Source of the DNA: Deltaproteobacteria bacterium
Lineage (GTDB): Bacteria > Myxococcota > JADLHZ01
DNA length: 57,067 nt
Direction: 5' to 3'
Assembly: GCA_020848545.1 (NCBI GenBank)
Contig: JADLHZ010000001.1
Location: forward strand, 1-57,067
Shown: positions 1 to 57,067 of the stretch, piece after piece
Numbering within the stretch: the first letter of the stretch is position 1
Layout: each line of letters opens with the position of its first letter
Notes under the pieces: generated by a model
The model's database searches: none
Seen by the model: only the letters and a program-made list of their open reading frames with translations
What the model was told of the DNA's origin: nothing
Position numbers and translations under genes: made by a program

Positions 1-2115
1 ATGCGCTCCTTCAACCGAATCAGCTGCGCCGAATCTTCTTTCCGCTTTCGCGCCATGCACTGCCTCCAGCCCGCGAGCGTAGAGGCTTCGTTCAGCCGAA
101 TTCACGCACTGTTGCCGGAAGGACACGCTGGTGCCGAGAACCATCGCCACCAACTCCCCGCCTTTGGGCGACGAATCCCAATACCCATCGTCGGTGAATG
201 CAAACCAATTGACGCCGTCTTGATGCGCCATGAACGCGGTCCAAGCGCCGCTCCCGAGATCCCAGATCCGCGTGGTGCCATCTTCAGAGCCCGAGAGCCC
301 AAATTTTCCGTCCGGTGAAATGGCGACGGATCTGACTGGGCCAAGGTGCCCCGAAAATTGCTTCATCTCTTTGCCGGTAGCGACGTCCCAGAGCGTGAGC
401 GTTCCGTCTTGTGACCCGCACAACACGCGCTTTCCGTCGCCCGAAAAAGCGACGGCCTTGAAGTACTTCTTCGCGAGAGTTCTGATTTCCTTGCCTGTGC
501 TGATGTCCCAGAGTCGGAGCTCGTCTGCCGCGGAAACGGCCTGCTTGCCGTCCGGCGAGAATGCGACGGAGTACACCGGCTGCCATTTGTTTTCGAAGAC
601 CTGCAGTTCCTTGCCTGTGCCGATCTCCCAGAGCTTGAGATCATAGGCTCCGATCAGCGCGAGCTTGCCGTCCGGTGAAAAGGCCACGGAATGGACATGC
701 GAAAGACCTTTGAAGGTTTTTAGCTCACTGCCCGTGCTGACGTCCCAGAGCCTGAATGTCCGATCCTCCGCCCCCGAGAGCGCGAGCTTTCCGTCCGGCG
801 AAAACACGACGGAATAGATCCAGATGCCATGCCCCTTGAAGGTTCTGATTTTTTTGCCGGTACTCGTCTCCCAGAGATTCAGCGTCGCATCCTCTGACCC
901 CGAGAGGGCGAGCTTTCCGTCCGGTGAAAAAGCGACGGTCGTGACCTTTCCGTTATGTCCCGTGAAGGTCCTGACGTGCTTGCCGGAACGGACATCCCAG
1001 AGCTTGACCGTATTGTCCTTCGCTGCTGCGCGATGGGTTGCCGACCCTGTGAGTACGAGTGTTCCATCCGGCGAAAACGCCACGGACGTGACATGAGCGG
1101 TGCGTCCCGTGAAGGTTTTCACTTCTTTCCTCGAGCCGATATCCCAGAGCTTGAGCGTGATGTCCCAAGATCCCGACAGCGCCAGCTTCCCATCCGCTGA
1201 AAAAACGACGGAGTTGACGTACCCAGTATGCCCCTTGAAGGTCTCGAGCTCTTTGGCCGTAGCGATGTCCCAGAGCTTGAGCGTGTGGTCATCGGCCGCC
1301 GAGACGGCGAGCTTTCCGTCCGGTGAAAAGGCCACGGATTTGACCTGTTCAACATGCCCCCTGAACGTCTTCACGGCTGTGCCTGTCGCAAGGTCCCAAA
1401 GCTTGAGCGTCTTGTCGCGCGACGCCGACAGCGCGAGCTGCCCGTCCGGGGAGAACGCAACGCAATTGACCGCGTTGGAATGTCCTGTGAACGTCTTGAT
1501 CGCTCGACCGGTGCTGAGGTCCCAGAGCTTGACCGTCTCGTCATAGTGCCCGGAGAGCGCGAGTTTCCCGTCCGATGAGAAAGCCAAGGAGAGGGCGTAG
1601 ACTTTCTTGTTCGTCGGATCGACGACACCATTCCCGGAGGCGGCGAAGGTCTTGGTTTCTTTGCCTGTCGCGACATCCCAAAGTTTGATGGTTTGGTCGT
1701 ATGCCGCCGAGAGGGCGAGCTTCCCGTCCGGCGAAAAGGCCAGTGAATAGACCTCATGGGAATGCCCCGTGAAGGTTCGTACTTCTTTGCCGGAGCCGAT
1801 GTCCCAGAGCTTGAGTGTCTGATCCGATGACCCCGATAGCGCGAGCTTCCCGTCCGCAGAGAACGCGACGGCACGGACCTCCTTCGCATGCCCGATGAAG
1901 GTCCGGATTTCTTTGCCTGTCGCGATCTCCCAGAGCTTGAGTGTGTGATCAAAAGACGCCGAGAGTGCGAGCTTCCCATCCGGGGAAAGAGCGACCGATA
2001 GGATGCCGTCGGAATGTCCGCGCTGAACATAGACTTCGGGCTTTGCGGATTGCTCTGCGTTGGCAGCGATGCTCGGTAGAAGAAGAACAAAGAAAGAGAC
2101 TGCACGGATGGTCAC
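1..2115 (-). CDS. WD40-repeat protein, probably secreted, C-terminus beyond window
   Basis: A GTG start at 2115 is preceded by a good Shine-Dalgarno (AAGGAG) and gives a signal-peptide-like N-terminus (MTIRAVSFFVLLLPSIAANA). The frame then stays open for 705 codons to the window edge with no stop, so the gene is incomplete. About 14 WD40 blades follow at roughly 42-residue spacing, each with the SPDGKLALS and LKLWD-type motifs, enough for two seven-bladed propellers. After the last blade comes DGVNWFAFTDDGYWDSS, a segment of the kind that links WD40 propellers to C-terminal caspase-like domains. A caspase domain may therefore lie outside the window, but none is seen. Role unknown; likely a scaffold. 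A complete WD40-caspase protein is encoded at 41922-45350. Confidence 0.85.
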   Translation of the reverse strand, partial: MTIRAVSFFVLLLPSIAANAEQSAKPEVYVQRGHSDGILSVALSPDGKLALSASFDHTLKLWEIATGKEIRTFIGHAKEVRAVAFSADGKLALSGSSDQTLKLWDIGSGKEVRTFTGHSHEVYSLAFSPDGKLALSAAYDQTIKLWDVATGKETKTFAASGNGVVDPTNKKVYALSLAFSSDGKLALSGHYDETVKLWDLSTGRAIKTFTGHSNAVNCVAFSPDGQLALSASRDKTLKLWDLATGTAVKTFRGHVEQVKSVAFSPDGKLAVSAADDHTLKLWDIATAKELETFKGHTGYVNSVVFSADGKLALSGSWDITLKLWDIGSRKEVKTFTGRTAHVTSVAFSPDGTLVLTGSATHRAAAKDNTVKLWDVRSGKHVRTFTGHNGKVTTVAFSPDGKLALSGSEDATLNLWETSTGKKIRTFKGHGIWIYSVVFSPDGKLALSGAEDRTFRLWDVSTGSELKTFKGLSHVHSVAFSPDGKLALIGAYDLKLWEIGTGKELQVFENKWQPVYSVAFSPDGKQAVSAADELRLWDISTGKEIRTLAKKYFKAVAFSGDGKRVLCGSQDGTLTLWDVATGKEMKQFSGHLGPVRSVAISPDGKFGLSGSEDGTTRIWDLGSGAWTAFMAHQDGVNWFAFTDDGYWDSSPKGGELVAMVLGTSVSFRQQCVNSAERSLYARGLEAVHGAKAERRFGAADSVEGAH

Positions 2116-2654
2116 GAACTCTCCTTGCGCCGTCATGCTCGGCACGTGTCAAAGCTGAAAATTTTTAAAATTTCTGACGTCCGCGCACAACCGCCAGTGT
2201 CGGAAGCGACGAGTGTAGCCTCCCTCCGCATTTGCGCAAGCGGGCCCTGCCGAGCACGGGGCGCTCGCATTCGGCCTTGCCGTCGCAGGACAAACGGAAG
2301 TCGTCCGTAAAACTGCAACCTTCGCCCGCAGTCGCCTCGACCACGCGGATCTCTTGCGATGTGTTGCTACTGACAGCTTCGCTGTCGTTGCCGGCAGTCG
2401 AGAAGTGAGGTGGTCCCCGTTGCTTGGACCACTTTCGAGCCGATCATAGTTCGAATGGCCGACGGTTCTTCCTTCTCGTAACGCACCTCGATCTTCGAGT
2501 CGAGCACCACACCGCGATCTCTCGCCGTGCTGTGCCATCTCGATGTCCGTAACGGGCTCCCTTGTGCGCGCGACGACAGTTACGCGACCTTCGCGAGCGG
2601 CGCGCCGCGAAAAACCGCCATCGGCGTAGGCGTTGATGTAGACTTCCTCGTACT
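2116..2654. other. 540-bp stretch without a convincing gene
   Basis: No frame here reads like a real protein. There is an AT-rich patch at about 2158-2182 upstream of the WD40 gene, and a TTGACA on the minus strand (2147-2152) without a matching -10. A perfect 7-bp stem (2410-2416 with 2426-2432) lies downstream of the AbiEi-like gene and lacks a T-run. On the minus strand just after that gene, a short frame reading LKYEEVYINAYADGG looks protein-like for about 40 codons and then degenerates, so a decayed gene is possible. Confidence 0.4.
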
Positions 2655-3803
2655 TCAGCGAACGCCACGAACGAGCTCAACCTGCTCGTCCATATACTCA
2701 GATGCTCGCTTGGGCAGGCTCGCCCTGCCTCCCGCGAATAGGTCTTTGCGAAGGCGATCGGCCGCTTCGGGCGCGCGCTCCGGGTGGGCTTTCAAATCGA
2801 TATATGCCTGAACGGGATGCACGCAGCGCACGCCGTCGTAGTCCGTTGCGCCATGCAACACGCCGCGATCGTTAGGGACAACAAGCCACAGGTTCGCTCC
2901 ACGCGGATCGTCTCGAAACGACAGTGCGGTGCGCAGCTCATCAGAAGGCTGGGACGAGAGAAAGAAGGTCGCGGTACGAAACGAAGCGAAGTGGTTCATC
3001 TGCCATGCGGCGGCGAGGCCGGTCGCCGCGTATTCGACAGAAGACGAGCTGAGGGTATCGCTGACGAAACGCACGAGCGCGTCGCCAGACCTCGCCGCAA
3101 CGTGCCCATGAAGGATCGTGTGCTTCGAGAAGTCGTACTCGTCGCACCAGGCATCAAGCAACACGTCAGAATTCTTCAGGCGCAGGGCGCCACTCGTCTC
3201 CCTTACAACGTAGCTCTCTTGTAGCAAGCGGGAGACGATGCGACTGACGAAGCCTTCCGTCATCTCGGTCGCGTGAGCGATTTGTCGCTGCGTGAGCGGC
3301 TTCGCGCTGTGCTCGAGCAACCAGCGCACCACCCGAGCGCTCTTCGGTGCGAATATGCTTGCCGGGCGTCCACGACCGCGAAATCGGTTCGGCCTGCCAT
3401 CGACGATGACGCGTAGGCCGGGCGCGATAATCCGGCTATTGCCGCTGAGATCGAACCACGACAAGTGCGCCGCCGCGCACAAACGACGTCCCGCCTCGGT
3501 CATGTACGCAACACCAAGCAGCGGTATCGCTTTTTTGCCCGCTCGTTTCGCCGCGGCGGCGAGGCGGTTTCCGTGCTCGGAGATCGTCCCTGGGCTCGCT
3601 GCTTTCAAGAGCTCAACAACGAACGTGTGCTGGTCCCAGTGCAACAGTGCAGCCGCACCGTACCCATCAGGCGAGGAAAGTCTGAGGTCGCGTTGCGGAA
3701 CGGCGAGCAGCGATGCCAACGCATCTCGTATCTCACCGTGTATGAGCAGTTGTTCCCGGGCCACTTTCACTAAATAGCCTGACTTTACCAACAGGTAAAC
3801 CAT
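2655..3803 (-). CDS. AbiEi-like antitoxin/transcriptional regulator, orphan
   Basis: The 382-residue product resembles the large AbiEi-family antitoxins of type IV toxin-antitoxin systems. It has a central winged-helix region (about residues 165-225, TQRQIAHATEMTEGFVSRIVSRL). A C-terminal VHPVQAYIDLKAHPERAPEAADRLRKDL-type segment is typical of the family. AbiEi proteins normally repress their own operon by binding inverted repeats and neutralise a nucleotidyltransferase toxin. No AbiEii gene follows it here; the nearest nucleotidyltransferase (4315) is divergent and of another type. The ATG at 3803 lies inside a nested palindrome (3766-3817), so the true start could be one of the in-frame GTG codons at 3770 or 3764. 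Family assignment is from motif recognition only. Confidence 0.7.
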   Translation of the reverse strand: MVYLLVKSGYLVKVAREQLLIHGEIRDALASLLAVPQRDLRLSSPDGYGAAALLHWDQHTFVVELLKAASPGTISEHGNRLAAAAKRAGKKAIPLLGVAYMTEAGRRLCAAAHLSWFDLSGNSRIIAPGLRVIVDGRPNRFRGRGRPASIFAPKSARVVRWLLEHSAKPLTQRQIAHATEMTEGFVSRIVSRLLQESYVVRETSGALRLKNSDVLLDAWCDEYDFSKHTILHGHVAARSGDALVRFVSDTLSSSSVEYAATGLAAAWQMNHFASFRTATFFLSSQPSDELRTALSFRDDPRGANLWLVVPNDRGVLHGATDYDGVRCVHPVQAYIDLKAHPERAPEAADRLRKDLFAGGRASLPKRASEYMDEQVELVRGVR

Positions 3804-3817
3804 GTTATTTTAGTGAA
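3766..3817. promoter_or_regulatory. Nested inverted repeats at the AbiEi-like gene start (probable operator)
   Basis: Two inverted repeats share one centre region. The outer arms are TTCACTAAATA (3766-3776) and TATTTTAGTGAA (3806-3817), identical in complement except for one extra base. The inner pair is TTTACC/GGTAAA (3784-3799). On the minus strand TAAAAT at the outer arm could be the -10. AbiEi-type regulators bind such repeats, so autoregulation is the natural reading. Confidence 0.5.
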
Positions 3818-3897
3818 GTACGGCGCAGGGGTTGCTTGGCGTGCCAGGTCTGGTGCTTCTTGTTGTCGGATACTCATTGGAAGACTATCGTGTATAC

Positions 3898-4122
3898 ATG
3901 CGTAAGACTCTCATCCAGCACGGCAACAGCGCGGCACTCATCATCGACAAGCCGATTCTTGAGCTGTTGAAGATCACACCGGAAACGCCGCTCGAGCTTT
4001 CGACCGATGGCGACAAGCTGATCGTTGCACCGATTCGCGGCGAAGTGCGTCCGGCGACGATGGAGGCCTACAAGAAGGTCGCCGCGAAGCACCGAAAGAC
4101 CCTGGCGCGCTTGGCGAAATAG
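3898..4122 (+). CDS. AbrB/MazE-family antitoxin-like DNA-binding protein
   Basis: The ATG at 3898 gives a 74-residue protein beginning MRKTLIQHGNSAALIIDKPIL, the swapped-hairpin AbrB/MazE/SpoVT fold that binds DNA as a dimer. An upstream in-frame start at 3832 would add 22 residues that do not belong to the fold, so the shorter form is preferred. The C-terminus (ATMEAYKKVAAKHRKTLARLAK) is basic and helical and would normally hold a toxin-binding segment. No MazF, Doc or PIN toxin gene follows; the next gene is a nucleotidyltransferase under its own promoter. It may be an orphan antitoxin or the survivor of a broken module. Confidence 0.7.
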   Translation: MRKTLIQHGNSAALIIDKPILELLKITPETPLELSTDGDKLIVAPIRGEVRPATMEAYKKVAAKHRKTLARLAK

Positions 4123-4146
4123 CGCGTGTCCAGTCCGATCTTTCTC

Positions 4147-4172
4147 AGTGAAGTCAAAAACCGGACTTCACT
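4147..4172 (+). terminator. Stem-loop after the MazE-like gene
   Basis: A perfect 9-bp inverted repeat, AGTGAAGTC (4147-4155) with GACTTCACT (4164-4172), surrounds an 8-nt A-rich loop and is followed by TTTGCTC. It could be a weak terminator. It also repeats the AGTGAA/TTCACT core of the operator at 3766-3817, so a regulatory site is an alternative. Confidence 0.35.
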
Positions 4173-4256
4173 TTGCTCTCAACCCGATGAACCGGCTTGC
4201 AGGGTAGAAATCTCCTCACCATGGTCCAAGTGCACATATACAGCCCAAAAGGAGCA

Positions 4257-4306
4257 TGTAAACACCGCTAAACGAGTTGTTTACAAGCTCAAAACGGGGT
4301 GATAAT
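4257..4306 (+). promoter_or_regulatory. Promoter with palindromic operator for the nucleotidyltransferase pair
   Basis: TGTAAACA (4257-4264) and TGTTTACA (4278-4285) form a perfect inverted repeat with centres 21 bp apart, two helical turns. The right arm overlaps a -35-like TGTTTA, and a TG-extended -10, GATAAT (4301-4306), lies 17 bp downstream. Transcription would start near 4313, almost at the ATG of the next gene, so the message may be leaderless or start translation at the second ATG (4330). Confidence 0.5.
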
Positions 4307-4314
4307 ATTGACTC

Positions 4315-4890
4315 ATGCTAACCGCAGAGATGCTCACCGACCTTTTGAAACAGGTAGGAGGCCTACTCGACGAGCGAAGACAGGAGGTCGCGGTCGTGGC
4401 CATTGGAGGGGGCGGCTTGCTCCTCCTTGGCTACACTAAACGACCGACTCGAGACCTGGACCTCGTCGCCGTCATCGAAAGCGGTGCACTTCGGCGCGCG
4501 GAACCCATGCCGAGGGAACTCCACTCAGCGATCGCCGACGTCTCGGAAGTCAACCGTATCGATCCTCACTGGATGAACGCAGCGCCTTCGAGTCTCATGG
4601 ACCTTGGGCTTCCAACCGGCTTCATGTCACGCACAGTGAAGCAGGTTTACGGCGGGCTTACTCTTTACCTCGCCTCGCGCGAGGATCAGATCGCATTCAA
4701 GCTGTACGCAGCCGTCGATCAAGGCCCAAAGAGCAAACACACCTCAGACTTGCAGAAGTTGCAGCCGACGAATGCTGAGTTGCTAAACGCAGCGCGCTGG
4801 GTCGTCACGCATGACGTATCGGAAGAATTTCGTGGGCAACTTGTACAAGCCCTGCGGCACTTCGGAGTAAGCGATGACGGCAGTTTCTAG
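4315..4890 (+). CDS. DUF6036-like nucleotidyltransferase
   Basis: This 191-residue protein carries a minimal nucleotidyltransferase signature: a glycine-rich AIGGGGLLLLGYTKRPTRDLDLV segment (about residues 29-51) whose G-G...R-x-T-x-D-x-D pattern supplies the metal-binding acidic residues. The family (DUF6036/MNT-like) contains toxins that nucleotidylate tRNA or partner proteins in type IV and VII toxin-antitoxin systems. It overlaps the next gene by 17 bp, so the two are probably translated together as a module. A paired palindrome overlaps its promoter. A shorter start at the ATG at 4330 is possible. Toxic activity is inferred, not shown. Confidence 0.65.
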   Translation: MLTAEMLTDLLKQVGGLLDERRQEVAVVAIGGGGLLLLGYTKRPTRDLDLVAVIESGALRRAEPMPRELHSAIADVSEVNRIDPHWMNAAPSSLMDLGLPTGFMSRTVKQVYGGLTLYLASREDQIAFKLYAAVDQGPKSKHTSDLQKLQPTNAELLNAARWVVTHDVSEEFRGQLVQALRHFGVSDDGSF

Positions 4891-5860
4891 CCAGATCGAC
4901 GACGAGCTGCTCTCGCTTGCTTGGAGTCTCTGGGCAGAGCTGGGCGTTTCCAGCGTCGTTCGCGCGCACGGAAATTGCTGCGCAGATCCAGAAGCTCTGC
5001 TGATTTTTACTGCCGCCCTGGCGGACGCCGATCCACGTTTGCGAGACGAGTCTCTCGACTGCGCATTGGCGCTTTCACCCTACCTTTGGACAAGCCGACT
5101 GAAGACGCTTCTCTCGCGCACCGATGACGAAGTACGGCACACGTTCGGCGAATACGCCGCGACCTTCAATCAAAGCTCAACATCGCATGTCACGTTGCCG
5201 CTCGCCGACGAAACACGCGCGCTGTCACTCATCCGCAGCGGGAAATCACGTCCACAGGCTCAAGCACACGCACCAAGCCAGCTGCTTATGCGCTGCAGAG
5301 CGATATTCGGAGTGGGCGCCCGCGCAGATGCTCTATGCACGATGATTTTCTCGCGCCAGCAGGGCTGGCTCGCAACCGACCTAGCAACCCATGTCGGATT
5401 ACCAAAGCGAGCGATGGCGGCCGTACTCCATGACTTCGCAGTCGGCGGACTTGTGATTGCGACGTCAGTAGGTAACCGTCTGCGTTACGATTTCGTCGGA
5501 CGAGACGGACTTGATCTCGTGCTTGGTGCAAAGCCGAATTGGAAACCGGTATGGGCAGTCATCTTGCCTTTCCTTCTTAGGATGCGCGCGATCGTGGTCG
5601 CGCGAGATGCGCGCGGCCCAACAAGCTCTCTTGTTGACGCGCACAAGGTAATACGCAGTTTTCTTGCTGCGAGCTCAACCCTTGGCATTCACGCGGACGC
5701 GCCCGACACGCGTTCTTGGGAAGATGTCATCCAATGGCTCGTTCGAACGGTGAGCGCAATAGCGAATGGTGAGTCCGTCTGGTTCGGAGAGTCCCGAGGT
5801 CTCGCGCGCGATTCGATGACGAAGCCCGGCACCGCGCGCACGGGGCTTGTCGCGCCCTAA
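4874..5860 (+). CDS. Winged-helix-containing partner of the nucleotidyltransferase, unknown function
   Basis: The 328-residue product starts inside the preceding nucleotidyltransferase gene. I do not recognise the whole protein. The middle (about residues 150-210) has a winged-helix look: a segment ending GWLATDLATHVGLPKRAMAAVLHDFAVGGLV followed by a wing-like NRLRYDF. This would let it bind DNA and act as antitoxin and autorepressor. The N-terminal 120 residues are helical with no motif I can name. The gene order, toxin-like nucleotidyltransferase then DNA-binding partner, is the reverse of AbiE. It may be an unnamed two-gene toxin-antitoxin or defence module. Confidence 0.55.
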   Translation: MTAVSSQIDDELLSLAWSLWAELGVSSVVRAHGNCCADPEALLIFTAALADADPRLRDESLDCALALSPYLWTSRLKTLLSRTDDEVRHTFGEYAATFNQSSTSHVTLPLADETRALSLIRSGKSRPQAQAHAPSQLLMRCRAIFGVGARADALCTMIFSRQQGWLATDLATHVGLPKRAMAAVLHDFAVGGLVIATSVGNRLRYDFVGRDGLDLVLGAKPNWKPVWAVILPFLLRMRAIVVARDARGPTSSLVDAHKVIRSFLAASSTLGIHADAPDTRSWEDVIQWLVRTVSAIANGESVWFGESRGLARDSMTKPGTARTGLVAP

Positions 5861-5899
5861 CTAACTAACCGTAGCCACCGCCACGATTGCCACGGCGAG

Positions 5900-6172
5900 T
5901 CAGGACTTCGTTCTGCCCCACTGGCCCACGATCATCTCGATGACGGGCTGCATCGAGGAAAACTGATGGCGCTCACGCTCGGCCTCGAGAAGTTGGCGAA
6001 TCTCGGGCCGAAGCGATTCCAGGTTGACGTGGGTCCCGGCGACGAAAGACTCCATCACGCCGGAGAAGAATGGGCCCGAGGCGATGTCGCGTCGCCTGCG
6101 CGCATCGGTGAAGCGCTCCTTGAGCGCCCGCTTCACCCGCACCGTCATCATCACATGCTCGTTGTCGTCCAT
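5900..6172 (-). CDS. Small ribbon-helix-helix-like protein
   Basis: A 90-residue protein with an N-terminal strand-helix-helix pattern (HVMMTVRVKRALKERFTDARRRRDI) like ribbon-helix-helix DNA-binding proteins, then a charged helical C-terminus. It lies 7 bp downstream of another small gene of the same kind on the minus strand, and the pair is divergent from the secretion operon. Such positions are often held by relaxosome accessory proteins or repressors of transfer genes. The specific role is not known. Confidence 0.5.
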   Translation of the reverse strand: MDDNEHVMMTVRVKRALKERFTDARRRRDIASGPFFSGVMESFVAGTHVNLESLRPEIRQLLEAERERHQFSSMQPVIEMIVGQWGRTKS

Positions 6173-6179
6173 GTCGGCT

Positions 6180-6491
6180 CTAGCGTTTCTTCGCCTTGCG
6201 GCGCTCGGTGAGGAAGTTGATCAGCACCATTCTGACGGCCTGCTCCGTGTCGATACCAAGCTCGTCTGCGTACTCTTCGAGCTCGATCAGCGATTCTGGC
6301 TTGAAGCCGGTGAGAACAACGCAGTGCCCGCTCAGGCGGTTGCGGATCAGATAGCGCAGCTCATCCCATTCGCTTGTGCCGCGACTTGTCGCCCATTTCA
6401 CGAACCGCTCCCAGTCGCCCGCGTCAAATCGGCCCGACTTCGTGACGGTCTGTGTTTCAGTCGTTGCTTCGGTACTCTTCTTCATGGCCAT
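6180..6491 (-). CDS. Small ribbon-helix-helix-like protein, divergent from the secretion operon
   Basis: The ATG at 6491 (or 6485) gives about 103 residues; a longer upstream extension of the frame overlaps the promoter of the secretion operon and has no protein-like character. The C-terminal half (HCVVLTGFKPESLIELEEYADELGI then TEQAVRMVLINFL) fits a ribbon-helix-helix dimerisation and DNA-binding unit. It is the first gene of a two-gene minus-strand unit that starts about 100 bp from the coupling-protein gene, so it may repress or shape the divergent promoters. The function is inferred from position and fold pattern only. Confidence 0.5.
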   Translation of the reverse strand: MAMKKSTEATTETQTVTKSGRFDAGDWERFVKWATSRGTSEWDELRYLIRNRLSGHCVVLTGFKPESLIELEEYADELGIDTEQAVRMVLINFLTERRKAKKR

Positions 6492-6541
6492 GGCGCCTGC
6501 CCTACGTGAAACTGTAAGACATTTCAACCACTCGCTTTGTT

Positions 6542-6571
6542 TTGTACGCGAGTGCTTGCATTTTATTACAA
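6542..6571 (+). promoter_or_regulatory. Promoter of the type IV secretion operon
   Basis: TTGTAC (6542-6547) and TATTAC (6564-6569) are separated by 16 bp, with the block TTGCATTTTATTACAA at 6556-6571. The same arrangement recurs at 20103-20131 before the surface-protein operon, which strongly suggests a shared promoter or regulator site. The predicted leader before the ATG at 6593 is only about 17 nt. Confidence 0.55.
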
Positions 6572-6592
6572 ACGTATGGCAGTGCTCGCCCC

Positions 6593-8377
6593 ATGCAAGA
6601 GCAACCGCCGTCAAACACCCACCTGCTCCTTCGGCTCTTTGCCATCGCCCTCTTCGCCGCCGTTGGCCCGTTTGTGATCCCAACGTCGCGATGGACCCCT
6701 TCTTTCGCCCGCGCGCCTATCGCTTGGATCCACGCTCATCACGGCGCCTACTTCGCGCTCGTCGTTATGGCGCTTGCCCTCTTCGTGCTCGGCGCCCGGC
6801 TCATCACCCATCTCTGGTGTAACGAAATCCGTCCGCGCCTCTCCGGCACCCACATCAAGACAACCAACTACGCGGTCGAAAGGCGCGTCATCGACGTGAT
6901 GGCCGCGATCGCCGAGGAGCAACGCCATCCAGCGGCAAAGAGCTACTTCGTCGGGTCGAGCCCGAGCAGACGCCTTGGTCGCCGCGAAGAGCTCCCCTGT
7001 CGACTGACCGAGATTCAGCGCTCGATGCACCTTCAGGTGCTCGGCCAAACCGGAAGCGGCAAGACAGCGAGCGTTCTCTTCGTTCTCGCCTTGCAGGACA
7101 TGCTCCGCGGTAAAGGCGTCATTGTCATCGACTTCAAAGGCTCATCGGAAAACGTCACGGTGATGCGCAATCTCGCCGCCCTCGCGGGCAGAAGCGACGA
7201 TCTGCGCATCTTCAGTCCAACACATCCCGAAAGCCACACCTATAACCCGCTCTACCTACGCGCCCGTTCGGCGACCGACAAAGGCGGCGACCCGCTCGCC
7301 GTCGCCGAACGCGTCTTCAGCGTGTTCAAGCCCGAGATGCAGGAGCTCTATTACAAGAACCTCGGCGATTCGTTCTTTCGCTCCGTCATCTGTGCCCTGC
7401 ACGGGATCGTCGACCACAAGGGAGAGTCGTTTCCATTCACCTTCGAGGACGTGCTCGAAGTCCTGCAGAACCCCGACACGCTTCAATGGGTGCTCGGCCA
7501 GACGACCGACAAAAACGCCGCGCGCAATCTCTATCATCAGCTCAAAAACCTCGGGCGCGACGCGGGCAGCTCGCTCATGGGGCTGCAAAACATGGTGCAG
7601 AAGTACTGCGACCTTCCGCTCGTCAACGCGACGCAGCCCGACATCATCATCGACGAGGTTTTTGAGCGAAACCTCATCGCCTACTTTCAACTCCCGGCGA
7701 ACTTCTACGCGAACCTGACGGTCGATGTTGGCCGCATCGTTCTACAGGACATCCAGCAGGCTGGCGCACGACGACAGGTCTATCGTGCCGCGGCAAACCA
7801 GACGCCAATCGCCGTTCACATCGACGAGTTCTCGAACCTCGCCACAGCAGAGAGCGCCTCGTCGATCATCTCGTCGCTCAACAAGCTTCGCGACGCCCAC
7901 GTCCAGTTCACGCTGGCCCATCAGATCCTCGCCGACCTCGAAGCCGTCTCCCCTGAGTTTGCGAACGGCATCTGGGGCAACACCCGAACGAAGATCATCC
8001 TCGCCCAGCAAGATCCAAAGCTCGCCGAGCATCTGAGCAAGAGCCTCGGAACGAAGAGCGCCTTGAAGTTCACAGCCCGGCACACGGTCTCGGATCTCGC
8101 CGTCTCGTTGAACGCTGGCGAACACTCGGTCCGCGAGGTCGAGGAGTTCAACCTCCACCCGAACGCCATCAAGCAGCTCGCCCCCGTAGGCCAAGCCTAT
8201 CTCGTACATGGAAGCGACTTTCGGCCGCTCAACCTTGGCTGTTTGCCAAAGCGCCTTTTCGAGCTCGAGCCGAACGCGCCGCTCGTGCCGCGGCGTGCTC
8301 AGGACCGCGGCCTACGCTTGCGAGATCTCGTCAACGCTACCGCGCCCGCGAGCGAGGACCAATCATGCTTGCACTGA
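6593..8377 (+). CDS. virD4-like: Type IV coupling protein (VirD4/TraD-type ATPase)
   Basis: This inner-membrane hexameric ATPase brings the relaxase-DNA complex or effectors to the secretion channel. Two N-terminal membrane spans (about residues 11-30 and 52-72) precede a RecA-like domain. That domain has Walker A GQTGSGKT (151-158) and a Walker B ending HIDEF (D411, E412). GVIVIDFKG (about 175-183) and a TraM-recognition-like C-terminal half support the TraD/TraG family. The 594-residue length fits the family. The ATG at 6593 is chosen because upstream codons lie within the promoter. It is the first gene of a long operon and overlaps the lytic transglycosylase gene by 13 bp. Confidence 0.9.
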   Translation: MQEQPPSNTHLLLRLFAIALFAAVGPFVIPTSRWTPSFARAPIAWIHAHHGAYFALVVMALALFVLGARLITHLWCNEIRPRLSGTHIKTTNYAVERRVIDVMAAIAEEQRHPAAKSYFVGSSPSRRLGRREELPCRLTEIQRSMHLQVLGQTGSGKTASVLFVLALQDMLRGKGVIVIDFKGSSENVTVMRNLAALAGRSDDLRIFSPTHPESHTYNPLYLRARSATDKGGDPLAVAERVFSVFKPEMQELYYKNLGDSFFRSVICALHGIVDHKGESFPFTFEDVLEVLQNPDTLQWVLGQTTDKNAARNLYHQLKNLGRDAGSSLMGLQNMVQKYCDLPLVNATQPDIIIDEVFERNLIAYFQLPANFYANLTVDVGRIVLQDIQQAGARRQVYRAAANQTPIAVHIDEFSNLATAESASSIISSLNKLRDAHVQFTLAHQILADLEAVSPEFANGIWGNTRTKIILAQQDPKLAEHLSKSLGTKSALKFTARHTVSDLAVSLNAGEHSVREVEEFNLHPNAIKQLAPVGQAYLVHGSDFRPLNLGCLPKRLFELEPNAPLVPRRAQDRGLRLRDLVNATAPASEDQSCLH

Positions 8378-8961
8378 TTACGCTCGCGCTCATTGGCTCG
8401 CTGCACGACGAATGCACGGCGCGCTTCCCTATGCGCGTTCCGCGCTCGGCGCGCACCTATTGGAACACTTTCGATCCGATCTTCTTGCGCGTGGCGCAGA
8501 GCCGCAACCTGCCACCCGCGCTCCTGAAATCGATCGCGTGGTGCGAGACGCGCCTCGACCCGTGCGCCATCTCTGCGACCGGAGCCAAGGGACTCATGCA
8601 GTTTATGGGCGGGACCTTCTCCGACGTCGCTTCCGCAGCAGGAGTCTCGAACCCGTTTGATCCGGAAGACGCTATCGAAGCTGCGGGCGTCTACGTCGCA
8701 GCGCTTTGGAACTACTGGCAGGGCCACATCGAGTCGGTCGTCGCATCGTACAACGCTGGCCCGGGCGCGGTTGCACGCGCGCGAAAGCGCGGACGCGTCG
8801 TGCCAGCCATTGCCGAAACCGAGGGCTACGTCGCGTGCGTCGTCTCGACCTTCAATTGGTTCGAACGTGGTGCCGCAACGACTCAACCGCCAAGCGAGCG
8901 CTCATGGGCCGAGCGCACGGTCGAATGGATCTCGTCAGTCGCAGGAAACACCTCGCCCTAG
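8365..8961 (+). CDS. virB1-like: Lytic transglycosylase, SLT domain (VirB1-like)
   Basis: The enzyme cuts peptidoglycan glycan strands to open a path for the secretion channel. A short hydrophobic N-terminus (MLALITLALIGSL) suggests export. The catalytic core reads AWCETRLDP with the glutamate at residue 61, then GAKGLMQFM (73-81) and YNAGPGAV, the three classical motifs of the goose-lysozyme-like SLT fold. At 198 residues it is a one-domain enzyme. It sits directly behind the coupling-protein gene, in the VirB1 position. Residues after about 165 (RGAATTQPPSERSWAERTV) form a low-complexity tail. Confidence 0.88.
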   Translation: MLALITLALIGSLHDECTARFPMRVPRSARTYWNTFDPIFLRVAQSRNLPPALLKSIAWCETRLDPCAISATGAKGLMQFMGGTFSDVASAAGVSNPFDPEDAIEAAGVYVAALWNYWQGHIESVVASYNAGPGAVARARKRGRVVPAIAETEGYVACVVSTFNWFERGAATTQPPSERSWAERTVEWISSVAGNTSP

Positions 8962-9040
8962 CGGGCGAGTGCTCCAGCCTCGTGCGGCGCGTGCGCGCAC
9001 TCGGCTGCTCAACAACCCCGCACGCAAAGGAAGATTGAAA

Positions 9041-9238
9041 ATGTCGAAGTTCAAAACGCTCTACGTCGCCAAGGAATACGCATCGAAGGACGGCAAGGTG
9101 AAAACCTCGTGGGTCCCAGCCGGCCAGGTCTTTTTGACCGAGGACGGAAAGACCGACATGCGCATCGATCTGCCCGGCTACGCCGGTGGCCAGCTCGTCT
9201 CCTTCCGCGAAAACCCCGCCGAAGCGGCGGGTGAGTGA
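9041..9238 (+). CDS. 65-residue conserved protein, paralogue of the one at 52137
   Basis: The ATG at 9041 follows an AAGGAAG ribosome site and gives a 65-residue soluble protein. It shares length and an identical motif spacing (W-x3-G-x2-F-x3-D-x4-[MV]-[RK]-[IL]-[DN]) with the 65-residue protein at 52137-52334 in the replication region. Proteins of this kind are common on large plasmids beside transfer and replication genes, but I know of no assigned function. The location inside the secretion operon, between the transglycosylase and VirB2 genes, points to a role in DNA transfer, perhaps binding nucleic acid or another small partner. Confidence 0.65.
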   Translation: MSKFKTLYVAKEYASKDGKVKTSWVPAGQVFLTEDGKTDMRIDLPGYAGGQLVSFRENPAEAAGE

Positions 9239-9248
9239 GGAGCGACAA

Positions 9249-9455
9249 ATGGTGCGCAACCTCTACACCACCCACAAGTACGAGCGCGGCGGGCGCTCGT
9301 TCACTCAGTACGTCCGCGTCGGCCACGTCGAAGTCGACCTGGCGAAGGATGACATCGTCGGACGCGTCGTCATCGCCGGGCTCGAACGCTGCGGCCCCCT
9401 GCTGATGCTCAAGCACGAACCGCGCGAAGAGCGCTTCTCTGAGGTGAAGCCATGA
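9249..9455 (+). CDS. Small hypothetical protein of the secretion operon
   Basis: A 68-residue protein begins at the ATG at 9249, 7 bp behind an AGGAG site that overlaps the end of the previous gene. It is mostly beta-strand in character (SFTQYVRVGHVEVDL, GRVVIAGLERCGPLLML) and has no signal peptide or membrane segment. Its stop overlaps the start of the VirB2-like gene in an ATGA, so it is translationally coupled. I do not recognise a family. Its size and place suggest a small cytoplasmic accessory protein. Confidence 0.6.
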   Translation: MVRNLYTTHKYERGGRSFTQYVRVGHVEVDLAKDDIVGRVVIAGLERCGPLLMLKHEPREERFSEVKP

Positions 9456-9913
9456 ACGGCTCGAACACACTCGCTGACCATGCTCTCCCGCCCGAGCCGT
9501 TCGAGACGGCGACGGAGGACTTCAAGGCGGCGATCTGGAAAGAGACGAAGACGAAGATCATCCTTCGCCGGGAAAGCCGCGGCGCCGCGCTACGCGCCAG
9601 GCTCCGTCGCCTACTGCGAATGGTTTCCGGGCCCGTCCTCTTGGCGCTCGTACAGCTGGCGGTGCCGTCGCTCGCGCTCGCCGGGCGACTCAGCGGCACG
9701 TTGAGCCAAACGAACACCGAGCTACGCGAGTTCATTCAAGGCGACATCGCGACGATGGTGATGTTGCTCGGCTTCTGCGCCGCGGGCTGGACCCTCGTGA
9801 CGCGGCGAGAGGGGTTTGGCTGGGCGTGCACGGTCTTCGTCGTTGGGGTCGTTTTGAAGAACCTCACCTGGCTGCTCGACACGGCAAGCGACCTGTCGAG
9901 CACGCTCCGCTGA
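9452..9913 (+). CDS. virB2-like: VirB2/TrbC-like pilin precursor
   Basis: VirB2-type pilins are made with a long leader, inserted in the inner membrane and assembled into the conjugative pilus. Here a basic N-terminal region of about 55 residues leads into a hydrophobic segment (GPVLLALVQLAVPSLALAG, about 60-78) with an ALA-G signal-peptidase-like site. A short loop follows, then two more membrane segments (MVMLLGFCAAGWTLV and FVVGVVLKNLTWLL). Mature length would be about 75 residues, normal for the family. Position before VirB3 and VirB4 supports the call. The long basic leader is unusual. Confidence 0.75.
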   Translation: MNGSNTLADHALPPEPFETATEDFKAAIWKETKTKIILRRESRGAALRARLRRLLRMVSGPVLLALVQLAVPSLALAGRLSGTLSQTNTELREFIQGDIATMVMLLGFCAAGWTLVTRREGFGWACTVFVVGVVLKNLTWLLDTASDLSSTLR

Positions 9914-9920
9914 GATCTCT

Positions 9921-10223
9921 ATGAGAACGACGCGCGTTGCACGCTCCATCGAACGTTCGAGCCGAATTCTCGGCCTGGAAACATTCGATTTCTTTCTTTG
10001 GCTTGGCTCTCTGTCTCTCTGGAGCGAGGGGCGCCGCGTCGCCATCATCTTCAGCGCCCTGTTGTGGGTCGCCCTCTTCGCGCTGCGCTACCGCAGAGCA
10101 CCCGGTTTCTTACTGAGCTTCGTTCGCTACCACGCTTACGCCCTGCTCTGTGACAACCGATTTTCGGCAGCGCAGCGCGAAGCTGTGCACGGCCCCTGGC
10201 TCTCTCTGAGGAATTCCCGATGA
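9921..10223 (+). CDS. virB3-like: VirB3/TrbD-like inner-membrane protein
   Basis: VirB3 is a small membrane protein that associates with the VirB4 ATPase in the inner-membrane complex. This 100-residue protein has a hydrophobic pair of segments in the middle (FDFFLWLGSLSLW and VAIIFSALLWVALFAL) flanked by basic residues, as expected. It lies between the VirB2-like and VirB4-like genes and its end overlaps the VirB4 start (ATGA at 10220). Sequence alone is weakly diagnostic; size, topology and synteny carry the call. Confidence 0.72.
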   Translation: MRTTRVARSIERSSRILGLETFDFFLWLGSLSLWSEGRRVAIIFSALLWVALFALRYRRAPGFLLSFVRYHAYALLCDNRFSAAQREAVHGPWLSLRNSR

Positions 10224-12751
10224 TTTACGCCATTATCTGCGCGGCCGTCGCCGCGTTCGTCTATCTCCGCCTTCGTCGAAAGCCGCTCGCCGTCTCCTCG
10301 ATGATCCCGGTCGCCGAGGTGTCGGACTCCGTGGTCCTCAACGTCGATGGCTCGCTTGCATGCGTCTTCTCGCTCGCACCCGTCGAGTACGTCGCCTCGG
10401 GTTCGAGCGCTCTCGCGTCGCTCGCAAATTCTCTCGGCGCGATTCTCCAGCGCCTTCCGGACGGCGCCACGCTCCAACTCATCCTCGACGTCGAGGATGG
10501 ACGCCCGAAGACCGTTGACACGTTCATGGCCAAGCGGCGGTCGATGCAGCCCCTCGCCTCGGCGGCAGATGCGCTTCTCGTAGACGTCGCCGCGCACCTT
10601 GAGCACGTGCCATTTCGCGACGCCAAGCTCTTTCTCTGCGTCTGTCTCCCCTACGAGTTTCAGAACGCGCCGCTCGTCCGCTCCGGAGTCTGGCCGAAAG
10701 AACGGCCGCGTTGGACCGCGGAGAACTACAAGAAGGCGTGTAAGAAGCTGGAGCAGCTCGCCTCCACCGTCAGTGAGCACCTGCGCTCATGCGGCTTTGT
10801 GCTCGAACTCGCGCTCGACGGCGACATCCTCGCGCTCATCACGAAGCACATCAACGCCCGCTCGGCAGTCATCCCGCGCGACGGTCGTGGCACGGATGCT
10901 TCGGCGAGCGACGTTCTTCCGGACGAGTTGCGGCCGTTGCTCACACTCCGCGAACGGCTCGCTCAGACCTCCGTCGAAATGCCGACGCCGCGAACGCTTC
11001 GGCTTGGCGACGATTACGTCCGGACACTCAGCGTGCTTAACCTTCCGGACCAGACGTTTCCAGGCATCTTGGCGCCGCTCTATTTCGAGCTGTCCGGTCC
11101 CGCGCGCGTGGCGATCAGTATCGAGCGCCTTCCTACCGAAACGACGCTCGCGGCGCTGAAAGTGCGTCGTTCGATTGCTCAGAGCGTCTCTTCTCTCTCG
11201 CCCGCGCGCAATATCGACGCCGAGGTGCAGAACAACGAGATCGAAGGCGTGATGGAGGCCCTGTCGCAGTCCTCGGCATGCCTCGTCGCCGTGCAGGTCA
11301 CAGCATCCGTCCGCGGCAACGCCCCAGACGACGTCAACGCCCGCCTCCTCCGCCTTCAAGAGATGCTCTCACGCGCGGGAGGGTTTTCGACGCTCGTCGA
11401 AGACTATGCGCACCTCGACGTCTATCTCTCGCAGCTCCCTGGAGCGGCGCACCGATTCAGGCGCGCTCGCACGGTGCTCGACGCAAATGGCGCCGAGATC
11501 GCTCTGCCTTTTGGCTCGTGGCGGGGATCGCCGACCGGCCCGTTGATGCTCCGCACCCGTTCTGGCGACCCCGTCTTGTTCAACCCCTTTGACCAACGCC
11601 TTCCGAGCTACAACGGCTTCATCGTCGGACCGATGGGCTCCGGTAAGTCGTTCTTCACGAACTTGCTCTTGGCCAACCACGTCGCCAACGGCGGTGCGGC
11701 GGTCGTGATCGACATCGGTGGGAGCTATCGGCGCCTCACTTCGATCTTCGACGGGCCGTACATCGATATCGGAAAGGCGGACGGCATTGGCCTGAACCCG
11801 TTGCCGACGCTCTCGGAGCTCGCGGCGCTTCGCCCCGAACAACGCGACGAGAAGCTGCAATTTCTCGCGGGATTCTTGGAGCTACTCCTCAGCGAAACGG
11901 GCTCTATGCCCACCAGCGAGCGCGCCATTGTCACGAAGGCTTTGAGCGCGTTTTACACAAGCACGTTCGTCGCCGCCGACACGCGCCCCACGCTCCGCGA
12001 TCTTCAGTCGTTTCTTGTCTCGTACAGCGAGGACGGCATGGACCGCCAAACAGCCGTCCACCTGGCACGTCGCTTCGATCTTTGGGTGCAAGGGCCCCGT
12101 GCGCGTCTCTTCGCGACACCGGTCGACCTGTCGACAAGCCCGAGCCTCATCTCTATCGACCTCAAGGCGATCGAGTCGGACAAGGAGCTTCAGGCGGTCG
12201 CCCTCTACGTCCTCGCCTTCATCATCTGGTCGAAGGTCGCGCGCGACAAGCGCGACACCCTGGTCGTCATCGACGAGTGCTGGGCGCTCTTGGACAATCC
12301 CGCAGCCACGCGCCTCATCGAGTCGCTCGTCCGCACCTCGCGTAAGTACGGCGCCGCGCTTTGGTGCATCACCCAGCGTGCCGAGGATCTGCTGCAAAGC
12401 GGCGTCGGCAAGGTTCTGGTCGATTGCTGCTTTCAGCGCATCTTCCTTCAGCACGCATCCGCCCACGCAGCGGTCGGTGCCGCGTTTTCTTTCACCGACC
12501 ACGAGCTCTGCGCCTTCGAGTCGCTCACCCAGGTGAAGGGGCGATTCTCGGAGGCCTTTCTCCAAGTGCAGAACCATTCGGAGGTCGTCCAAATACGACC
12601 GTCGCCGCTCGCCTATTGGATGGCCACAACAAACGCGGCCGACAAGCACGTCGAAGAAGAGCTGCGGGCAAAGAACCCCGGCGCCCCTCAGCTCAAGATC
12701 CTGCGCGCGCTCGCAGACAACCTACCCCACGGCGTCCCGGTCGCCGCCTAA
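10220..12751 (+). CDS. virB4-like: VirB4/TrbE-family secretion ATPase
   Basis: VirB4 is the universal ATPase of type IV secretion and powers pilus assembly and substrate transfer. The 843-residue length is typical. An N-terminal membrane span (about residues 1-18) precedes the VirB4 N-domain. The C-terminal RecA domain carries Walker A GPMGSGKS (470-477) followed by FFTNLLLANHVANGG, and Walker B TLVVIDECWALL (about 680-690). ITQRAEDLL matches the conserved Q/R segment after it. The membrane-anchored N-terminus may reflect fusion-like coupling to VirB3, as in some TrbE proteins. Confidence 0.93.
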   Translation: MIYAIICAAVAAFVYLRLRRKPLAVSSMIPVAEVSDSVVLNVDGSLACVFSLAPVEYVASGSSALASLANSLGAILQRLPDGATLQLILDVEDGRPKTVDTFMAKRRSMQPLASAADALLVDVAAHLEHVPFRDAKLFLCVCLPYEFQNAPLVRSGVWPKERPRWTAENYKKACKKLEQLASTVSEHLRSCGFVLELALDGDILALITKHINARSAVIPRDGRGTDASASDVLPDELRPLLTLRERLAQTSVEMPTPRTLRLGDDYVRTLSVLNLPDQTFPGILAPLYFELSGPARVAISIERLPTETTLAALKVRRSIAQSVSSLSPARNIDAEVQNNEIEGVMEALSQSSACLVAVQVTASVRGNAPDDVNARLLRLQEMLSRAGGFSTLVEDYAHLDVYLSQLPGAAHRFRRARTVLDANGAEIALPFGSWRGSPTGPLMLRTRSGDPVLFNPFDQRLPSYNGFIVGPMGSGKSFFTNLLLANHVANGGAAVVIDIGGSYRRLTSIFDGPYIDIGKADGIGLNPLPTLSELAALRPEQRDEKLQFLAGFLELLLSETGSMPTSERAIVTKALSAFYTSTFVAADTRPTLRDLQSFLVSYSEDGMDRQTAVHLARRFDLWVQGPRARLFATPVDLSTSPSLISIDLKAIESDKELQAVALYVLAFIIWSKVARDKRDTLVVIDECWALLDNPAATRLIESLVRTSRKYGAALWCITQRAEDLLQSGVGKVLVDCCFQRIFLQHASAHAAVGAAFSFTDHELCAFESLTQVKGRFSEAFLQVQNHSEVVQIRPSPLAYWMATTNAADKHVEEELRAKNPGAPQLKILRALADNLPHGVPVAA

Positions 12752-12767
12752 CCGAAGGAACTCCGCC

Positions 12768-13532
12768 ATGAACAATGAACACAGAGAGCCATTCTCCCTC
12801 ACCGAAGACATCGTCCGCCGCATGTGCCGTGACGACATTGTCGTCGTCGGACCACAGGGCAGCGGCAAGAGCCGCCTTCTCGGGCGCCTTGCAGCCACCG
12901 CGATTTCGGCTGGCGAACAGATCCTCGTCGCCACGACGAATGAAGCCGCGTTCGGCACGGTTTTCTCGCAGTCGTGCTTCGAAGAGTGGAGCCGTTGTCA
13001 GATCCACTACTTCGCCCAAGAGAGACGCTCGCTGGCCAAAGAGGCGGCGCGAGACTTCTGCTCGGCGCTCGAGCGCGGCGGCTTCTCTTTGCTGGTCATC
13101 GACGACGTGCTCGGCTCGCTCGGCGGCAGCACACTCGAGCTCGTTGAGCGCGTCATGCTCGAAGAACGCGTGAAGCTGTGGCTTTCCGTCGAACGCCCGA
13201 GCGACTGGGCGCGTTTGCCGTTCGTCTCGCGCCTGCTAGAGACACGGCTTCGGCTATTCACGCTCGGCGCCACTCCCCCGCTCAGCTACATCGTCGAGCA
13301 CCGACGCTACGCGAACGGAAGCACCGCCCAAGACCTCATCACCGACTTTGCCTATCCTCGCGCGGGTTCGCTCGACTTCGTCTTGAACCGCGATTGCCAC
13401 GCGGAGATCGTGCGCCTACCGCTCGACGCGCCGCCGCTCGTGGTTGCCCCGATCCCACCGGTCACGCCCGCTCTTTCTCGCGCGCTTGTAAACGAAGCAC
13501 CCGTCAAACCCGCCCTCGCGGAGCAATGGTGA
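12768..13532 (+). CDS. Small P-loop ATPase of the secretion operon
   Basis: A 254-residue cytoplasmic protein has Walker A GPQGSGKS (28-35) and a Walker B-like SLLVIDDVLG (about 104-113). The spacing and the short helicase-like core resemble FtsK/HerA or T4SS-associated ATPases rather than VirB11, whose Asp and His boxes are not visible. No VirB11/TrbB gene is present in the operon, so this protein may replace it or act with the coupling protein. The C-terminus is proline-rich (PPLVVAPIPPVTPALS). It lies between the VirB4-like and VirB5-like genes. The function is inferred from position. Confidence 0.6.
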   Translation: MNNEHREPFSLTEDIVRRMCRDDIVVVGPQGSGKSRLLGRLAATAISAGEQILVATTNEAAFGTVFSQSCFEEWSRCQIHYFAQERRSLAKEAARDFCSALERGGFSLLVIDDVLGSLGGSTLELVERVMLEERVKLWLSVERPSDWARLPFVSRLLETRLRLFTLGATPPLSYIVEHRRYANGSTAQDLITDFAYPRAGSLDFVLNRDCHAEIVRLPLDAPPLVVAPIPPVTPALSRALVNEAPVKPALAEQW

Positions 13533-13536
13533 CCCG

Positions 13537-14583
13537 ATGACACTGCGACTGTCCTTCTCGTTGTTTCTGACCCTCGTCCTTTTGGTTCTCGGGCTCGACC
13601 AGCTCCGAAGCTCCGGCGCACTTACCGAAGAAGCTTTCGATGTCGGCGCGCTCGCAAGCGTGATCGTCGTGGCAGCGGTCTGCATCCTGCTGCTCGTCGA
13701 CTCGGTATTGTCCTTCGCCTCACGCCGCGCTCACGCCGCGTTCGCTTGGCTACGTGGCAGACGGAGCGAGAAGCCACGCGCCGTTCCTGCAACGCTGCTC
13801 TGCCTCGCCCTACTCTTCTCTGCGCCGACGCGCGCGCATGCTGGCGCCTCGATCCTCGGCTTCTCTGTCGGCGACGACACGATGACCCTCGGTGCGATCC
13901 TCACCGAGATCATCCATCAGGTGAAGATTCTCAACGACGTCGCCACGATGACACGCGTGATGCGCGACAACATCGCCTTCATGAAGGACGTCATCGAGAC
14001 CGGCAACGACCTCGTCAACGGCCGCTGGGAGGTGCTCACCGAGCAGTTTTTGATGACGATCGTCAATTCGGACGAGAACCTGCGCGAGATCTATCGAAAC
14101 ACCTCGCAGATCGTCACAAACCGCGTGCCGCGGAGCAACATGTTCCGCAAGCTGATGATGGCCGGCTTCGAGCACGTCGTCTTCGAGGCCTTTGGCCCCT
14201 ACCCGTTCGGCCGCATCAGCACGGGCTCGGCCTACATGGACGTCAGTGCCATGAGGCTCAACGACCTCGCGCGAGAACAGATGCGCGACTGGAAGAACGA
14301 GCATCGCCGCATCGAGCAGGCGATTCGCGAATGCCAAAAGACGAGCAGTTTTGAGGTCTGCAACTCGGCGGCAAACCGCATGGAGATTCAATCAGCGTTG
14401 CACCTCGAGCAACTGAAGGCCATCGAGGCGGAACGTGCCCAAACCGAGGCTGCGAAGATCGCCGTCGAAAACGGCGAACGCAAGCAACGACAGCTCGCTA
14501 CGCAAAAGGACGTGACCGACGTCGTCGAAGCCGCGGCATCCATCGTTGGCGTCTACTCGGCTGGGATGGGAGCATTTCCATGA
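13537..14583 (+). CDS. virB5-like: VirB5/TrbJ-like protein with an extra N-terminal membrane region
   Basis: TrbJ/VirB5 proteins are periplasmic coiled-coil proteins that cap the pilus and help entry exclusion or adhesion. From about residue 100 this protein is TrbJ-like: IHQVKILNDVATMTRVMRDN, long amphipathic helices, and a coiled-coil C-terminus (HLEQLKAIEAERAQTEAAKIA). A classic signal sequence ending THAHA-like (TLLCLALLFSAPTRAHA) lies at about residues 86-102. Unexpectedly, it is preceded by two further hydrophobic segments (5-20 and 37-60) in the same frame with no internal start codon. An upstream small membrane gene seems to have fused to virB5. Confidence 0.65.
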   Translation: MTLRLSFSLFLTLVLLVLGLDQLRSSGALTEEAFDVGALASVIVVAAVCILLLVDSVLSFASRRAHAAFAWLRGRRSEKPRAVPATLLCLALLFSAPTRAHAGASILGFSVGDDTMTLGAILTEIIHQVKILNDVATMTRVMRDNIAFMKDVIETGNDLVNGRWEVLTEQFLMTIVNSDENLREIYRNTSQIVTNRVPRSNMFRKLMMAGFEHVVFEAFGPYPFGRISTGSAYMDVSAMRLNDLAREQMRDWKNEHRRIEQAIRECQKTSSFEVCNSAANRMEIQSALHLEQLKAIEAERAQTEAAKIAVENGERKQRQLATQKDVTDVVEAAASIVGVYSAGMGAFP

Positions 14584-15947
14584 ACTCGTGGCTCACGACC
14601 GGCGCTCAGCTCAACTACGGCCAGCAACTCGCGGACGGAAAAATCGGGCAGCTTGCGCACGGTATCCTCATGACGTGTGCCATCGTGGCCCTTGCCACGG
14701 CGGCGGTTCGCTATTCGCTCGATCGGCAAGCGAAGAACCCGCTCGCCGTCCTTCCCTGGGCGGCGGGCCTGCTGCTTCTGCTTCACCTCTACGGCTACGT
14801 CGTGACTGCCATCGATGGATCGATGCGCGAGATTGCGGCATCCATCTCGGACAACGGCGCCTTCTCGCAGTTTCTGAACAACTGGGTCACGGAGCTCGGT
14901 AAGCGCTTCAGCTTCGACGTCTCCGGAGCCACGCAGCGCGCGGCCGATGGCGCAGCGCAGATCACGCAAGAAGACGCGAGCGCCCTCGATCGGATTCGCT
15001 CGGTCTGGAACACGCTCGGTATCGTCGGAGACGAAGCGAGTAGCTTCACGACCGCGATGCTTCGGGGCGCATTGAGCGGCCTTCTCGCGCTGCTTTCGGC
15101 CTTCTTCTCCATCGTCTTCTTCGAGGTCTTTTCCGTCCTGCGCGTGACGCTCTTTCAGGTGCTCTACGCCGTGGGGCCACTCGTCATCGCCTTCTCTATT
15201 CTCCCGGGCGCCTCTTCCATCCTCGGTCGCTGGTTCACGGCTGTCTTTGAGATCTGTAGCTGGCAAGTGATCGGCGCCATCGTGTTCGAGCTCGTCGCGA
15301 AGTCGTCGTCCGCGGCGGCATTTACGTCGAACAGCGACAACTTCGTCGCCTTCTGCGTCGCCAACGTCGTCTTCGTCTGCTCAATTCTACTCATCCCGAT
15401 CATCGCGCATCGGATCGTAGGCTCTGGCTTTGGCGCCGTGGGGCAGACCGTGGGAGGTATGATGCTCGCCGGAGTGGCGGGAGGCGTCGCGCTCGCAAAA
15501 CCCTACGCGCAAAGGGCGATGCAAGCGGCCAGCGCCGCCGCAAAGCCCTACGTGACGAAGGGTGCGACGGTCGCCGCCGATGCCATTCGCGCAAAAGCTC
15601 CACGCGGCTCGCTGGCCGAAAGCCCCGACCTGGCCGCGTCCGTTGCCGCAGCGCCGCGCGCAACGAGCCCACAGCAGGTGCAGCAAGTCACTCATGGTCT
15701 GATGGAGCTTGCCGCCGAGCAGCAGGAGAAAGCCGCTGCTCACCGAAGCGCCCGGCGCGAACCTATCGACGCCGTCGCCTTCGCGGACGGCGGGGGCGCC
15801 AAAGGTGGCGCATCACCGCAAAGACAAGAGGCTTCGTCCGCCGAGCAGCTCTTTTCGCAGATGAGCGTAGCGAAGAAGTACGTGCCGCCTGCAGCTCCCG
15901 ACCCGCACGACCCCAACTCACCGCCTGAAAGGAACCACCGGTCATGA
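14580..15947 (+). CDS. virB6-like: VirB6/TrbL-like polytopic membrane protein
   Basis: VirB6/TrbL forms the inner-membrane pore through which the substrate passes. The protein has at least five membrane segments, including ILMTCAIVALATAAV, WAAGLLLLLHLYGYVV, a long pair near residues 155-205 and ANVVFVCSILLIPIIAH. A soluble C-terminal tail of about 140 residues is rich in alanine and charge. The SAFFSIVFFEVFSVLRV and QVLYAVGPLVIAFSILPG segments match the conserved central TrbL region. Its start overlaps the preceding stop (ATGA at 14580) and its stop overlaps the VirB8 start. The 455-residue length is normal for TrbL. Confidence 0.8.
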   Translation: MNSWLTTGAQLNYGQQLADGKIGQLAHGILMTCAIVALATAAVRYSLDRQAKNPLAVLPWAAGLLLLLHLYGYVVTAIDGSMREIAASISDNGAFSQFLNNWVTELGKRFSFDVSGATQRAADGAAQITQEDASALDRIRSVWNTLGIVGDEASSFTTAMLRGALSGLLALLSAFFSIVFFEVFSVLRVTLFQVLYAVGPLVIAFSILPGASSILGRWFTAVFEICSWQVIGAIVFELVAKSSSAAAFTSNSDNFVAFCVANVVFVCSILLIPIIAHRIVGSGFGAVGQTVGGMMLAGVAGGVALAKPYAQRAMQAASAAAKPYVTKGATVAADAIRAKAPRGSLAESPDLAASVAAAPRATSPQQVQQVTHGLMELAAEQQEKAAAHRSARREPIDAVAFADGGGAKGGASPQRQEASSAEQLFSQMSVAKKYVPPAAPDPHDPNSPPERNHRS

Positions 15948-16642
15948 GCGAGAACGCACAGAAGACAGAGAGCCCGAAGCAGGCGCTCGCGCTTCGTTTC
16001 CGACACAGGCAGCCAGAGATCTGGACGCAAGCGTTCGAGGCAAACCGTCGCGTGTGGCGCGCATGCTACGCGCTGCTCGGGCTCCTCGGCTTGTCGTTCG
16101 CGCTCAACATCGTTCAAGCCGGCCGGCCCGCCAACGTCATTCTCGTCGACAAGCTCGGTCGCGCCGAGTTCTACCACGAGGCTGCTTCCCCCGAGCCGGC
16201 ACAGGACTACGAAGCACGGCAATTTGCGGATGATTGGCTCAAGCTCTTTCTTTCGCGTGATGCGATCACCGCGAAGGAAGACCTGGCGCGGGCCCTGACG
16301 CTCATGCACCCGAGCCTCCAAGGTCGCCTTCGCGACAAGCTCATCGCCTCGGGCGAGCTCGACAAACTGCGTGACGCCTTTGTCCACACGACGATCCGCT
16401 GCGCCGAGGTCAAAGTCGCTCGCGTCGCGACCGACCGCGTACAAGTCGATGTGTCGGGGACGCGCACCTTCACGGCGCTCGATTCGAGCAAGAAGCAGCT
16501 TTCGGAACCGTTCAAGTTCAACCTGGTGCTCGACGCCGTTCCGCGTACCGAACACACTCCAAATGGCCTCATCGTTCGCTATCTCACTGGAAGCTGGGGT
16601 AACGAGACGGTCGAGCAAACGGAAGAAAGGGGGCCGGGTTAA
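15944..16642 (+). CDS. virB8-like: VirB8/TrbF-like assembly factor
   Basis: VirB8 is a bitopic inner-membrane protein with a periplasmic NTF2-like domain that nucleates channel assembly. An N-terminal cytoplasmic stretch (about 45 residues) is followed by one membrane span (ACYALLGLLGLSFALNIV, about 42-60). A periplasmic domain of 170 residues then has the expected helices and a twisted sheet (VQVDVSGTRTF, FKFNLVLDAVPRT). Size (232) and order between VirB6 and the VirB9-like gene agree. The last 15 residues (WGNETVEQTEERGPG) look like an unstructured tail. Confidence 0.85.
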   Translation: MSENAQKTESPKQALALRFRHRQPEIWTQAFEANRRVWRACYALLGLLGLSFALNIVQAGRPANVILVDKLGRAEFYHEAASPEPAQDYEARQFADDWLKLFLSRDAITAKEDLARALTLMHPSLQGRLRDKLIASGELDKLRDAFVHTTIRCAEVKVARVATDRVQVDVSGTRTFTALDSSKKQLSEPFKFNLVLDAVPRTEHTPNGLIVRYLTGSWGNETVEQTEERGPG

Positions 16643-16665
16643 TCCGGCACCGAGGAGAGCCACCC

Positions 16666-17526
16666 ATGTTGACCACCACCATCGCCGTCTTTGTGTTGGG
16701 TGCGGCGCAAGAAACCCCGGAAGCCGTTCGCAAGGTGCAGATCACGAACGACAACCGCGCCAAGCACATTCAAGTGAACGTTGGCCCTAACCGCATCACG
16801 TCCGTACGTCTGAGCCGCCCGTTCAATCCGAAGACGCTCTTTTGCGGCGACACGAGCCGCTTCGTCGTTCAGCCCCTCGACGAGAGCCAGATCACCATCA
16901 AGGGGGTCTCGGCCGACATCGGTAAGGACACGAACTGTAACCTCCTCACGCAAACGGCCATCCCGGTCGCGCTCACGCTCGTGATGGTCGAGCCTAAGAA
17001 GGCCGATGCCTTTGTCGACTTGGTCTTCGCCCTGCCGGACCTCCCAACGAGCGAAGTCGATTTGTCGCGGCGGATGCAGCAGCTCGAAACGGCGGCCGAT
17101 GAACGAGTCGTCGCTGCCGTGCGCGAGTGCAAAGACAAGAACGAACTCGCGCTGGTGCAGCGCGCCGCCGACGCCATCGTCGCGCGACACATCGACGAGC
17201 GCGCGATCCACGCTGACGTGATCCTCACGGTCAAAGACTTCGTCAAAGTCGGCAACCGCGGCATCATCCGCTTCGAGCTCGACAACCAGTCGCGCGAAGC
17301 GTTCTCAGCCGGAGAGGTAAAGCTCGAATTTTCAGCGTCCGGAAAGACTCCGGTCACCGTCGAGACCATCGTCCATTACAAACAGCCCGTCATCGACCGA
17401 AACGAGAGCACGTTCGGCGCCTTGAGCTTCGACATGTACCAGCTGAGCGAAGGGGCGAAGTTCACGCTCCAGGTCATGGAAAAGAGCGGCGCGCGCCATC
17501 CGAAGGTGACGGGCCTTCGTCTCTAA
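16666..17526 (+). CDS. virB9-like: VirB9-like outer-membrane-complex protein of DUF2381 type
   Basis: A GAGGAGA site precedes the ATG at 16666. After a short hydrophobic N-terminus (MLTTTIAVFVLGAAQ) comes a beta-rich domain whose QITIKGVSADIGKDTNCNLLTQT segment matches the VirB9/TraK N-terminal pattern (IKP..-D-TNL-x-V-T-T). The C-terminal half, ending PKVTGLRL, resembles DUF2381 (TIGR02268), a paralogous family of myxobacteria. It occupies the VirB9 position between VirB8 and the kinase-VirB10 gene. VirB9 proteins bind VirB10 and VirB7 in the outer-membrane ring. No VirB7 lipoprotein gene was found nearby. The combined VirB9/DUF2381 view is my inference. Confidence 0.65.
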   Translation: MLTTTIAVFVLGAAQETPEAVRKVQITNDNRAKHIQVNVGPNRITSVRLSRPFNPKTLFCGDTSRFVVQPLDESQITIKGVSADIGKDTNCNLLTQTAIPVALTLVMVEPKKADAFVDLVFALPDLPTSEVDLSRRMQQLETAADERVVAAVRECKDKNELALVQRAADAIVARHIDERAIHADVILTVKDFVKVGNRGIIRFELDNQSREAFSAGEVKLEFSASGKTPVTVETIVHYKQPVIDRNESTFGALSFDMYQLSEGAKFTLQVMEKSGARHPKVTGLRL

Positions 17527-17572
17527 AATCGCCGATTTGACGCAATAAGCCGTCGCTTTTTGACTTGCGCGA

Positions 17573-17584
17573 TTTGCACGCAAA
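17573..17584. promoter_or_regulatory. TTTGC-NN-GCAAA palindrome upstream of the XRE gene
   Basis: TTTGCACGCAAA (17573-17584) is a perfect 5+5 palindrome with a 2-bp centre, and GCAAATGCAAA follows at once. It lies 21 bp before the ATG of the XRE-type regulator and could be its operator, giving autoregulation inside the secretion operon. Confidence 0.35.
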
Positions 17585-17604
17585 TGCAAACGGGACCGCC
17601 ACTC

Positions 17605-17916
17605 ATGTCTAATAAACGCTTAAGCAAGGACGCGGGGCATTCGGCAGGAAAGTCGCTCAGACAGATGCGTGTCGCCGCAGGACTGAGCCAACTTCAGCTC
17701 GGCACGAAGCTCGGCATTCACAACGCCCAGCTGTCGAAGATGGAAGTCGGGCGCATCAAAGTGCCACTCACCGCGCTGCTCTCTGCCGCGAAGATTTGCG
17801 GCTTTCGCGTCGCCCTCTTGCCCGAGCGCGGCGAGCCAATCCTCGTCGAAGCCCCACAGCGCTACGTCCGCTCCGGCCAGGGGCGACGTCGATCATCGGA
17901 GTCGAGCCATGCATGA
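17605..17916 (+). CDS. XRE-family helix-turn-helix regulator
   Basis: The ATG at 17605 gives a 103-residue protein with a Cro/CI-type helix-turn-helix at about residues 15-70 (LRQMRVAAGLSQLQLGTKLG, then AQLSKMEVGRIKVPLTALL). The C-terminus (YVRSGQGRRRSSESSHA) is basic and Ser-rich. It overlaps the start of the kinase-VirB10 gene by 8 bp, so the two are co-translated. A regulator embedded between the VirB9-like gene and a kinase could repress the operon and be a phosphorylation target; both ideas are inference. Longer starts are in frame but run through the palindrome at 17573. Confidence 0.75.
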   Translation: MSNKRLSKDAGHSAGKSLRQMRVAAGLSQLQLGTKLGIHNAQLSKMEVGRIKVPLTALLSAAKICGFRVALLPERGEPILVEAPQRYVRSGQGRRRSSESSHA

Positions 17917-20089
17917 GTTCCATCAAGACGATGTGATCGCAGAGCGCTATCAGATCCTCGAAGAGATCGGCCGCGGCGGATTTGGGACCGTCTACAAGGC
18001 GCGGCACCTAAAGCTCGAGTGCGACCTCGCCGTGAAGACGATGCAGCTCGACCACGCCGAGCTGACAAACCGCGAGGCACCAGCAGCCTTCGAGCGCTTC
18101 AAGAAGGAAGCCCAGGCGCTGACGAAGCTCGCCCACACCGGAATCGTTCAAGTTATCGATTTCGGCTTCGCGAGTGAGAGCACGCCGTATCTCGTCATGA
18201 AGTACGCGCCGGGGCTCCCGCTCCTCAAATGGGGCGAGCAGACCTCGCCGACCATCAAGCAGTGGCTCACCGTGTTTCGAAAAATCTTCGAGGCGCTCGA
18301 ACACGCGCACGAGCAGAACATCATCCACCGCGATCTGAAGTCCTCGAACGTGCTCGTCAGCGGCACCGCCGACAAGCCGAAGGTCTCGATCATCGATTGG
18401 GGCATCGCCTACTCGCCAGGGAGCGCGCGTCTTACGCAAGCAGAGGGCGTGATCGGTACCCTCGGTTACATCGATCCCATCAATCTCAATCGCCCGAGCG
18501 CCGAGTTCGTTCCGCAAAGCGACTTCTACGCGGTGGGCGGGCTGCTCTACGAAGCTCTTTGCAAACGCGTGCCGTTTAAGTTCACAGACGACATGTCGCC
18601 ACTCGCGCGCCGGTCCGTGCTCGCGCACAACGAGGTCGAGAGGCCTCGCCTCGCAAACGCCGACGTGTCCGGCCTGCTCGAGCGCTTCATCCTCCGCTTG
18701 ATGGCAACCGAACGCGACCTTCGGCCGCCAACGGCGCGCGCGGCGATCGTCATCATCGAAAAACTCCTCGCAGACGAGCACTTCGACATCGACGACATCT
18801 ACGCCATGCACCCGTTCGTCGCCCCGAGCGTTGAGGTTCCAGCGGTGAGCTCAGCGCCGCCCGGCGCAGCGCCGGTCACTGGCGACGACGCAAATCGCCG
18901 TCTTGCCGAACAACTCGAAGCGGCGAAGGCGAAAGCCGATTCGGTCGAGTCAAAGAAGACAGTCCCGCTCAACGTGCCAAACGCCCTCGGAAAGGGCGCG
19001 CTCGACCTCTCTGCCATCGGCAGCAAGCAGAAGCAGCCCGAGGAGCGCCCGGCGTCCTTTGAAAACAACGCGGAGAAGCTCGGGCTCACAATCGCTCCGC
19101 AAGAGCGCAAGCGCCTCCACCCCCTGGTGCTTCCGATCGCGGCAGCCGCAGTTGCCGTCGTTGCAACGTTGATCATGACGGACGCGCTGCGAAGCGGGCG
19201 ATCGATGGGGCCTGCTCAAGCACCCTCCTTTGTCCCCCACCCTGTCAGCGTCGCCGATCTCGAGACGAAGAAGGACGAAACCACCCTCGCGAAGTTTGCG
19301 CCCGAGGAACCAAAAACGAACGCGCTCAGCGGACTCTCGCCCGAGATCAAGGCCAACTACCCCCAGAGCCTCGGCGGCGACGCTCCTCCCGGTCCGGTCG
19401 GAACCTTGGCCGGACACGGTGGCAGCAAACGCAAGCACGCCGTCGAGGACGACGAACGGGAAGAGCCTCGCGAGAAGAAGCGCGAAGAGTTTGACCGCAC
19501 CCTTCGGCCGGCCGGCAGCGTCGCGTCGGATCGAGACAGAACGCCCGACGACCCTCGCAACAACCGCCTCGCTATTCCGCACAACACCGAGGCCGATGTC
19601 CGTCTCATCGATACGCTCGACACCTCGAACGATGAGCCCGTCCGGGCCGAGCTCGTTCGGTCGCTGTCGCTCAACGGCAACGTCGTCCTTCCTATCGGCG
19701 CCATTTTGTGGGGCAAGACGCAGCTTCGCTATCAGCGGGCGCAGGTTCGCTTCGATCGCGTTGTCCTTCCAAACGGCGAAGAGCGGCGCATCAACGCCAC
19801 GGCTGTCACGAGCGATGGTCGAGACGGCATCGAGGGCGGCCGATTCGAGTTTGGCGACCCGCCTGACAACAAGGCGCAGCAGAAGGTGCTCCGCGCCGTT
19901 GGTACCGTTGCCGCCGAAACCGTCAGCTCCCTGATCCCCGGAACCGATGGCCTCTCGCGCAGTGCCCAACAGCTTTCGCAAGACGAGATCCGCGATGCCG
20001 CGAACACGAAGCCCGACAACCCGAAGTCGCGCAATCGCGTCGTCGTTCAACGCAAGACTCAGTTCTCCATCCGTTTCACCACCCAATGA
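17909..20089 (+). CDS. Ser/Thr protein kinase fused to a VirB10-like channel domain
   Basis: Residues 1-290 form a eukaryotic-like kinase: glycine loop GRGGFGTV (21-28), ATP lysine K43, catalytic HRDLKSSN (140-147) and metal-binding D163 in a DWG variant of DFG, so it should be active. After a charged Ala-rich linker (about 300-400) there is one membrane span (406-424). A long polar Pro/Lys/Glu linker then leads to a C-terminal domain (about 565-726) that reads as VirB10/TrbI. That domain has VRAELVRSLSLNGNVVLPIG, ILWGKTQ and a DRVVLPNGEERRINATAV segment. VirB10 spans inner to outer membrane and senses ATP use by VirB4 and VirD4. The order cytoplasmic kinase, membrane span, periplasmic VirB10 is topologically correct. 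The gene sits where virB10 belongs, after VirB8 and VirB9. A stand-alone virB10 gene is absent. Confidence 0.82.
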   Translation: MHEFHQDDVIAERYQILEEIGRGGFGTVYKARHLKLECDLAVKTMQLDHAELTNREAPAAFERFKKEAQALTKLAHTGIVQVIDFGFASESTPYLVMKYAPGLPLLKWGEQTSPTIKQWLTVFRKIFEALEHAHEQNIIHRDLKSSNVLVSGTADKPKVSIIDWGIAYSPGSARLTQAEGVIGTLGYIDPINLNRPSAEFVPQSDFYAVGGLLYEALCKRVPFKFTDDMSPLARRSVLAHNEVERPRLANADVSGLLERFILRLMATERDLRPPTARAAIVIIEKLLADEHFDIDDIYAMHPFVAPSVEVPAVSSAPPGAAPVTGDDANRRLAEQLEAAKAKADSVESKKTVPLNVPNALGKGALDLSAIGSKQKQPEERPASFENNAEKLGLTIAPQERKRLHPLVLPIAAAAVAVVATLIMTDALRSGRSMGPAQAPSFVPHPVSVADLETKKDETTLAKFAPEEPKTNALSGLSPEIKANYPQSLGGDAPPGPVGTLAGHGGSKRKHAVEDDEREEPREKKREEFDRTLRPAGSVASDRDRTPDDPRNNRLAIPHNTEADVRLIDTLDTSNDEPVRAELVRSLSLNGNVVLPIGAILWGKTQLRYQRAQVRFDRVVLPNGEERRINATAVTSDGRDGIEGGRFEFGDPPDNKAQQKVLRAVGTVAAETVSSLIPGTDGLSRSAQQLSQDEIRDAANTKPDNPKSRNRVVVQRKTQFSIRFTTQ

Positions 20090-20102
20090 CGATAGATTGT
20101 TT

Positions 20103-20131
20103 TTGTGTGTGACTTCTTGCAATTTATTACA
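20103..20131 (+). promoter_or_regulatory. Promoter of the surface-protein operon, matching that of the secretion operon
   Basis: TTGTGT (20103-20108), 16 bp, then TATTAC (20125-20130), with the block TTGCAATTTATTACAA. It matches the element at 6542-6571 in hexamers, spacer length and the 16-bp block (one base differs). The leader to the GTG at 20153 is again about 16 nt. Confidence 0.55.
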
Positions 20132-20152
20132 AGATAGGACATTAGCTCGCTC

Positions 20153-20806
20153 GTGATTTCGTTTCGCTCATGGATCCAAGCACTGCTCACTGCCGCCACG
20201 CTGGTTGCGTGGTCAGGCAGCGCGAGCGCCCATCAGCGCGAATTCGGCATCAGCATTCAGCCCGCCTTCGCTGGTTTTCCTGCCGTCGCCGACCCGAACT
20301 CACAGCCCGGACTCGCCCTCACCGCAGGGGGCGGCATCGGCCTCGAGTTCTATCCGCTCAAGTACATGGCGATCGTTTCTCGGCTCGCCTACACGCACGC
20401 GCTCACCACCACGACGATCGGCCAAGCGACGTTCAACAACGAAGCCGGCTTCCCTCGCACCGGAGACTACTACTTCAAGCAGAGCACGGCCTTCGCCTCG
20501 CTCGGCCTGCGCCTTGAGACACCGTCGTGGTGGCTGCCGGTCCAATTCCACATCGGCGTCGGCGGCGGGTTCGCGTTGTCCATCCAAACGGAACGAAAGC
20601 TCCTCGCTGACGGACAAGACCTGCGGATTCCCCTCAACGACATCGTGAAGGTGGCGCCGATCATACCGGTGACCACGGGGCTTTTCGTCAGGGTCGCGAG
20701 CCAGGTGCGCTTCGATCTCGACGGAACGCTGTTCGTCTTCCCCCAAAACCCCGTGCTCGTCGGCTTCGGCATCACGCTCGCGCTGACGTTTCTTTTCTAC
20801 ACGTGA
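20153..20806 (+). CDS. Outer-membrane beta-barrel-like protein
   Basis: A GTG start gives a clear signal peptide (MISFRSWIQALLTAATLVAW then SGSASA-HQ). The mature part, about 190 residues, has alternating hydrophobic strands (MAIVSRLAYTHAL, FASLGLRLETPSW, VQFHIGVGGGFALSIQ) and ends in an aromatic residue region (ITLALTFLFYT), as outer-membrane barrels do. It is the first gene after the secretion operon under a look-alike promoter. It may anchor the following lipoproteins or widen the outer-membrane exit. The exact family is not recognised. Confidence 0.6.
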   Translation: MISFRSWIQALLTAATLVAWSGSASAHQREFGISIQPAFAGFPAVADPNSQPGLALTAGGGIGLEFYPLKYMAIVSRLAYTHALTTTTIGQATFNNEAGFPRTGDYYFKQSTAFASLGLRLETPSWWLPVQFHIGVGGGFALSIQTERKLLADGQDLRIPLNDIVKVAPIIPVTTGLFVRVASQVRFDLDGTLFVFPQNPVLVGFGITLALTFLFYT

Positions 20807-20818
20807 AGGTGCGTTGAG

Positions 20819-23728
20819 ATGTTGGCTAGCAACAAGACGACCATCGTTCTCGCCGCAACGCTCGCGCTGCAGGGCGGCTGCAAACCAGAGTCTCGGCCTA
20901 TCGCCACGAAGGTCACGGGTCAGGCGGTCGCGCTCTCTCCGATCGTTTCCGCCCAGGCGCGCGCGCTCTTGCTGCACGAAAGTGGCCCGGAAGTATTGAG
21001 CGAGACCCTCACCGACGCCGAAGGAAAGTTCGAGCTCGACCTCAAAGACGCCATCGGTACGGTGGTGATCGAGATCGTCGGGACTGCGGGCGGCGAGACG
21101 AAGGAACCGATCTCCGGAAACGCCGTCCAGCTCTCGTACACCGACAGATTCGCGACGATCCTCGCGGGCGTAAAGCCCGGAAAAACCTACGACGGCATCC
21201 AAGTCAGCGTCTGGTCCACGCTCATCGAAGCGCGGGCGCGCTGGGACATCGAGAAGAACGGCCGCCCTGCCGACGAGGCACTCGTCGATACCGTCTCGCT
21301 CTTTACGTCGCATTTTGGCGGCGTCCCTTTCATCGACGGCGCTGCGCCGCCGCTCGACCCAAGCGCCGGACCGGTCAACGGTCTCAGCTCGGGCGCCGTG
21401 CATGGTTTTCTCACCACGGCGGTCGCGGCGATGGGCAACGAGCTCAGCCGTCGACTCCGACTCACCGAGGGTATCCGCCTCAACACCGTCTCCACGACGA
21501 TGATGCTCGCCGATGACCTTTGCGACGGCGTCTTCGATGGCGTTGGAAAGAGCGGCAAGATCATCATCGTCGATGAGGAGGCGCTCGACCTCGAGGCTTC
21601 GCGCTTGTTTCTCGCTGGTGCGCTCGGCACCTTCATGACCTCCGACAAGAACCGCTCTGGGCTCGCGCTCTCCGATCTCACCGCGCTCATCAACGCCGTC
21701 GCGTCCGATACGTCGATTCTCTACGGGCTGAAGCCGAGCATCGCCGTAAGCGAGGGCGACGGGCCCAAGATCACGCTGACCGGGCCGATCTCCGGAAACA
21801 CCTTGCGCGACCAGGTGGTGATTTCCGGCAAGGCGGAAAGCCCGAGTGGCGTCGCTGGCGTCGAGATCTTCCTCGACGACAACAAGATGAGCGGCGGCGA
21901 TCGCCAGAGCGTGAGCGAAGTAACCTGGGCGCTCACTTCGGAGCTGACCGACGGTTTTCACGTCGTCAAAGTCACCGCGCGCGACTCAGCGGGAAAGCAC
22001 AGCTCCCTGACCGTGACGTTTCAGTCGGACAAGACGCCCCCGACGATCAAGTTCGGCTACTGCCTCTCCTACAACGACAGAGAGCGGCCTTCTTTGCCGT
22101 TCTACAACGCGCCCATAGGCGCGTATGATTGGCGCTCCCCTGCCCCACCCGATCCCGACTGCACTGCGGCAGCTTTGGAAGACGCCGACCCCGTCTATGT
22201 GTTTCGTTCTTTCGCCGAGCTCGCCAAGGCGCCCAGCACCAGCTCCCGCCTCGCGTTCGTCCCCGAGGACGATGGCCCGATCGCCACCGCACAACCCGAC
22301 ATCATTTTCGAGGCCAGCGTTTGGCGCGGCAGCAAGCAGGTCGGCAACGCAGCTCGGGTCAAAGCACGGACAAACGAATCGTCGCGCGAGGTTGCACTCT
22401 CGTCGACGCTCTTCGGCGCCGACTTCTTGAATGTCTCGCCGCGTGACCTGCTCGAGCTGCGCGTCGCCGCCGTCGATGCGCTCGGCAACGAAGTGACAAA
22501 GACTTACCACTTCTCGATCGATTTCTTGCCGGCGCCCCTGCTCGTGACGGAAGCCACGCCGAACGCGGCATCGTCCGAGCGCGTCGAGTCCTATACGTTC
22601 GGCGCTGGCAACGTCACCCAGCTCTTCGATCCTGGCGCAGGCCTCCCTGTAGGGCTGCTCATCGCCAAGCGCTACAACATCACGAACCCATCGGATCGGT
22701 CGGTGGCACTGCGCTTTGCAATGACGCCATATGCGCAGCCGAGCGCGAGCTACTCGGAGTGGGTGGGCTTCGTCGTCGGCGAACGTCTCGGCGCTGGCAC
22801 GAAGACTCAGGTGCAGGTCGCGCCGACCGCGGCGGAGCTCCCTCCACCAGAGGTTGCGGTTCCATTCGACTGCTACAACAGCGATCCCGCCGAGTACCTC
22901 GCCCGAGCGAGTCTTCAGAACGCCGCAAAGGTCGTCGCGGTCACCGATGGCGCGACGACCTGCATCGACTCGAACTCCCTGCTCACAGAGCAACCCGTCG
23001 CCACAACAAGCTCATCTTGGACGTATCGGGTACATACGCCCTCTGGCGAGCTTCGCTTCGCGAAGAATGGCGACTACGTCGTCGAGCCCGGCGAAACGCT
23101 TCAGGTCTCGATCGGCTTTCCAAAACCGTTCTTCCCGGCGCGCACGATCAATGCCTGCGTCCCAAACTTCCGGCTCACCGACTACGTCGGCCACACGGGC
23201 GGGCGTTACTCGATGTACTACGAGCTCTACGGCTACTCGCCCGAGACCTTCGTCGCGCCGTTCGGCGTTTTCTCATCCGTAAGACGCTTGGGCGGCAACA
23301 GCAGCGCCGCCACGACCTGGGACGGACCAGGCTGGACCGATTGTTCAGGCGTAAACTGCACGGGCCCCGGTTGCCGCGTCGAGGGCCAATACGAGTATCG
23401 ACTGCGCGTCGCGGCTGCACTCGGCAGCGCCGATTACTGCTTCGTTCAGGGTTGCGGTGACAGCTGTCCCTACAACAACTGCCAGCGCCAGGCGTGGCGC
23501 GAATATCACGAGTACGCGCTGTCGAAGCTCACGCAGCCCTACCGCTTTTCGATTGCCGGCACGGCGTCCATCTCGACGTCCTCGCGCCTGACGACGAATC
23601 CCGACGTCAGCGACGTCCTCTTCAACTTGCCGAGCGAGACCTTCAACGTGAGCCACTCAGACAAGAGCGCGCGCTCGGTCTCGCCCGCCTTCGAATCAGT
23701 CGTCTTCACGAAAGGGACACTGCCGTGA
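20819..23728 (+). CDS. Giant surface lipoprotein, paralogue of the one at 24498
   Basis: The 969-residue precursor has a lipoprotein signal ending LQGG-C21. Domains, in order: a carboxypeptidase-regulatory or transthyretin-like segment (about 30-110, ALLLHESGPEVLSETLTDAEGKF); a helical domain (about 110-300); an Ig-like repeat (about 315-410, GPISGNTLRDQVVISG then GFHVVKVTARDSAGK); and a long beta-rich C-terminal part with several Cys pairs (DCSGVNCTGPGCRVEG and CFVQGCGDSCPYNNC). Such proteins act in adhesion or in cell-surface recognition. Its linkage to the transfer genes suggests mating-pair contact. The paralogue has the same domain plan. Confidence 0.65.
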   Translation: MLASNKTTIVLAATLALQGGCKPESRPIATKVTGQAVALSPIVSAQARALLLHESGPEVLSETLTDAEGKFELDLKDAIGTVVIEIVGTAGGETKEPISGNAVQLSYTDRFATILAGVKPGKTYDGIQVSVWSTLIEARARWDIEKNGRPADEALVDTVSLFTSHFGGVPFIDGAAPPLDPSAGPVNGLSSGAVHGFLTTAVAAMGNELSRRLRLTEGIRLNTVSTTMMLADDLCDGVFDGVGKSGKIIIVDEEALDLEASRLFLAGALGTFMTSDKNRSGLALSDLTALINAVASDTSILYGLKPSIAVSEGDGPKITLTGPISGNTLRDQVVISGKAESPSGVAGVEIFLDDNKMSGGDRQSVSEVTWALTSELTDGFHVVKVTARDSAGKHSSLTVTFQSDKTPPTIKFGYCLSYNDRERPSLPFYNAPIGAYDWRSPAPPDPDCTAAALEDADPVYVFRSFAELAKAPSTSSRLAFVPEDDGPIATAQPDIIFEASVWRGSKQVGNAARVKARTNESSREVALSSTLFGADFLNVSPRDLLELRVAAVDALGNEVTKTYHFSIDFLPAPLLVTEATPNAASSERVESYTFGAGNVTQLFDPGAGLPVGLLIAKRYNITNPSDRSVALRFAMTPYAQPSASYSEWVGFVVGERLGAGTKTQVQVAPTAAELPPPEVAVPFDCYNSDPAEYLARASLQNAAKVVAVTDGATTCIDSNSLLTEQPVATTSSSWTYRVHTPSGELRFAKNGDYVVEPGETLQVSIGFPKPFFPARTINACVPNFRLTDYVGHTGGRYSMYYELYGYSPETFVAPFGVFSSVRRLGGNSSAATTWDGPGWTDCSGVNCTGPGCRVEGQYEYRLRVAAALGSADYCFVQGCGDSCPYNNCQRQAWREYHEYALSKLTQPYRFSIAGTASISTSSRLTTNPDVSDVLFNLPSETFNVSHSDKSARSVSPAFESVVFTKGTLP

Positions 23729-24477
23729 TCCGTATTTCCTTCGCTTTGCTTCTTCTCACGAGCTGCACCGGCCTCACAGGTAGCGCTCAGCGCGGTGATA
23801 CCGGCGCACAGGGTCCGCAAGGAGAGCGCGGGCCAAAGGGCGACACGGGCTCCAAGGGTGACGCCGGTAGCGACGGTGTCTGCGACGCGTCCGCGTGCAC
23901 GTCGGTGACGAGTGTCAACGGCCTCGGCGGCGGCACGCTCACTGGTCAGCTCACCGTGCCGAGCGTCAACGTCACATCGTCCATCACCGTGGATTCAGGC
24001 TCCGCGCCGAACCCGCGAGGGATCGTCGTTGCTCGCGGCGGAAAGCAGACGTCGATCAACGGTTTCTATTGCGGAAAGACGAGCTTCAACGTGGACGGTC
24101 TTCTGAGCGATCAAACGCAAACTCAGCCACCGAATGGCATCCATGGTGTGCTCCGGCAGGCAAAGAATCATTGCGAGGTGGCTTGCAGTCACGCCGCTGC
24201 GCATCCCTGCTCGACGGGCGAGATCTTGCAGTCAATCCAGTTGGGTGGAGGATCAGCGACTTTCACGGCCAATGAGCCAAACGCGGCCGTGCCCATGCCT
24301 CCGTCGAATGGCTCGGCAGTTTATTGGGTGCTTCCCCCGGACGGCAACGCCGAGTGCTTCAGTTGGACCGGAGGAGGCACGACTCTTAAGGGCGTCGTCT
24401 ACAAGTTCATCGCAGATGAAGGCGCGTTTCTAAAAGAGAACTGCGATCAAGCGCATCCCCTCCTTTGCTGCCTGTGA
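23725..24477 (+). CDS. Collagen-like lipoprotein
   Basis: A GTG at 23725 overlaps the previous stop and gives a 250-residue lipoprotein (signal ISFALLLLTSC, Cys at 14). A short collagen-like tract of about nine Gly-X-Y triplets follows (GDTGAQGPQGERGPKG and on, about residues 24-50). The rest is a Ser/Thr- and Gly-rich globular part with Cys residues (GFYCGKTSF, HCEVACSHAA, LLCCL). Collagen-like stalks of this sort trimerise and display a tip domain on bacterial and phage surfaces. It lies between the two giant lipoproteins in one operon. Confidence 0.65.
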   Translation: MIRISFALLLLTSCTGLTGSAQRGDTGAQGPQGERGPKGDTGSKGDAGSDGVCDASACTSVTSVNGLGGGTLTGQLTVPSVNVTSSITVDSGSAPNPRGIVVARGGKQTSINGFYCGKTSFNVDGLLSDQTQTQPPNGIHGVLRQAKNHCEVACSHAAAHPCSTGEILQSIQLGGGSATFTANEPNAAVPMPPSNGSAVYWVLPPDGNAECFSWTGGGTTLKGVVYKFIADEGAFLKENCDQAHPLLCCL

Positions 24478-24497
24478 TCCCCATGACGGAGCTCTCC

Positions 24498-27305
24498 ATG
24501 TTCACTCGTTCAACAACGCTCACGATCGCAGCCACGCTGGCGTTCGGCGCCTGTACGCCCGCGCGAAAGCTCGCCGACTCTTCCGATGGTCTGGCGCCGA
24601 CCAGCACCGTGCAGTCGCAACGTATCACCGGGCGCGCCCTTCTCGTCGCGCCGATCGCGAACGCGCATGTCACGGTGTTGCGCCTCGCTGCGGCCACGCC
24701 TGACGAGCCGATCGCCGAGACGATGACGAACGACAAGGGCGAGTTCGATCTCGAGCTTCCCTTCGCCACGAACGGCGACCTGCTCGTCCAGGTTCTCGGC
24801 GACCGCGGAGGCTCGACGCTTGAGCCAGTGACTGGCGTGGCGCCGATTTCGCTTTCCGAGAACGACCGCCTCGCTGCACTCGCCGTGGGCACGAAGGTCG
24901 GCGACCAGATCACCGTGATGATCAATCCCCTTTCCACCTTGGTCGCGGCGCGTAGCGTGGCCGAGTTCCGCTCCGGCGCGCGCCTCGGCGACGCCTACAA
25001 GAAGAACGTGGACCTCTTCTCGGCACACTTTCGCACCGCTTCGCCGTGGCTCGCCGCGCCAGTCGATCTCACAGCGGGCTCTGCGCCCGGGCTTGCGACC
25101 GGCGTCATCGCGGGCCTCGTCCTCATCGGTCTGTCGCAACACGCGCTCGAGCTCGGCAGTCGCGCGGACGTGAACGACGTCTCTATCGTCAACTCGCTCG
25201 TCCTTTTGCGCCTGCTCGTTGCGGACCTCCAAGACGGCATCTTCGACGGCAAGAACGGCGAGACGCCGCTGAAGGTTGTCGGGAACGTATTCATCGACGC
25301 CGAAACGACCCGCTTGTCGCTCGCAAAATCGATCGAGAGCTGGCTCGACTCGCCCGCGAACAAGACGGCGCTCACAAAGCGCGACGTTTCACAGGTGACC
25401 TCGGCCATCCGCGAGGATCTTTCCGAGCTCTACCCCGCAGCCGAGACGCCGCCGCAGGAGATCCCGGAGACGCAGCAGTCGGGCGCTCCTCCGGCCATCA
25501 CCATCACCTCGCCGCAGCCAAACCAGACGCTCGGAACGACCGACCTTGTCTCGGGCTACGTCGAAGACGCCGACAGCGTTTCGTCCTTCACGCTGCTCCT
25601 CGATGGAAAGCACATTCTCATTCCGCTCGACACGAGCACCCCGACGAAGTGGTCTTTCGCCTTCCCTCCCGATCTCGACACCGGAAGCCACGTGCTTCAG
25701 GTCACGGCACTAGACGCCAAAGGCAACCAGAGCAGTAAGCAGGTGGCCTTCGCCTACGACAAGACGGCTCCGAGCGTGTCGCTCGTTCAGTGTTTTGCGC
25801 CCGACGACCGGGTGCGCGCTGCAACGGTGACCATCGGCGGCGCGACCTATGCAAATACGACGACCATGGGCTCGTGCGTCGAAGGCGCGCTCAGCGACGG
25901 GTCGCAGAATTTCTACACCTACGCCGATCTTTACGAGGAAGGCGGCGAGCGCGCACCGTTCATCGCGCTGTCGACGACCGATACGGCGCTCGCCTCAGCG
26001 ACCTACGTCGTCAAGGTGAACGACGCCGTTGTTCGGACGGCAACGCCGCTGCCGACAGCGCAGGGACCTGCCGCGACGCACATGATCACTCTTAGCAGCG
26101 CCTTTCTCGGGCTCGGCGCCACGAGTGTGCATGCGGCTGACTCAATCGCGGTGGAAGTGACCGCCACCGATGCGAGCGCCAACTCGTCGACACGTATCTT
26201 TCGCTTTCACCTGACGCTGATTCCAACGCCGCTCTTCATCCAAGAGCAGCCCACGGACGCCGTGTCGAGCCTCGTCTCGCACACGTTCGCGGCGAACAAC
26301 GTCCAAGAGCTTTTCCACCAGACGTTCTCCTACCCGACCCCAGGCCCATGCGGGTCTTACTACTGTCAGGGTTTTGCCGAGTCGCTCATCCACGTGACGA
26401 AGTTCTTCGTCGTGAACGTCTCGTCGCGTCCACTGGCGATGGCGTTTGACTGGCCGACTGCAGTCTCCGGCTCGATGAGCCTTCAACGCTCGGCGTTTCG
26501 CACGTACATCATCAGTAACCCGAAGGCGTATGCGCTCGGTCCGAGTCCGTGCGCCGAGATGACCGAGGTCGACTACTTCGAGGACTACGGCTCGTACGTC
26601 CCGAACTACGCGACGCAGACCTGCGTTTCCATCGCGAACAACTTCAAGCGAGGCAAGAACACCGAGTCGTTGCAGTTCACCCCGGTCATCGCGGTCTATG
26701 AACAGCCGGGGAACGTCCGCGTGACGGGATCGCCGGTCACGATGAGCCCGGGCAAGCAGTATTCGGTCGTCATCGCCATGTACAACCTGAGCGTGGCCCC
26801 CTACCCTACCCAGCTCGTCAACACGCAGTACCCGCCGCGCGACAAGGGCCTCAATATCGGCAGCGCCTACATCGCGGCCTACGGCAGCAACTTCTCGATC
26901 AGCTACTCGGCGCCCACACAGATCGCCGACGAGAACGGCTTTCTCGGGGTCAAAGGTATCCTGTGGAACTCATCGACGTCGCTCTACTCGAACTTCCGCG
27001 GCTACATCGGTCACGAGAACTGGTACGTGCCGTGGCCCGAGACCGGCGTTAACCGCACGCACCTCGTGCGCTCCGGGAACTCGAACTACCGTTTCAGCCC
27101 CGTCGTCTTCGAACACTCGCTGACGTTTTCGAGCAGCGTGAAGTGGAAGGCCACGACGGCAATGAGCGCTGCGGACCCGCTCTTTGTGGGGACTGGCGAC
27201 CACCAGCCGGTCGCCACCCTCTCCTCCCACTCGACAGTGATGCCGCAACCGAACGTCTGCCCGTACCAGAACCCGCTCTGCAACGCGGACATGACGGGTT
27301 GGTAA
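24498..27305 (+). CDS. Second giant surface lipoprotein, paralogue of the one at 20819
   Basis: The ATG at 24498 has GGAG 8 bp ahead and yields a lipoprotein signal ending AFGA-C19. The domain plan follows the protein at 20819: regulatory-like beta domain (ALLVAPIANAHVTVLRLA, ETMTNDKGEFDLEL), helical domain (VTGVAPISLSENDRLAALAVG and NPLSTLVAARSVAEF), Ig-like repeat (SPQPNQTLGTTDLVSGYVED, GSHVLQVTALDAKGNQSSKQ), then a long beta-rich region. Shared phrases such as DLQDGIFDG/DLCDGVFDG show descent from one ancestor. Cysteines are fewer here. A role in surface contact or pilus interaction is inferred from its operon. Confidence 0.65.
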   Translation: MFTRSTTLTIAATLAFGACTPARKLADSSDGLAPTSTVQSQRITGRALLVAPIANAHVTVLRLAAATPDEPIAETMTNDKGEFDLELPFATNGDLLVQVLGDRGGSTLEPVTGVAPISLSENDRLAALAVGTKVGDQITVMINPLSTLVAARSVAEFRSGARLGDAYKKNVDLFSAHFRTASPWLAAPVDLTAGSAPGLATGVIAGLVLIGLSQHALELGSRADVNDVSIVNSLVLLRLLVADLQDGIFDGKNGETPLKVVGNVFIDAETTRLSLAKSIESWLDSPANKTALTKRDVSQVTSAIREDLSELYPAAETPPQEIPETQQSGAPPAITITSPQPNQTLGTTDLVSGYVEDADSVSSFTLLLDGKHILIPLDTSTPTKWSFAFPPDLDTGSHVLQVTALDAKGNQSSKQVAFAYDKTAPSVSLVQCFAPDDRVRAATVTIGGATYANTTTMGSCVEGALSDGSQNFYTYADLYEEGGERAPFIALSTTDTALASATYVVKVNDAVVRTATPLPTAQGPAATHMITLSSAFLGLGATSVHAADSIAVEVTATDASANSSTRIFRFHLTLIPTPLFIQEQPTDAVSSLVSHTFAANNVQELFHQTFSYPTPGPCGSYYCQGFAESLIHVTKFFVVNVSSRPLAMAFDWPTAVSGSMSLQRSAFRTYIISNPKAYALGPSPCAEMTEVDYFEDYGSYVPNYATQTCVSIANNFKRGKNTESLQFTPVIAVYEQPGNVRVTGSPVTMSPGKQYSVVIAMYNLSVAPYPTQLVNTQYPPRDKGLNIGSAYIAAYGSNFSISYSAPTQIADENGFLGVKGILWNSSTSLYSNFRGYIGHENWYVPWPETGVNRTHLVRSGNSNYRFSPVVFEHSLTFSSSVKWKATTAMSAADPLFVGTGDHQPVATLSSHSTVMPQPNVCPYQNPLCNADMTGW

Positions 27306-27359
27306 GCGTGTAGAAGGTTTCCGACCTCAAAAAATTTTTACATTCGACCGGCCGGAAAC

Positions 27360-27486
27360 TTGACTAAATTCCGGGCGCATTTATGAGTTGAACATGAGTG
27401 AAATTTTCCACTCAGCTTTTGACAAACTCTCGGCGAACGAGTGCGCGAGTCAGTTCGCTCACTCGTCCGCAATGTTTCCGTCGAGT
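27360..27486 (+). promoter_or_regulatory. parAB promoter region with clustered GAGTG/CACTC motifs
   Basis: TTGACT (27360-27365), 16 bp, TATGAG (27382-27387) is a fair promoter. Downstream are repeated GAGT-type elements on both strands: an inverted TGAGTG...CACTCA near 27394-27413 and an inverted ACGAGTG...CACTCGT near 27436-27468. ParA proteins with a DNA-binding N-terminus bind their own operator, so these are candidate ParA or ParB sites. No classical parS palindrome was seen. Confidence 0.4.
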
Positions 27487-27584
27487 CATCGAGCAACTCT
27501 CCCGCAAACAGTCATCCGCTACTTCCGCTCAGAGCACAAAGAATCATGCAACCCATCGTCGACCCACGCACCCGAGGTGAAGCA

Positions 27585-28649
27585 ATGAAGAGCACCGCCG
27601 AAGTACTCGAACTCACCGGCATCCCGCGCGAGAAGCTCTACTATCTCGAAGACTGCGGTCTTCTGAAGTCCAAAAAGACAAAGCGTGGCTCGCGCGAAAC
27701 CCGCGAGTGGCACGACGGAGACATCGACCTCATCAAGCGAGCCTGGACGTACATGTCCGAAGGCGTTCGAGTGAAGACGGCATTCGAGCGGGCCAAGAAG
27801 GAAGTCGAGCAGCGCAATGCCGCACTCGACGCCGCCCCCTCCTCTTCCATGATCTACACCTTCGCCAACCAAAAAGGCGGCGTCGGAAAAACCTCGCTCT
27901 GCTTTCACCTCGCAGGCGCCTTCGCGGACACGAACAAGCGAGTGCTCGTCATCGACCTCGACCAACAGGGCAACCTGTCGAGCGCGCTCATCGACGACAT
28001 CTACGCCACGCGCGGTACGATCGCCGACCTGTTCCTGCACGACGCGGACATCAACGACCTCATCATCCCGACGAAGACGGACGGCGTCTGGCTCATCCCC
28101 GCTAACCTCGACTTCTCCACCGTTGACATGAAGATGGCCGGCGACAAATACGCCGACGAGATTCTGCAGCAGAAGCTGAGCTCAATCATCGAGCCCTTTG
28201 ACGTCATCCTCATCGACGCCCCACCCTCGCTTGGCATCGCCACACGCGCAGCACTCAACGCCGCGCACGACCTAATCATCCCGGTCGAATGCCAAAAATG
28301 GAGCGTCATCGGAACGAAGCACCTGGACGCCGCTGTCACCCAAATCAAGGCGCGCTCGAATCCGAACCTGCGCCTCGCGGGCTATCTCATCAACAAGTAC
28401 AAGTCGGCACGCACCGTCGAACAGCAGTACAGAGAGACGCTCATCCGCCGTCACAAAGAGCTGATGTTCAAGACCGAAATCAAGGACACGGTGGCCTTCA
28501 CGGAGGCCGCCGCCGTCTCTCAGCCAATCACCCGCTACAAGAAGAAGTCGGAAGAGTCGCAGGTCATCGTCGCCCTCATGCGCGAGATGACCGAGCGCTA
28601 CCTGACGCGGGAACAAGAACAACAGAGCAGCGCGAAGCGAGTGGCTTAG
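27585..28649 (+). CDS. parA: ParA partition ATPase with MerR-type N-terminal domain
   Basis: ParA drives plasmid segregation by ATP-dependent binding to nucleoid DNA. The ATG at 27585 follows GAGG at 7 bp; longer starts add only non-protein-like sequence. The N-terminal 75 residues form a MerR-like helix-turn-helix (TAEVLELTGIPREKLYYLED). The ATPase follows with a deviant Walker A KGGVGKT (about 100), VLVIDLDQQGN (Walker A') and VILIDAPPSLG (Walker B). The 354-residue length and DNA-binding N-terminus place it in type Ia, which also autoregulates the operon. ParB1 follows after 31 bp. Confidence 0.92.
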   Translation: MKSTAEVLELTGIPREKLYYLEDCGLLKSKKTKRGSRETREWHDGDIDLIKRAWTYMSEGVRVKTAFERAKKEVEQRNAALDAAPSSSMIYTFANQKGGVGKTSLCFHLAGAFADTNKRVLVIDLDQQGNLSSALIDDIYATRGTIADLFLHDADINDLIIPTKTDGVWLIPANLDFSTVDMKMAGDKYADEILQQKLSSIIEPFDVILIDAPPSLGIATRAALNAAHDLIIPVECQKWSVIGTKHLDAAVTQIKARSNPNLRLAGYLINKYKSARTVEQQYRETLIRRHKELMFKTEIKDTVAFTEAAAVSQPITRYKKKSEESQVIVALMREMTERYLTREQEQQSSAKRVA

Positions 28650-28680
28650 TCCGTAACCCGGAACGAAGAAGGAGCGTCCA

Positions 28681-29592
28681 ATGGCAAAGAAGAACTTCGC
28701 CGCAGAGGCCGAGCGCGACGCATCATTCACGTCGCGTGCGTTTGAAACTTCGGTCGTCGACCGACGCATTGAAGGGACAACCCGCCTAGGCGGCGCCGTC
28801 ACCGTCAGCCTCACTCGAATCGAACGAGATCCAAATCAAGTTCGACAAGAGATGGACCTTGGCTCCGACGAAATGAAGGAGCTCGCAGAAAGCATCTCTG
28901 CTCACGGCATCCTTCAACCGCTCACAGTCTTCTACGACCGCCCAGCCGAGGTTTACCGCATCATCAGCGGCGAGCGTCGCTACCACGCCGCCAAGCTTGC
29001 CGGTCTGGAGTCGGTCCCATGTCTGGTTCGCGATCGGCCGCCAACCGGAGCCGAGATCACGCAGCTCCAGCTAATTGAGAACCTGCACCGAAAGGGCATG
29101 TCGCCGCTTGACGAAGCGGCAGCCTACCGAGCCCTCAACGAAAGCCACAACCTCAAGCTCGACGAGATCGCCAAGCAAGTAGGGAAGTCGAAGGCACACG
29201 TTTCTAAGGCTTTGAGGCTCTCAAACCTGCCGGACGACATCAAATCCGCAGTTTCGACGTCGAAACAAGGAGAAAACGCCTTATCTTTCGAGCACTTATA
29301 CGAAGTAGCAAAGAAAACCTCCCCCGATGAGCAGCGAGCCCTGTTCGAGAAGATTAGGACAGGCGGCCTGAACGTTCGTGAGCTGAGAAAAGAAGTCGAA
29401 GGGGAGAAGAAACCGGCCGGTGGGCGTCCCAGGTACATATCGCACAAGTACTCGGATCCAGAGGGCGAGTTCTGGCTCGTCGTGCATTTCAAGAAGACCA
29501 AGGCATCGCCCGCAGACGTCGAGCTGGCACTCAAGAAGGCGCTCGCCGATGCTCAACGCGCACAGCAGCGCGCTCGAGCCGCCAATGGGTGA
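28681..29592 (+). CDS. parB: ParB partition protein (copy 1)
   Basis: ParB binds a centromere site and spreads as a CTP-dependent clamp. It shows the CTP-binding motif GERRYHAA (about 98-105) and ENLHRKGMSP (about 129-138). A helix-turn-helix follows (DEIAKQVGKSKAHVSKALRLSNLP). The C-terminus YSDPEGEFWLVVHFKKTKAS (about 259-278) is shared with ParB copy 2 but not copy 3. It is cotranscribed with parA and lies directly before the iteron array, so its site may be nearby. The overlap of the next open frame (29589) is not considered real. Confidence 0.92.
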   Translation: MAKKNFAAEAERDASFTSRAFETSVVDRRIEGTTRLGGAVTVSLTRIERDPNQVRQEMDLGSDEMKELAESISAHGILQPLTVFYDRPAEVYRIISGERRYHAAKLAGLESVPCLVRDRPPTGAEITQLQLIENLHRKGMSPLDEAAAYRALNESHNLKLDEIAKQVGKSKAHVSKALRLSNLPDDIKSAVSTSKQGENALSFEHLYEVAKKTSPDEQRALFEKIRTGGLNVRELRKEVEGEKKPAGGRPRYISHKYSDPEGEFWLVVHFKKTKASPADVELALKKALADAQRAQQRARAANG

Positions 29593-29598
29593 CATTTA

Positions 29599-30031
29599 AT
29601 ATGTACCTCACGCGACGAACCGAGGCTGTCGCGCTGAATCCTTCAGCGTTTTCGTCGCGTTCTCCCGCCCGAGATATGTACCCCCGACGACGTTCTGTCG
29701 CTGCCCGAGGCGGCAACTACGAAGAGGACAACGCTCAGCTCTTCTATAACAGCGCTGAAGAAGCGGGCGTCATATGTACCCGTGGCGTCGACGTCTCTCA
29801 CGCCGCGGATTCACTACCGATTTGGATATGTACCGCCAACGTCGCTCACTTCGCTGCTCGCCAATCCCAGATATGTACCCGATGTGCCGAGAGCGACCGG
29901 GCAGGGGAGCGTCTCTGCGCCGTATGTACCCGCGACGTTCGCGATGTGTACCGCCAACGTTCCGCATATGAACCTGTGACGTCGTGCGTATGTACCCATG
30001 ACGCCGGTTTTATGTACCCCCAACGTTCGTC
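29599..30031 (+). repeat. Iteron array, probable vegetative origin (oriV)
   Basis: Ten copies of an [AG]TATGTACC core start at 29599, 29674, 29772, 29826, 29871, 29922, 29944, 29966, 29988 and 30010. The last five repeat at exactly 22 bp, two helical turns, with consensus RTATGTACCCNNNACGTTCG. The upstream five are spaced 45-98 bp. They lie between parB and rep, where plasmid iterons bind the Rep initiator. An AT-rich melting region is not obvious. The open frame across the array is taken as chance. Confidence 0.85.
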
Positions 30032-30131
30032 GTCGCATTCTCGGAAAGCGCTGAGAGCCCCGGCATCGCTCAGCTTTTTGCAGTTCGCAAACGCTCGCTT
30101 CGAGAGGCCTATGCTTCTGAATACGATCTTT

Positions 30132-30172
30132 AAAGACATCACCACATGCATTGCGCGGGTGGTGTTGTCTTT
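30132..30172 (+). promoter_or_regulatory. Attenuator-like hairpin in the rep leader
   Basis: AAAGACATCACCAC (30132-30145) and GTGGTGTTGTCTTT (30159-30172) pair over 14 bp with one mismatch and end in T-rich sequence, a rho-independent terminator shape. It stands 27 bp before the rep ATG, so readthrough would set Rep level. A candidate promoter is TTCGAG-17 bp-TACGAT just upstream, which would place the hairpin very early in the message. Confidence 0.45.
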
Positions 30173-30199
30173 TTCGCTGAAGCTTCAAGGGGAAAGACC

Positions 30200-31690
30200 A
30201 TGACCACGGACCAACACGCACGCTCAGTCGTCCGTTCAGAGCTCAACATCGAGCGCTTCATGTTCTGCGTGACGAGTCGGTACACGAAGAACTCGCACCG
30301 AGTTGAGCGCGCTGTTGTCGACGCCAACGGCAACGTGAGCCTCAACGCAGTCACGGTGGGTAAGATTGCCGACAAGGAAGTCGGCGTCCTTCGCATCTTC
30401 GACCTGAAGATGATCTACGCGCTGCTGAAGCTCTGGCAAGACGCCGGACGCCCCATCAACGCCGACGTCGCCTTCGCCGTCCACGAGCTCGCAGTGCTTC
30501 TCGGTCTTTCGTGGAGCGGCAAGTCGTCGAATCTCATCAAGCAAAGTCTTCAGCGGCTGCGCTTCGTCCCGATCGAGTGGGAGAACTCCTACTACACGAA
30601 GAGCTCGGACACGACCGAGAAGCTCGTGAGCGGCTTTACGGTTCTCAGCCAACTTTCGATGCATCACCGCGCGCAGGGCAGGGGAAAGCCATCGACGAAG
30701 TGCAGCTTTCAGTTCGAACCGCGCCTCACTCGCAACTTGCTCGAAAACTATTCGAAGCCCCTGCGCCTCGACGAGATGCTCAAGCTCGAGAGCGAGATCG
30801 CGCTGATGCTCTACACTCGTCTCGACCTGTTCTTGGCGAACAACCTTTCGCTCGAGAAGAACCTCTCGAAGCTGATCAACGACCTCGGACTCGACATCAA
30901 CGCGTACCCGACGCCGTCAAAGCGCAAGCAGCTCTTCGAGCGCGCAGTCGAAGAACTAGAAGGGTGCGAGCTCAGCACCGGGGTCATCTCCGAGATTCGC
31001 CTGGAGCAGAATGCTGACAAGAGCGATTTCAAGCTCATCGTCAAGAAACGCGCGCGGGCGTTGCAGCTCGCGCCCTCGCCGGGGATGCCACCTAAGGCGC
31101 CGGAAATCGTCGAAGCGATTCCGGGCAGCGACGGTGCGCTCGATGCTTTGATAGCCCGAGGCGTTTCGCCTTTGGTGGCCCGAAACCTCGTCGAGAAGTT
31201 TCCGCCTGAGAGGATCGAGCGGCAGATCGCACACTTTGATTGGCGCACAAAAAATCGATCCGGCGAAACGAAGAACGGTGGCGGCTGGCTCAAGAACGCA
31301 ATCGAGGGCGACTACGTGCCACCAGACGACATGCTGAAGAAAGAGAAAGCGAAGGTGGTTGCTGCCGACCAGCTTCGTATTCAAGAGGAGGAGCGACGCA
31401 GGTCTGAAGCGGAGTTGTTCGAGGAGATGAACGCGCGCCAGAAGGCCGGGATCGCGCCCGAGAAATGGGAGCAGTGCATCGCCGAGCTGCGAACGCTCGG
31501 CGTTTCACCAATCGCGCTCGGCACAGTGCAGCAGCTCGTCATTGGCGAAGTGGGGGAGGGGAGGGTGGTCCTCGAAGCCACGAGCAACCTCACGCTGGCG
31601 CTGTGTCGCGAGGATTACGGCGAAGCGCTGCGCGAAGCCGTGCGCCGCGTCTTCGGTGATGTCGAACTCGGCTTGCGCCTGAGCGCGTAG
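30200..31690 (+). CDS. rep: Plasmid replication initiator (Rep)
   Basis: The ATG at 30200 has AAGGGG at 8 bp. The 496-residue protein is consistent with an iteron-binding initiator with winged-helix domains: residues 1-290 (FVPIEWENSY, LDEMLKLESEIALMLYTRLDLF, SKLINDLGLDINAYPTPSKRK) have the alternate helix and strand pattern of the RepA/RPA group. The C-terminal 200 residues form a charged region not needed by minimal initiators. Being directly behind ten iterons and followed at 13 bp by a second parB is the strongest evidence. The precise family is not certain. Confidence 0.75.
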   Translation: MTTDQHARSVVRSELNIERFMFCVTSRYTKNSHRVERAVVDANGNVSLNAVTVGKIADKEVGVLRIFDLKMIYALLKLWQDAGRPINADVAFAVHELAVLLGLSWSGKSSNLIKQSLQRLRFVPIEWENSYYTKSSDTTEKLVSGFTVLSQLSMHHRAQGRGKPSTKCSFQFEPRLTRNLLENYSKPLRLDEMLKLESEIALMLYTRLDLFLANNLSLEKNLSKLINDLGLDINAYPTPSKRKQLFERAVEELEGCELSTGVISEIRLEQNADKSDFKLIVKKRARALQLAPSPGMPPKAPEIVEAIPGSDGALDALIARGVSPLVARNLVEKFPPERIERQIAHFDWRTKNRSGETKNGGGWLKNAIEGDYVPPDDMLKKEKAKVVAADQLRIQEEERRRSEAELFEEMNARQKAGIAPEKWEQCIAELRTLGVSPIALGTVQQLVIGEVGEGRVVLEATSNLTLALCREDYGEALREAVRRVFGDVELGLRLSA

Positions 31691-31703
31691 GGAAAACGAC
31701 GAC

Positions 31704-32579
31704 TTGGAAACCATCGTCAACGAAATGGACATGGCCAATGCAGCGCATGAAGCGCCGGTCGTCAACGCGATGCACGAGATTCCGCTCGAGCTCGTTCAGC
31801 CACCCGCACGGCAGGTTCGGCTGTGGATCGATCCCCATTCGGTCGCGATCAAAGAGCTGGCGGCGAGTATTCGTAGCCACGGCCTCCTCAATCCCTTGTC
31901 TGTGTTCGCCGAGCACGGGTTCTATCGCATCATCGCTGGAGAGCGCCGCTATCACGCAGCGAGACTCGCCGGACTTGAAACCGTTTCGTGCCTCGTTCAC
32001 CCGGCGCCGCGCACCGAGTCGGAGCTCTGGGAACTCCAACTCGTCGAGAACGTTCAGCGGGAGGACCTCTCGCCGATAGAGGAGGGGACTGCCTACCGCG
32101 AGCTGAACGAACGCTTGGGGCTCACGCTCGACGTGATCGGCGAGAGGGTAGGGAAGTCGAAGAGCTACATCTCGCGCGCTATCTCAATCGCGAGATTGCC
32201 CGAAGATATCAAGCTCACGGTTGTGCGCTCGCAAGAGGAAGGACGTGCGGCCATCCCGTTCGAACATCTCTCTGAACTGTCGAGCGTTCATGATCCCTCT
32301 GCTCAGCGCCGGTTGCTTCAGCGCATTATCGAATTTCGACCAACGGTGCGCGAGCTGCGCGCCGAACTCCGCGCCAACGAGAATGACGATCGCAAGCGGG
32401 GCAGGGAAGGGTGGTCATCGACCAAGTTCTCCGATCCGGAGGGTCAGTTCTTTGCGATGCTGCACTTCAAAAAGAAGAACATCACCCCAGATGATATCGA
32501 GCGCGCGGCGCAGAAGATCCTCGACGATGCGCGTCGGGCGAGGATGCGCGGTGGCGCGGGAGGAGCTGGAAGCAGCTAA
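31704..32579 (+). CDS. ParB partition protein (copy 2), paired with rep
   Basis: It has GERRYHAA and ENVQREDLSPIEEGTAYREL, the ParB CTPase core, and a helix-turn-helix (LDVIGERVGKSKSYISRAISI). The C-terminus FSDPEGQFFAMLHFKKKNI resembles ParB copy 1, so the two are paralogues. The start is either TTG at 31704 or the ATG at 31725; neither has a clear ribosome site, and the TTG is kept because AGGG lies upstream. It follows rep by 13 bp, so it is likely expressed with Rep. It may spread on the origin or control copy number. Why two related ParB proteins are kept is unknown. Confidence 0.85.
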   Translation: METIVNEMDMANAAHEAPVVNAMHEIPLELVQPPARQVRLWIDPHSVAIKELAASIRSHGLLNPLSVFAEHGFYRIIAGERRYHAARLAGLETVSCLVHPAPRTESELWELQLVENVQREDLSPIEEGTAYRELNERLGLTLDVIGERVGKSKSYISRAISIARLPEDIKLTVVRSQEEGRAAIPFEHLSELSSVHDPSAQRRLLQRIIEFRPTVRELRAELRANENDDRKRGREGWSSTKFSDPEGQFFAMLHFKKKNITPDDIERAAQKILDDARRARMRGGAGGAGSS

Positions 32580-32758
32580 GACAACGAGTTCGCTTCTGGG
32601 GCTATTTGAGTCGATGAATGCCGTAAGAATCGAATGAAGCCGTATCGACACTGATCGAACACCCGTTAGTGCTCGCAAAGGCAAGCTGGGCTGAATAATT
32701 CGTCGATAGCCGTACGCTTGCGTCCACAGTTGTCGTTTAGCTTGTGTAGGAAATAATC

Positions 32759-32783
32759 ACGGCGTCATAGAAACGGACGCCGT
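32759..32783. promoter_or_regulatory. Hairpin or operator upstream of the methyltransferase operon
   Basis: ACGGCGTC (32759-32766) and GACGCCGT (32776-32783) are perfect 8-bp arms with a 9-nt loop, without a T-run. It is 60 bp before the methyltransferase start and could be an operator that delays nuclease expression, as in other restriction-modification systems. Confidence 0.35.
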
Positions 32784-32842
32784 CAAGTGCGCTGGGCATC
32801 TGTGTAAGAAGAACCCAGGCGAGCCAGAGGAGGTAAGAAGCG

Positions 32843-35602
32843 TTGAACGCCGTTGAGATCGAGCAAGCCATCACCGACCTCGCGGAGCGGCCTTTCGACT
32901 CCGCGACATTTCCGTATGCTTTCCTCGAAGCATTCGGCAACAAGGATACGACAATCAAACGCCTTCGTGCCGGGGCGTCGAACAAGTCCGACCTCGGCGG
33001 GGTACTCCAGACCGGCAACATCCACATTCTGACCTGCGACAAAGGCGAGGTGCCGAAGTCGCTCAAATCGCTCAAGGAAAGCCCCGCCACGGGTAAGGCG
33101 AAGGCGAAGTTCATTCTCGCTACCGACGGCATCGACTTCGAAGCGGAAGATCTGGGAAGCGGCGAAACCGTCGCTTGCTCCTTCAAAGACTTCCCGGATC
33201 ACTTCGGGTTCTTCCTGCCGCTGGCAGGGATCACCACCGTCCGGCAGATCAGCGAGAACGCGTTCGACATCCGCGCGACAAGCCGTCTCAATCGGCTCTA
33301 CGTTGAACTATTGAAGGACAACCCTGATTGGGGCAAAGCCGAGCGCCGCCATGACATGAACCACTTCATGGCGCGGCTGATCTTCTGCTTCTTCGCCGAG
33401 GACACCAACATCTTCGGCAAAGACAAGTTCACAGAAACCATCGCGCTTATGAGCGCGAAAGACTCGTCCAACACTCACGAGGTCATCGCCGCGCTATTCC
33501 TCGCGATGAATACGAAACGTGAGGCGCGGGCAGCGGCCAAGATTCCCCGCTGGGCCGAGATCTTTCCCTATGTGAACGGCGGTTTATTCTCCGGCAGCAT
33601 GGACGTGCCGAAGTTCAGCAAGATAGCCCGCTCCTACCTCTTGCACGTCGGTGGTCTCGACTGGACCAAGATCAACCCGGACATCTTCGGGTCGATGATC
33701 CAGGCCGTGGCCGAGGATGAGGAGCGGGGGGAACTTGGGATGCACTACACGAGCGTCCCCAATATCCTGAAGGTGCTGAACCCGCTTTTTCTCGACGACT
33801 TGCGCGCACGCCTTGACGATGCTGGTGACAACCCTCGCACTCTGCTCAATCTCCGTAAGCGCATTGCGAGGATCAGGGTCTTTGACCCCGCCTGCGGCTC
33901 CGGCAACTTTCTTGTTATCGCGTATAAGGCAATGCGTGAGATCGAGGCTGAGATTAACAGACGCCGGAGCGAGCCCGACCGCAAGTCGGATATTCCGTTA
34001 ACAAATTTTCGCGGGATAGAACTGCGAGATTTCCCGGCGGAGATCGCGCGCCTGGCGCTAGTCATTGCCGAGTTTCAGTGCGACGTGGTCTATCGGGGAC
34101 ACAGATTGGCCCTGGCCGAGTTCTTACCCCTGCGCAATGAGAACTGGATTACCTGCGGCAACGCGCTTCGGCTTGATTGGTTATCGATCTGCCCACCCAC
34201 TGGGACGAGCGTAAAGTTGAAGGCCGATGACCTGTTCGGCACGCCGCTGGACCAGGCCGAGATCGATTTCGAGAACCAAGGCGGAGAGACGTACATCTGC
34301 GGCAACCCGCCATACAAAGGCAACGCGAAGAAAACTGCCGAGCAAAAGAAGGACATGGGTGATTTGCTCGACGGCAAAGTGGATGGTTGGGGCCTACTGG
34401 ATTACGTATGCGGTTGGTTCTTTAAGGCTCACGAATACGCAAAACGCACCCCAGCGCGGTTTGCATTCGTAGCAACAAACAGCATTGCTCAGGGCCAACA
34501 CGTTACCGGCTTCTGGAGAGCCCTGTTCGAGGACGGGTTCAAAATCAATTTCGCCGTCCGCTCATTCAAGTGGAGCAATCTCGCCACGAACGATGCGGGT
34601 GTGACGGTTGTCTGCATCGGTGCCGGCGCGCGCGCGGCAAACGCAGCCCTGTACGACGATGACCGGAAAACCGTCACGAAAAACATCAACGCGTATTTGA
34701 TGGCTGCCGATGACTACTGGATATCGCCGTCAACTAAGCCTTTGGCGAACGTCCCGGTTATGGTCAAAGGCAACTACTACGGGATGTCCGAGCACCTCCT
34801 TCTCTTGCCTCATGAGAAGCAGGCTTATCTCGACGCCGGGCTCAAGGCGGAGTTTATCAGGAAATTTTACGGCTCCTCCGAGGTTATCAAGGCTAGCCCT
34901 CGTTACTGTTTCTGGTTTCCTGATGAACCCGGTGCAGAAGTGAAGGGCATTTTAGATATCAATCGGCGATTGGAGCGAGGTCGGGTTGCTCGTGAACAAT
35001 CAAAAGACGCTGTCTCGAACGGCATGGTGAAGCGTCCGCATCAATTCCGAGAAATGCGAAGTTGCGAGGAGCGATTCTTTGCGATTCCTGTCGTTTCTTC
35101 TGAGAATCGCGACTATCTGCCCGTCGACCTTTTGGACAAACAGGCTGTCATTTCCAACAAATGCTTCGCTCTTTACGATGCGCCAATCTGGAACATGGCG
35201 CTAATCGCTTCCCGGATGCATTGGGTGTGGATTGGCACGGTTTGCGTACGAATGCGAACAGACTTCTCATACTCCAACACGCTCGGTTGGAACACCTTTC
35301 CGGTGCCTGAGCTGACAGAGAAAAACAGGGGCGACCTTACGCGATGCGCCGAGGACATTTTGCTGGCGAGAGAGCGTCACTTCCCCGCCACTATCGCCGA
35401 TCTTTACGACGCCGACGCCATGCCTCCCGATCTGCGAGCGGCACATGATCGCAATGACGAGGTGTTGGAGCGTATCTACATTGGTCGGCGCTTCAGAAAT
35501 GATACCGAGCGGCTGGAAAAGCTGTTTGACCTGTACACGAAGATGATCGGTGCAGCGCCGTTGACCAACGGCAAGAGCCGCAAAGCGGGGGCCAACGCAT
35601 GA
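32843..35602 (+). CDS. Class I DNA methyltransferase (MmeI/type IIG-like, no nuclease domain seen)
   Basis: The TTG start at 32843 has AGGAGGT 9 bp ahead. The 919-residue protein has the amino-methyltransferase motifs FDPACGSGNF (347-356, motif I) and GNPPYKG (487-493, motif IV NPPY), so it should make N6-adenine or N4-cytosine marks. GMHYTSVPNILKVLNPLF (about 300) is the usual helical spacer of type IIG/MmeI-like enzymes. The C-terminal 300 residues look like a target-recognition domain. No PD-(D/E)xK motif is apparent at the N-terminus. It overlaps the next gene (ATGA), and the nuclease is a separate gene at 37649. Confidence 0.85.
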   Translation: MNAVEIEQAITDLAERPFDSATFPYAFLEAFGNKDTTIKRLRAGASNKSDLGGVLQTGNIHILTCDKGEVPKSLKSLKESPATGKAKAKFILATDGIDFEAEDLGSGETVACSFKDFPDHFGFFLPLAGITTVRQISENAFDIRATSRLNRLYVELLKDNPDWGKAERRHDMNHFMARLIFCFFAEDTNIFGKDKFTETIALMSAKDSSNTHEVIAALFLAMNTKREARAAAKIPRWAEIFPYVNGGLFSGSMDVPKFSKIARSYLLHVGGLDWTKINPDIFGSMIQAVAEDEERGELGMHYTSVPNILKVLNPLFLDDLRARLDDAGDNPRTLLNLRKRIARIRVFDPACGSGNFLVIAYKAMREIEAEINRRRSEPDRKSDIPLTNFRGIELRDFPAEIARLALVIAEFQCDVVYRGHRLALAEFLPLRNENWITCGNALRLDWLSICPPTGTSVKLKADDLFGTPLDQAEIDFENQGGETYICGNPPYKGNAKKTAEQKKDMGDLLDGKVDGWGLLDYVCGWFFKAHEYAKRTPARFAFVATNSIAQGQHVTGFWRALFEDGFKINFAVRSFKWSNLATNDAGVTVVCIGAGARAANAALYDDDRKTVTKNINAYLMAADDYWISPSTKPLANVPVMVKGNYYGMSEHLLLLPHEKQAYLDAGLKAEFIRKFYGSSEVIKASPRYCFWFPDEPGAEVKGILDINRRLERGRVAREQSKDAVSNGMVKRPHQFREMRSCEERFFAIPVVSSENRDYLPVDLLDKQAVISNKCFALYDAPIWNMALIASRMHWVWIGTVCVRMRTDFSYSNTLGWNTFPVPELTEKNRGDLTRCAEDILLARERHFPATIADLYDADAMPPDLRAAHDRNDEVLERIYIGRRFRNDTERLEKLFDLYTKMIGAAPLTNGKSRKAGANA

Positions 35603-37656
35603 GTGGCAAGAGCAAGTCCGTTCCTTCCGTCTCCGTCACCTACGCCCGCAACGGCGCATCCACCAAAGCCAACGCCCTTGGGATGCGGCCGATGCAGGAA
35701 CGTGTCTATGAGAAGCGCGGTGAGCAGTACCTGCTTATCAAGTCCCCTCCCGCGTCAGGCAAGAGCCGCGCGCTTATGTTCGTCGCGCTCGACAAACTCA
35801 AGAATCAGGGATTGAAGCAGGCCATCATCGTCGTGCCGGAGAGGTCCATTGGCGCGAGCTTCAACGACGAGCAGCTGTCGAAGTTCGGCTTCTGGTCCGA
35901 TTGGCACGTCGAACCCACGTGGAACCTCTGCAACGCCCCCGGCAACGACAACGGGGGGAAGATCAAGTCGCTTGGTGCGTTTCTTAAGAGCGACGAAAAA
36001 GTTCTCGTCTGTACGCACGCGACGTTCCGCTTCGCCGTCGATACCTACGGCGTGGAGGCGTTCGACGACCGCCTCATCGCTGTCGATGAGTTCCACCATG
36101 TTTCGGCTAACCCCGACAACAGACTAGGCACGCATCTCGGGCAGTTCATCGCGCGGGGTCGCACGCACATTGTCGCGATGACTGGTTCTTACTTCCGGGG
36201 CGACGCCGAGGCGGTGCTGGGCCCGCAAGACGAAGCCAAGTTCGAAACTGTGACCTATACATACTACGAGCAGCTCAATGGCTACGAGCACCTGAAGAAG
36301 CTCGACATCGGCTACTTCTTCTACAGTGGGGCTTACGTCGAGGACATACTTAACGTCCTCGATCCTAGCGAAAAAACGATCATCCATATTCCCAACGTCA
36401 ATTCGCGCGAGAGCACAAAGGACAAGATGCGGGAAGTGGAGCACATCATTGAGGCTCTAGGCGTCTGGCAGGGCGTCGAGGCTACGACGGGTTTTCAGCT
36501 CGTCAAGCGCCCCGATGGGCGGGTCCTACGCATCGCCGATCTTGTCGATGACGATGCCACGAAGCGCGAGCGCGTATCCGTCGCGCTCAAGGAACCCGCC
36601 CAGAAGAACAACCGGGACTACGTGGACATCATCATTGCGCTCGGGATGGCGAAGGAAGGCTTCGACTGGATCTGGTGCGAGCATGCGCTCACCGTCGGGT
36701 ACCGCGCCAGCCTGACCGAGATCGTGCAGATCATTGGTCGCGCGACACGCGACGCTCCCGGCAAGACTCGCGCGAGGTTCACGAACCTGATCGCGGAGCC
36801 GGATGCCTCAGAGGAAGCGGTGACAGAGGCCGTCAACGACACGTTGAAGGCCATCGCCGCGAGCCTCCTGATGGAGCAGGTCCTTGCCCCGCGCTTCGAA
36901 TTTAGGCCGAAGAACGCGAACAGCGGTCCGACGCCTGGCTTTGACTACGGAGAGGGTGGCTACGACGCCGAAAAACCCAACATCGGTGTCAACCACCAAA
37001 CCGGACAGGTGCAGATCGAGATCGGCGGCCTCGCCGATCCGAAGAGCAAGGAGGCTGCGCGAATCTGCCAGGAGGATCTGAACGAGGTCATCGCCGCGTT
37101 CATTCAGGACAAAACCGCTATCGAGCGCGGCTTGTTCGATCAAGAACTGGTGCCGGAGGAACTGACGCAGATCCGGCTGGGTAAGATCATCAAAGACAAG
37201 TACCCCGAGCTTGATTCGGAAGATCAAGAGTCCGTGCGACAACATGCCATTGCTGCTCTGGCTTTGACGCAGCAGGCAAAGCAGCAAGCGACGGGCGACG
37301 GGGGTGACCAGGCTCGTCCAAATATTGCTCTGATTGAAGGCGTTCGCCGCTTTGCGATGAACGTCCGCGAATTGGATATCGATCTTATCGACCGCATCAA
37401 CCCTTTTGGCGAGGCCTACGCCATTCTCGCAAAGACCATGAGCGAAGACAGCCTAAAGCAAGTCGCAGCGGCAATCTCCGCCAAACGCGCGAATCTTACG
37501 CCAGATGAAGCGAAGGAACTTGCAGTCCGCGCGGTCCAGTTCAAAAAGGAGCGCGGTCGGGTGCCAGCGCTTGATTCGCAGGATGCTTGGGAGCGCCGCA
37601 TGGCAGAAGGCGCCGCCGCCTTTATGCGCTACAAGAAAGAGGGACGCTATGAGTGA
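35599..37656 (+). CDS. SF2 DEAD/DEAH-like helicase of the restriction-like operon
   Basis: A superfamily-2 motor of 685 residues. Motif I is KSPPASGKS (about 48-56), motif II is DEFH (163-166), and motif VI reads QIIGRATRD (about 376-384). Motif III-like MTGSYFRGD lies between. The C-terminal 260 residues are helical and acidic with no named domain, probably a coupling region. It sits between methyltransferase and GIY-YIG nuclease genes and overlaps both ends (ATGA at 35599; ATG at 37649 before its stop). It probably translocates or remodels DNA for cleavage of unmodified phage DNA. Not seen: a nuclease motif. Confidence 0.82.
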   Translation: MSGKSKSVPSVSVTYARNGASTKANALGMRPMQERVYEKRGEQYLLIKSPPASGKSRALMFVALDKLKNQGLKQAIIVVPERSIGASFNDEQLSKFGFWSDWHVEPTWNLCNAPGNDNGGKIKSLGAFLKSDEKVLVCTHATFRFAVDTYGVEAFDDRLIAVDEFHHVSANPDNRLGTHLGQFIARGRTHIVAMTGSYFRGDAEAVLGPQDEAKFETVTYTYYEQLNGYEHLKKLDIGYFFYSGAYVEDILNVLDPSEKTIIHIPNVNSRESTKDKMREVEHIIEALGVWQGVEATTGFQLVKRPDGRVLRIADLVDDDATKRERVSVALKEPAQKNNRDYVDIIIALGMAKEGFDWIWCEHALTVGYRASLTEIVQIIGRATRDAPGKTRARFTNLIAEPDASEEAVTEAVNDTLKAIAASLLMEQVLAPRFEFRPKNANSGPTPGFDYGEGGYDAEKPNIGVNHQTGQVQIEIGGLADPKSKEAARICQEDLNEVIAAFIQDKTAIERGLFDQELVPEELTQIRLGKIIKDKYPELDSEDQESVRQHAIAALALTQQAKQQATGDGGDQARPNIALIEGVRRFAMNVRELDIDLIDRINPFGEAYAILAKTMSEDSLKQVAAAISAKRANLTPDEAKELAVRAVQFKKERGRVPALDSQDAWERRMAEGAAAFMRYKKEGRYE

Positions 37657-38833
37657 ACCCGATCTGGATGAACTCGCGGCAGCGCTTTCTGAGTTTGCGG
37701 CGCCAGAGGCAAAGGGTGGACGTCCGCCGCGCGAGGAGCGGCTCATCGCTGGATTCGAGGAAATCCAGCGCTTTTTCGACCAGCATGGTCACGCGCCGCA
37801 CCACGGGGAGGAGCGAGACATATTCGAACGGCTCTATGCGGTCCGATTGGATCGACTGCGCTCTCTGCTGGAATACCGGGCACTGCTGATGCCTCTTGAC
37901 CATCAAAATCTGCTCGGGGCTACATTGAACGCGGCCGAAGCGACCTCCAAGTACAGCGTGGACGAACTCGCCTCTGAACTTGGGGGCCCAGCAGCGGCTG
38001 ACGATATCACTGTCCTGCGACACGTTCGAACAAGCGCCGACAAGCGCGCGGCCGAGGAGATAGCCGACCGCAAGAGGTGTGAGGACTTCGAGAGTTTCAA
38101 GCCATTGTTTGCTCGTGCTGAGGCTGACCTCAAAACGGGATTGCGCCAGTCCCGACCTATTGCCGCTGGAGACCGCGCGATTGAGGCCGGCGATTTCTTC
38201 ATCCTCGACGGCATCACGCTCTACGTGGCGGAGGTGGGCGAGCCGTTGAAAACCACCGGCAGGGAAGTTGACCGTCGTTTGCGCGTCGTCTTCGCCAATG
38301 GTACCGAGAGCAATCTACTACTGCGCTCTCTTCAACGGGCTTTCTACAATGATCCGGCCGCACGGCGGCTGGTATCCCCCGATAGCGGGCAGTTGTCCTT
38401 CGGCGGCGTGTGGGAAGCGGATGATGTTGAGAGTGGCACCGTCTACGTTTTGCGCTCCCTGTCCGAACATCCTTATGTCGCGCAACACCGCGAGCTAATC
38501 CACAAGATTGGAGTGACTGGCGGCAAGGTTGAGACGCGCATCGCTGATGCTGAACACGACGCCACCTACCTCTTGGCCAAGGTCGAGGTGGTCGCCACAT
38601 ACAAGCTCGCAGGCATCAACCGCGTGCGGATGGAGAACCTTTTCCACAGACTGTTCGGGTCTGCACGGCTGAACATCACCATCAACGATCGTTTCGGTCA
38701 TCCCGTGCAGCCGCAGGAATGGTTCCTCGTTCCATTGTTCGTCGTTGACGAGGCCGTCGAACGCATCAAGGACGGGACGATTACGAGCTATATCTACGAC
38801 CCGAAGGCGGCGCGGCTGGTAAGGGCTGTCTAA
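37649..38833 (+). CDS. GIY-YIG nuclease (T5orf172-like)
   Basis: The ATG at 37649 overlaps the helicase stop. The 394-residue protein has a long helical N-terminus (1-255) of unknown role. A GIY-YIG domain follows: GTVYVLRSLSEHPYV (about 262-276), HKIGVTGGKVETRI (about 286-299) and a later helix with a candidate metal-binding Glu (NRVRMENLFHRLF). The GIY and YIG tyrosines are partly changed (TVYVLRS, HKIGVTG), as in the T5orf172 branch. It is the likely effector of the methyltransferase-helicase-nuclease triplet. Its stop is one base from the end of the oppositely directed integrase gene. Confidence 0.78.
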   Translation: MSEPDLDELAAALSEFAAPEAKGGRPPREERLIAGFEEIQRFFDQHGHAPHHGEERDIFERLYAVRLDRLRSLLEYRALLMPLDHQNLLGATLNAAEATSKYSVDELASELGGPAAADDITVLRHVRTSADKRAAEEIADRKRCEDFESFKPLFARAEADLKTGLRQSRPIAAGDRAIEAGDFFILDGITLYVAEVGEPLKTTGREVDRRLRVVFANGTESNLLLRSLQRAFYNDPAARRLVSPDSGQLSFGGVWEADDVESGTVYVLRSLSEHPYVAQHRELIHKIGVTGGKVETRIADAEHDATYLLAKVEVVATYKLAGINRVRMENLFHRLFGSARLNITINDRFGHPVQPQEWFLVPLFVVDEAVERIKDGTITSYIYDPKAARLVRAV

Positions 38834-38834
38834 C

Positions 38835-39812
38835 TCAAAGTCCTATTCCGCTCGCGGGATTGTCGTCGAATAACCCAGCTTCCTCGATGTATTCGCGAAG
38901 CGACGCAGCGGATTTGTGTCGACTCTGCCGCATTATGTCTCGCTCGCTCTTGCCCGCTCGTGCAGCGACGGTGATGAAACCTCGACGAAGCGAGTGACCG
39001 GCGATAGTGGACCCGTCCAGGCCGGCTGCAAGTGCAGCCCGTTTCAGCACCCGGGCAACCTCCACGTCGCGCAAACGACCGCGCATCTTCCCTTTGCGCG
39101 TGCAGGCGCGAAAAATTGGTCCATCTTCGATCCTTGCCTGCTCGAGCCACGCACGCAGCGTGCGCACCGGACAAGTGATCGGATTCGAGCCGAACGGCAG
39201 TCCGATCGTTTGGCCGGCACCTTCCTGGTCGGTTTTTGAGCGTCTGATTCCGACTTGGATACCTTCGCGTGTGAAGGCGACATCGGAAACGTCGAGCGCG
39301 ACGAGCTCGGAACGCCTGAACGCTCCGGAAAAACCGATCACAAACAAGGCTCGGTTACGAAGGCCCAGCAGGGTATCCGACGGTTGTGTCTTCACGAGCG
39401 CCCGCAGGTCGGCCAGGAGAATAGGTGCTTTCTTTGTGCGCTTCGTGCCGACCTTGCGCTTGATGCCTGCTAGAACGGTCGCCACGTCGTCGGAGGACGT
39501 TGGCGAAGGGTGCTTGGCCGACTTATGCGCTTGCGAAATGGCGGCCAGCGCACGGGTGATCGTCGAGGGCTTGCGGCCGCGGCCGGCCAGGTCGGCAACG
39601 TAGAGCGCGATGGTTTTCGCTGTCGCTGGCATCGCCAAGGCGTCGTGCTTGTCGCAGAACGCACAGAACTGTAGCCAGTCGCGCCGGTACTCGCGGACCG
39701 TTTTCGGCGAGCGCGCTGCGGCAGCGAACGAACGCGCCGCCGCGATGAGTTCCGGACGAGACAGCTGTCGTTCGGCGTCGTCGCGTCTGCGGCTCGGATG
39801 CTTTTTCTTCAC
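38835..39812 (-). CDS. Tyrosine recombinase/integrase
   Basis: A phage-type integrase of 325 residues. It has an N-terminal SAM-like core-binding domain (SPKTVREYRRDWLQFCAFCD) and a catalytic domain with Arg in GAFRRSEL, Lys in RRSKTDQ, His-x-x-Arg in GHSLRRG, His in SRHKS and the nucleophile Tyr in LREYIEEA. All five catalytic positions are present. The start is a GTG that overlaps the stop of the upstream WGR gene, so the two form one operon. A nearby att site was not found. It could resolve multimers of the plasmid or have carried the flanking genes in. Confidence 0.88.
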   Translation of the reverse strand: MKKKHPSRRRDDAERQLSRPELIAAARSFAAAARSPKTVREYRRDWLQFCAFCDKHDALAMPATAKTIALYVADLAGRGRKPSTITRALAAISQAHKSAKHPSPTSSDDVATVLAGIKRKVGTKRTKKAPILLADLRALVKTQPSDTLLGLRNRALFVIGFSGAFRRSELVALDVSDVAFTREGIQVGIRRSKTDQEGAGQTIGLPFGSNPITCPVRTLRAWLEQARIEDGPIFRACTRKGKMRGRLRDVEVARVLKRAALAAGLDGSTIAGHSLRRGFITVAARAGKSERDIMRQSRHKSAASLREYIEEAGLFDDNPASGIGL

Positions 39813-40054
39813 GCTGCCTGCACCAGCGAGTAACCATGGCTCTTACGGAGGCGCACGAGCTCGTCGAATCGAAGCGCGCGGGCGAAGTCATCCGTGAAAA
39901 CCTCGTCGCGCGCTTTTAGCATGTTGGTCCCGATCCGACCATACTCGACGCGTAGCACGCGCTCGCCGAAGAGCGTCTGGCATTCAGTGATTCGATAGAA
40001 GCGCGCGCGATTCTTCGATGGATCGACGGAATGGAAGTGGTGGCGACGGGCCAT
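39809..40054 (-). CDS. WGR-domain protein
   Basis: An 81-residue single WGR domain, a fold found in PARPs and bacterial DNA-linked proteins that binds nucleic-acid ends. The defining core reads EYGRIGTN (here Y-G-R in place of W-G-R). The pattern HHFHSVDPSKNRARFYRI and FTDDFARALRFDELVRLRKSHGY also fits. It overlaps the integrase gene by 4 bp and precedes it, so it may bind the recombination complex or DNA ends. A large inverted repeat lies 39 bp upstream of its start. Function is not known. Confidence 0.75.
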   Translation of the reverse strand: MARRHHFHSVDPSKNRARFYRITECQTLFGERVLRVEYGRIGTNMLKARDEVFTDDFARALRFDELVRLRKSHGYSLVQAA

Positions 40055-40092
40055 GTTGCGACTCTAGCAGTGTTCAGGTCGTTGTCCATAAG

Positions 40093-40120
40093 ATGATCGC
40101 TAAACTTTATTAGCGATCAT
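40093..40120. promoter_or_regulatory. Perfect 11-bp inverted repeat upstream of the WGR-integrase unit
   Basis: ATGATCGCTAA (40093-40103) and TTAGCGATCAT (40110-40120) form a perfect 11-bp repeat with a 6-bp AT-rich centre. It lies in the divergent space between the WGR gene and the AbiE pair, without a T-run, so an operator, or a recombination core for the integrase, is more likely than a terminator. Confidence 0.45.
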
Positions 40121-40235
40121 GATTGATCCGGAAATATACTCCGTTGACTTGTAGCTTGGTGTCGCGCGGTCGCGGCTGCTCTGTGTGAAATTTCCGCGTA
40201 GAAACAATGACTTATGATGGTGTTGCAAAGCGGCA

Positions 40236-40264
40236 TTGCCAAACCTGTTCACGCACTGTATGTT
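40236..40264 (+). promoter_or_regulatory. Promoter of the AbiE pair
   Basis: TTGCCA (40236-40241), 17 bp, TATGTT (40259-40264). A small inverted repeat GTAT-GTTTT-ATAC overlaps the -10 and could be the AbiEi operator. Confidence 0.45.
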
Positions 40265-40295
40265 TTATACGGTAAATTACGAACAGAGATAAACC

Positions 40296-40880
40296 ATGAC
40301 CGAACCTGCCAAGCCTGAACTCACAGCTGGCCGAGCGTACCGCACGCGAGACCTCGCACCCTGGGGCAGGAATCCGGCACGCTTGGCGCAGCGCCTGGTG
40401 CGTGAGGGACGGCTGCGAGAGGCTGCGCATGGCCTATATTACACACCGGTGCCGTCAAAGTTTGGAGCAGCGCCTGTCTCCGATGAGGTGCTGCTGCGTG
40501 CATTTCTAGATGATGAGCCCTTTCTCATCTCGGGGCCTCCGCGGTGGAACCCCCTCGGCCTCGGCTCTACAGCGATGTTCGCATCGACGCTCGTCTACAA
40601 CACGCGCCGTACCGGCCACTTCACGCTGGCAGGACGCGCTTTTGTCTTGCGCCGCGTCTACTTCCCGAAGACGCCCTCGCCCGAGTGGTTCGTTGTGGAT
40701 CTGCTCAAGCACCACGACATGGCTGGCGTCGCGCTCAGTGATTTGCGAACGAACCTGGTCGCTACGCTTCGCCTCGGTCGCTGGAACATCGCGATGTTGC
40801 GCGAAATGGCCGCCACGTATGGGACTAAGTCGATCGCCGCGATCATCGATAATTGTATCGCGGAAGCCAGGGCCGCGTGA
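40296..40880 (+). CDS. abiEi-like: AbiEi/DUF6088-like antitoxin
   Basis: A 194-residue protein with an N-terminal winged-helix or pseudo-helix-turn-helix (AYRTRDLAPWGRNPARLAQRLVREGRLREAAHGLYY, in pieces), typical of AbiEi and DUF6088 antitoxins that repress their own operon and block the toxin. It overlaps the next gene (GTGA), which encodes the AbiEii partner. The absence of a large C-terminal domain makes it shorter than AbiEi of 2655-3803. It should neutralise the toxin directly or by phosphate relay; family evidence, not tested. Confidence 0.72.
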   Translation: MTEPAKPELTAGRAYRTRDLAPWGRNPARLAQRLVREGRLREAAHGLYYTPVPSKFGAAPVSDEVLLRAFLDDEPFLISGPPRWNPLGLGSTAMFASTLVYNTRRTGHFTLAGRAFVLRRVYFPKTPSPEWFVVDLLKHHDMAGVALSDLRTNLVATLRLGRWNIAMLREMAATYGTKSIAAIIDNCIAEARAA

Positions 40881-41833
40881 GCTTCGTCCACGACGATCGC
40901 GACTTCCCACAACTGCTCACCCTTGTGACAGAGGCCACCCGAATCGCACCTGCGCTCGTCGAGAAGGACTATTGGGTCACGCACTGCATGTGGGCGCTGC
41001 ACCAGACGGGACTGGAACTCTGGTTCAAGGGTGGCACCAGTCTCTCGAAGGGCTACGGAATCATCGAGCGCTTCTCTGAAGATCTCGATCTCATGGTGCA
41101 GCATGGTTCGGTTGGAGGCCTCCCCCCGGTCTCGAATTGGACGAGCATCAACAAGGGGCCGGTCGCAGCGCGGCGCGCGTTCCACGAGGCTCTGCCAAAA
41201 GTGTTCGTGATCCCGAGTGTTGAGGTAGAGGTCGACGAAAAGCCGCAAGACAAATACGCGCGCAGCATCAACCTCATTGGCCGCTACCCTGGCGTACTTC
41301 TTGACCAACTTACTGACGCGATGAGCCCGTACGTGTTCTTCGAGATCGGGCGCGCTCGCGTCGTGCCGTTCGTCGAAAGGCCGCTCACATCCTTCGTTCA
41401 CGACTTCCTTGAGCATCGCGGACAGCTCAAGGACTACACTGACAACCGTCCGCGTGCAGTGCGGTGTGTGCATCCGCTCGTCACGCTGCTCGAGAAGCTA
41501 GACGCGCTGTCGCGTCGGTACGCTCGCGAGCCCATCGAGCCCGACGGCTTCGCGCGTCACTACGAAGACATGGCGCACATCATCCGCTCGCTCGATCGTC
41601 TGCCTGCAACTGGCCAGTCGCCTCGCGCCCTCGCGGACGACATGTTGCGCGAGAAGGATATCGCGGCATTGCCGAGCGCCAATGACCCAGCGCTACTACT
41701 TTCCAACGCCGAACGCCGAGCGGCGGTCGATCGCGCGCTTGTGCGGATCTCGCCGATGTTCTGGGGACCGCGTGTTTCCGTCGACGAAGCCTGCTCGACG
41801 ATCCGCGAGTGGATTCGGGGGCAGCTCGCATGA
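40877..41833 (+). CDS. abiEii-like: AbiEii-like nucleotidyltransferase toxin
   Basis: The GTG at 40877 gives 318 residues. The nucleotidyltransferase signature is complete: FKGGTSLSKGYGI (about 50-62) with the GGTS motif, then ERFSEDLDLMV (about 63-73) holding the two metal-binding acidic residues. AbiEii toxins transfer nucleotides to tRNA and stop growth, protecting against phages by abortive infection and keeping the plasmid. It follows the antitoxin gene directly. A start at 40853 (TTG) would add 8 residues and lies within the antitoxin gene. The C-terminal half is helical (REKDIAALPSAND). Confidence 0.82.
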   Translation: MSFVHDDRDFPQLLTLVTEATRIAPALVEKDYWVTHCMWALHQTGLELWFKGGTSLSKGYGIIERFSEDLDLMVQHGSVGGLPPVSNWTSINKGPVAARRAFHEALPKVFVIPSVEVEVDEKPQDKYARSINLIGRYPGVLLDQLTDAMSPYVFFEIGRARVVPFVERPLTSFVHDFLEHRGQLKDYTDNRPRAVRCVHPLVTLLEKLDALSRRYAREPIEPDGFARHYEDMAHIIRSLDRLPATGQSPRALADDMLREKDIAALPSANDPALLLSNAERRAAVDRALVRISPMFWGPRVSVDEACSTIREWIRGQLA

Positions 41834-41921
41834 GGGGCCTGAGCATCATAGGTGGTGCATAGAGAACACCGCTTCTCCCCGGCTGGCTTGCGCAGCGATT
41901 TTCATGCGGTAACTATCTGAC

Positions 41922-44900
41922 ATGCTTGCGCTTACCTTACTCCTCGCCGCCGTTGGACCCGAGCTAGTCCTTCAAGATGGCCATACGGCCCCCATGCCCG
42001 CAGCGGCCTTCGTCGACAACGAACGGCGCCTGCTGACTGCGAGCGAAGACCGGACGATGAAGCTCTGGGACCTGCGATCCGGGAAGATCGTTCGACACTT
42101 CTATGGGCACACGACCTACGTCGTCGACATCGATGTCGCGGCCGACGGCAAGCACGTCGTCTCCGACGGCGACGGCGAAGCGAATTTTCTCTGGCGCCTC
42201 GATCGCTCCGAGCCCATCGCGCGCCTTGGTCCGGCGACCCCCGCGCGTAGCAATGGTTGGATCTATAGTCGCGCCAAGTTCACGCCAGACGGTCAGCAGG
42301 TGCTCGTGGCCGTGAGCCAACGCGAGAAGACGGTCCTCAACATCCACACGACGAGGGACGGAAAGAAGGTCGACCAAATCGCGCTCCCAGGAGTCGGACG
42401 GCCGGCCGCTCTCATCGTGGTCTCTGCCGATCTTCTGATTATCCACGACGACAACCGCCACGCCTTCGTGATCTCGCGCCAGAAGCGTGGTGTCGTGACC
42501 AAGCTCGGAGAGGTTCATCACCTTGCCCTGCATCCGAACAGAAAGCAGCTCGCCGCCTACCGAGGACCGAATCTGGAGCTCATCGATCTCAACACCGGTG
42601 ACGCCACGAAAACGTATCCTGGCCAACTGAATCCAGGGCACGGCTACTGGGCACAAGTCGGATTTTCGCCCGATGGCAAGTCGTTCCTCTCGCTGAACTA
42701 CGACGGAAAAGCCCGCAAGTCTTGGTACGACCTGCTCGACGTCGCGAGCGGAGAGAAGCGCACGACGTTGCCCATGAAGACCGAATACGGCGCTAAGCAT
42801 ATTGCTTGGTCGCCAGACGGTACCACCCTGGCGTATGGCGACCCGTTGCGCTTTCTCGACCTGAAGACCCTCGAGTCGCGGCCGGGGCCAAGCGGAGATC
42901 AAGCCTGGTCGCCGATATACAGTCCAAGCGGCCGGTACCTCTTCGTCGACGGCGTCTACTTTCAAGAAGGAAACATCAACACCCTCGCGAGCGCCTACCT
43001 CTGGGACACGAAGGAGCAGCGGATCGCGCGTACGCTTCTTGGAAACTCACAACCCGGGGCGAGCTCATTCTTCATCAGCGGCAGCGAGCTCTTCCACTTG
43101 GTCAGAAACGCACGCGAGCACACGTCGGCGGTGCGAGTATGGGATCTGGCAACTGGGCGCCCGCGTGTGATGCCGTTCAACGTACCTGGCGTTTCCGCAG
43201 TTGAGCGTATCGCCGACGGCTCGGCACGCGAGCTGCTCGTCGTCGCCCACGTGCTGACGAACGGAGTACAGCGCGACTGGATCGGCGCCATGGACAAGAA
43301 GACAGGGGTGAGTCGGACCATCGCCGCGGTCGCAGAGCCCTACCGCGAGAGTCCGCGCTTGCTGAGCGACGCAAAGACCGTGCGTCTCACGCTACGCGAG
43401 CCACGTGAACGAGACAGTAAGGCCTGCGACATCGTCGATCTCGACTTCGCCACAGGAAAGGAGCTCAGGCGTTCGCGCGCATCCGTCAACTGCGGTCCGT
43501 TCAACAAGGATGGCACCGCGGTGATCGGACACGAATACGAAGAGACGCAGCAGCTCGACCCGCTGAGCGGACAGCGCCGCAGCACCATCAAGCTCGGTCA
43601 CGGCCAATCGTTTCTCGCGTACTCCCCTGACGGAAACCGCGCGGCTGTCGTTGCGTCCAGAGACAAGCGCCTGCGCATCGCGACCTTTGGCAAAACCGAG
43701 GTGGTCACGACTCTCGAGAGCGAGCTCGAGTACGAAGCCGCAGCGTTCAGCTCCGACGCACGCACGGTCGCGGGGACGTCGAAGAGCGGCGCGATAGACC
43801 TCATCGATGCAATGAGCGGAAAGTTGAAGAAGCGCATCGCTGCGTTGCGCCCGACGCTCTTTGCCCTCTCTTTCACGCCGGACGACCGCTTCGTCGTCGG
43901 CGTCGATCCCTACGGCGTCGTTCATGTCGTCGACGTCTCGAAGCAAGAGTCCGTCATGTACATGATCCCGGTGGGCAGCAGCGCTGACTTTGCCACCGTG
44001 CTCGCGAGCGGTTTTTACTCGGCATCGAAGGCCGCCACCTCGGCAGTCGCCTTTCGCTTGGAAGATCGGATCTTCAGCTTCGACAACTTCGATCTGCAGC
44101 TCAACCGGCCCGATCGCATCGTCGAGCGCATGCCCTATGCGACCGCGAATGAACGTCGCGTGTTTGCGGCGCTGGCAGAAAAGCGCCTTCGTCGTGCCAA
44201 GGCCGCCGACATTTCGCTCGCCGAGATGCCGACGCTCGAGCTGGTCGGAGCCTCGCCGCCGTCTCGGACAAACGACGCATCGGTGGGCCTGCAGATCGCC
44301 GCACGCGCCAAGCACGGCTCGCTCGACCGCCTCATGGTCGTCGTCAACGACGTGAGCTGGCCGGACAGCCGAGGTATCAGCACGGGGAAGGTCCCGGCGC
44401 TCGAGAAGAAGCTCGCCATTCCGCTGAGCCTCGGCAGAAACCAAATCGAGATCTCGGTGGTCGACGAAAACGGGCGCGAGTCGCTCAGAGAGGCGATCGA
44501 TATCACGAGCGATGCGCCTGCATCACCGAAGCTCTATGTCCTCGGCATCGGCGTATCGGACTACGTCGATGCCTCCATGCGGCTCACCTACGCGGCCAAG
44601 GACGCAAAAGACTTGGCGACCGCCTTCGGCGCAGCGGGCAAGAAGTACGCGAGCGTGCAGAGTGAGCTGATCCTCGACCGCGAAGTCACCAAGGAACGGG
44701 TGGCGAGCGCGCGCAGCTTCCTCGAGAAGGCCACACCAAACGACACAGTCGTGATCTTCGTGGCAGGCCACGGGCTGCTCTCTGACTCGCTCGAGTTCTA
44801 CTTCGCGACGGCAGACGTCGACTTCGCCGCGCCCGCCGTGCGTGGGCTCCCCTACGCAGCGATCGAAGGACTGCTCGACGGAATCGCGGCGCACAGAAAG

Positions 44901-45350
44901 CTCCTGCTCGTCGACACTTGCCATTCGGGTGAAGTGGACACGGATCAGAAGCTGACGGACGCCCCCGCCGGCAGCGCGGCCATCAGCGGTGTCAAGCTCG
45001 TGAGCCGCGGCTTGCGGCGCGTCGGCAAGCCGGTCGCCGGCTTGGGCGCCTCGCTCGAGCTTCTGCGAGAGCTGTTCGCTGATACACGCCGAGGCACAGG
45101 GGCCGTCGCGATTTCGTCAGCGAGCGGCTTCGAGCAAGCGCTCGAGTCCGATGCGCTGAAGAACGGCGTGTTCACCTACGCCTTGCTCGAGGGCCTGCGC
45201 GAGAAAAGTGCCGACTCGAACCGCGACGGTCACCTCTCCGTCGATGAGCTGAACGCCTGGGTCGGGACTCGAGTCCCCGCCCTGACGGGAGGGCGGCAAA
45301 CTCCGACCATGCGGCAGGAAAACCTCCGCATCGAGTTCGACCTTCGTTGA
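41922..45350 (+). CDS. WD40-caspase (peptidase C14-like) protein
   Basis: The 1142-residue protein begins with a short hydrophobic stretch (MLALTLLLAAVG), perhaps an export signal. It carries degenerate WD40 blades to about residue 660 (MKLWDLRSGK, GFSPDGKS) and a beta-rich linker. A caspase-like domain follows (about 880-1030) with catalytic H950 (FVAGHG) and C1000 (DTCHSG). An EF-hand-like loop (DSNRDGHLSVDEL) follows near residue 1107, a possible calcium site. The two catalytic residues are 50 apart, as in metacaspases. Such proteins act in bacterial cell-death or defence pathways. The WD40 protein at 1-2115 may be a relative. Confidence 0.85.
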   Translation: MLALTLLLAAVGPELVLQDGHTAPMPAAAFVDNERRLLTASEDRTMKLWDLRSGKIVRHFYGHTTYVVDIDVAADGKHVVSDGDGEANFLWRLDRSEPIARLGPATPARSNGWIYSRAKFTPDGQQVLVAVSQREKTVLNIHTTRDGKKVDQIALPGVGRPAALIVVSADLLIIHDDNRHAFVISRQKRGVVTKLGEVHHLALHPNRKQLAAYRGPNLELIDLNTGDATKTYPGQLNPGHGYWAQVGFSPDGKSFLSLNYDGKARKSWYDLLDVASGEKRTTLPMKTEYGAKHIAWSPDGTTLAYGDPLRFLDLKTLESRPGPSGDQAWSPIYSPSGRYLFVDGVYFQEGNINTLASAYLWDTKEQRIARTLLGNSQPGASSFFISGSELFHLVRNAREHTSAVRVWDLATGRPRVMPFNVPGVSAVERIADGSARELLVVAHVLTNGVQRDWIGAMDKKTGVSRTIAAVAEPYRESPRLLSDAKTVRLTLREPRERDSKACDIVDLDFATGKELRRSRASVNCGPFNKDGTAVIGHEYEETQQLDPLSGQRRSTIKLGHGQSFLAYSPDGNRAAVVASRDKRLRIATFGKTEVVTTLESELEYEAAAFSSDARTVAGTSKSGAIDLIDAMSGKLKKRIAALRPTLFALSFTPDDRFVVGVDPYGVVHVVDVSKQESVMYMIPVGSSADFATVLASGFYSASKAATSAVAFRLEDRIFSFDNFDLQLNRPDRIVERMPYATANERRVFAALAEKRLRRAKAADISLAEMPTLELVGASPPSRTNDASVGLQIAARAKHGSLDRLMVVVNDVSWPDSRGISTGKVPALEKKLAIPLSLGRNQIEISVVDENGRESLREAIDITSDAPASPKLYVLGIGVSDYVDASMRLTYAAKDAKDLATAFGAAGKKYASVQSELILDREVTKERVASARSFLEKATPNDTVVIFVAGHGLLSDSLEFYFATADVDFAAPAVRGLPYAAIEGLLDGIAAHRKLLLVDTCHSGEVDTDQKLTDAPAGSAAISGVKLVSRGLRRVGKPVAGLGASLELLRELFADTRRGTGAVAISSASGFEQALESDALKNGVFTYALLEGLREKSADSNRDGHLSVDELNAWVGTRVPALTGGRQTPTMRQENLRIEFDLR

Positions 45351-45488
45351 GCCAACCAGATGAAGATGGGCCATCATTCGCCCGAAGCCTCGGCCGGTGT
45401 GAGCCGGGTTCGCTCGCAATGGGTTCGCCTGTGCGAAGCGCGAACCCTTCTGACACGAGCGTGGCTCTCACAAAGAGGAGGTTTCTTG

Positions 45489-45650
45489 ATGCTGCCGGTC
45501 TTCTATGCTCTTCTTGGCGGCGCACTGGGGTTTGGCTACTACAAGCTCGTCGGCTGCCGCTCGGGCGTTTGCCTCATCACCCGGAACCCATGGAACTCGA
45601 CCGCCTACGGCGCGATGATGGGCTTCATGCTCGGCGCTGGACCGAGGTAA
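45489..45650 (+). CDS. DUF6132-like small membrane protein
   Basis: The ATG at 45489, behind a GGAGG at 8 bp, gives 53 residues: MLPVFYALLGGALGFGYYKL then GCRSGVC, the Gly-rich, Tyr-rich, Cys pattern of DUF6132. This family sits beside rhodanese and sulfur-handling genes and is thought to lie in the inner membrane. Two membrane segments flank the GC-x(3)-C motif. It is the first gene of the stress cargo. A longer form from 45360 has no protein-like N-terminus. Confidence 0.72.
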   Translation: MLPVFYALLGGALGFGYYKLVGCRSGVCLITRNPWNSTAYGAMMGFMLGAGPR

Positions 45651-45659
45651 GGACATCCT

Positions 45660-46100
45660 ATGCCAACCAAAGTCGGAGAATTCGCCCTTCGCGTCGAGCG
45701 CCTGAACGACTTCGAGTTCAAGGTGACCTTCGACAAAGACCAGTATGCGCCGCTGCACCTCGACGAGCCTGCGCCGCTCGGAAAGGACACCGCCCCCAAC
45801 CCAGCGCGTATCCTCGCCGCTGCAATCGGCGACTGCCTCTCAGCGAGCTTGCTGTTCTGCATGAAGAAGAACGGTGCGGATGTCTCGGCGCTCACGAGCG
45901 ACGTCAAAGTCGAGCTCGTTCGTAACGACAACAATCGCCTGCGTATCGGCAAGGTCGCCGTCACATTGCATCCGACGATCACCGGCGCGGACGATCCCAC
46001 TTTGCAGAAATGCCTGCCGATGTTCGAGGACTTCTGCGTCGTGACTCAGAGCGTGCGAGAAGGTCTCGACGTCGAGGTCAAAATCGAGCCGAAAGCCTGA
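45660..46100 (+). CDS. OsmC/Ohr-family peroxidase
   Basis: A 146-residue OsmC-fold protein. The two reactive cysteines are in IGDCLSASLLFCMKK (the first Cys at about 61) and MFEDFCVVTQS (about 126). Such enzymes reduce organic hydroperoxides with thiols from lipoyl or other carriers. The sequence LDEPAPLGKDTAPNPARIL fits the first half of the fold. It lies 9 bp after DUF6132 and before thioredoxin, which could be the electron donor. A second, unlinked OsmC is at 56115. Confidence 0.85.
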   Translation: MPTKVGEFALRVERLNDFEFKVTFDKDQYAPLHLDEPAPLGKDTAPNPARILAAAIGDCLSASLLFCMKKNGADVSALTSDVKVELVRNDNNRLRIGKVAVTLHPTITGADDPTLQKCLPMFEDFCVVTQSVREGLDVEVKIEPKA

Positions 46101-46147
46101 ATCTCTTTTCGCCTGCCGCGGCTCTCACCAAAAGAAGGAGAGCCAAC

Positions 46148-46546
46148 ATGATCATCACGAACGACCTCCCCGCAAAACCCGTCGAGCTGACCGAGCAGAC
46201 TTTCGACGAGGTGGTAGAGAAAGGCATCGTGCTCGTCGACTGGTGGGCGCCGTGGTGCGGACCTTGCCGCGTCTTCGCGCCGATCTTCGAGCAGGCTGCG
46301 GCCCGCTATCCGAACGTGACCTTCGCGAAGGTGAACACCGAAGTCGCGCCACGTCTCGCTGGCGAGTTTCGCATCCAAGCGATTCCAACACTGATGGTGT
46401 TCAAGGAAGGCTTTCTCGTTTTTGCTCAGCCTGGGATGTTGCCCGCCGCCGCGATCGATGAGCTCGTCGCGCAAGCGAAGAAGCTCGACATGGACAAGGT
46501 TCGCGCGGAGATCGCCGCCGCCGAAGCCAAGGCAGAAGGCGTGTGA
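46148..46546 (+). CDS. trx-like: Thioredoxin
   Basis: The 132-residue cytoplasmic protein has the active site WAPWCGPCR (about residues 34-42) and cis-Pro IPTLMVFK. A GGAGA site precedes the ATG at 46148. The C-terminal extension of about 25 residues (KLDMDKVRAEIAAAEAKAEGV) is longer than normal and helical. It should keep the OsmC protein or the neighbouring periplasmic thioredoxin-like protein reduced. Its stop overlaps the next start (GTGA). Confidence 0.93.
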   Translation: MIITNDLPAKPVELTEQTFDEVVEKGIVLVDWWAPWCGPCRVFAPIFEQAAARYPNVTFAKVNTEVAPRLAGEFRIQAIPTLMVFKEGFLVFAQPGMLPAAAIDELVAQAKKLDMDKVRAEIAAAEAKAEGV

Positions 46547-47091
46547 GTTATCCTATGTCGGCATTCGAGGAGTTACGGACGCGATGGAATGCGGCACGAC
46601 AAAGACGCGTCGTCCGATGGCTGATGGACGGTCTCTTTCTCGTGGTCGTGCTGGCGGTCGCAGGAGTCCTGCAGACACGCAACCATCTCACGCCGGGCGT
46701 AGCTCCCGTTGGCAAAACGACCACGCTTCAGGGCGAACCCGTCAGCTTCCAGAGCCTTCGTGGCAAGCCAACCCTTGTCGCCATCTGGGCGCCGTGGTGC
46801 GGCGTCTGCAAGGTCGAATCGCAGAACATCTCGTGGGCCATGCGCCTCGCAGGCAGCGCTGCGAATGTCGTGTCGATCGCTGCGGACTTCGAAAGCGTCG
46901 CGGACGTGAAACGCTTCGTCGACGACCACGACGCAGACTATCCCGTGTGGCTCGGCTCGCGTCCGCTCGTGGAGCAATTCGCGGTCCAAGGATTTCCTAC
47001 GATCTACTTCCTCGACAGTGAGGGTCGCGTGAAGCGATCGGCCGTCGGGTACACGTCGACGATCGGCTTGCTCACGCGGCTGCTGCTTTGA
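46543..47091 (+). CDS. Membrane-anchored thioredoxin-like protein (ScsD/TlpA type)
   Basis: A single membrane span (LMDGLFLVVVLAVAGVLQ, about 27-44) anchors a periplasmic thioredoxin fold with active site WAPWCGVCK (about residues 83-91) and cis-Pro FPTIYFLDSEG. The order, size and short N-terminus match ScsD-like proteins, which reduce periplasmic disulfides under copper or oxidant stress. The start is GTG at 46543 or ATG at 46555. It follows thioredoxin directly, so electrons might pass from cytoplasm to periplasm, although no DsbD-like protein is visible. Confidence 0.82.
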   Translation: MSYPMSAFEELRTRWNAARQRRVVRWLMDGLFLVVVLAVAGVLQTRNHLTPGVAPVGKTTTLQGEPVSFQSLRGKPTLVAIWAPWCGVCKVESQNISWAMRLAGSAANVVSIAADFESVADVKRFVDDHDADYPVWLGSRPLVEQFAVQGFPTIYFLDSEGRVKRSAVGYTSTIGLLTRLLL

Positions 47092-47138
47092 GACGGACGG
47101 GTTAGCGTACATTGAACATGCACAAGGGAGAGAACGCC

Positions 47139-47564
47139 ATGAAGACAGGTCGCTATAATGTCGGGATCGGATTGCTCACGATGTCCGGGTTCATGTTCTA
47201 CGGCTTTCTGCTCATCTACTTGCGCGACTTCGCCCCCGACAAAGAGGCGTGGTCCGCCAGCTACGCCGTGGGCAAACACTTCGAAGCCCGCCTGGCGCAT
47301 GTGCACGGCAATCTGTTTGCGCTGCTGAACCTCGCGCTCGGCTTCGTGCTTGCTCGGCTCGCGACGGCAAGCGATCGCGCACGCTCGATAACGGCGCTGC
47401 TCGGGCTTGCTGGCCTGCTCATGCCCGTCGGGATCCTCGGCGAGGTCTATCTGGGTCTGCCGCCGATCCTGGTGTTGCTCGGTGCGGTCGCGATGACGGC
47501 ATCCGTGATTGCAGGCGGCGTGATTTCTCTACGCCACTGGGGCGAAACGAAGGTGACATCATGA
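47139..47564 (+). CDS. Four-span membrane protein, unknown
   Basis: The ATG at 47139 behind AGGGAG gives 141 residues with four hydrophobic segments: IGLLTMSGFMFYGFLLIYL, LFALLNLALGFVLARLA, ITALLGLAGLLMPVGIL and ILVLLGAVAMTASVIAGGV. HAHVHGN-type histidines (RLAHVHGNLF) could bind heme or metal, as in cytochrome-related families. It overlaps the following cytochrome b561 gene by 4 bp (ATGA), so it is probably part of the same membrane redox unit. I do not recognise the family. Confidence 0.6.
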   Translation: MKTGRYNVGIGLLTMSGFMFYGFLLIYLRDFAPDKEAWSASYAVGKHFEARLAHVHGNLFALLNLALGFVLARLATASDRARSITALLGLAGLLMPVGILGEVYLGLPPILVLLGAVAMTASVIAGGVISLRHWGETKVTS

Positions 47565-48154
47565 ACGCTACCCTCAAAGTTACCCGCGAGAAAGAGACGT
47601 GGTCTACGCCCATGATGGTCCTGCATGGGTTGACCGCATTGATCATCGTGGGACTCGCGGCTGCCGGTTTCGTCATGACGGATCTCCGTGGCGATTCGGC
47701 GCTGCGGCTCTTGCTGTCGCGCTCGCATACGATCTTCGGCGCTACGTTGATGTTGCTGACCGTGGCGCGCCTCATCGTTCGCTTTCGCAGCACCAAGCCG
47801 GCGGCACTGCCTCTGCCGACGCTGCATCGGCGTGGCGTTGCTGCGGTTCACGCGCTGCTCTACATCAGTATCTTCGCGCTCGGCGCCAGCGGGTTCATCA
47901 CTGGTGCTCGCAGCGCTTGGCCGGACTACCTTGGCGGAGCGCTCGCTTCGTCGCCGCAGCTCGAGCAGCTTTGGTCGCGGCAAGCGCACGAGGTGCTCGT
48001 CTTCTCGCTCTTGACGCTCGTCGTGCTCCACGTAGGAGGCGTGCTCATCCAAGAGCTACGCGCGGGAGGAACGTTGAAGCGAATGATCCCGCTGTTCGGA
48101 CCTAAGGCGCGAGGACGAGGAAGTATTGATGCGGAAGGAACGTCTGCTCGCTGA
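47561..48154 (+). CDS. Cytochrome b561-like membrane protein
   Basis: A four-helix b-type cytochrome of 197 residues. Candidate heme-binding His residues lie in the helices MMVLHGLTALII, SRSHTIFGATLML, HRRGVAAVHALLYISIFA and QAHEVLVFSLLTLVVLHVGGV, the arrangement of the prokaryotic b561 (YceJ-like) family. Such proteins move electrons from quinol to periplasmic partners, for example to detoxify superoxide. It is the last gene of the cargo operon. Its 3' end overlaps the convergent methyltransferase gene by 53 bp. Confidence 0.85.
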   Translation: MNATLKVTREKETWSTPMMVLHGLTALIIVGLAAAGFVMTDLRGDSALRLLLSRSHTIFGATLMLLTVARLIVRFRSTKPAALPLPTLHRRGVAAVHALLYISIFALGASGFITGARSAWPDYLGGALASSPQLEQLWSRQAHEVLVFSLLTLVVLHVGGVLIQELRAGGTLKRMIPLFGPKARGRGSIDAEGTSAR

Positions 48155-48737
48155 CAATCTTCAGTCCCGCTGCCTTCGCTTGTGACACGAACTCGTCGCG
48201 CGCGATCTTGTGCTCTGGCGGCGGGCCTACCGGCAGCTCGCGCTTGTGAAAGTCGATGTTGACGATGCGTCCACCTGGTTTGAGTGAGGCACTCAGACGT
48301 TTCAGATAAGCCACGCCGTTTGGAAAATGGTGATAGGTGTCGACGATCAAGATCAGGTCGCAGCTCTTACGCGGAATCAACGGATCATCCGGCTGCCCGA
48401 GCACAGGCGAGACGTTCGCGATACCGGCCTTCTTCAGCCGCTCGCGTAACGCGTCCAAAATCCTCGGCTCGACGTCGACTGCGAGCACATTGCCGTCCGC
48501 GCCCACAGCGCGAGCAAGCGGTTTCGTGAAGTAACCCGGGCCTGCGCCTATCTCGCAGACAATTTGTCCCGATTTGAGCTCGAGCGCCTTGATGACCTCG
48601 GCTGGCTTCTGCCACTCGTCCCGCGCAGGATCTTCCATGCGAGCGAGATAGCTCGACAGGTCGTCCGGATTGCCGTGTTTGCCCTGCCCATGATCGTGTG
48701 GAGCCATCGTCATCACCGTCACCATTGCTAAAATCAT
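48102..48737 (-). CDS. Class I SAM-dependent methyltransferase with export signal-like N-terminus
   Basis: The 211-residue protein has motif I VCEIGAGPGYFTK (about 59-71), ending with ILIVDTYHHF and GGRIVNIDF motifs of class I methyltransferases. The first 22 residues (MILAMVTVMTMAP then HDHGQGKHG) look like a short hydrophobic leader followed by a His-rich, possibly metal-binding, stretch. This is odd, since SAM is cytoplasmic; similar leaders exist in a family of probable periplasmic methyltransferases of unknown substrate. It is cotranscribed behind rhodanese on the minus strand (7-bp gap). The substrate is not known. Confidence 0.75.
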   Translation of the reverse strand: MILAMVTVMTMAPHDHGQGKHGNPDDLSSYLARMEDPARDEWQKPAEVIKALELKSGQIVCEIGAGPGYFTKPLARAVGADGNVLAVDVEPRILDALRERLKKAGIANVSPVLGQPDDPLIPRKSCDLILIVDTYHHFPNGVAYLKRLSASLKPGGRIVNIDFHKRELPVGPPPEHKIARDEFVSQAKAAGLKIVSEQTFLPHQYFLVLAP

Positions 48738-48744
48738 CGAGACC

Positions 48745-49086
48745 TCACCAATTGCGCATGGCGCCCAGGTTGTGAACGCGCGTAAAGCCAGCGGCTCGCA
48801 ACGTGCGCTTCGCCATGGCGCTGCGCGCGCCGCTGGCGCAATAAAGAATCACGGGGCGGTCTTTGGTGCCAAGCTCACCTGAGCGTTGACCAATGAGGTG
48901 CACCGGGATGTTCTTGGCACCTTCCAAATGCCCTGACGTGAACTCGCTCGGGGAACGAACGTCCACAAGGAGCGCGCCTTTCCCCAGGAGCTCGCGCGCG
49001 GCGTTGGCCCTGATGTCCGGGCGTTTGAGGAACCACGTCACGAGGAAGAACGCGATCGCCAGTCCGATCCAAAGATAGGTTTCCAT
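48745..49086 (-). CDS. Membrane-anchored rhodanese
   Basis: The ATG at 49086 gives 113 residues with one N-terminal membrane span (YLWIGLAIAFFLVTWFL, about 4-20). A single rhodanese domain follows with the active-site Cys in ILYCASGARSAMAKRTL (Cys at about 86). LVDVRSPSEF is the usual entrance motif. Rhodaneses transfer sulfur to cyanide or thiols, in line with DUF6132 and thioredoxin nearby. A longer frame from 49227 adds an unlikely N-terminus and is not used. It is first in a minus-strand pair with the methyltransferase. Confidence 0.85.
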   Translation of the reverse strand: METYLWIGLAIAFFLVTWFLKRPDIRANAARELLGKGALLVDVRSPSEFTSGHLEGAKNIPVHLIGQRSGELGTKDRPVILYCASGARSAMAKRTLRAAGFTRVHNLGAMRNW

Positions 49087-49434
49087 ATGAGCTTCAGAGC
49101 CGCGGCACAGAAAATGGATTCGGCCGACGACACGAATTTTGCCCGACGGCATTTCGTTGGCACCACTGTTCGGCCCAGGAGCGCGACGCTTCGCGACTGG
49201 TGACGTTTCAGGCGGCGCGGTACGCATGAACGCCGTGCATCGCGATCGTCCAGACGCACTCGTAATGATTTAAATTGTAGCGAATGCCGGCGAACTGCAT
49301 CCCACCTCCCCCACGATAGGATGACGCCAGCCGTCCCGCCAAGAAAGCCGTCGCATACGATGTGATTACGAAAGAAATAAAATGCTTGCAAAAGAATGCT
49401 AAAGCATGCTTCCTTCCGCGGAAAGGAGGCACAC
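49087..49434. other. 350-bp divergent intergenic region before rhodanese and ParB3
   Basis: No gene is visible. An AT-rich patch near 49265-49280 contains a minus-strand TACAAT (49274-49279), a possible -10 for the rhodanese pair, with no good -35. Just before ParB3, AATGCT repeats and the palindrome AGCATGCT (at about 49403-49410) form a candidate operator. AAAGGAGG ahead of the ParB3 ATG is a strong ribosome site. Confidence 0.4.
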
Positions 49435-50256
49435 ATGCCAATCGAAGCGCAGACCACTTTCCTCGACCTCGACCTCACACTCATCGCCGAAGACCCGGAG
49501 AACGTCCGGAGTGCGCTGACCGGCATCGGCGAGCTCGCAGAAGCAATCCGTCAGGACGGCGTGCTTCAGCCGATCCTCGTCCAAGAGCACAAGACAGAGG
49601 CCGGCCGGTTTCAGGTCATCGCTGGTCATCGACGGCTGGCCGCCGCGAAGCAGGTTGGGCTCAAGACGATCCCGGCCGTCGTTCGGGCAGTTTCCGACGA
49701 CGACAAGCGCGCGATGCAGCTCATCGAAAACGTGCAACGCGAAGACCTGAGCGCCATCGAGGTGGCGCGCTCCCTTCAGGCCATCTTCGAGAAGGTGGGT
49801 GGAACGCGCGAGTCCATCGCGCTTGTGGCCGGACGAGTCGGGCGCACGACGGCATGGGTGCAAAATCACCTGCGCCTGATGAAGCTGTCGCCGAAGGTGC
49901 TCGATGCGGTGGAGCGGTCGCGGCTCAGCTTCTCCCAAGCACGCGAGATCGTCGCGCTCGAGGCGAAGGGTGACATCGCAGGTGCGATCGCCGCGGCAGC
50001 CGCCTTCAAGCGCGGGACGCTCACGCGCGCCGAGCTTCGCAAGAAGGTCGTTCAGCCGACCGGCGACAGCAGCGCGCAGGACAGCGAGAAGCAGAGCGGT
50101 GGAGTCGAAACGGCGGAGCAGCGTTTTGAAGCACTCCACGACGGCTTCAGTGTGCGTATCGTCGTTTCGCCCGGGGTCGTCATCGACTCGAGTCTACGGT
50201 CGCGGATCGACGCGGCCCTTGCGAGCGTCGGGCGCATCATCGGAGCGGCGGCATGA
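49435..50256 (+). CDS. ParB-family protein (copy 3), beside the candidate transfer origin
   Basis: A 273-residue ParB with AGHRRLAAAK (GHRR in place of GERR, about residues 63-72), IENVQREDLSAIEVARSL (about 97-114) and a helix-turn-helix (IALVAGRVGRTTAWVQNHL). It lacks the YSDPEG-type C-terminus of copies 1 and 2 and has its own, ending SVRIVVSPGVVIDSSL. It is adjacent to the nested inverted repeats and the replication-relaxation gene. It may therefore act at that origin and not in plasmid partition, as KorB- or ParB-like regulators of transfer do. Start is chosen by AAAGGAGG at 7 bp. Confidence 0.85.
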   Translation: MPIEAQTTFLDLDLTLIAEDPENVRSALTGIGELAEAIRQDGVLQPILVQEHKTEAGRFQVIAGHRRLAAAKQVGLKTIPAVVRAVSDDDKRAMQLIENVQREDLSAIEVARSLQAIFEKVGGTRESIALVAGRVGRTTAWVQNHLRLMKLSPKVLDAVERSRLSFSQAREIVALEAKGDIAGAIAAAAAFKRGTLTRAELRKKVVQPTGDSSAQDSEKQSGGVETAEQRFEALHDGFSVRIVVSPGVVIDSSLRSRIDAALASVGRIIGAAA

Positions 50257-50301
50257 GCGCTCTGCGCCGTGAAAAACGCGTAGCATCGGGCGTAACAAGG
50301 C

Positions 50302-50521
50302 GCGTAGCAAACGCGTCGCACGCTCGCTACGCGTTTGCTACGCCCCACACACCTCTCAACCGCGCGAAAAGGCCGGGGAATTGTCTGCATGGGTCCACGC
50401 TTCGCGGCGCAGGAGACCCCACTCACACAACGATGAAACATTTTTGGTGTGTGACTGGGGTCTCCTACTTGGACCCAAGCAGACAAAGAAGGTCAGAGCA
50501 GAGGTTGAGAGGTGTGTGGGG
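50302..50521. repeat. Large concentric inverted repeats, candidate origin of transfer/replication
   Basis: A hairpin with 15-bp perfect arms (GCGTAGCAAACGCGT 50302-50316 with 50329-50343; 12-nt loop) is followed by a three-tier palindrome centred near 50438. Outer arms are 19/19 bp (CCCCACACACCTCTCAACC 50343-50361 with 50503-50521), middle 16/17 bp (50381-50397 with 50470-50486) and inner 18/19 bp (50411-50429 with 50448-50466). Tiers are separated by unequal bulges. CGCGTAGCA also recurs at 50277 and 50301, and near 50719. The location between ParB3 and the replication-relaxation protein suggests oriT or a replication origin. Loss of a single tier should be testable. Confidence 0.75.
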
Positions 50522-50560
50522 AGAGGATCAGAGAGAAGAGCAGAACAAAGTAGATGAGTC

Positions 50561-50623
50561 AAAGAGAGAGGAGAGGGAAGGAGAAGAAAAGAAGAGAGAG
50601 AAGAAGAAAGAAAAAGAAGAAGA
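50561..50623 (+). repeat. Polypurine tract
   Basis: Sixty-three successive purines (50561-50623), within a longer A/G-rich stretch from about 50487 to 50640. Such strand asymmetry favours triplex or unwound DNA and often lies near origins. It is between the nested inverted repeats and the replication-relaxation gene. Confidence 0.8.
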
Positions 50624-50647
50624 CAAAGACAGAAAACAAACCACCTA

Positions 50648-50692
50648 TCCCCCTGTTGCGAGGCGTCCCCCTTTCCATGAGGACAGGGGGAC
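50648..50692. promoter_or_regulatory. Two competing stem-loops before the replication-relaxation gene
   Basis: TCCCCCTGT (50648-50656) pairs perfectly with ACAGGGGGA (50683-50691), and GTCCCCCT (50665-50672) pairs perfectly with AGGGGGAC (50685-50692). The right arm is shared, so the two stems exclude each other. They lie about 75 bp before the next ATG and may switch its expression. Confidence 0.45.
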
Positions 50693-50767
50693 TGTCGCGG
50701 ATAGAAAAAGCCGCGCCGCGCGTAGCACAGCGCGGACGATTTTTCACCTCGTCGAGCGAGGTGTGCG

Positions 50768-51877
50768 ATGAGCCGATCGACGCGGCCCGTGCGCCTTTCG
50801 AGTCGCGGGGTTTTCATCGTACAGGAGCTGTTCAAACTCAGACGTATGACGTTTGAGCAGCTCGCGTTGCTGCTTGGTCTACCGACGCACAATCGCAGCG
50901 CGGAGATGGTCGTTTGGCGGCTTGAACGGCTCGACCTCCTCTCGCGCGAGAAAGCGCCCAACCACCATCGCAAGGTCGAAGGCGACCCCGAGCTCGTCGA
51001 CTGCGCGCGACTCACCGAGAAGGGCCTGCGGCTCGCGATGGAATCGCTCGGCCGCCAAACGAAGGAGAACCCGCGCGACCTCATCAAGTACTACCAGCAC
51101 TTGCTCATGGGTGTGGACCTCTACCTCGCGGTGGTCTGTTCGCCAGGCGGCGACTGGATGGCTGCGCGCCGTCGCGCGCAGATGTTCGAGTGGTTTTCGT
51201 CGAACGAGGGAACCCGCCTCGAATACGAGCGCATGCGCGAGTTTCACGCCTCGAAGGCAAAGCGCAGCATGGTCACGCCCGACGTGACCATAGAGACCGA
51301 CACGCGGCGCTATCTCGTCGAGATCGAGCGCTCGACGAAGAGCCTCAAAGTCGTGTTCACGAAGATCGACCAGTACGCGGACCTCTTCTCGCCGCTGAAG
51401 ACCGCGGCGGGTAAGCCCGCGTACAAGCTGAAGTACGCGGACGACAAAGAGCCGGTCGTCGTCTTCGTGTTTCAAAGCGAGGAGCGCGCCGAGGCGGCGC
51501 GCAACTACTATACGAAACGGCGTGTGGATCAGGCCTTCCGTCTCGCTTCCTTCAAGTGTGGCTCCGTGGCGACGGTTGCCGAGATGCTGCGGACAGACAT
51601 CTTCGGCGAGCGCAGCTCGGCCGTCATCAGCGCGCCGCCTTTTGCAACGATGAGCGAGGCGGAAGCGAGCGCGGTCAAACGCATGTTCAAGCAAGTGATC
51701 CTCGCGACGGAACGGCTCCAGCGCCTCTACGACGAGCTCGCGCCGAACCTTGCCGGCAGTGGCGCAAAAGACCTCCAACGACCGCAGCTCCCCGATTCGT
51801 TCGAGCGCGTGCGGTCGCTCGTTGATCGCTTGAAGCTGAGCGAGAGTGATGGCCCCGGCTCCGCGGCTGGCGCCTGA
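50768..51877 (+). CDS. Replication-relaxation family protein (putative relaxase/initiator)
   Basis: A 369-residue protein of the Replic_Relax (PF13814) type: N-terminal winged-helix (FIVQELFKLRRMTFEQLALLLG), then PDVTIETDTRRYLVEIERSTKS (about 175-197), a nuclease-fold-like core with Asp and Glu residues, and a long C-terminal coiled region. The family is linked to plasmid replication and DNA relaxation in plasmids that lack a classical relaxase. No other relaxase was found in the window, so this may be it. It starts 4 bp before the end of an open frame through the inverted repeats, and a GAGG is its ribosome site. Confidence 0.72.
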   Translation: MSRSTRPVRLSSRGVFIVQELFKLRRMTFEQLALLLGLPTHNRSAEMVVWRLERLDLLSREKAPNHHRKVEGDPELVDCARLTEKGLRLAMESLGRQTKENPRDLIKYYQHLLMGVDLYLAVVCSPGGDWMAARRRAQMFEWFSSNEGTRLEYERMREFHASKAKRSMVTPDVTIETDTRRYLVEIERSTKSLKVVFTKIDQYADLFSPLKTAAGKPAYKLKYADDKEPVVVFVFQSEERAEAARNYYTKRRVDQAFRLASFKCGSVATVAEMLRTDIFGERSSAVISAPPFATMSEAEASAVKRMFKQVILATERLQRLYDELAPNLAGSGAKDLQRPQLPDSFERVRSLVDRLKLSESDGPGSAAGA

Positions 51878-51994
51878 ACGAGACGGCTCACGATGCGTTT
51901 CTGCACACCACGACGCCACCCGGCCGCTTGGCTCTTCGTTTCGGTTGCCCCGCTCGGTCCTTCCGCCCCCGATGGGGGCTCCTCAAGGAGCCTC

Positions 51995-52069
51995 GGTCGC
52001 TGGAAAAATCTTCGGCGCAAGCGCCCTCGCCCCGCTGCGCGGGTCCCCAAGATTTTTCCTGTCGCGACC
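51995..52069. terminator. Long two-tier hairpin after the replication-relaxation gene
   Basis: GGTCGC (51995-52000) with GCGACC (52064-52069), and GGAAAAATCTT (52002-52012) with AAGATTTTTCC (52049-52059), form perfect arms. GC-rich inner hairpins such as CCCGC-tgc-GCGGG sit between. A-tract and T-tract in opposite arms suggest a bidirectional terminator or another structured DNA site. Confidence 0.5.
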
Positions 52070-52136
52070 ACTCCATTCGCGGACGTCGCTCTTCGGGCGA
52101 ACCAAAACGCCGCACCAAGCGGCAAGGAGAAACGTC

Positions 52137-52334
52137 ATGGAGAGCAAGAAGAGCAATCGCAAGGCCGTGTATCAAATCATCCGGCAGCCCGAAGGCAAAA
52201 AGCCCATCTGGCAGCGCGTCGGGATCGCGTTCGTCAACCGCGACCTCAGCTTGAACGTGAAGCTGAACTCGATGCCAACGAACGGGGAGCTCCACATCCG
52301 CGACTTCGCCACCAAGGACGACTCGGCGGCCTAA
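52137..52334 (+). CDS. 65-residue conserved protein, paralogue of the one at 9041
   Basis: An AAGGAGA site precedes the ATG at 52137. The protein reads KKPIWQRVGIAFVNRDLSLN then VKLNSMPTNGELHIRD, the W-x3-G-x2-F-x3-D frame of the paralogue at 9041-9238, with equal length. No membrane segment or Cys is present. I recall similar short proteins on plasmids beside replication and transfer genes, with no known function. Placement next to the replication-relaxation gene suggests DNA handling. Confidence 0.68.
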   Translation: MESKKSNRKAVYQIIRQPEGKKPIWQRVGIAFVNRDLSLNVKLNSMPTNGELHIRDFATKDDSAA

Positions 52335-52404
52335 GCTCGACGGGCAAGGTGCCGGTCCAACCCCGGCGCTCCCTCCGTTCCCTCTATCATCCAGGAGACA
52401 CTTC

Positions 52405-52785
52405 ATGTTTCGCAAATGCGATCTTCCGCCCACTATCCCGGCGCTCTACGCGCAAGAGGAAAGTCCCGACGCGACCGTCTACGCCCACCTGTTCTTGCCC
52501 GGCACCAAGTGGCACTGGTTTCTCACCGAGTGGAACGGCGACGATGAGGCCTTCGGTCTCGTGGTTGGTCACGAGATCGAGCTTGGCTACTTCGGCCTCT
52601 CGGAGCTCGAGCAGCTGCGCTCCCGGCTCGTCTTGCACATGAACAACGCGCCAGATGAGGGCGGCTATCGCGTGCGCGAGGTGGAGACGAGGGTGATGCT
52701 TGATCCGTCGTTCTCGCCGACTCTCTTGAGCGTCATCCGTGCGCGGTTCGAGCCGAGCGAAGCCGCGCGGGAGGATCGGTCGTGA
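52405..52785 (+). CDS. DUF2958 protein
   Basis: A 126-residue soluble protein with PPTIPALYAQEESPDATVYAHLFLPGTKWHWFLTEWNGDDEAF, read here in pieces: LFLPGTKWHWFLTEW and GYFGLSELEQLRSRL are the DUF2958 core. This family is confined to mobile elements and conjugative transposons and has no known activity. The gene overlaps the start of the primase-polymerase gene (GTGA at 52782), so they are coupled. A CCAGGAGA site precedes the ATG. Confidence 0.82.
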   Translation: MFRKCDLPPTIPALYAQEESPDATVYAHLFLPGTKWHWFLTEWNGDDEAFGLVVGHEIELGYFGLSELEQLRSRLVLHMNNAPDEGGYRVREVETRVMLDPSFSPTLLSVIRARFEPSEAAREDRS

Positions 52786-53570
52786 GCCGCGCAGCACTCG
52801 GCGCCGCGGCACGGCAGTTCTCAATGGATCTCGGCGTCCCCGTGTTTCCCCTTCGCCCTGGCGGAAAAGAGCCAGCGACGACACACGGCTTTTACGAAGC
52901 GTCGAGTGACCCCGCGCGTATCCGCCGCTGGTGGAAGCTCGACGCGTTCAACATCGGCATGCCGACCGGCCGCATGAGCGGCGTCGTGGTTGTCGATGTT
53001 GACATCGACAAAGGCGGCTCGCTCGACTCGCTCGGAGCCTTTGCCCCCACGCTGTCCGCCTCGACCGGTAATGGGCTGCATCTCTACTTCGCCGCCGAGG
53101 GGCGCGAGCTTCGCTCGCGTGTCGGTATCCTCCCGGGCGTCGATGTGCGCGCAGACGGCGGTTACGTTGTCGTGCCCCCAAGCGTTCATCCAAGCGGCAA
53201 GCGCTACGCGTGGATCGATCGGGTGGCGCTTTCCCCGCTGCCGGCCGCGCTCTTCGCCTTGCTGTCGAAGTCGTCTGAGAGCGCGTCGTCGCCGCCGCAT
53301 GCGGCTCCGGTCGAAGCCGACGTCCGGCTTGCTCGAGCTCGCGCCTATATCGGTGCGATGCCCGGCGCGGTTTCCGGCAAGCGCGGGCATGATACGACCT
53401 TTCGTGTCGCGCTCGCTCTTGTGCGCGGATTCGGCCTCGCTGTTGAGGAGGCCTGGCCGATCTTTCACGAGTACAACGCGCGCTGTGTTCCGCCGTGGTC
53501 CGAGCGCGAGCTCGGTCACAAGCTGATCGAAGCCGACAAAGCTCGGTTGCCGCTCGGCTATCTACTCTGA
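52782..53570 (+). CDS. Bifunctional primase-polymerase (PrimPol, N-terminal domain)
   Basis: Plasmid PrimPol enzymes start DNA synthesis without a separate primase. The N-terminal domain has the acidic VVVVDVDIDKGG motif (Asp at 72, 74, 76), STGNGLHLYF (His 100) and GVDVRADGGYVVVPP (about 121-135), the three catalytic motifs. The C-terminus (about 180-262) is a short helical domain like the primase accessory region; no helicase is fused. At 262 residues it is a minimal form. It follows DUF2958 and lies in the replication-relaxation region, so the element has a second priming system besides the iteron origin. Confidence 0.87.
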   Translation: MSRAALGAAARQFSMDLGVPVFPLRPGGKEPATTHGFYEASSDPARIRRWWKLDAFNIGMPTGRMSGVVVVDVDIDKGGSLDSLGAFAPTLSASTGNGLHLYFAAEGRELRSRVGILPGVDVRADGGYVVVPPSVHPSGKRYAWIDRVALSPLPAALFALLSKSSESASSPPHAAPVEADVRLARARAYIGAMPGAVSGKRGHDTTFRVALALVRGFGLAVEEAWPIFHEYNARCVPPWSERELGHKLIEADKARLPLGYLL

Positions 53571-53641
53571 CGCCGCGCGCTCGCGCATAATTGTTTTCCG
53601 GAATCCGAATTGAACACATGTTCAGCCAGACAGGCAACGAC

Positions 53642-53691
53642 AATGCAATCGCATTACCTTTTGATTGACAAGACAATGCAAGTGCATTACC
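53642..53691 (+). promoter_or_regulatory. Duplicated palindromic operator of the PrlF-YhaV pair
   Basis: AATGCAATCGCATTACC (53642-53658) and AATGCAAGTGCATTACC (53675-53691) are two copies of an AATGC-N4-GCATT palindrome, starting 33 bp apart, three helical turns. TTGACA (53665-53670) lies between them, with a weak -10 TACCGA (53688-53693) 17 bp on. This is a clean autoregulation layout for an antitoxin. Confidence 0.6.
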
Positions 53692-53723
53692 GATAAAAGT
53701 GTAGCTGTTACAAGGAGCTGAAG

Positions 53724-54047
53724 ATGCCTGAACAAACTGAAGAATCAAAGCTCACAGATCGCTACCAAACGACCGTGCCCGAGCTTGTGCGCAAGACGCT
53801 CAAGCTCGAGCGCCGAGATCGGATTCGTTACAGCGTTCAGTCGAACGGGACAGTTGTCATGAGTCGCGCTCCTGAGCGCGAGGAGGATCCTGTCCTCGGC
53901 AAGTTCCTCGCGTTTCTCGCCAACGACATGGCGGCCCATCCTGACCGTATCCAGAGCGTCGGTGCCGAGTTCGCCGAACGTTTGCGCTCACTCACCCGAG
54001 GTGTCGAAGTGGATCTCGATGCCCCGCTCTCTGAAGACGACGAATGA
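53724..54047 (+). CDS. prlF-like: PrlF/SohA-family antitoxin
   Basis: A 107-residue protein with an AbrB-like N-terminus (ESKLTDRYQTTVPELVRKTLKL) that binds DNA as a dimer, followed by an acidic tail (VEVDLDAPLSEDDE) that would block the YhaV toxin. AAGGAG is the ribosome site. The stop overlaps the toxin ATG (ATGA). The two palindromes upstream are its probable operator. Confidence 0.85.
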   Translation: MPEQTEESKLTDRYQTTVPELVRKTLKLERRDRIRYSVQSNGTVVMSRAPEREEDPVLGKFLAFLANDMAAHPDRIQSVGAEFAERLRSLTRGVEVDLDAPLSEDDE

Positions 54048-54565
54048 GCGCACCCGTTGTCGTCAACGGCTGGACTATCTTCTCGCACCCGCTTTTTCTC
54101 GACCAGCTCACGGTCTTGGCCGCGAAAGTGGAATCTCTTCGAGATAAGAACCCCGATGGCTACAAGGCAAAGAACCCGACGAAGCGTCTTGCAGCCATCG
54201 TCAAGCTTGCGTTCGAAACGATTCCACAAGACCCAACGCGCGCCGAGTATCGCCAAGGCTCAACGCTTGGCGACGAATACAAGCACTGGTTCAGAGCGAA
54301 ATTTTTTCAGCAGTACCGCCTCTTTTTTCGCTACCACCAAGACCACAAGATCATCGTCTATGGCTGGGTGAACGACGAGGAGACCAAGCGCGCCTACGAC
54401 AGTAAGTCAGATGCGTACCGAGTTTTCGCCAAGATGCTCGCGAACGGCAGCCCGCCAAATGATTGGGACGCGCTGCTAAAGCACGCGAAGAACGCTGAAG
54501 TAACCAACGTTGAACGTGCGGTCGGCTTGGTCAACGAGCCCTCGACCGATGACGTCGACGGCTGA
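54044..54565 (+). CDS. yhaV-like: YhaV-family RNase toxin
   Basis: A 173-residue RelE-superfamily ribonuclease: NGWTIFSHPLFLDQLTVLA at the N-terminus, then QGSTLGDEYKHWFRAKFFQQYRLFFRYH (pieces), and IIVYGWVNDEETKRAYDSKSDAYRVF, all hallmarks of YhaV. It cleaves mRNA in association with ribosomes until bound by PrlF. It is somewhat longer than E. coli YhaV owing to a tail (VGLVNEPSTDDVDG). The pair keeps the plasmid in the population. Confidence 0.87.
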   Translation: MSAPVVVNGWTIFSHPLFLDQLTVLAAKVESLRDKNPDGYKAKNPTKRLAAIVKLAFETIPQDPTRAEYRQGSTLGDEYKHWFRAKFFQQYRLFFRYHQDHKIIVYGWVNDEETKRAYDSKSDAYRVFAKMLANGSPPNDWDALLKHAKNAEVTNVERAVGLVNEPSTDDVDG

Positions 54566-54571
54566 AGCTTG

Positions 54572-54663
54572 AGGGGAAAGCCTTCCCCTGGGCTGCGGTC
54601 GCGCGATCGCGACACGACGCGAAGTGTCTCTTCGCCCACCCCTTCGACGCTGGGGCATGCCCC
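54572..54663. terminator. Cluster of four stem-loops after the YhaV gene
   Basis: AGGGGAA/TTCCCCT (54572-54589), GTCGCG/CGCGAC (54598-54613), GCGAAG/CTTCGC (54619-54635) and the 12-bp palindrome GGGGCATGCCCC (54652-54663). None has a T-run, so termination would be rho-dependent or structural. This marks the end of the replication and toxin-antitoxin region. Confidence 0.45.
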
Positions 54664-54740
54664 CGCTACGCCCCCGGGAATCCTTAAGCGAACATCGCGT
54701 TCATCCTGTGCACGAAGACGTCCAGACAGACGGTGCGTAC

Positions 54741-55109
54741 TCACTTTGATGGCGGGATACACGCCTTGGTGCTGCCTGCTTCTACGCGCGTGATACTCGA
54801 CGAGCAGTTGGACTCGTTGGCAGCCGTCCGATTGAGATTGCACTCGGCTTTGTCCACGCACGCACGGAAACAATAGTTCGTACCGCCCTCGGTGACGCAC
54901 AGCGATCCGCTCGGACAATCGGCGTTCTTCGTGCAGCCTGACAGTCCACAGTAACCGCCCTTGAATCCGGTCAAGCACGCGAGCGGCGGCGTGACCTTCT
55001 GGTTGCAGTCGGCCGTTGCAGTGCACTCTGCGCCAACGCCGATCTGATCCGCTTGAGTGCCCGGACCACACGACGCGATAACAATTCCAAGAACAAGTAT
55101 GAACCTCAT
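54741..55109 (-). CDS. Cys-rich lipoprotein
   Basis: The ATG at 55109 gives a 122-residue lipoprotein (signal RFILVLGIVIASC, Cys at 14). The rest contains repeated C-x(4,5)-DC motifs (ECTATADCNQK, CTKNADCPSGSLCV, CFRACVDKAECN), a pattern abundant in lipoproteins of myxobacteria and of unknown use. It is divergent from the extradiol dioxygenase gene. A longer upstream frame exists but has no start with a ribosome site. Its style supports a myxobacterial host. Confidence 0.75.
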   Translation of the reverse strand: MRFILVLGIVIASCGPGTQADQIGVGAECTATADCNQKVTPPLACLTGFKGGYCGLSGCTKNADCPSGSLCVTEGGTNYCFRACVDKAECNLNRTAANESNCSSSITRVEAGSTKACIPPSK

Positions 55110-55211
55110 GAGCACGTCGACTATCGCATCGCGCGCTGCAATCAAGTGCGCGGCGGCGTGGGCCGTCTCGAGACATCGACTTCGTCTCGGTCGGCGCGAT
55201 AGCCTGCCGTG

Positions 55212-56093
55212 ATGGGGATCTCCGACACCACCAGTCAAACGCCCGTCGTCTTTCTCGGTCACGGCAGTCCGATGAACACGCTCGAGGACAACCGCTACAC
55301 GCGCACGTGGCGTGAGCTCGGGCAGTCGCTGCCCCGGCCGCGCGCCATCCTGACGATCTCTGCGCATTGGTTCATGGGCGCGACGGCGGTGACTGGGATG
55401 AGCAAGCCTCGCACCATCCACGACTTCTTCGGCTTCGGCGCGAAGCTTAGCAACTTCGACTACCCCGCCGCGGGAGCACCCGACGTGGCGAAGGAAGTCA
55501 TCGAGATGTGCAAGCCGCGATGGGTTGGGTTCGACGATGATAGCTGGGGTCTCGATCACGGCACGTGGTCCGTTCTCGCGCACGTCTTCCCAAAAGCCGA
55601 CATCCCCGTCATTCAGCTCTCGATCAATGCGACGAAGCCCATGGACTACCACCTCGATCTCGCAGCGCGCTTGGCTCCGCTGCGCAAGAAGGGCGTGTTG
55701 ATTCTTGGCAGCGGCAACGTCGTCCACAACCTGCGGCGGCTGAACTTTTCGCAGCCGGACCATGGCTTCGATTGGGCGCATCGCTTTGACGACGCAGCAG
55801 CCGAGCTCATGACTGAGGCACCAGGGAACATCCTGAATCTGCTCGGTCACCCGGACTACGATCTTGCCGTGCCTGTGACGGACCACTTCATCCCCTTGCT
55901 GTACGTCGCCGCGCTCGGTGCGGCGGACGGCAAGAAGGCAGCCTCCTTCGCGCGGGGTTATGTCGCCGGGAGCCTGTCGATGAGCTGCTATGCGTTCGAT
56001 GCGAAGTGTCCAACCGCGGCGCGAGCCGACGAAGCCGGAGCGGCAGCCTTGCCCGATCCAGCAGTCGTTCCTCCTGACGACACCAACGCTTGA
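55212..56093 (+). CDS. ygiD-like: Extradiol dioxygenase (4,5-DOPA dioxygenase/YgiD, LigB family)
   Basis: A metal-dependent ring-cleaving oxygenase. VFLGHGSPMN (about 13-22), AILTISAHWF (about 46-55), DHGTWSVL (about 116-123), GSGNVVHNLRRL (about 169-180) and TDHFIPLLYVAAL give the metal-binding His pattern of the class III LigB/YgiD family. The body matches the usual length of 260 residues with a C-terminal low-complexity tail (ADEAGAAALPDPAVVPP). Start at ATG 55212 or GTG 55209. In the window it is isolated cargo with no aromatic pathway nearby. Confidence 0.87.
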   Translation: MGISDTTSQTPVVFLGHGSPMNTLEDNRYTRTWRELGQSLPRPRAILTISAHWFMGATAVTGMSKPRTIHDFFGFGAKLSNFDYPAAGAPDVAKEVIEMCKPRWVGFDDDSWGLDHGTWSVLAHVFPKADIPVIQLSINATKPMDYHLDLAARLAPLRKKGVLILGSGNVVHNLRRLNFSQPDHGFDWAHRFDDAAAELMTEAPGNILNLLGHPDYDLAVPVTDHFIPLLYVAALGAADGKKAASFARGYVAGSLSMSCYAFDAKCPTAARADEAGAAALPDPAVVPPDDTNA

Positions 56094-56114
56094 GGGCGCG
56101 GCAGCGTCTGGGCG

Positions 56115-56528
56115 CTAGCTCACGGTCTCAATCTCGACATCGCTCGTCGTCATGAGCTTGTGGATCGGACAGGCAGCCACCGCGCGGTGAAGCTTGGCTC
56201 GCTGTTCGTCGCTCATCGGCCCGTGAAAGACGACGCGAACGCGCAAGCGGTACTTGCCGGCGCGCTCTTCACTGTCGTCACGTTCGACATGCGACTCGAC
56301 GCGCTCGAGCGGAATGCCGTTGCGTTTGGCGTACCAGGTGGCAGTGAGTGTCTTGCAAGCGGCGAGCGCCGCGTCGAAGTAGTCGTGGGCGCCGGGAGCA
56401 GAGTCCGTGCTTCCCGACGCTGGTCCGACGTCCGCACGAAGGGTGTGCTCGCGAACGGTGAGCACTTGAGGATACTCGCCTGCGCGTTCGGTCTGGCAAT
56501 CGACAGTGTTTGGGGTCTGTGTGGTCAT
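56115..56528 (-). CDS. OsmC-family protein (second copy)
   Basis: A 137-residue OsmC-like protein with Cys residues in ALAACKTLTATWYAKR (Cys about 58) and AVAACPIHKLMTTS (about 121). The lack of the usual longer N-terminus and the changed second-Cys context make it a different subgroup from the copy at 45660. It may act on organic peroxides or sulfane sulfur. It stands alone between the dioxygenase and the truncated regulator. Confidence 0.8.
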   Translation of the reverse strand: MTTQTPNTVDCQTERAGEYPQVLTVREHTLRADVGPASGSTDSAPGAHDYFDAALAACKTLTATWYAKRNGIPLERVESHVERDDSEERAGKYRLRVRVVFHGPMSDEQRAKLHRAVAACPIHKLMTTSDVEIETVS

Positions 56529-56571
56529 GGCTCAGCGACTATCTCATCTCGCTCCAGACCGCATGTCGGGG

Positions 56572-57054
56572 TTAAGATCGCCGAGCCCCGGTCGCCGTTT
56601 CATACTGCTTGAGCTTTCGATACAGCGTCGCCACGCCGATCTTGAGCTGTTCGGCTGCCGCTGCCCTGTTGCCTTGATTCGCGCGGACAACGCCGAGGAT
56701 GTAGTCGCGCTCGACGTCTTCGAGCGGGCGAACGTCCCCGGGGGCGTAGGTGCTCGGAATGGCGAGACCGACTTCCTCCGGCAGATCGTCGACGTCGATC
56801 TTGCTGCCTTTGGCGAGTGCCACTGCGCGCTCCATGGCGTTCTCTAACTCACGAACGTTTCCAGGCCAGCCGTAGCGCACGAGCTGGTTGGCCGCGGCGG
56901 GTGTGATGCCGGTGATTTTTCGGCTCATGCGTTCAGCAGCAGTGTCGGCGCTCGGGCTGAATCGATAGTCACCGGATAGTTTTTCTCGATCTACTTCGTC
57001 GTCGCCGAAGCGGCGCTGCTGGCGGAACGAGAGACGCGGCGGCCAGAAACTTTC
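56572..57054 (-). pseudogene. Remnant of a sigma-54-dependent transcription activator
   Basis: From about 56928 leftward the frame reads ITGITPAAANQLVRYGWPGN then VRELENAMERAVALA, the end of a sigma-54 AAA+ domain. A linker and a Fis-type helix-turn-helix (EDVERDYILGVVRANQGNRAAAAEQLKIG) follow. Upstream, the sequence no longer resembles the AAA+ core (no GAFTGA or Walker motifs) and an in-frame stop lies at 57055-57057. So the N-terminal receiver and ATPase core are missing, by truncation or frameshift, unless the gene resumes in another frame beyond the window. As it is, only the DNA-binding end remains. Confidence 0.65.
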
Positions 57055-57067
57055 TCACGCTGCGACG

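Follow-up and report, generated by a model that had tools for sequence, protein, structure and literature searches.

VirB10 forms a ring through the cell envelope, with at least 14 copies in known type IV secretion systems (T4SSs), and the cytoplasmic tails of natural VirB10 proteins contact VirD4. Ser/Thr kinases meet secretion machines in other ways. In the PpkA/PppA/Fha system, a membrane Ser/Thr kinase controls the type VI secretion system (T6SS), and LegK1 and CtkA are Ser/Thr kinases linked to T4SSs as their effectors. Kinases of the PknB/Stk1 type combine a cytoplasmic Hanks kinase with one membrane span and an extracytoplasmic domain able to assemble or activate. VirB10 and Hanks kinases are thus each known, and their union in one channel core subunit appears to be a new element: open-access literature searched for a kinase–VirB10 (TrbI) fusion, also in connection with DUF2381, contained none. 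It is a general question how conjugation channels register their own assembly, their loading or contact with a recipient; a kinase placed in the ring subunit offers a readout open to direct testing, namely phosphorylation of channel components, and K43 offers a clean mutant. Here, a fusion of this kind is described in a 57,067-nt contig, called the window below.

The kinase–VirB10 protein

The protein encoded at 17909–20089 belongs to a plasmid-borne myxococcotal T4SS of the conjugation type and is its VirB10 subunit; in it, a Hanks-type Ser/Thr kinase that looks catalytically intact, as judged from its sequence, replaces the usual short cytoplasmic tail of VirB10. The frame is unbroken over its 726 residues and contains the intact kinase core that the original prediction had described (GRGGFGTV at 21–28, K43, HRDLKSSN at 140–147 and DWG at 163–165). 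A frameshift between the two halves was looked for and none was found, the frame being single and four paralogues being present in the genome. Pfam Pkinase matches residues 14–273 with E 1.4e-37, and the NCBIfam PknB model matches residues 8–371, below that model's cut-off. Hydropathy finds the single membrane span that had been proposed, and basic residues slightly favour its N-terminal side, as for an N-in protein, in agreement with the expected order cytoplasm–membrane–periplasm; among kinase–VirB10 fusions, basic residues mostly favour the same side. The parts of the protein are as follows:

17909–20089, + strand: Ser/Thr kinase–single span–VirB10/TrbI fusion, 726 aa (ORF, Pfam, hydropathy, model)
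17948–18727, + strand: kinase domain, residues 14–273, with K43, E67, HRD 140–142, DWG 163–165 and activation-loop T176 (Pfam PF00069 and motif alignment)
19124–19180, + strand: single transmembrane segment, residues 406–424 (hydropathy)
19571–20086, + strand: VirB10 C-terminal domain; two helices, modelled with low confidence, are inserted at the VirB10 antenna position (Pfam TrbI, AlphaFold model, PDB matches)

The C-terminal region had been predicted to be VirB10/TrbI-like from residue 565 onward; its identity stands, the fold being that of VirB10, but the domain begins earlier, at about residue 555. The Pfam TrbI/VirB10 model (PF03743) matches residues 556–664 with E 1.5e-6 at 28.6 bits; scores for the protein run from 28.6 to 31.4 bits against a cut-off of 35, which is exceeded by the paralogue on contig C126 (37.9 bits) and by the Anaeromyxobacter fusions. 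A model of residues 540–726 (187 residues), built from a seven-sequence alignment, has a pLDDT of 73.5, with values of at least 90 over most of the beta core. When it was compared with the PDB by Foldseek, 25 chains were matched at E ≤ 0.001, and all belong to the VirB10 family, that is, to T4SS outer-membrane-complex subunits: Xanthomonas X-VirB10, R388 TrwE, pKM101, F-type TraB, CagY, ComB10 and Dot/Icm DotG. The VIA-align Z scores are 10–15.8 for the VirB10-family chains versus 3.4 for the next unrelated row. Since the modelled fold matches the VirB10 family, the sub-threshold PF03743 call can be considered settled as far as the model goes; a profile-based sequence search of the PDB returned nothing relevant. 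In the antenna region, helices 116–132 and 152–159 of the model have a VirB10-like placement, but with pLDDT below 50.

With the VirB10/TrbI family (TrwE, X-VirB10, ComB10, CagY, F-type TraB, DotG), the fusion shares the C-terminal fold, the one span, a Pro-rich periplasmic linker and the place after VirB9, whereas the Ser/Thr kinase of about 280 residues and its linker are an N-terminal addition on the cytoplasmic side, and identity is 14–20%. The layout is equally that of PknB/Stk1-type kinases, except that the extracytoplasmic part is VirB10 instead of PASTA. The nearest functional analogue is the PpkA/PppA/Fha control of T6SS, where a membrane Ser/Thr kinase is likewise tied to a secretion machine; however, PpkA is a separate regulator, while the kinase of the fusion is part of a channel core subunit, and neither a conserved PP2C phosphatase nor an FHA partner was found among the window ORFs scanned. 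LegK1 and CtkA differ in being exported substrates rather than a subunit of the channel.

The T4SS operon and its plasmid-like setting

The conjugative T4SS set present in the window comprises the VirB4 and VirD4 ATPases, VirB6, VirB8, VirB9, VirB10 and a pilin. The operon, its neighbours and the plasmid genes are listed below:

6542–8377, + strand: VirD4/TraG coupling protein (Pfam TraG-D_C, T4SS-DNA_transf)
8365–8961, + strand: VirB1-like lytic transglycosylase (Pfam SLT)
9452–9913, + strand: VirB2/TrbC pilin-like protein (Pfam TrbC, above cut-off)
9921–10223, + strand: 100-aa hydrophobic protein directly upstream of VirB4, possible VirB3 (position and sequence only; no Pfam match)
10220–12751, + strand: VirB4/TraC ATPase (NCBIfam TIGR02746, E 5e-69; Pfam)
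13537–14583, + strand: VirB5-position protein, no family assigned, kept in all four loci of the genome (conserved order)
14580–15947, + strand: VirB6/TrbL-like protein (Pfam TrbL, just below cut-off)
15944–16642, + strand: VirB8/TraE-like protein (weak Pfam TraE/VirB8 match here and in paralogues, conserved order)
16666–17526, + strand: VirB9-like protein, DUF2381/TIGR02268 relative (weak CagX match; fold matches)
17560–17916, + strand: XRE-type HTH protein encoded between virB9 and virB10, specific to the window copy (Pfam HTH_31)
20153–20806, + strand: exported 217-aa protein, kept in all four loci of the genome (conserved order, sequence)
20819–23728, + strand: large lipoprotein with Ig domains, a conserved partner encoded after kinase–VirB10 (Pfam Big_7, lipobox GC, relatives elsewhere)
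24465–27305, + strand: second large Ig-domain lipoprotein (sequence, neighbourhood comparison)
27441–31690, + strand: ParA, ParB and Rep3-like replication initiator, plasmid backbone (gene content)
50768–51877, + strand: Replic_Relax protein, candidate relaxase/replication protein (Pfam PF13814)

The matches of VirB6, VirB8 and VirB9 lie below the Pfam cut-offs, and these assignments are supported by the paralogues and gene order. As had been claimed, the fusion occupies the virB10 position, coming after VirB9, and like VirB10 it has one span, is N-in and lies downstream of VirB9 in the operon. The CagX match of the VirB9-like protein is weak in the window copy, and its paralogues match DUF2381/DUF4138; for its model, which is of low confidence (pLDDT 57.9), the PDB matches are headed by the F-type outer-ring protein, TrwF/VirB9 and X-VirB9. 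In this way a structural origin as VirB9-like would be gained for DUF2381, whose function is unknown and which many Myxococcaceae genomes carry in at least 10 copies. A P-loop NTPase gene (12768–13532) stands between virB4 and the VirB5-position gene and is absent there from the three paralogous loci.

The gap between virB9 and the kinase–virB10 gene (17526–17909) holds the XRE gene in the window and an AbiEii-type nucleotidyltransferase toxin gene in a paralogue (L004:9449–11252), and it is possibly a cargo insertion spot. The XRE regulator had been put forward as a target of the kinase; being specific to the window copy, with the AbiEii-type gene in another copy's gap, it hardly qualifies as a conserved partner. 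Relatives of the two Ig-domain lipoproteins, which are possible surface adhesins, occur in seven loci (L005, L031, L038, L043, L096, L183 and L196).

By its Rep, ParA, ParB and Replic_Relax genes, the contig appears to be a plasmid-like element; its ends have no exact overlap that would indicate circularity, so the case for a plasmid comes from gene content and relatives. The one relaxase candidate of the window is the PF13814 Replic_Relax protein, of a family also annotated on a Myxococcus plasmid, that of strain MxC21-1. An improbable reading of the locus is that the T4SS serves chiefly as a weapon or an injector of effectors that depends on contact, and that the kinase sets it off when contact is made, in the way that PpkA acts on T6SS. 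It draws on the predatory habit of the phylum, on the large Ig-domain surface lipoproteins adjoining the operon and on the two Myxococcus plasmids that carry relatives of the fusion, neither of which has a recognised relaxase type (MOB-suite types both as non-mobilizable); VirD4, Replic_Relax, Rep, ParAB and the plasmid location, however, indicate DNA transfer. Elsewhere in the window, the gene at 41922–45350 adjoins an AbiEii gene (40853–41833); its product has 1142 residues, contains WD40 repeats and ends in a caspase-like domain (Peptidase_C14). Next after an MmeI-type restriction-modification protein (32843–35602) come a DEAD-box helicase and a T5orf172/MUG113 protein.

Recurrence and constraint of the fusion

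Three further loci of the same genome (G000) repeat this operon order together with the fusion, so that four diverged T4SS copies with kinase–VirB10 lie on contigs C1, C22, C126 and C160; whole-protein identity of the window fusion to two of its three paralogues is 33–36%. The search for homologues of the same order in other Myxococcota, which had been suggested as a check, was productive: a VirB10-domain profile search of 195 Myxococcota genomes, followed by neighbourhood reading, gave about 23 loci with a kinase–VirB10 frame after VirB9, mostly preceded by VirB4, VirB6 and VirB8 if the contig reaches that far. Named carriers, from a scan of genome contigs with a five-row alignment, are Anaeromyxobacter soli, A. 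oryzisoli, A. terrae and Myxococcaceae MAGs. The fusion is carried by two complete circular plasmids, one of 64,379 bp in Myxococcus sp. MxC21-1 and one of 49,970 bp, pYRE, in M. stipitatus YRE12. Since it recurs in many myxobacteria and on both finished Myxococcus plasmids, the fusion is real; a chance or assembly joining of two genes is ruled out by the four own paralogues, the roughly 23 loci and the two plasmids, and its probability is negligible. Similar operons with a kinase-less VirB10 exist in L196 (a 73.5-kb contig), L049 and L037, and because of these three versions the kinase is to be seen as a recurrent module that is not obligatory for such machines. When 72,556 plasmids were searched by tblastn, the window VirB10 domain alone gave no match, and the Anaeromyxobacter and pYRE VirB10 domains matched only the two Myxococcus plasmids; a scan of IMG/VR gave none. 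In a contig binned as 'Actinomycetes' (L091), the kinase–VirB10 is 96% identical to that of Anaeromyxobacter over the kinase, and this contig is likely misbinned.

Essentially all aligned kinases retain the catalytic residues (Lys, Glu, HRD, Asn, Asp and Gly), the exceptions being DFS in one Myxococcus chromosomal copy and a replaced HRDxK lysine in two kinases of the second type described below. An activation-loop Thr (T176 in the fusion) occupies its column in each of the 28 aligned kinases, and we take it to align with PknB's activating Thr. Among Anaeromyxobacter species, constraint is strongest on the kinase (dN/dS 0.036–0.053, NG86), weaker on the VirB10 part (0.075–0.149) and weakest on the linker (about 0.25); two pairs of greater divergence (L046 versus L096 among them) show the kinase and the VirB10 part under similar constraint, the kinase not more so. 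Pairwise distances of the kinase and VirB10 halves are correlated (Mantel r 0.855; none of 10000 permutations as high), as simple co-inheritance would also predict.

The kinase probably lets the T4SS channel signal into the cell. A mechanism that we give an even chance of being correct is that the VirB10 ring gathers the kinases and that its assembly or gating drives phosphorylation, making channel state a switch for transfer. The kinases would encircle the channel on its inner side, beside the VirB4/VirD4 ATPases, and would be brought together either by ring assembly or by a change in VirB10 shape on recipient contact or substrate loading. Trans-autophosphorylation on the conserved T176 would follow, and then, as we infer, phosphorylation of a cytoplasmic partner near the channel, which could be the coupling ATPase, a relaxase-like protein or a host regulator; the outcome would be outside-in sensing or inside-out gating. 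Large Ig-domain surface lipoproteins, which adjoin the operon in several loci, would fit contact sensing. It is rather doubtful that the kinase is instead an assembly or docking module that binds VirB4/VirD4 in an ATP-dependent or structural manner, with no phosphorylation signalling: known VirB10 cytoplasmic tails do touch VirD4, and two kinase types, or no kinase, can serve, but the conservation of catalytic and activation-loop residues in the aligned kinases goes beyond a scaffold's needs.

Kinase clades and detached modules

In trees with a background of 28 host-genome kinases, one supported group (99/92; 97/96 in the second tree) unites 19 T4SS kinases with 6 DUF2381-linked kinases from Myxococcus. 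A second group, type II (7 rows; support 100/99), has motifs such as HRDVSPQN, and its monophyly is relative to the sample, whose background is without other HRDVS-type kinases. Type II includes the kinase–VirB10 of pYRE, itself at the VirB10 place of a T4SS; the other members are kinase–VirB10-like proteins that have a canonical unfused VirB10 at a distance of 10–16 kb and occur in three Anaeromyxobacter-family genomes (two in the genus of named Anaeromyxobacter species) and in G120. A DUF2381-like gene precedes the type II kinase in both Anaeromyxobacter-family loci tested; none was recognised near the G120 type II kinase. Two kinase recruitments onto VirB10, or one with a later domain replacement, are both possible. 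As two distinct kinase clades share the same operon place, the VirB10-fused position itself would seem to be useful.

DUF2381 matches were found in 78 of the 195 genomes, often at least about 11 per Myxococcaceae genome. For several of these genes, the next gene encodes a kinase with a VirB10-like C-terminal domain or a free lipoprotein with that domain (L081–L088), and a profile comparison relates the detached domain to the T4SS VirB10 domain with a probability of 95 and E 2.7e-8. The chromosomal pairs of this paralogous Myxococcus family (DUF2381/TIGR02268) thus resemble the window locus in having a VirB9-like partner, after which a kinase or lipoprotein bearing the VirB10-like domain often comes; unlike it, they are annotated as of unknown function, and no T4SS genes lie beside them in the 7–9 kb stretches read. 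Such a distribution of gene pairs suggests that the VirB9/kinase–VirB10 pair has been reused as an envelope sensor, secretion-channel parts serving as signalling receptors. A broader reading, held tentatively and given somewhat less than an even chance, is that the T4SS channel is a receptor kinase self-activated by the VirB10 ring, that kinases were recruited at least twice and that T4SS-detached VirB9/kinase–VirB10-like pairs were reused as multiplied envelope sensors.

The detached pairs bear equally on an alternative that is possible but unlikely, namely signalling from plasmid to host, whereby the kinase would tell the host kinase network of the plasmid channel and alter motility or envelope physiology with no gating of the channel. 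The host is rich in kinases (84 Pkinase matches in the genome), the T4SS-free pairs have multiplied in Myxococcaceae, where there is no channel to gate, and their kinases fall inside the T4SS kinase clade. In T4SS loci, on the other hand, the kinase stays at the VirB10 place and co-diverges with VirB10, and the detached copies may have a new role. The second kinase/VirB10-like protein, antenna-less, that lies near an unfused VirB10 T4SS in the Anaeromyxobacter family and in G120 is encoded at L174:1145–3991, L176:12312–14213, L177:12980–15839 and L175:17535–19715; L174 and L177 also hold a DUF2381-like gene.
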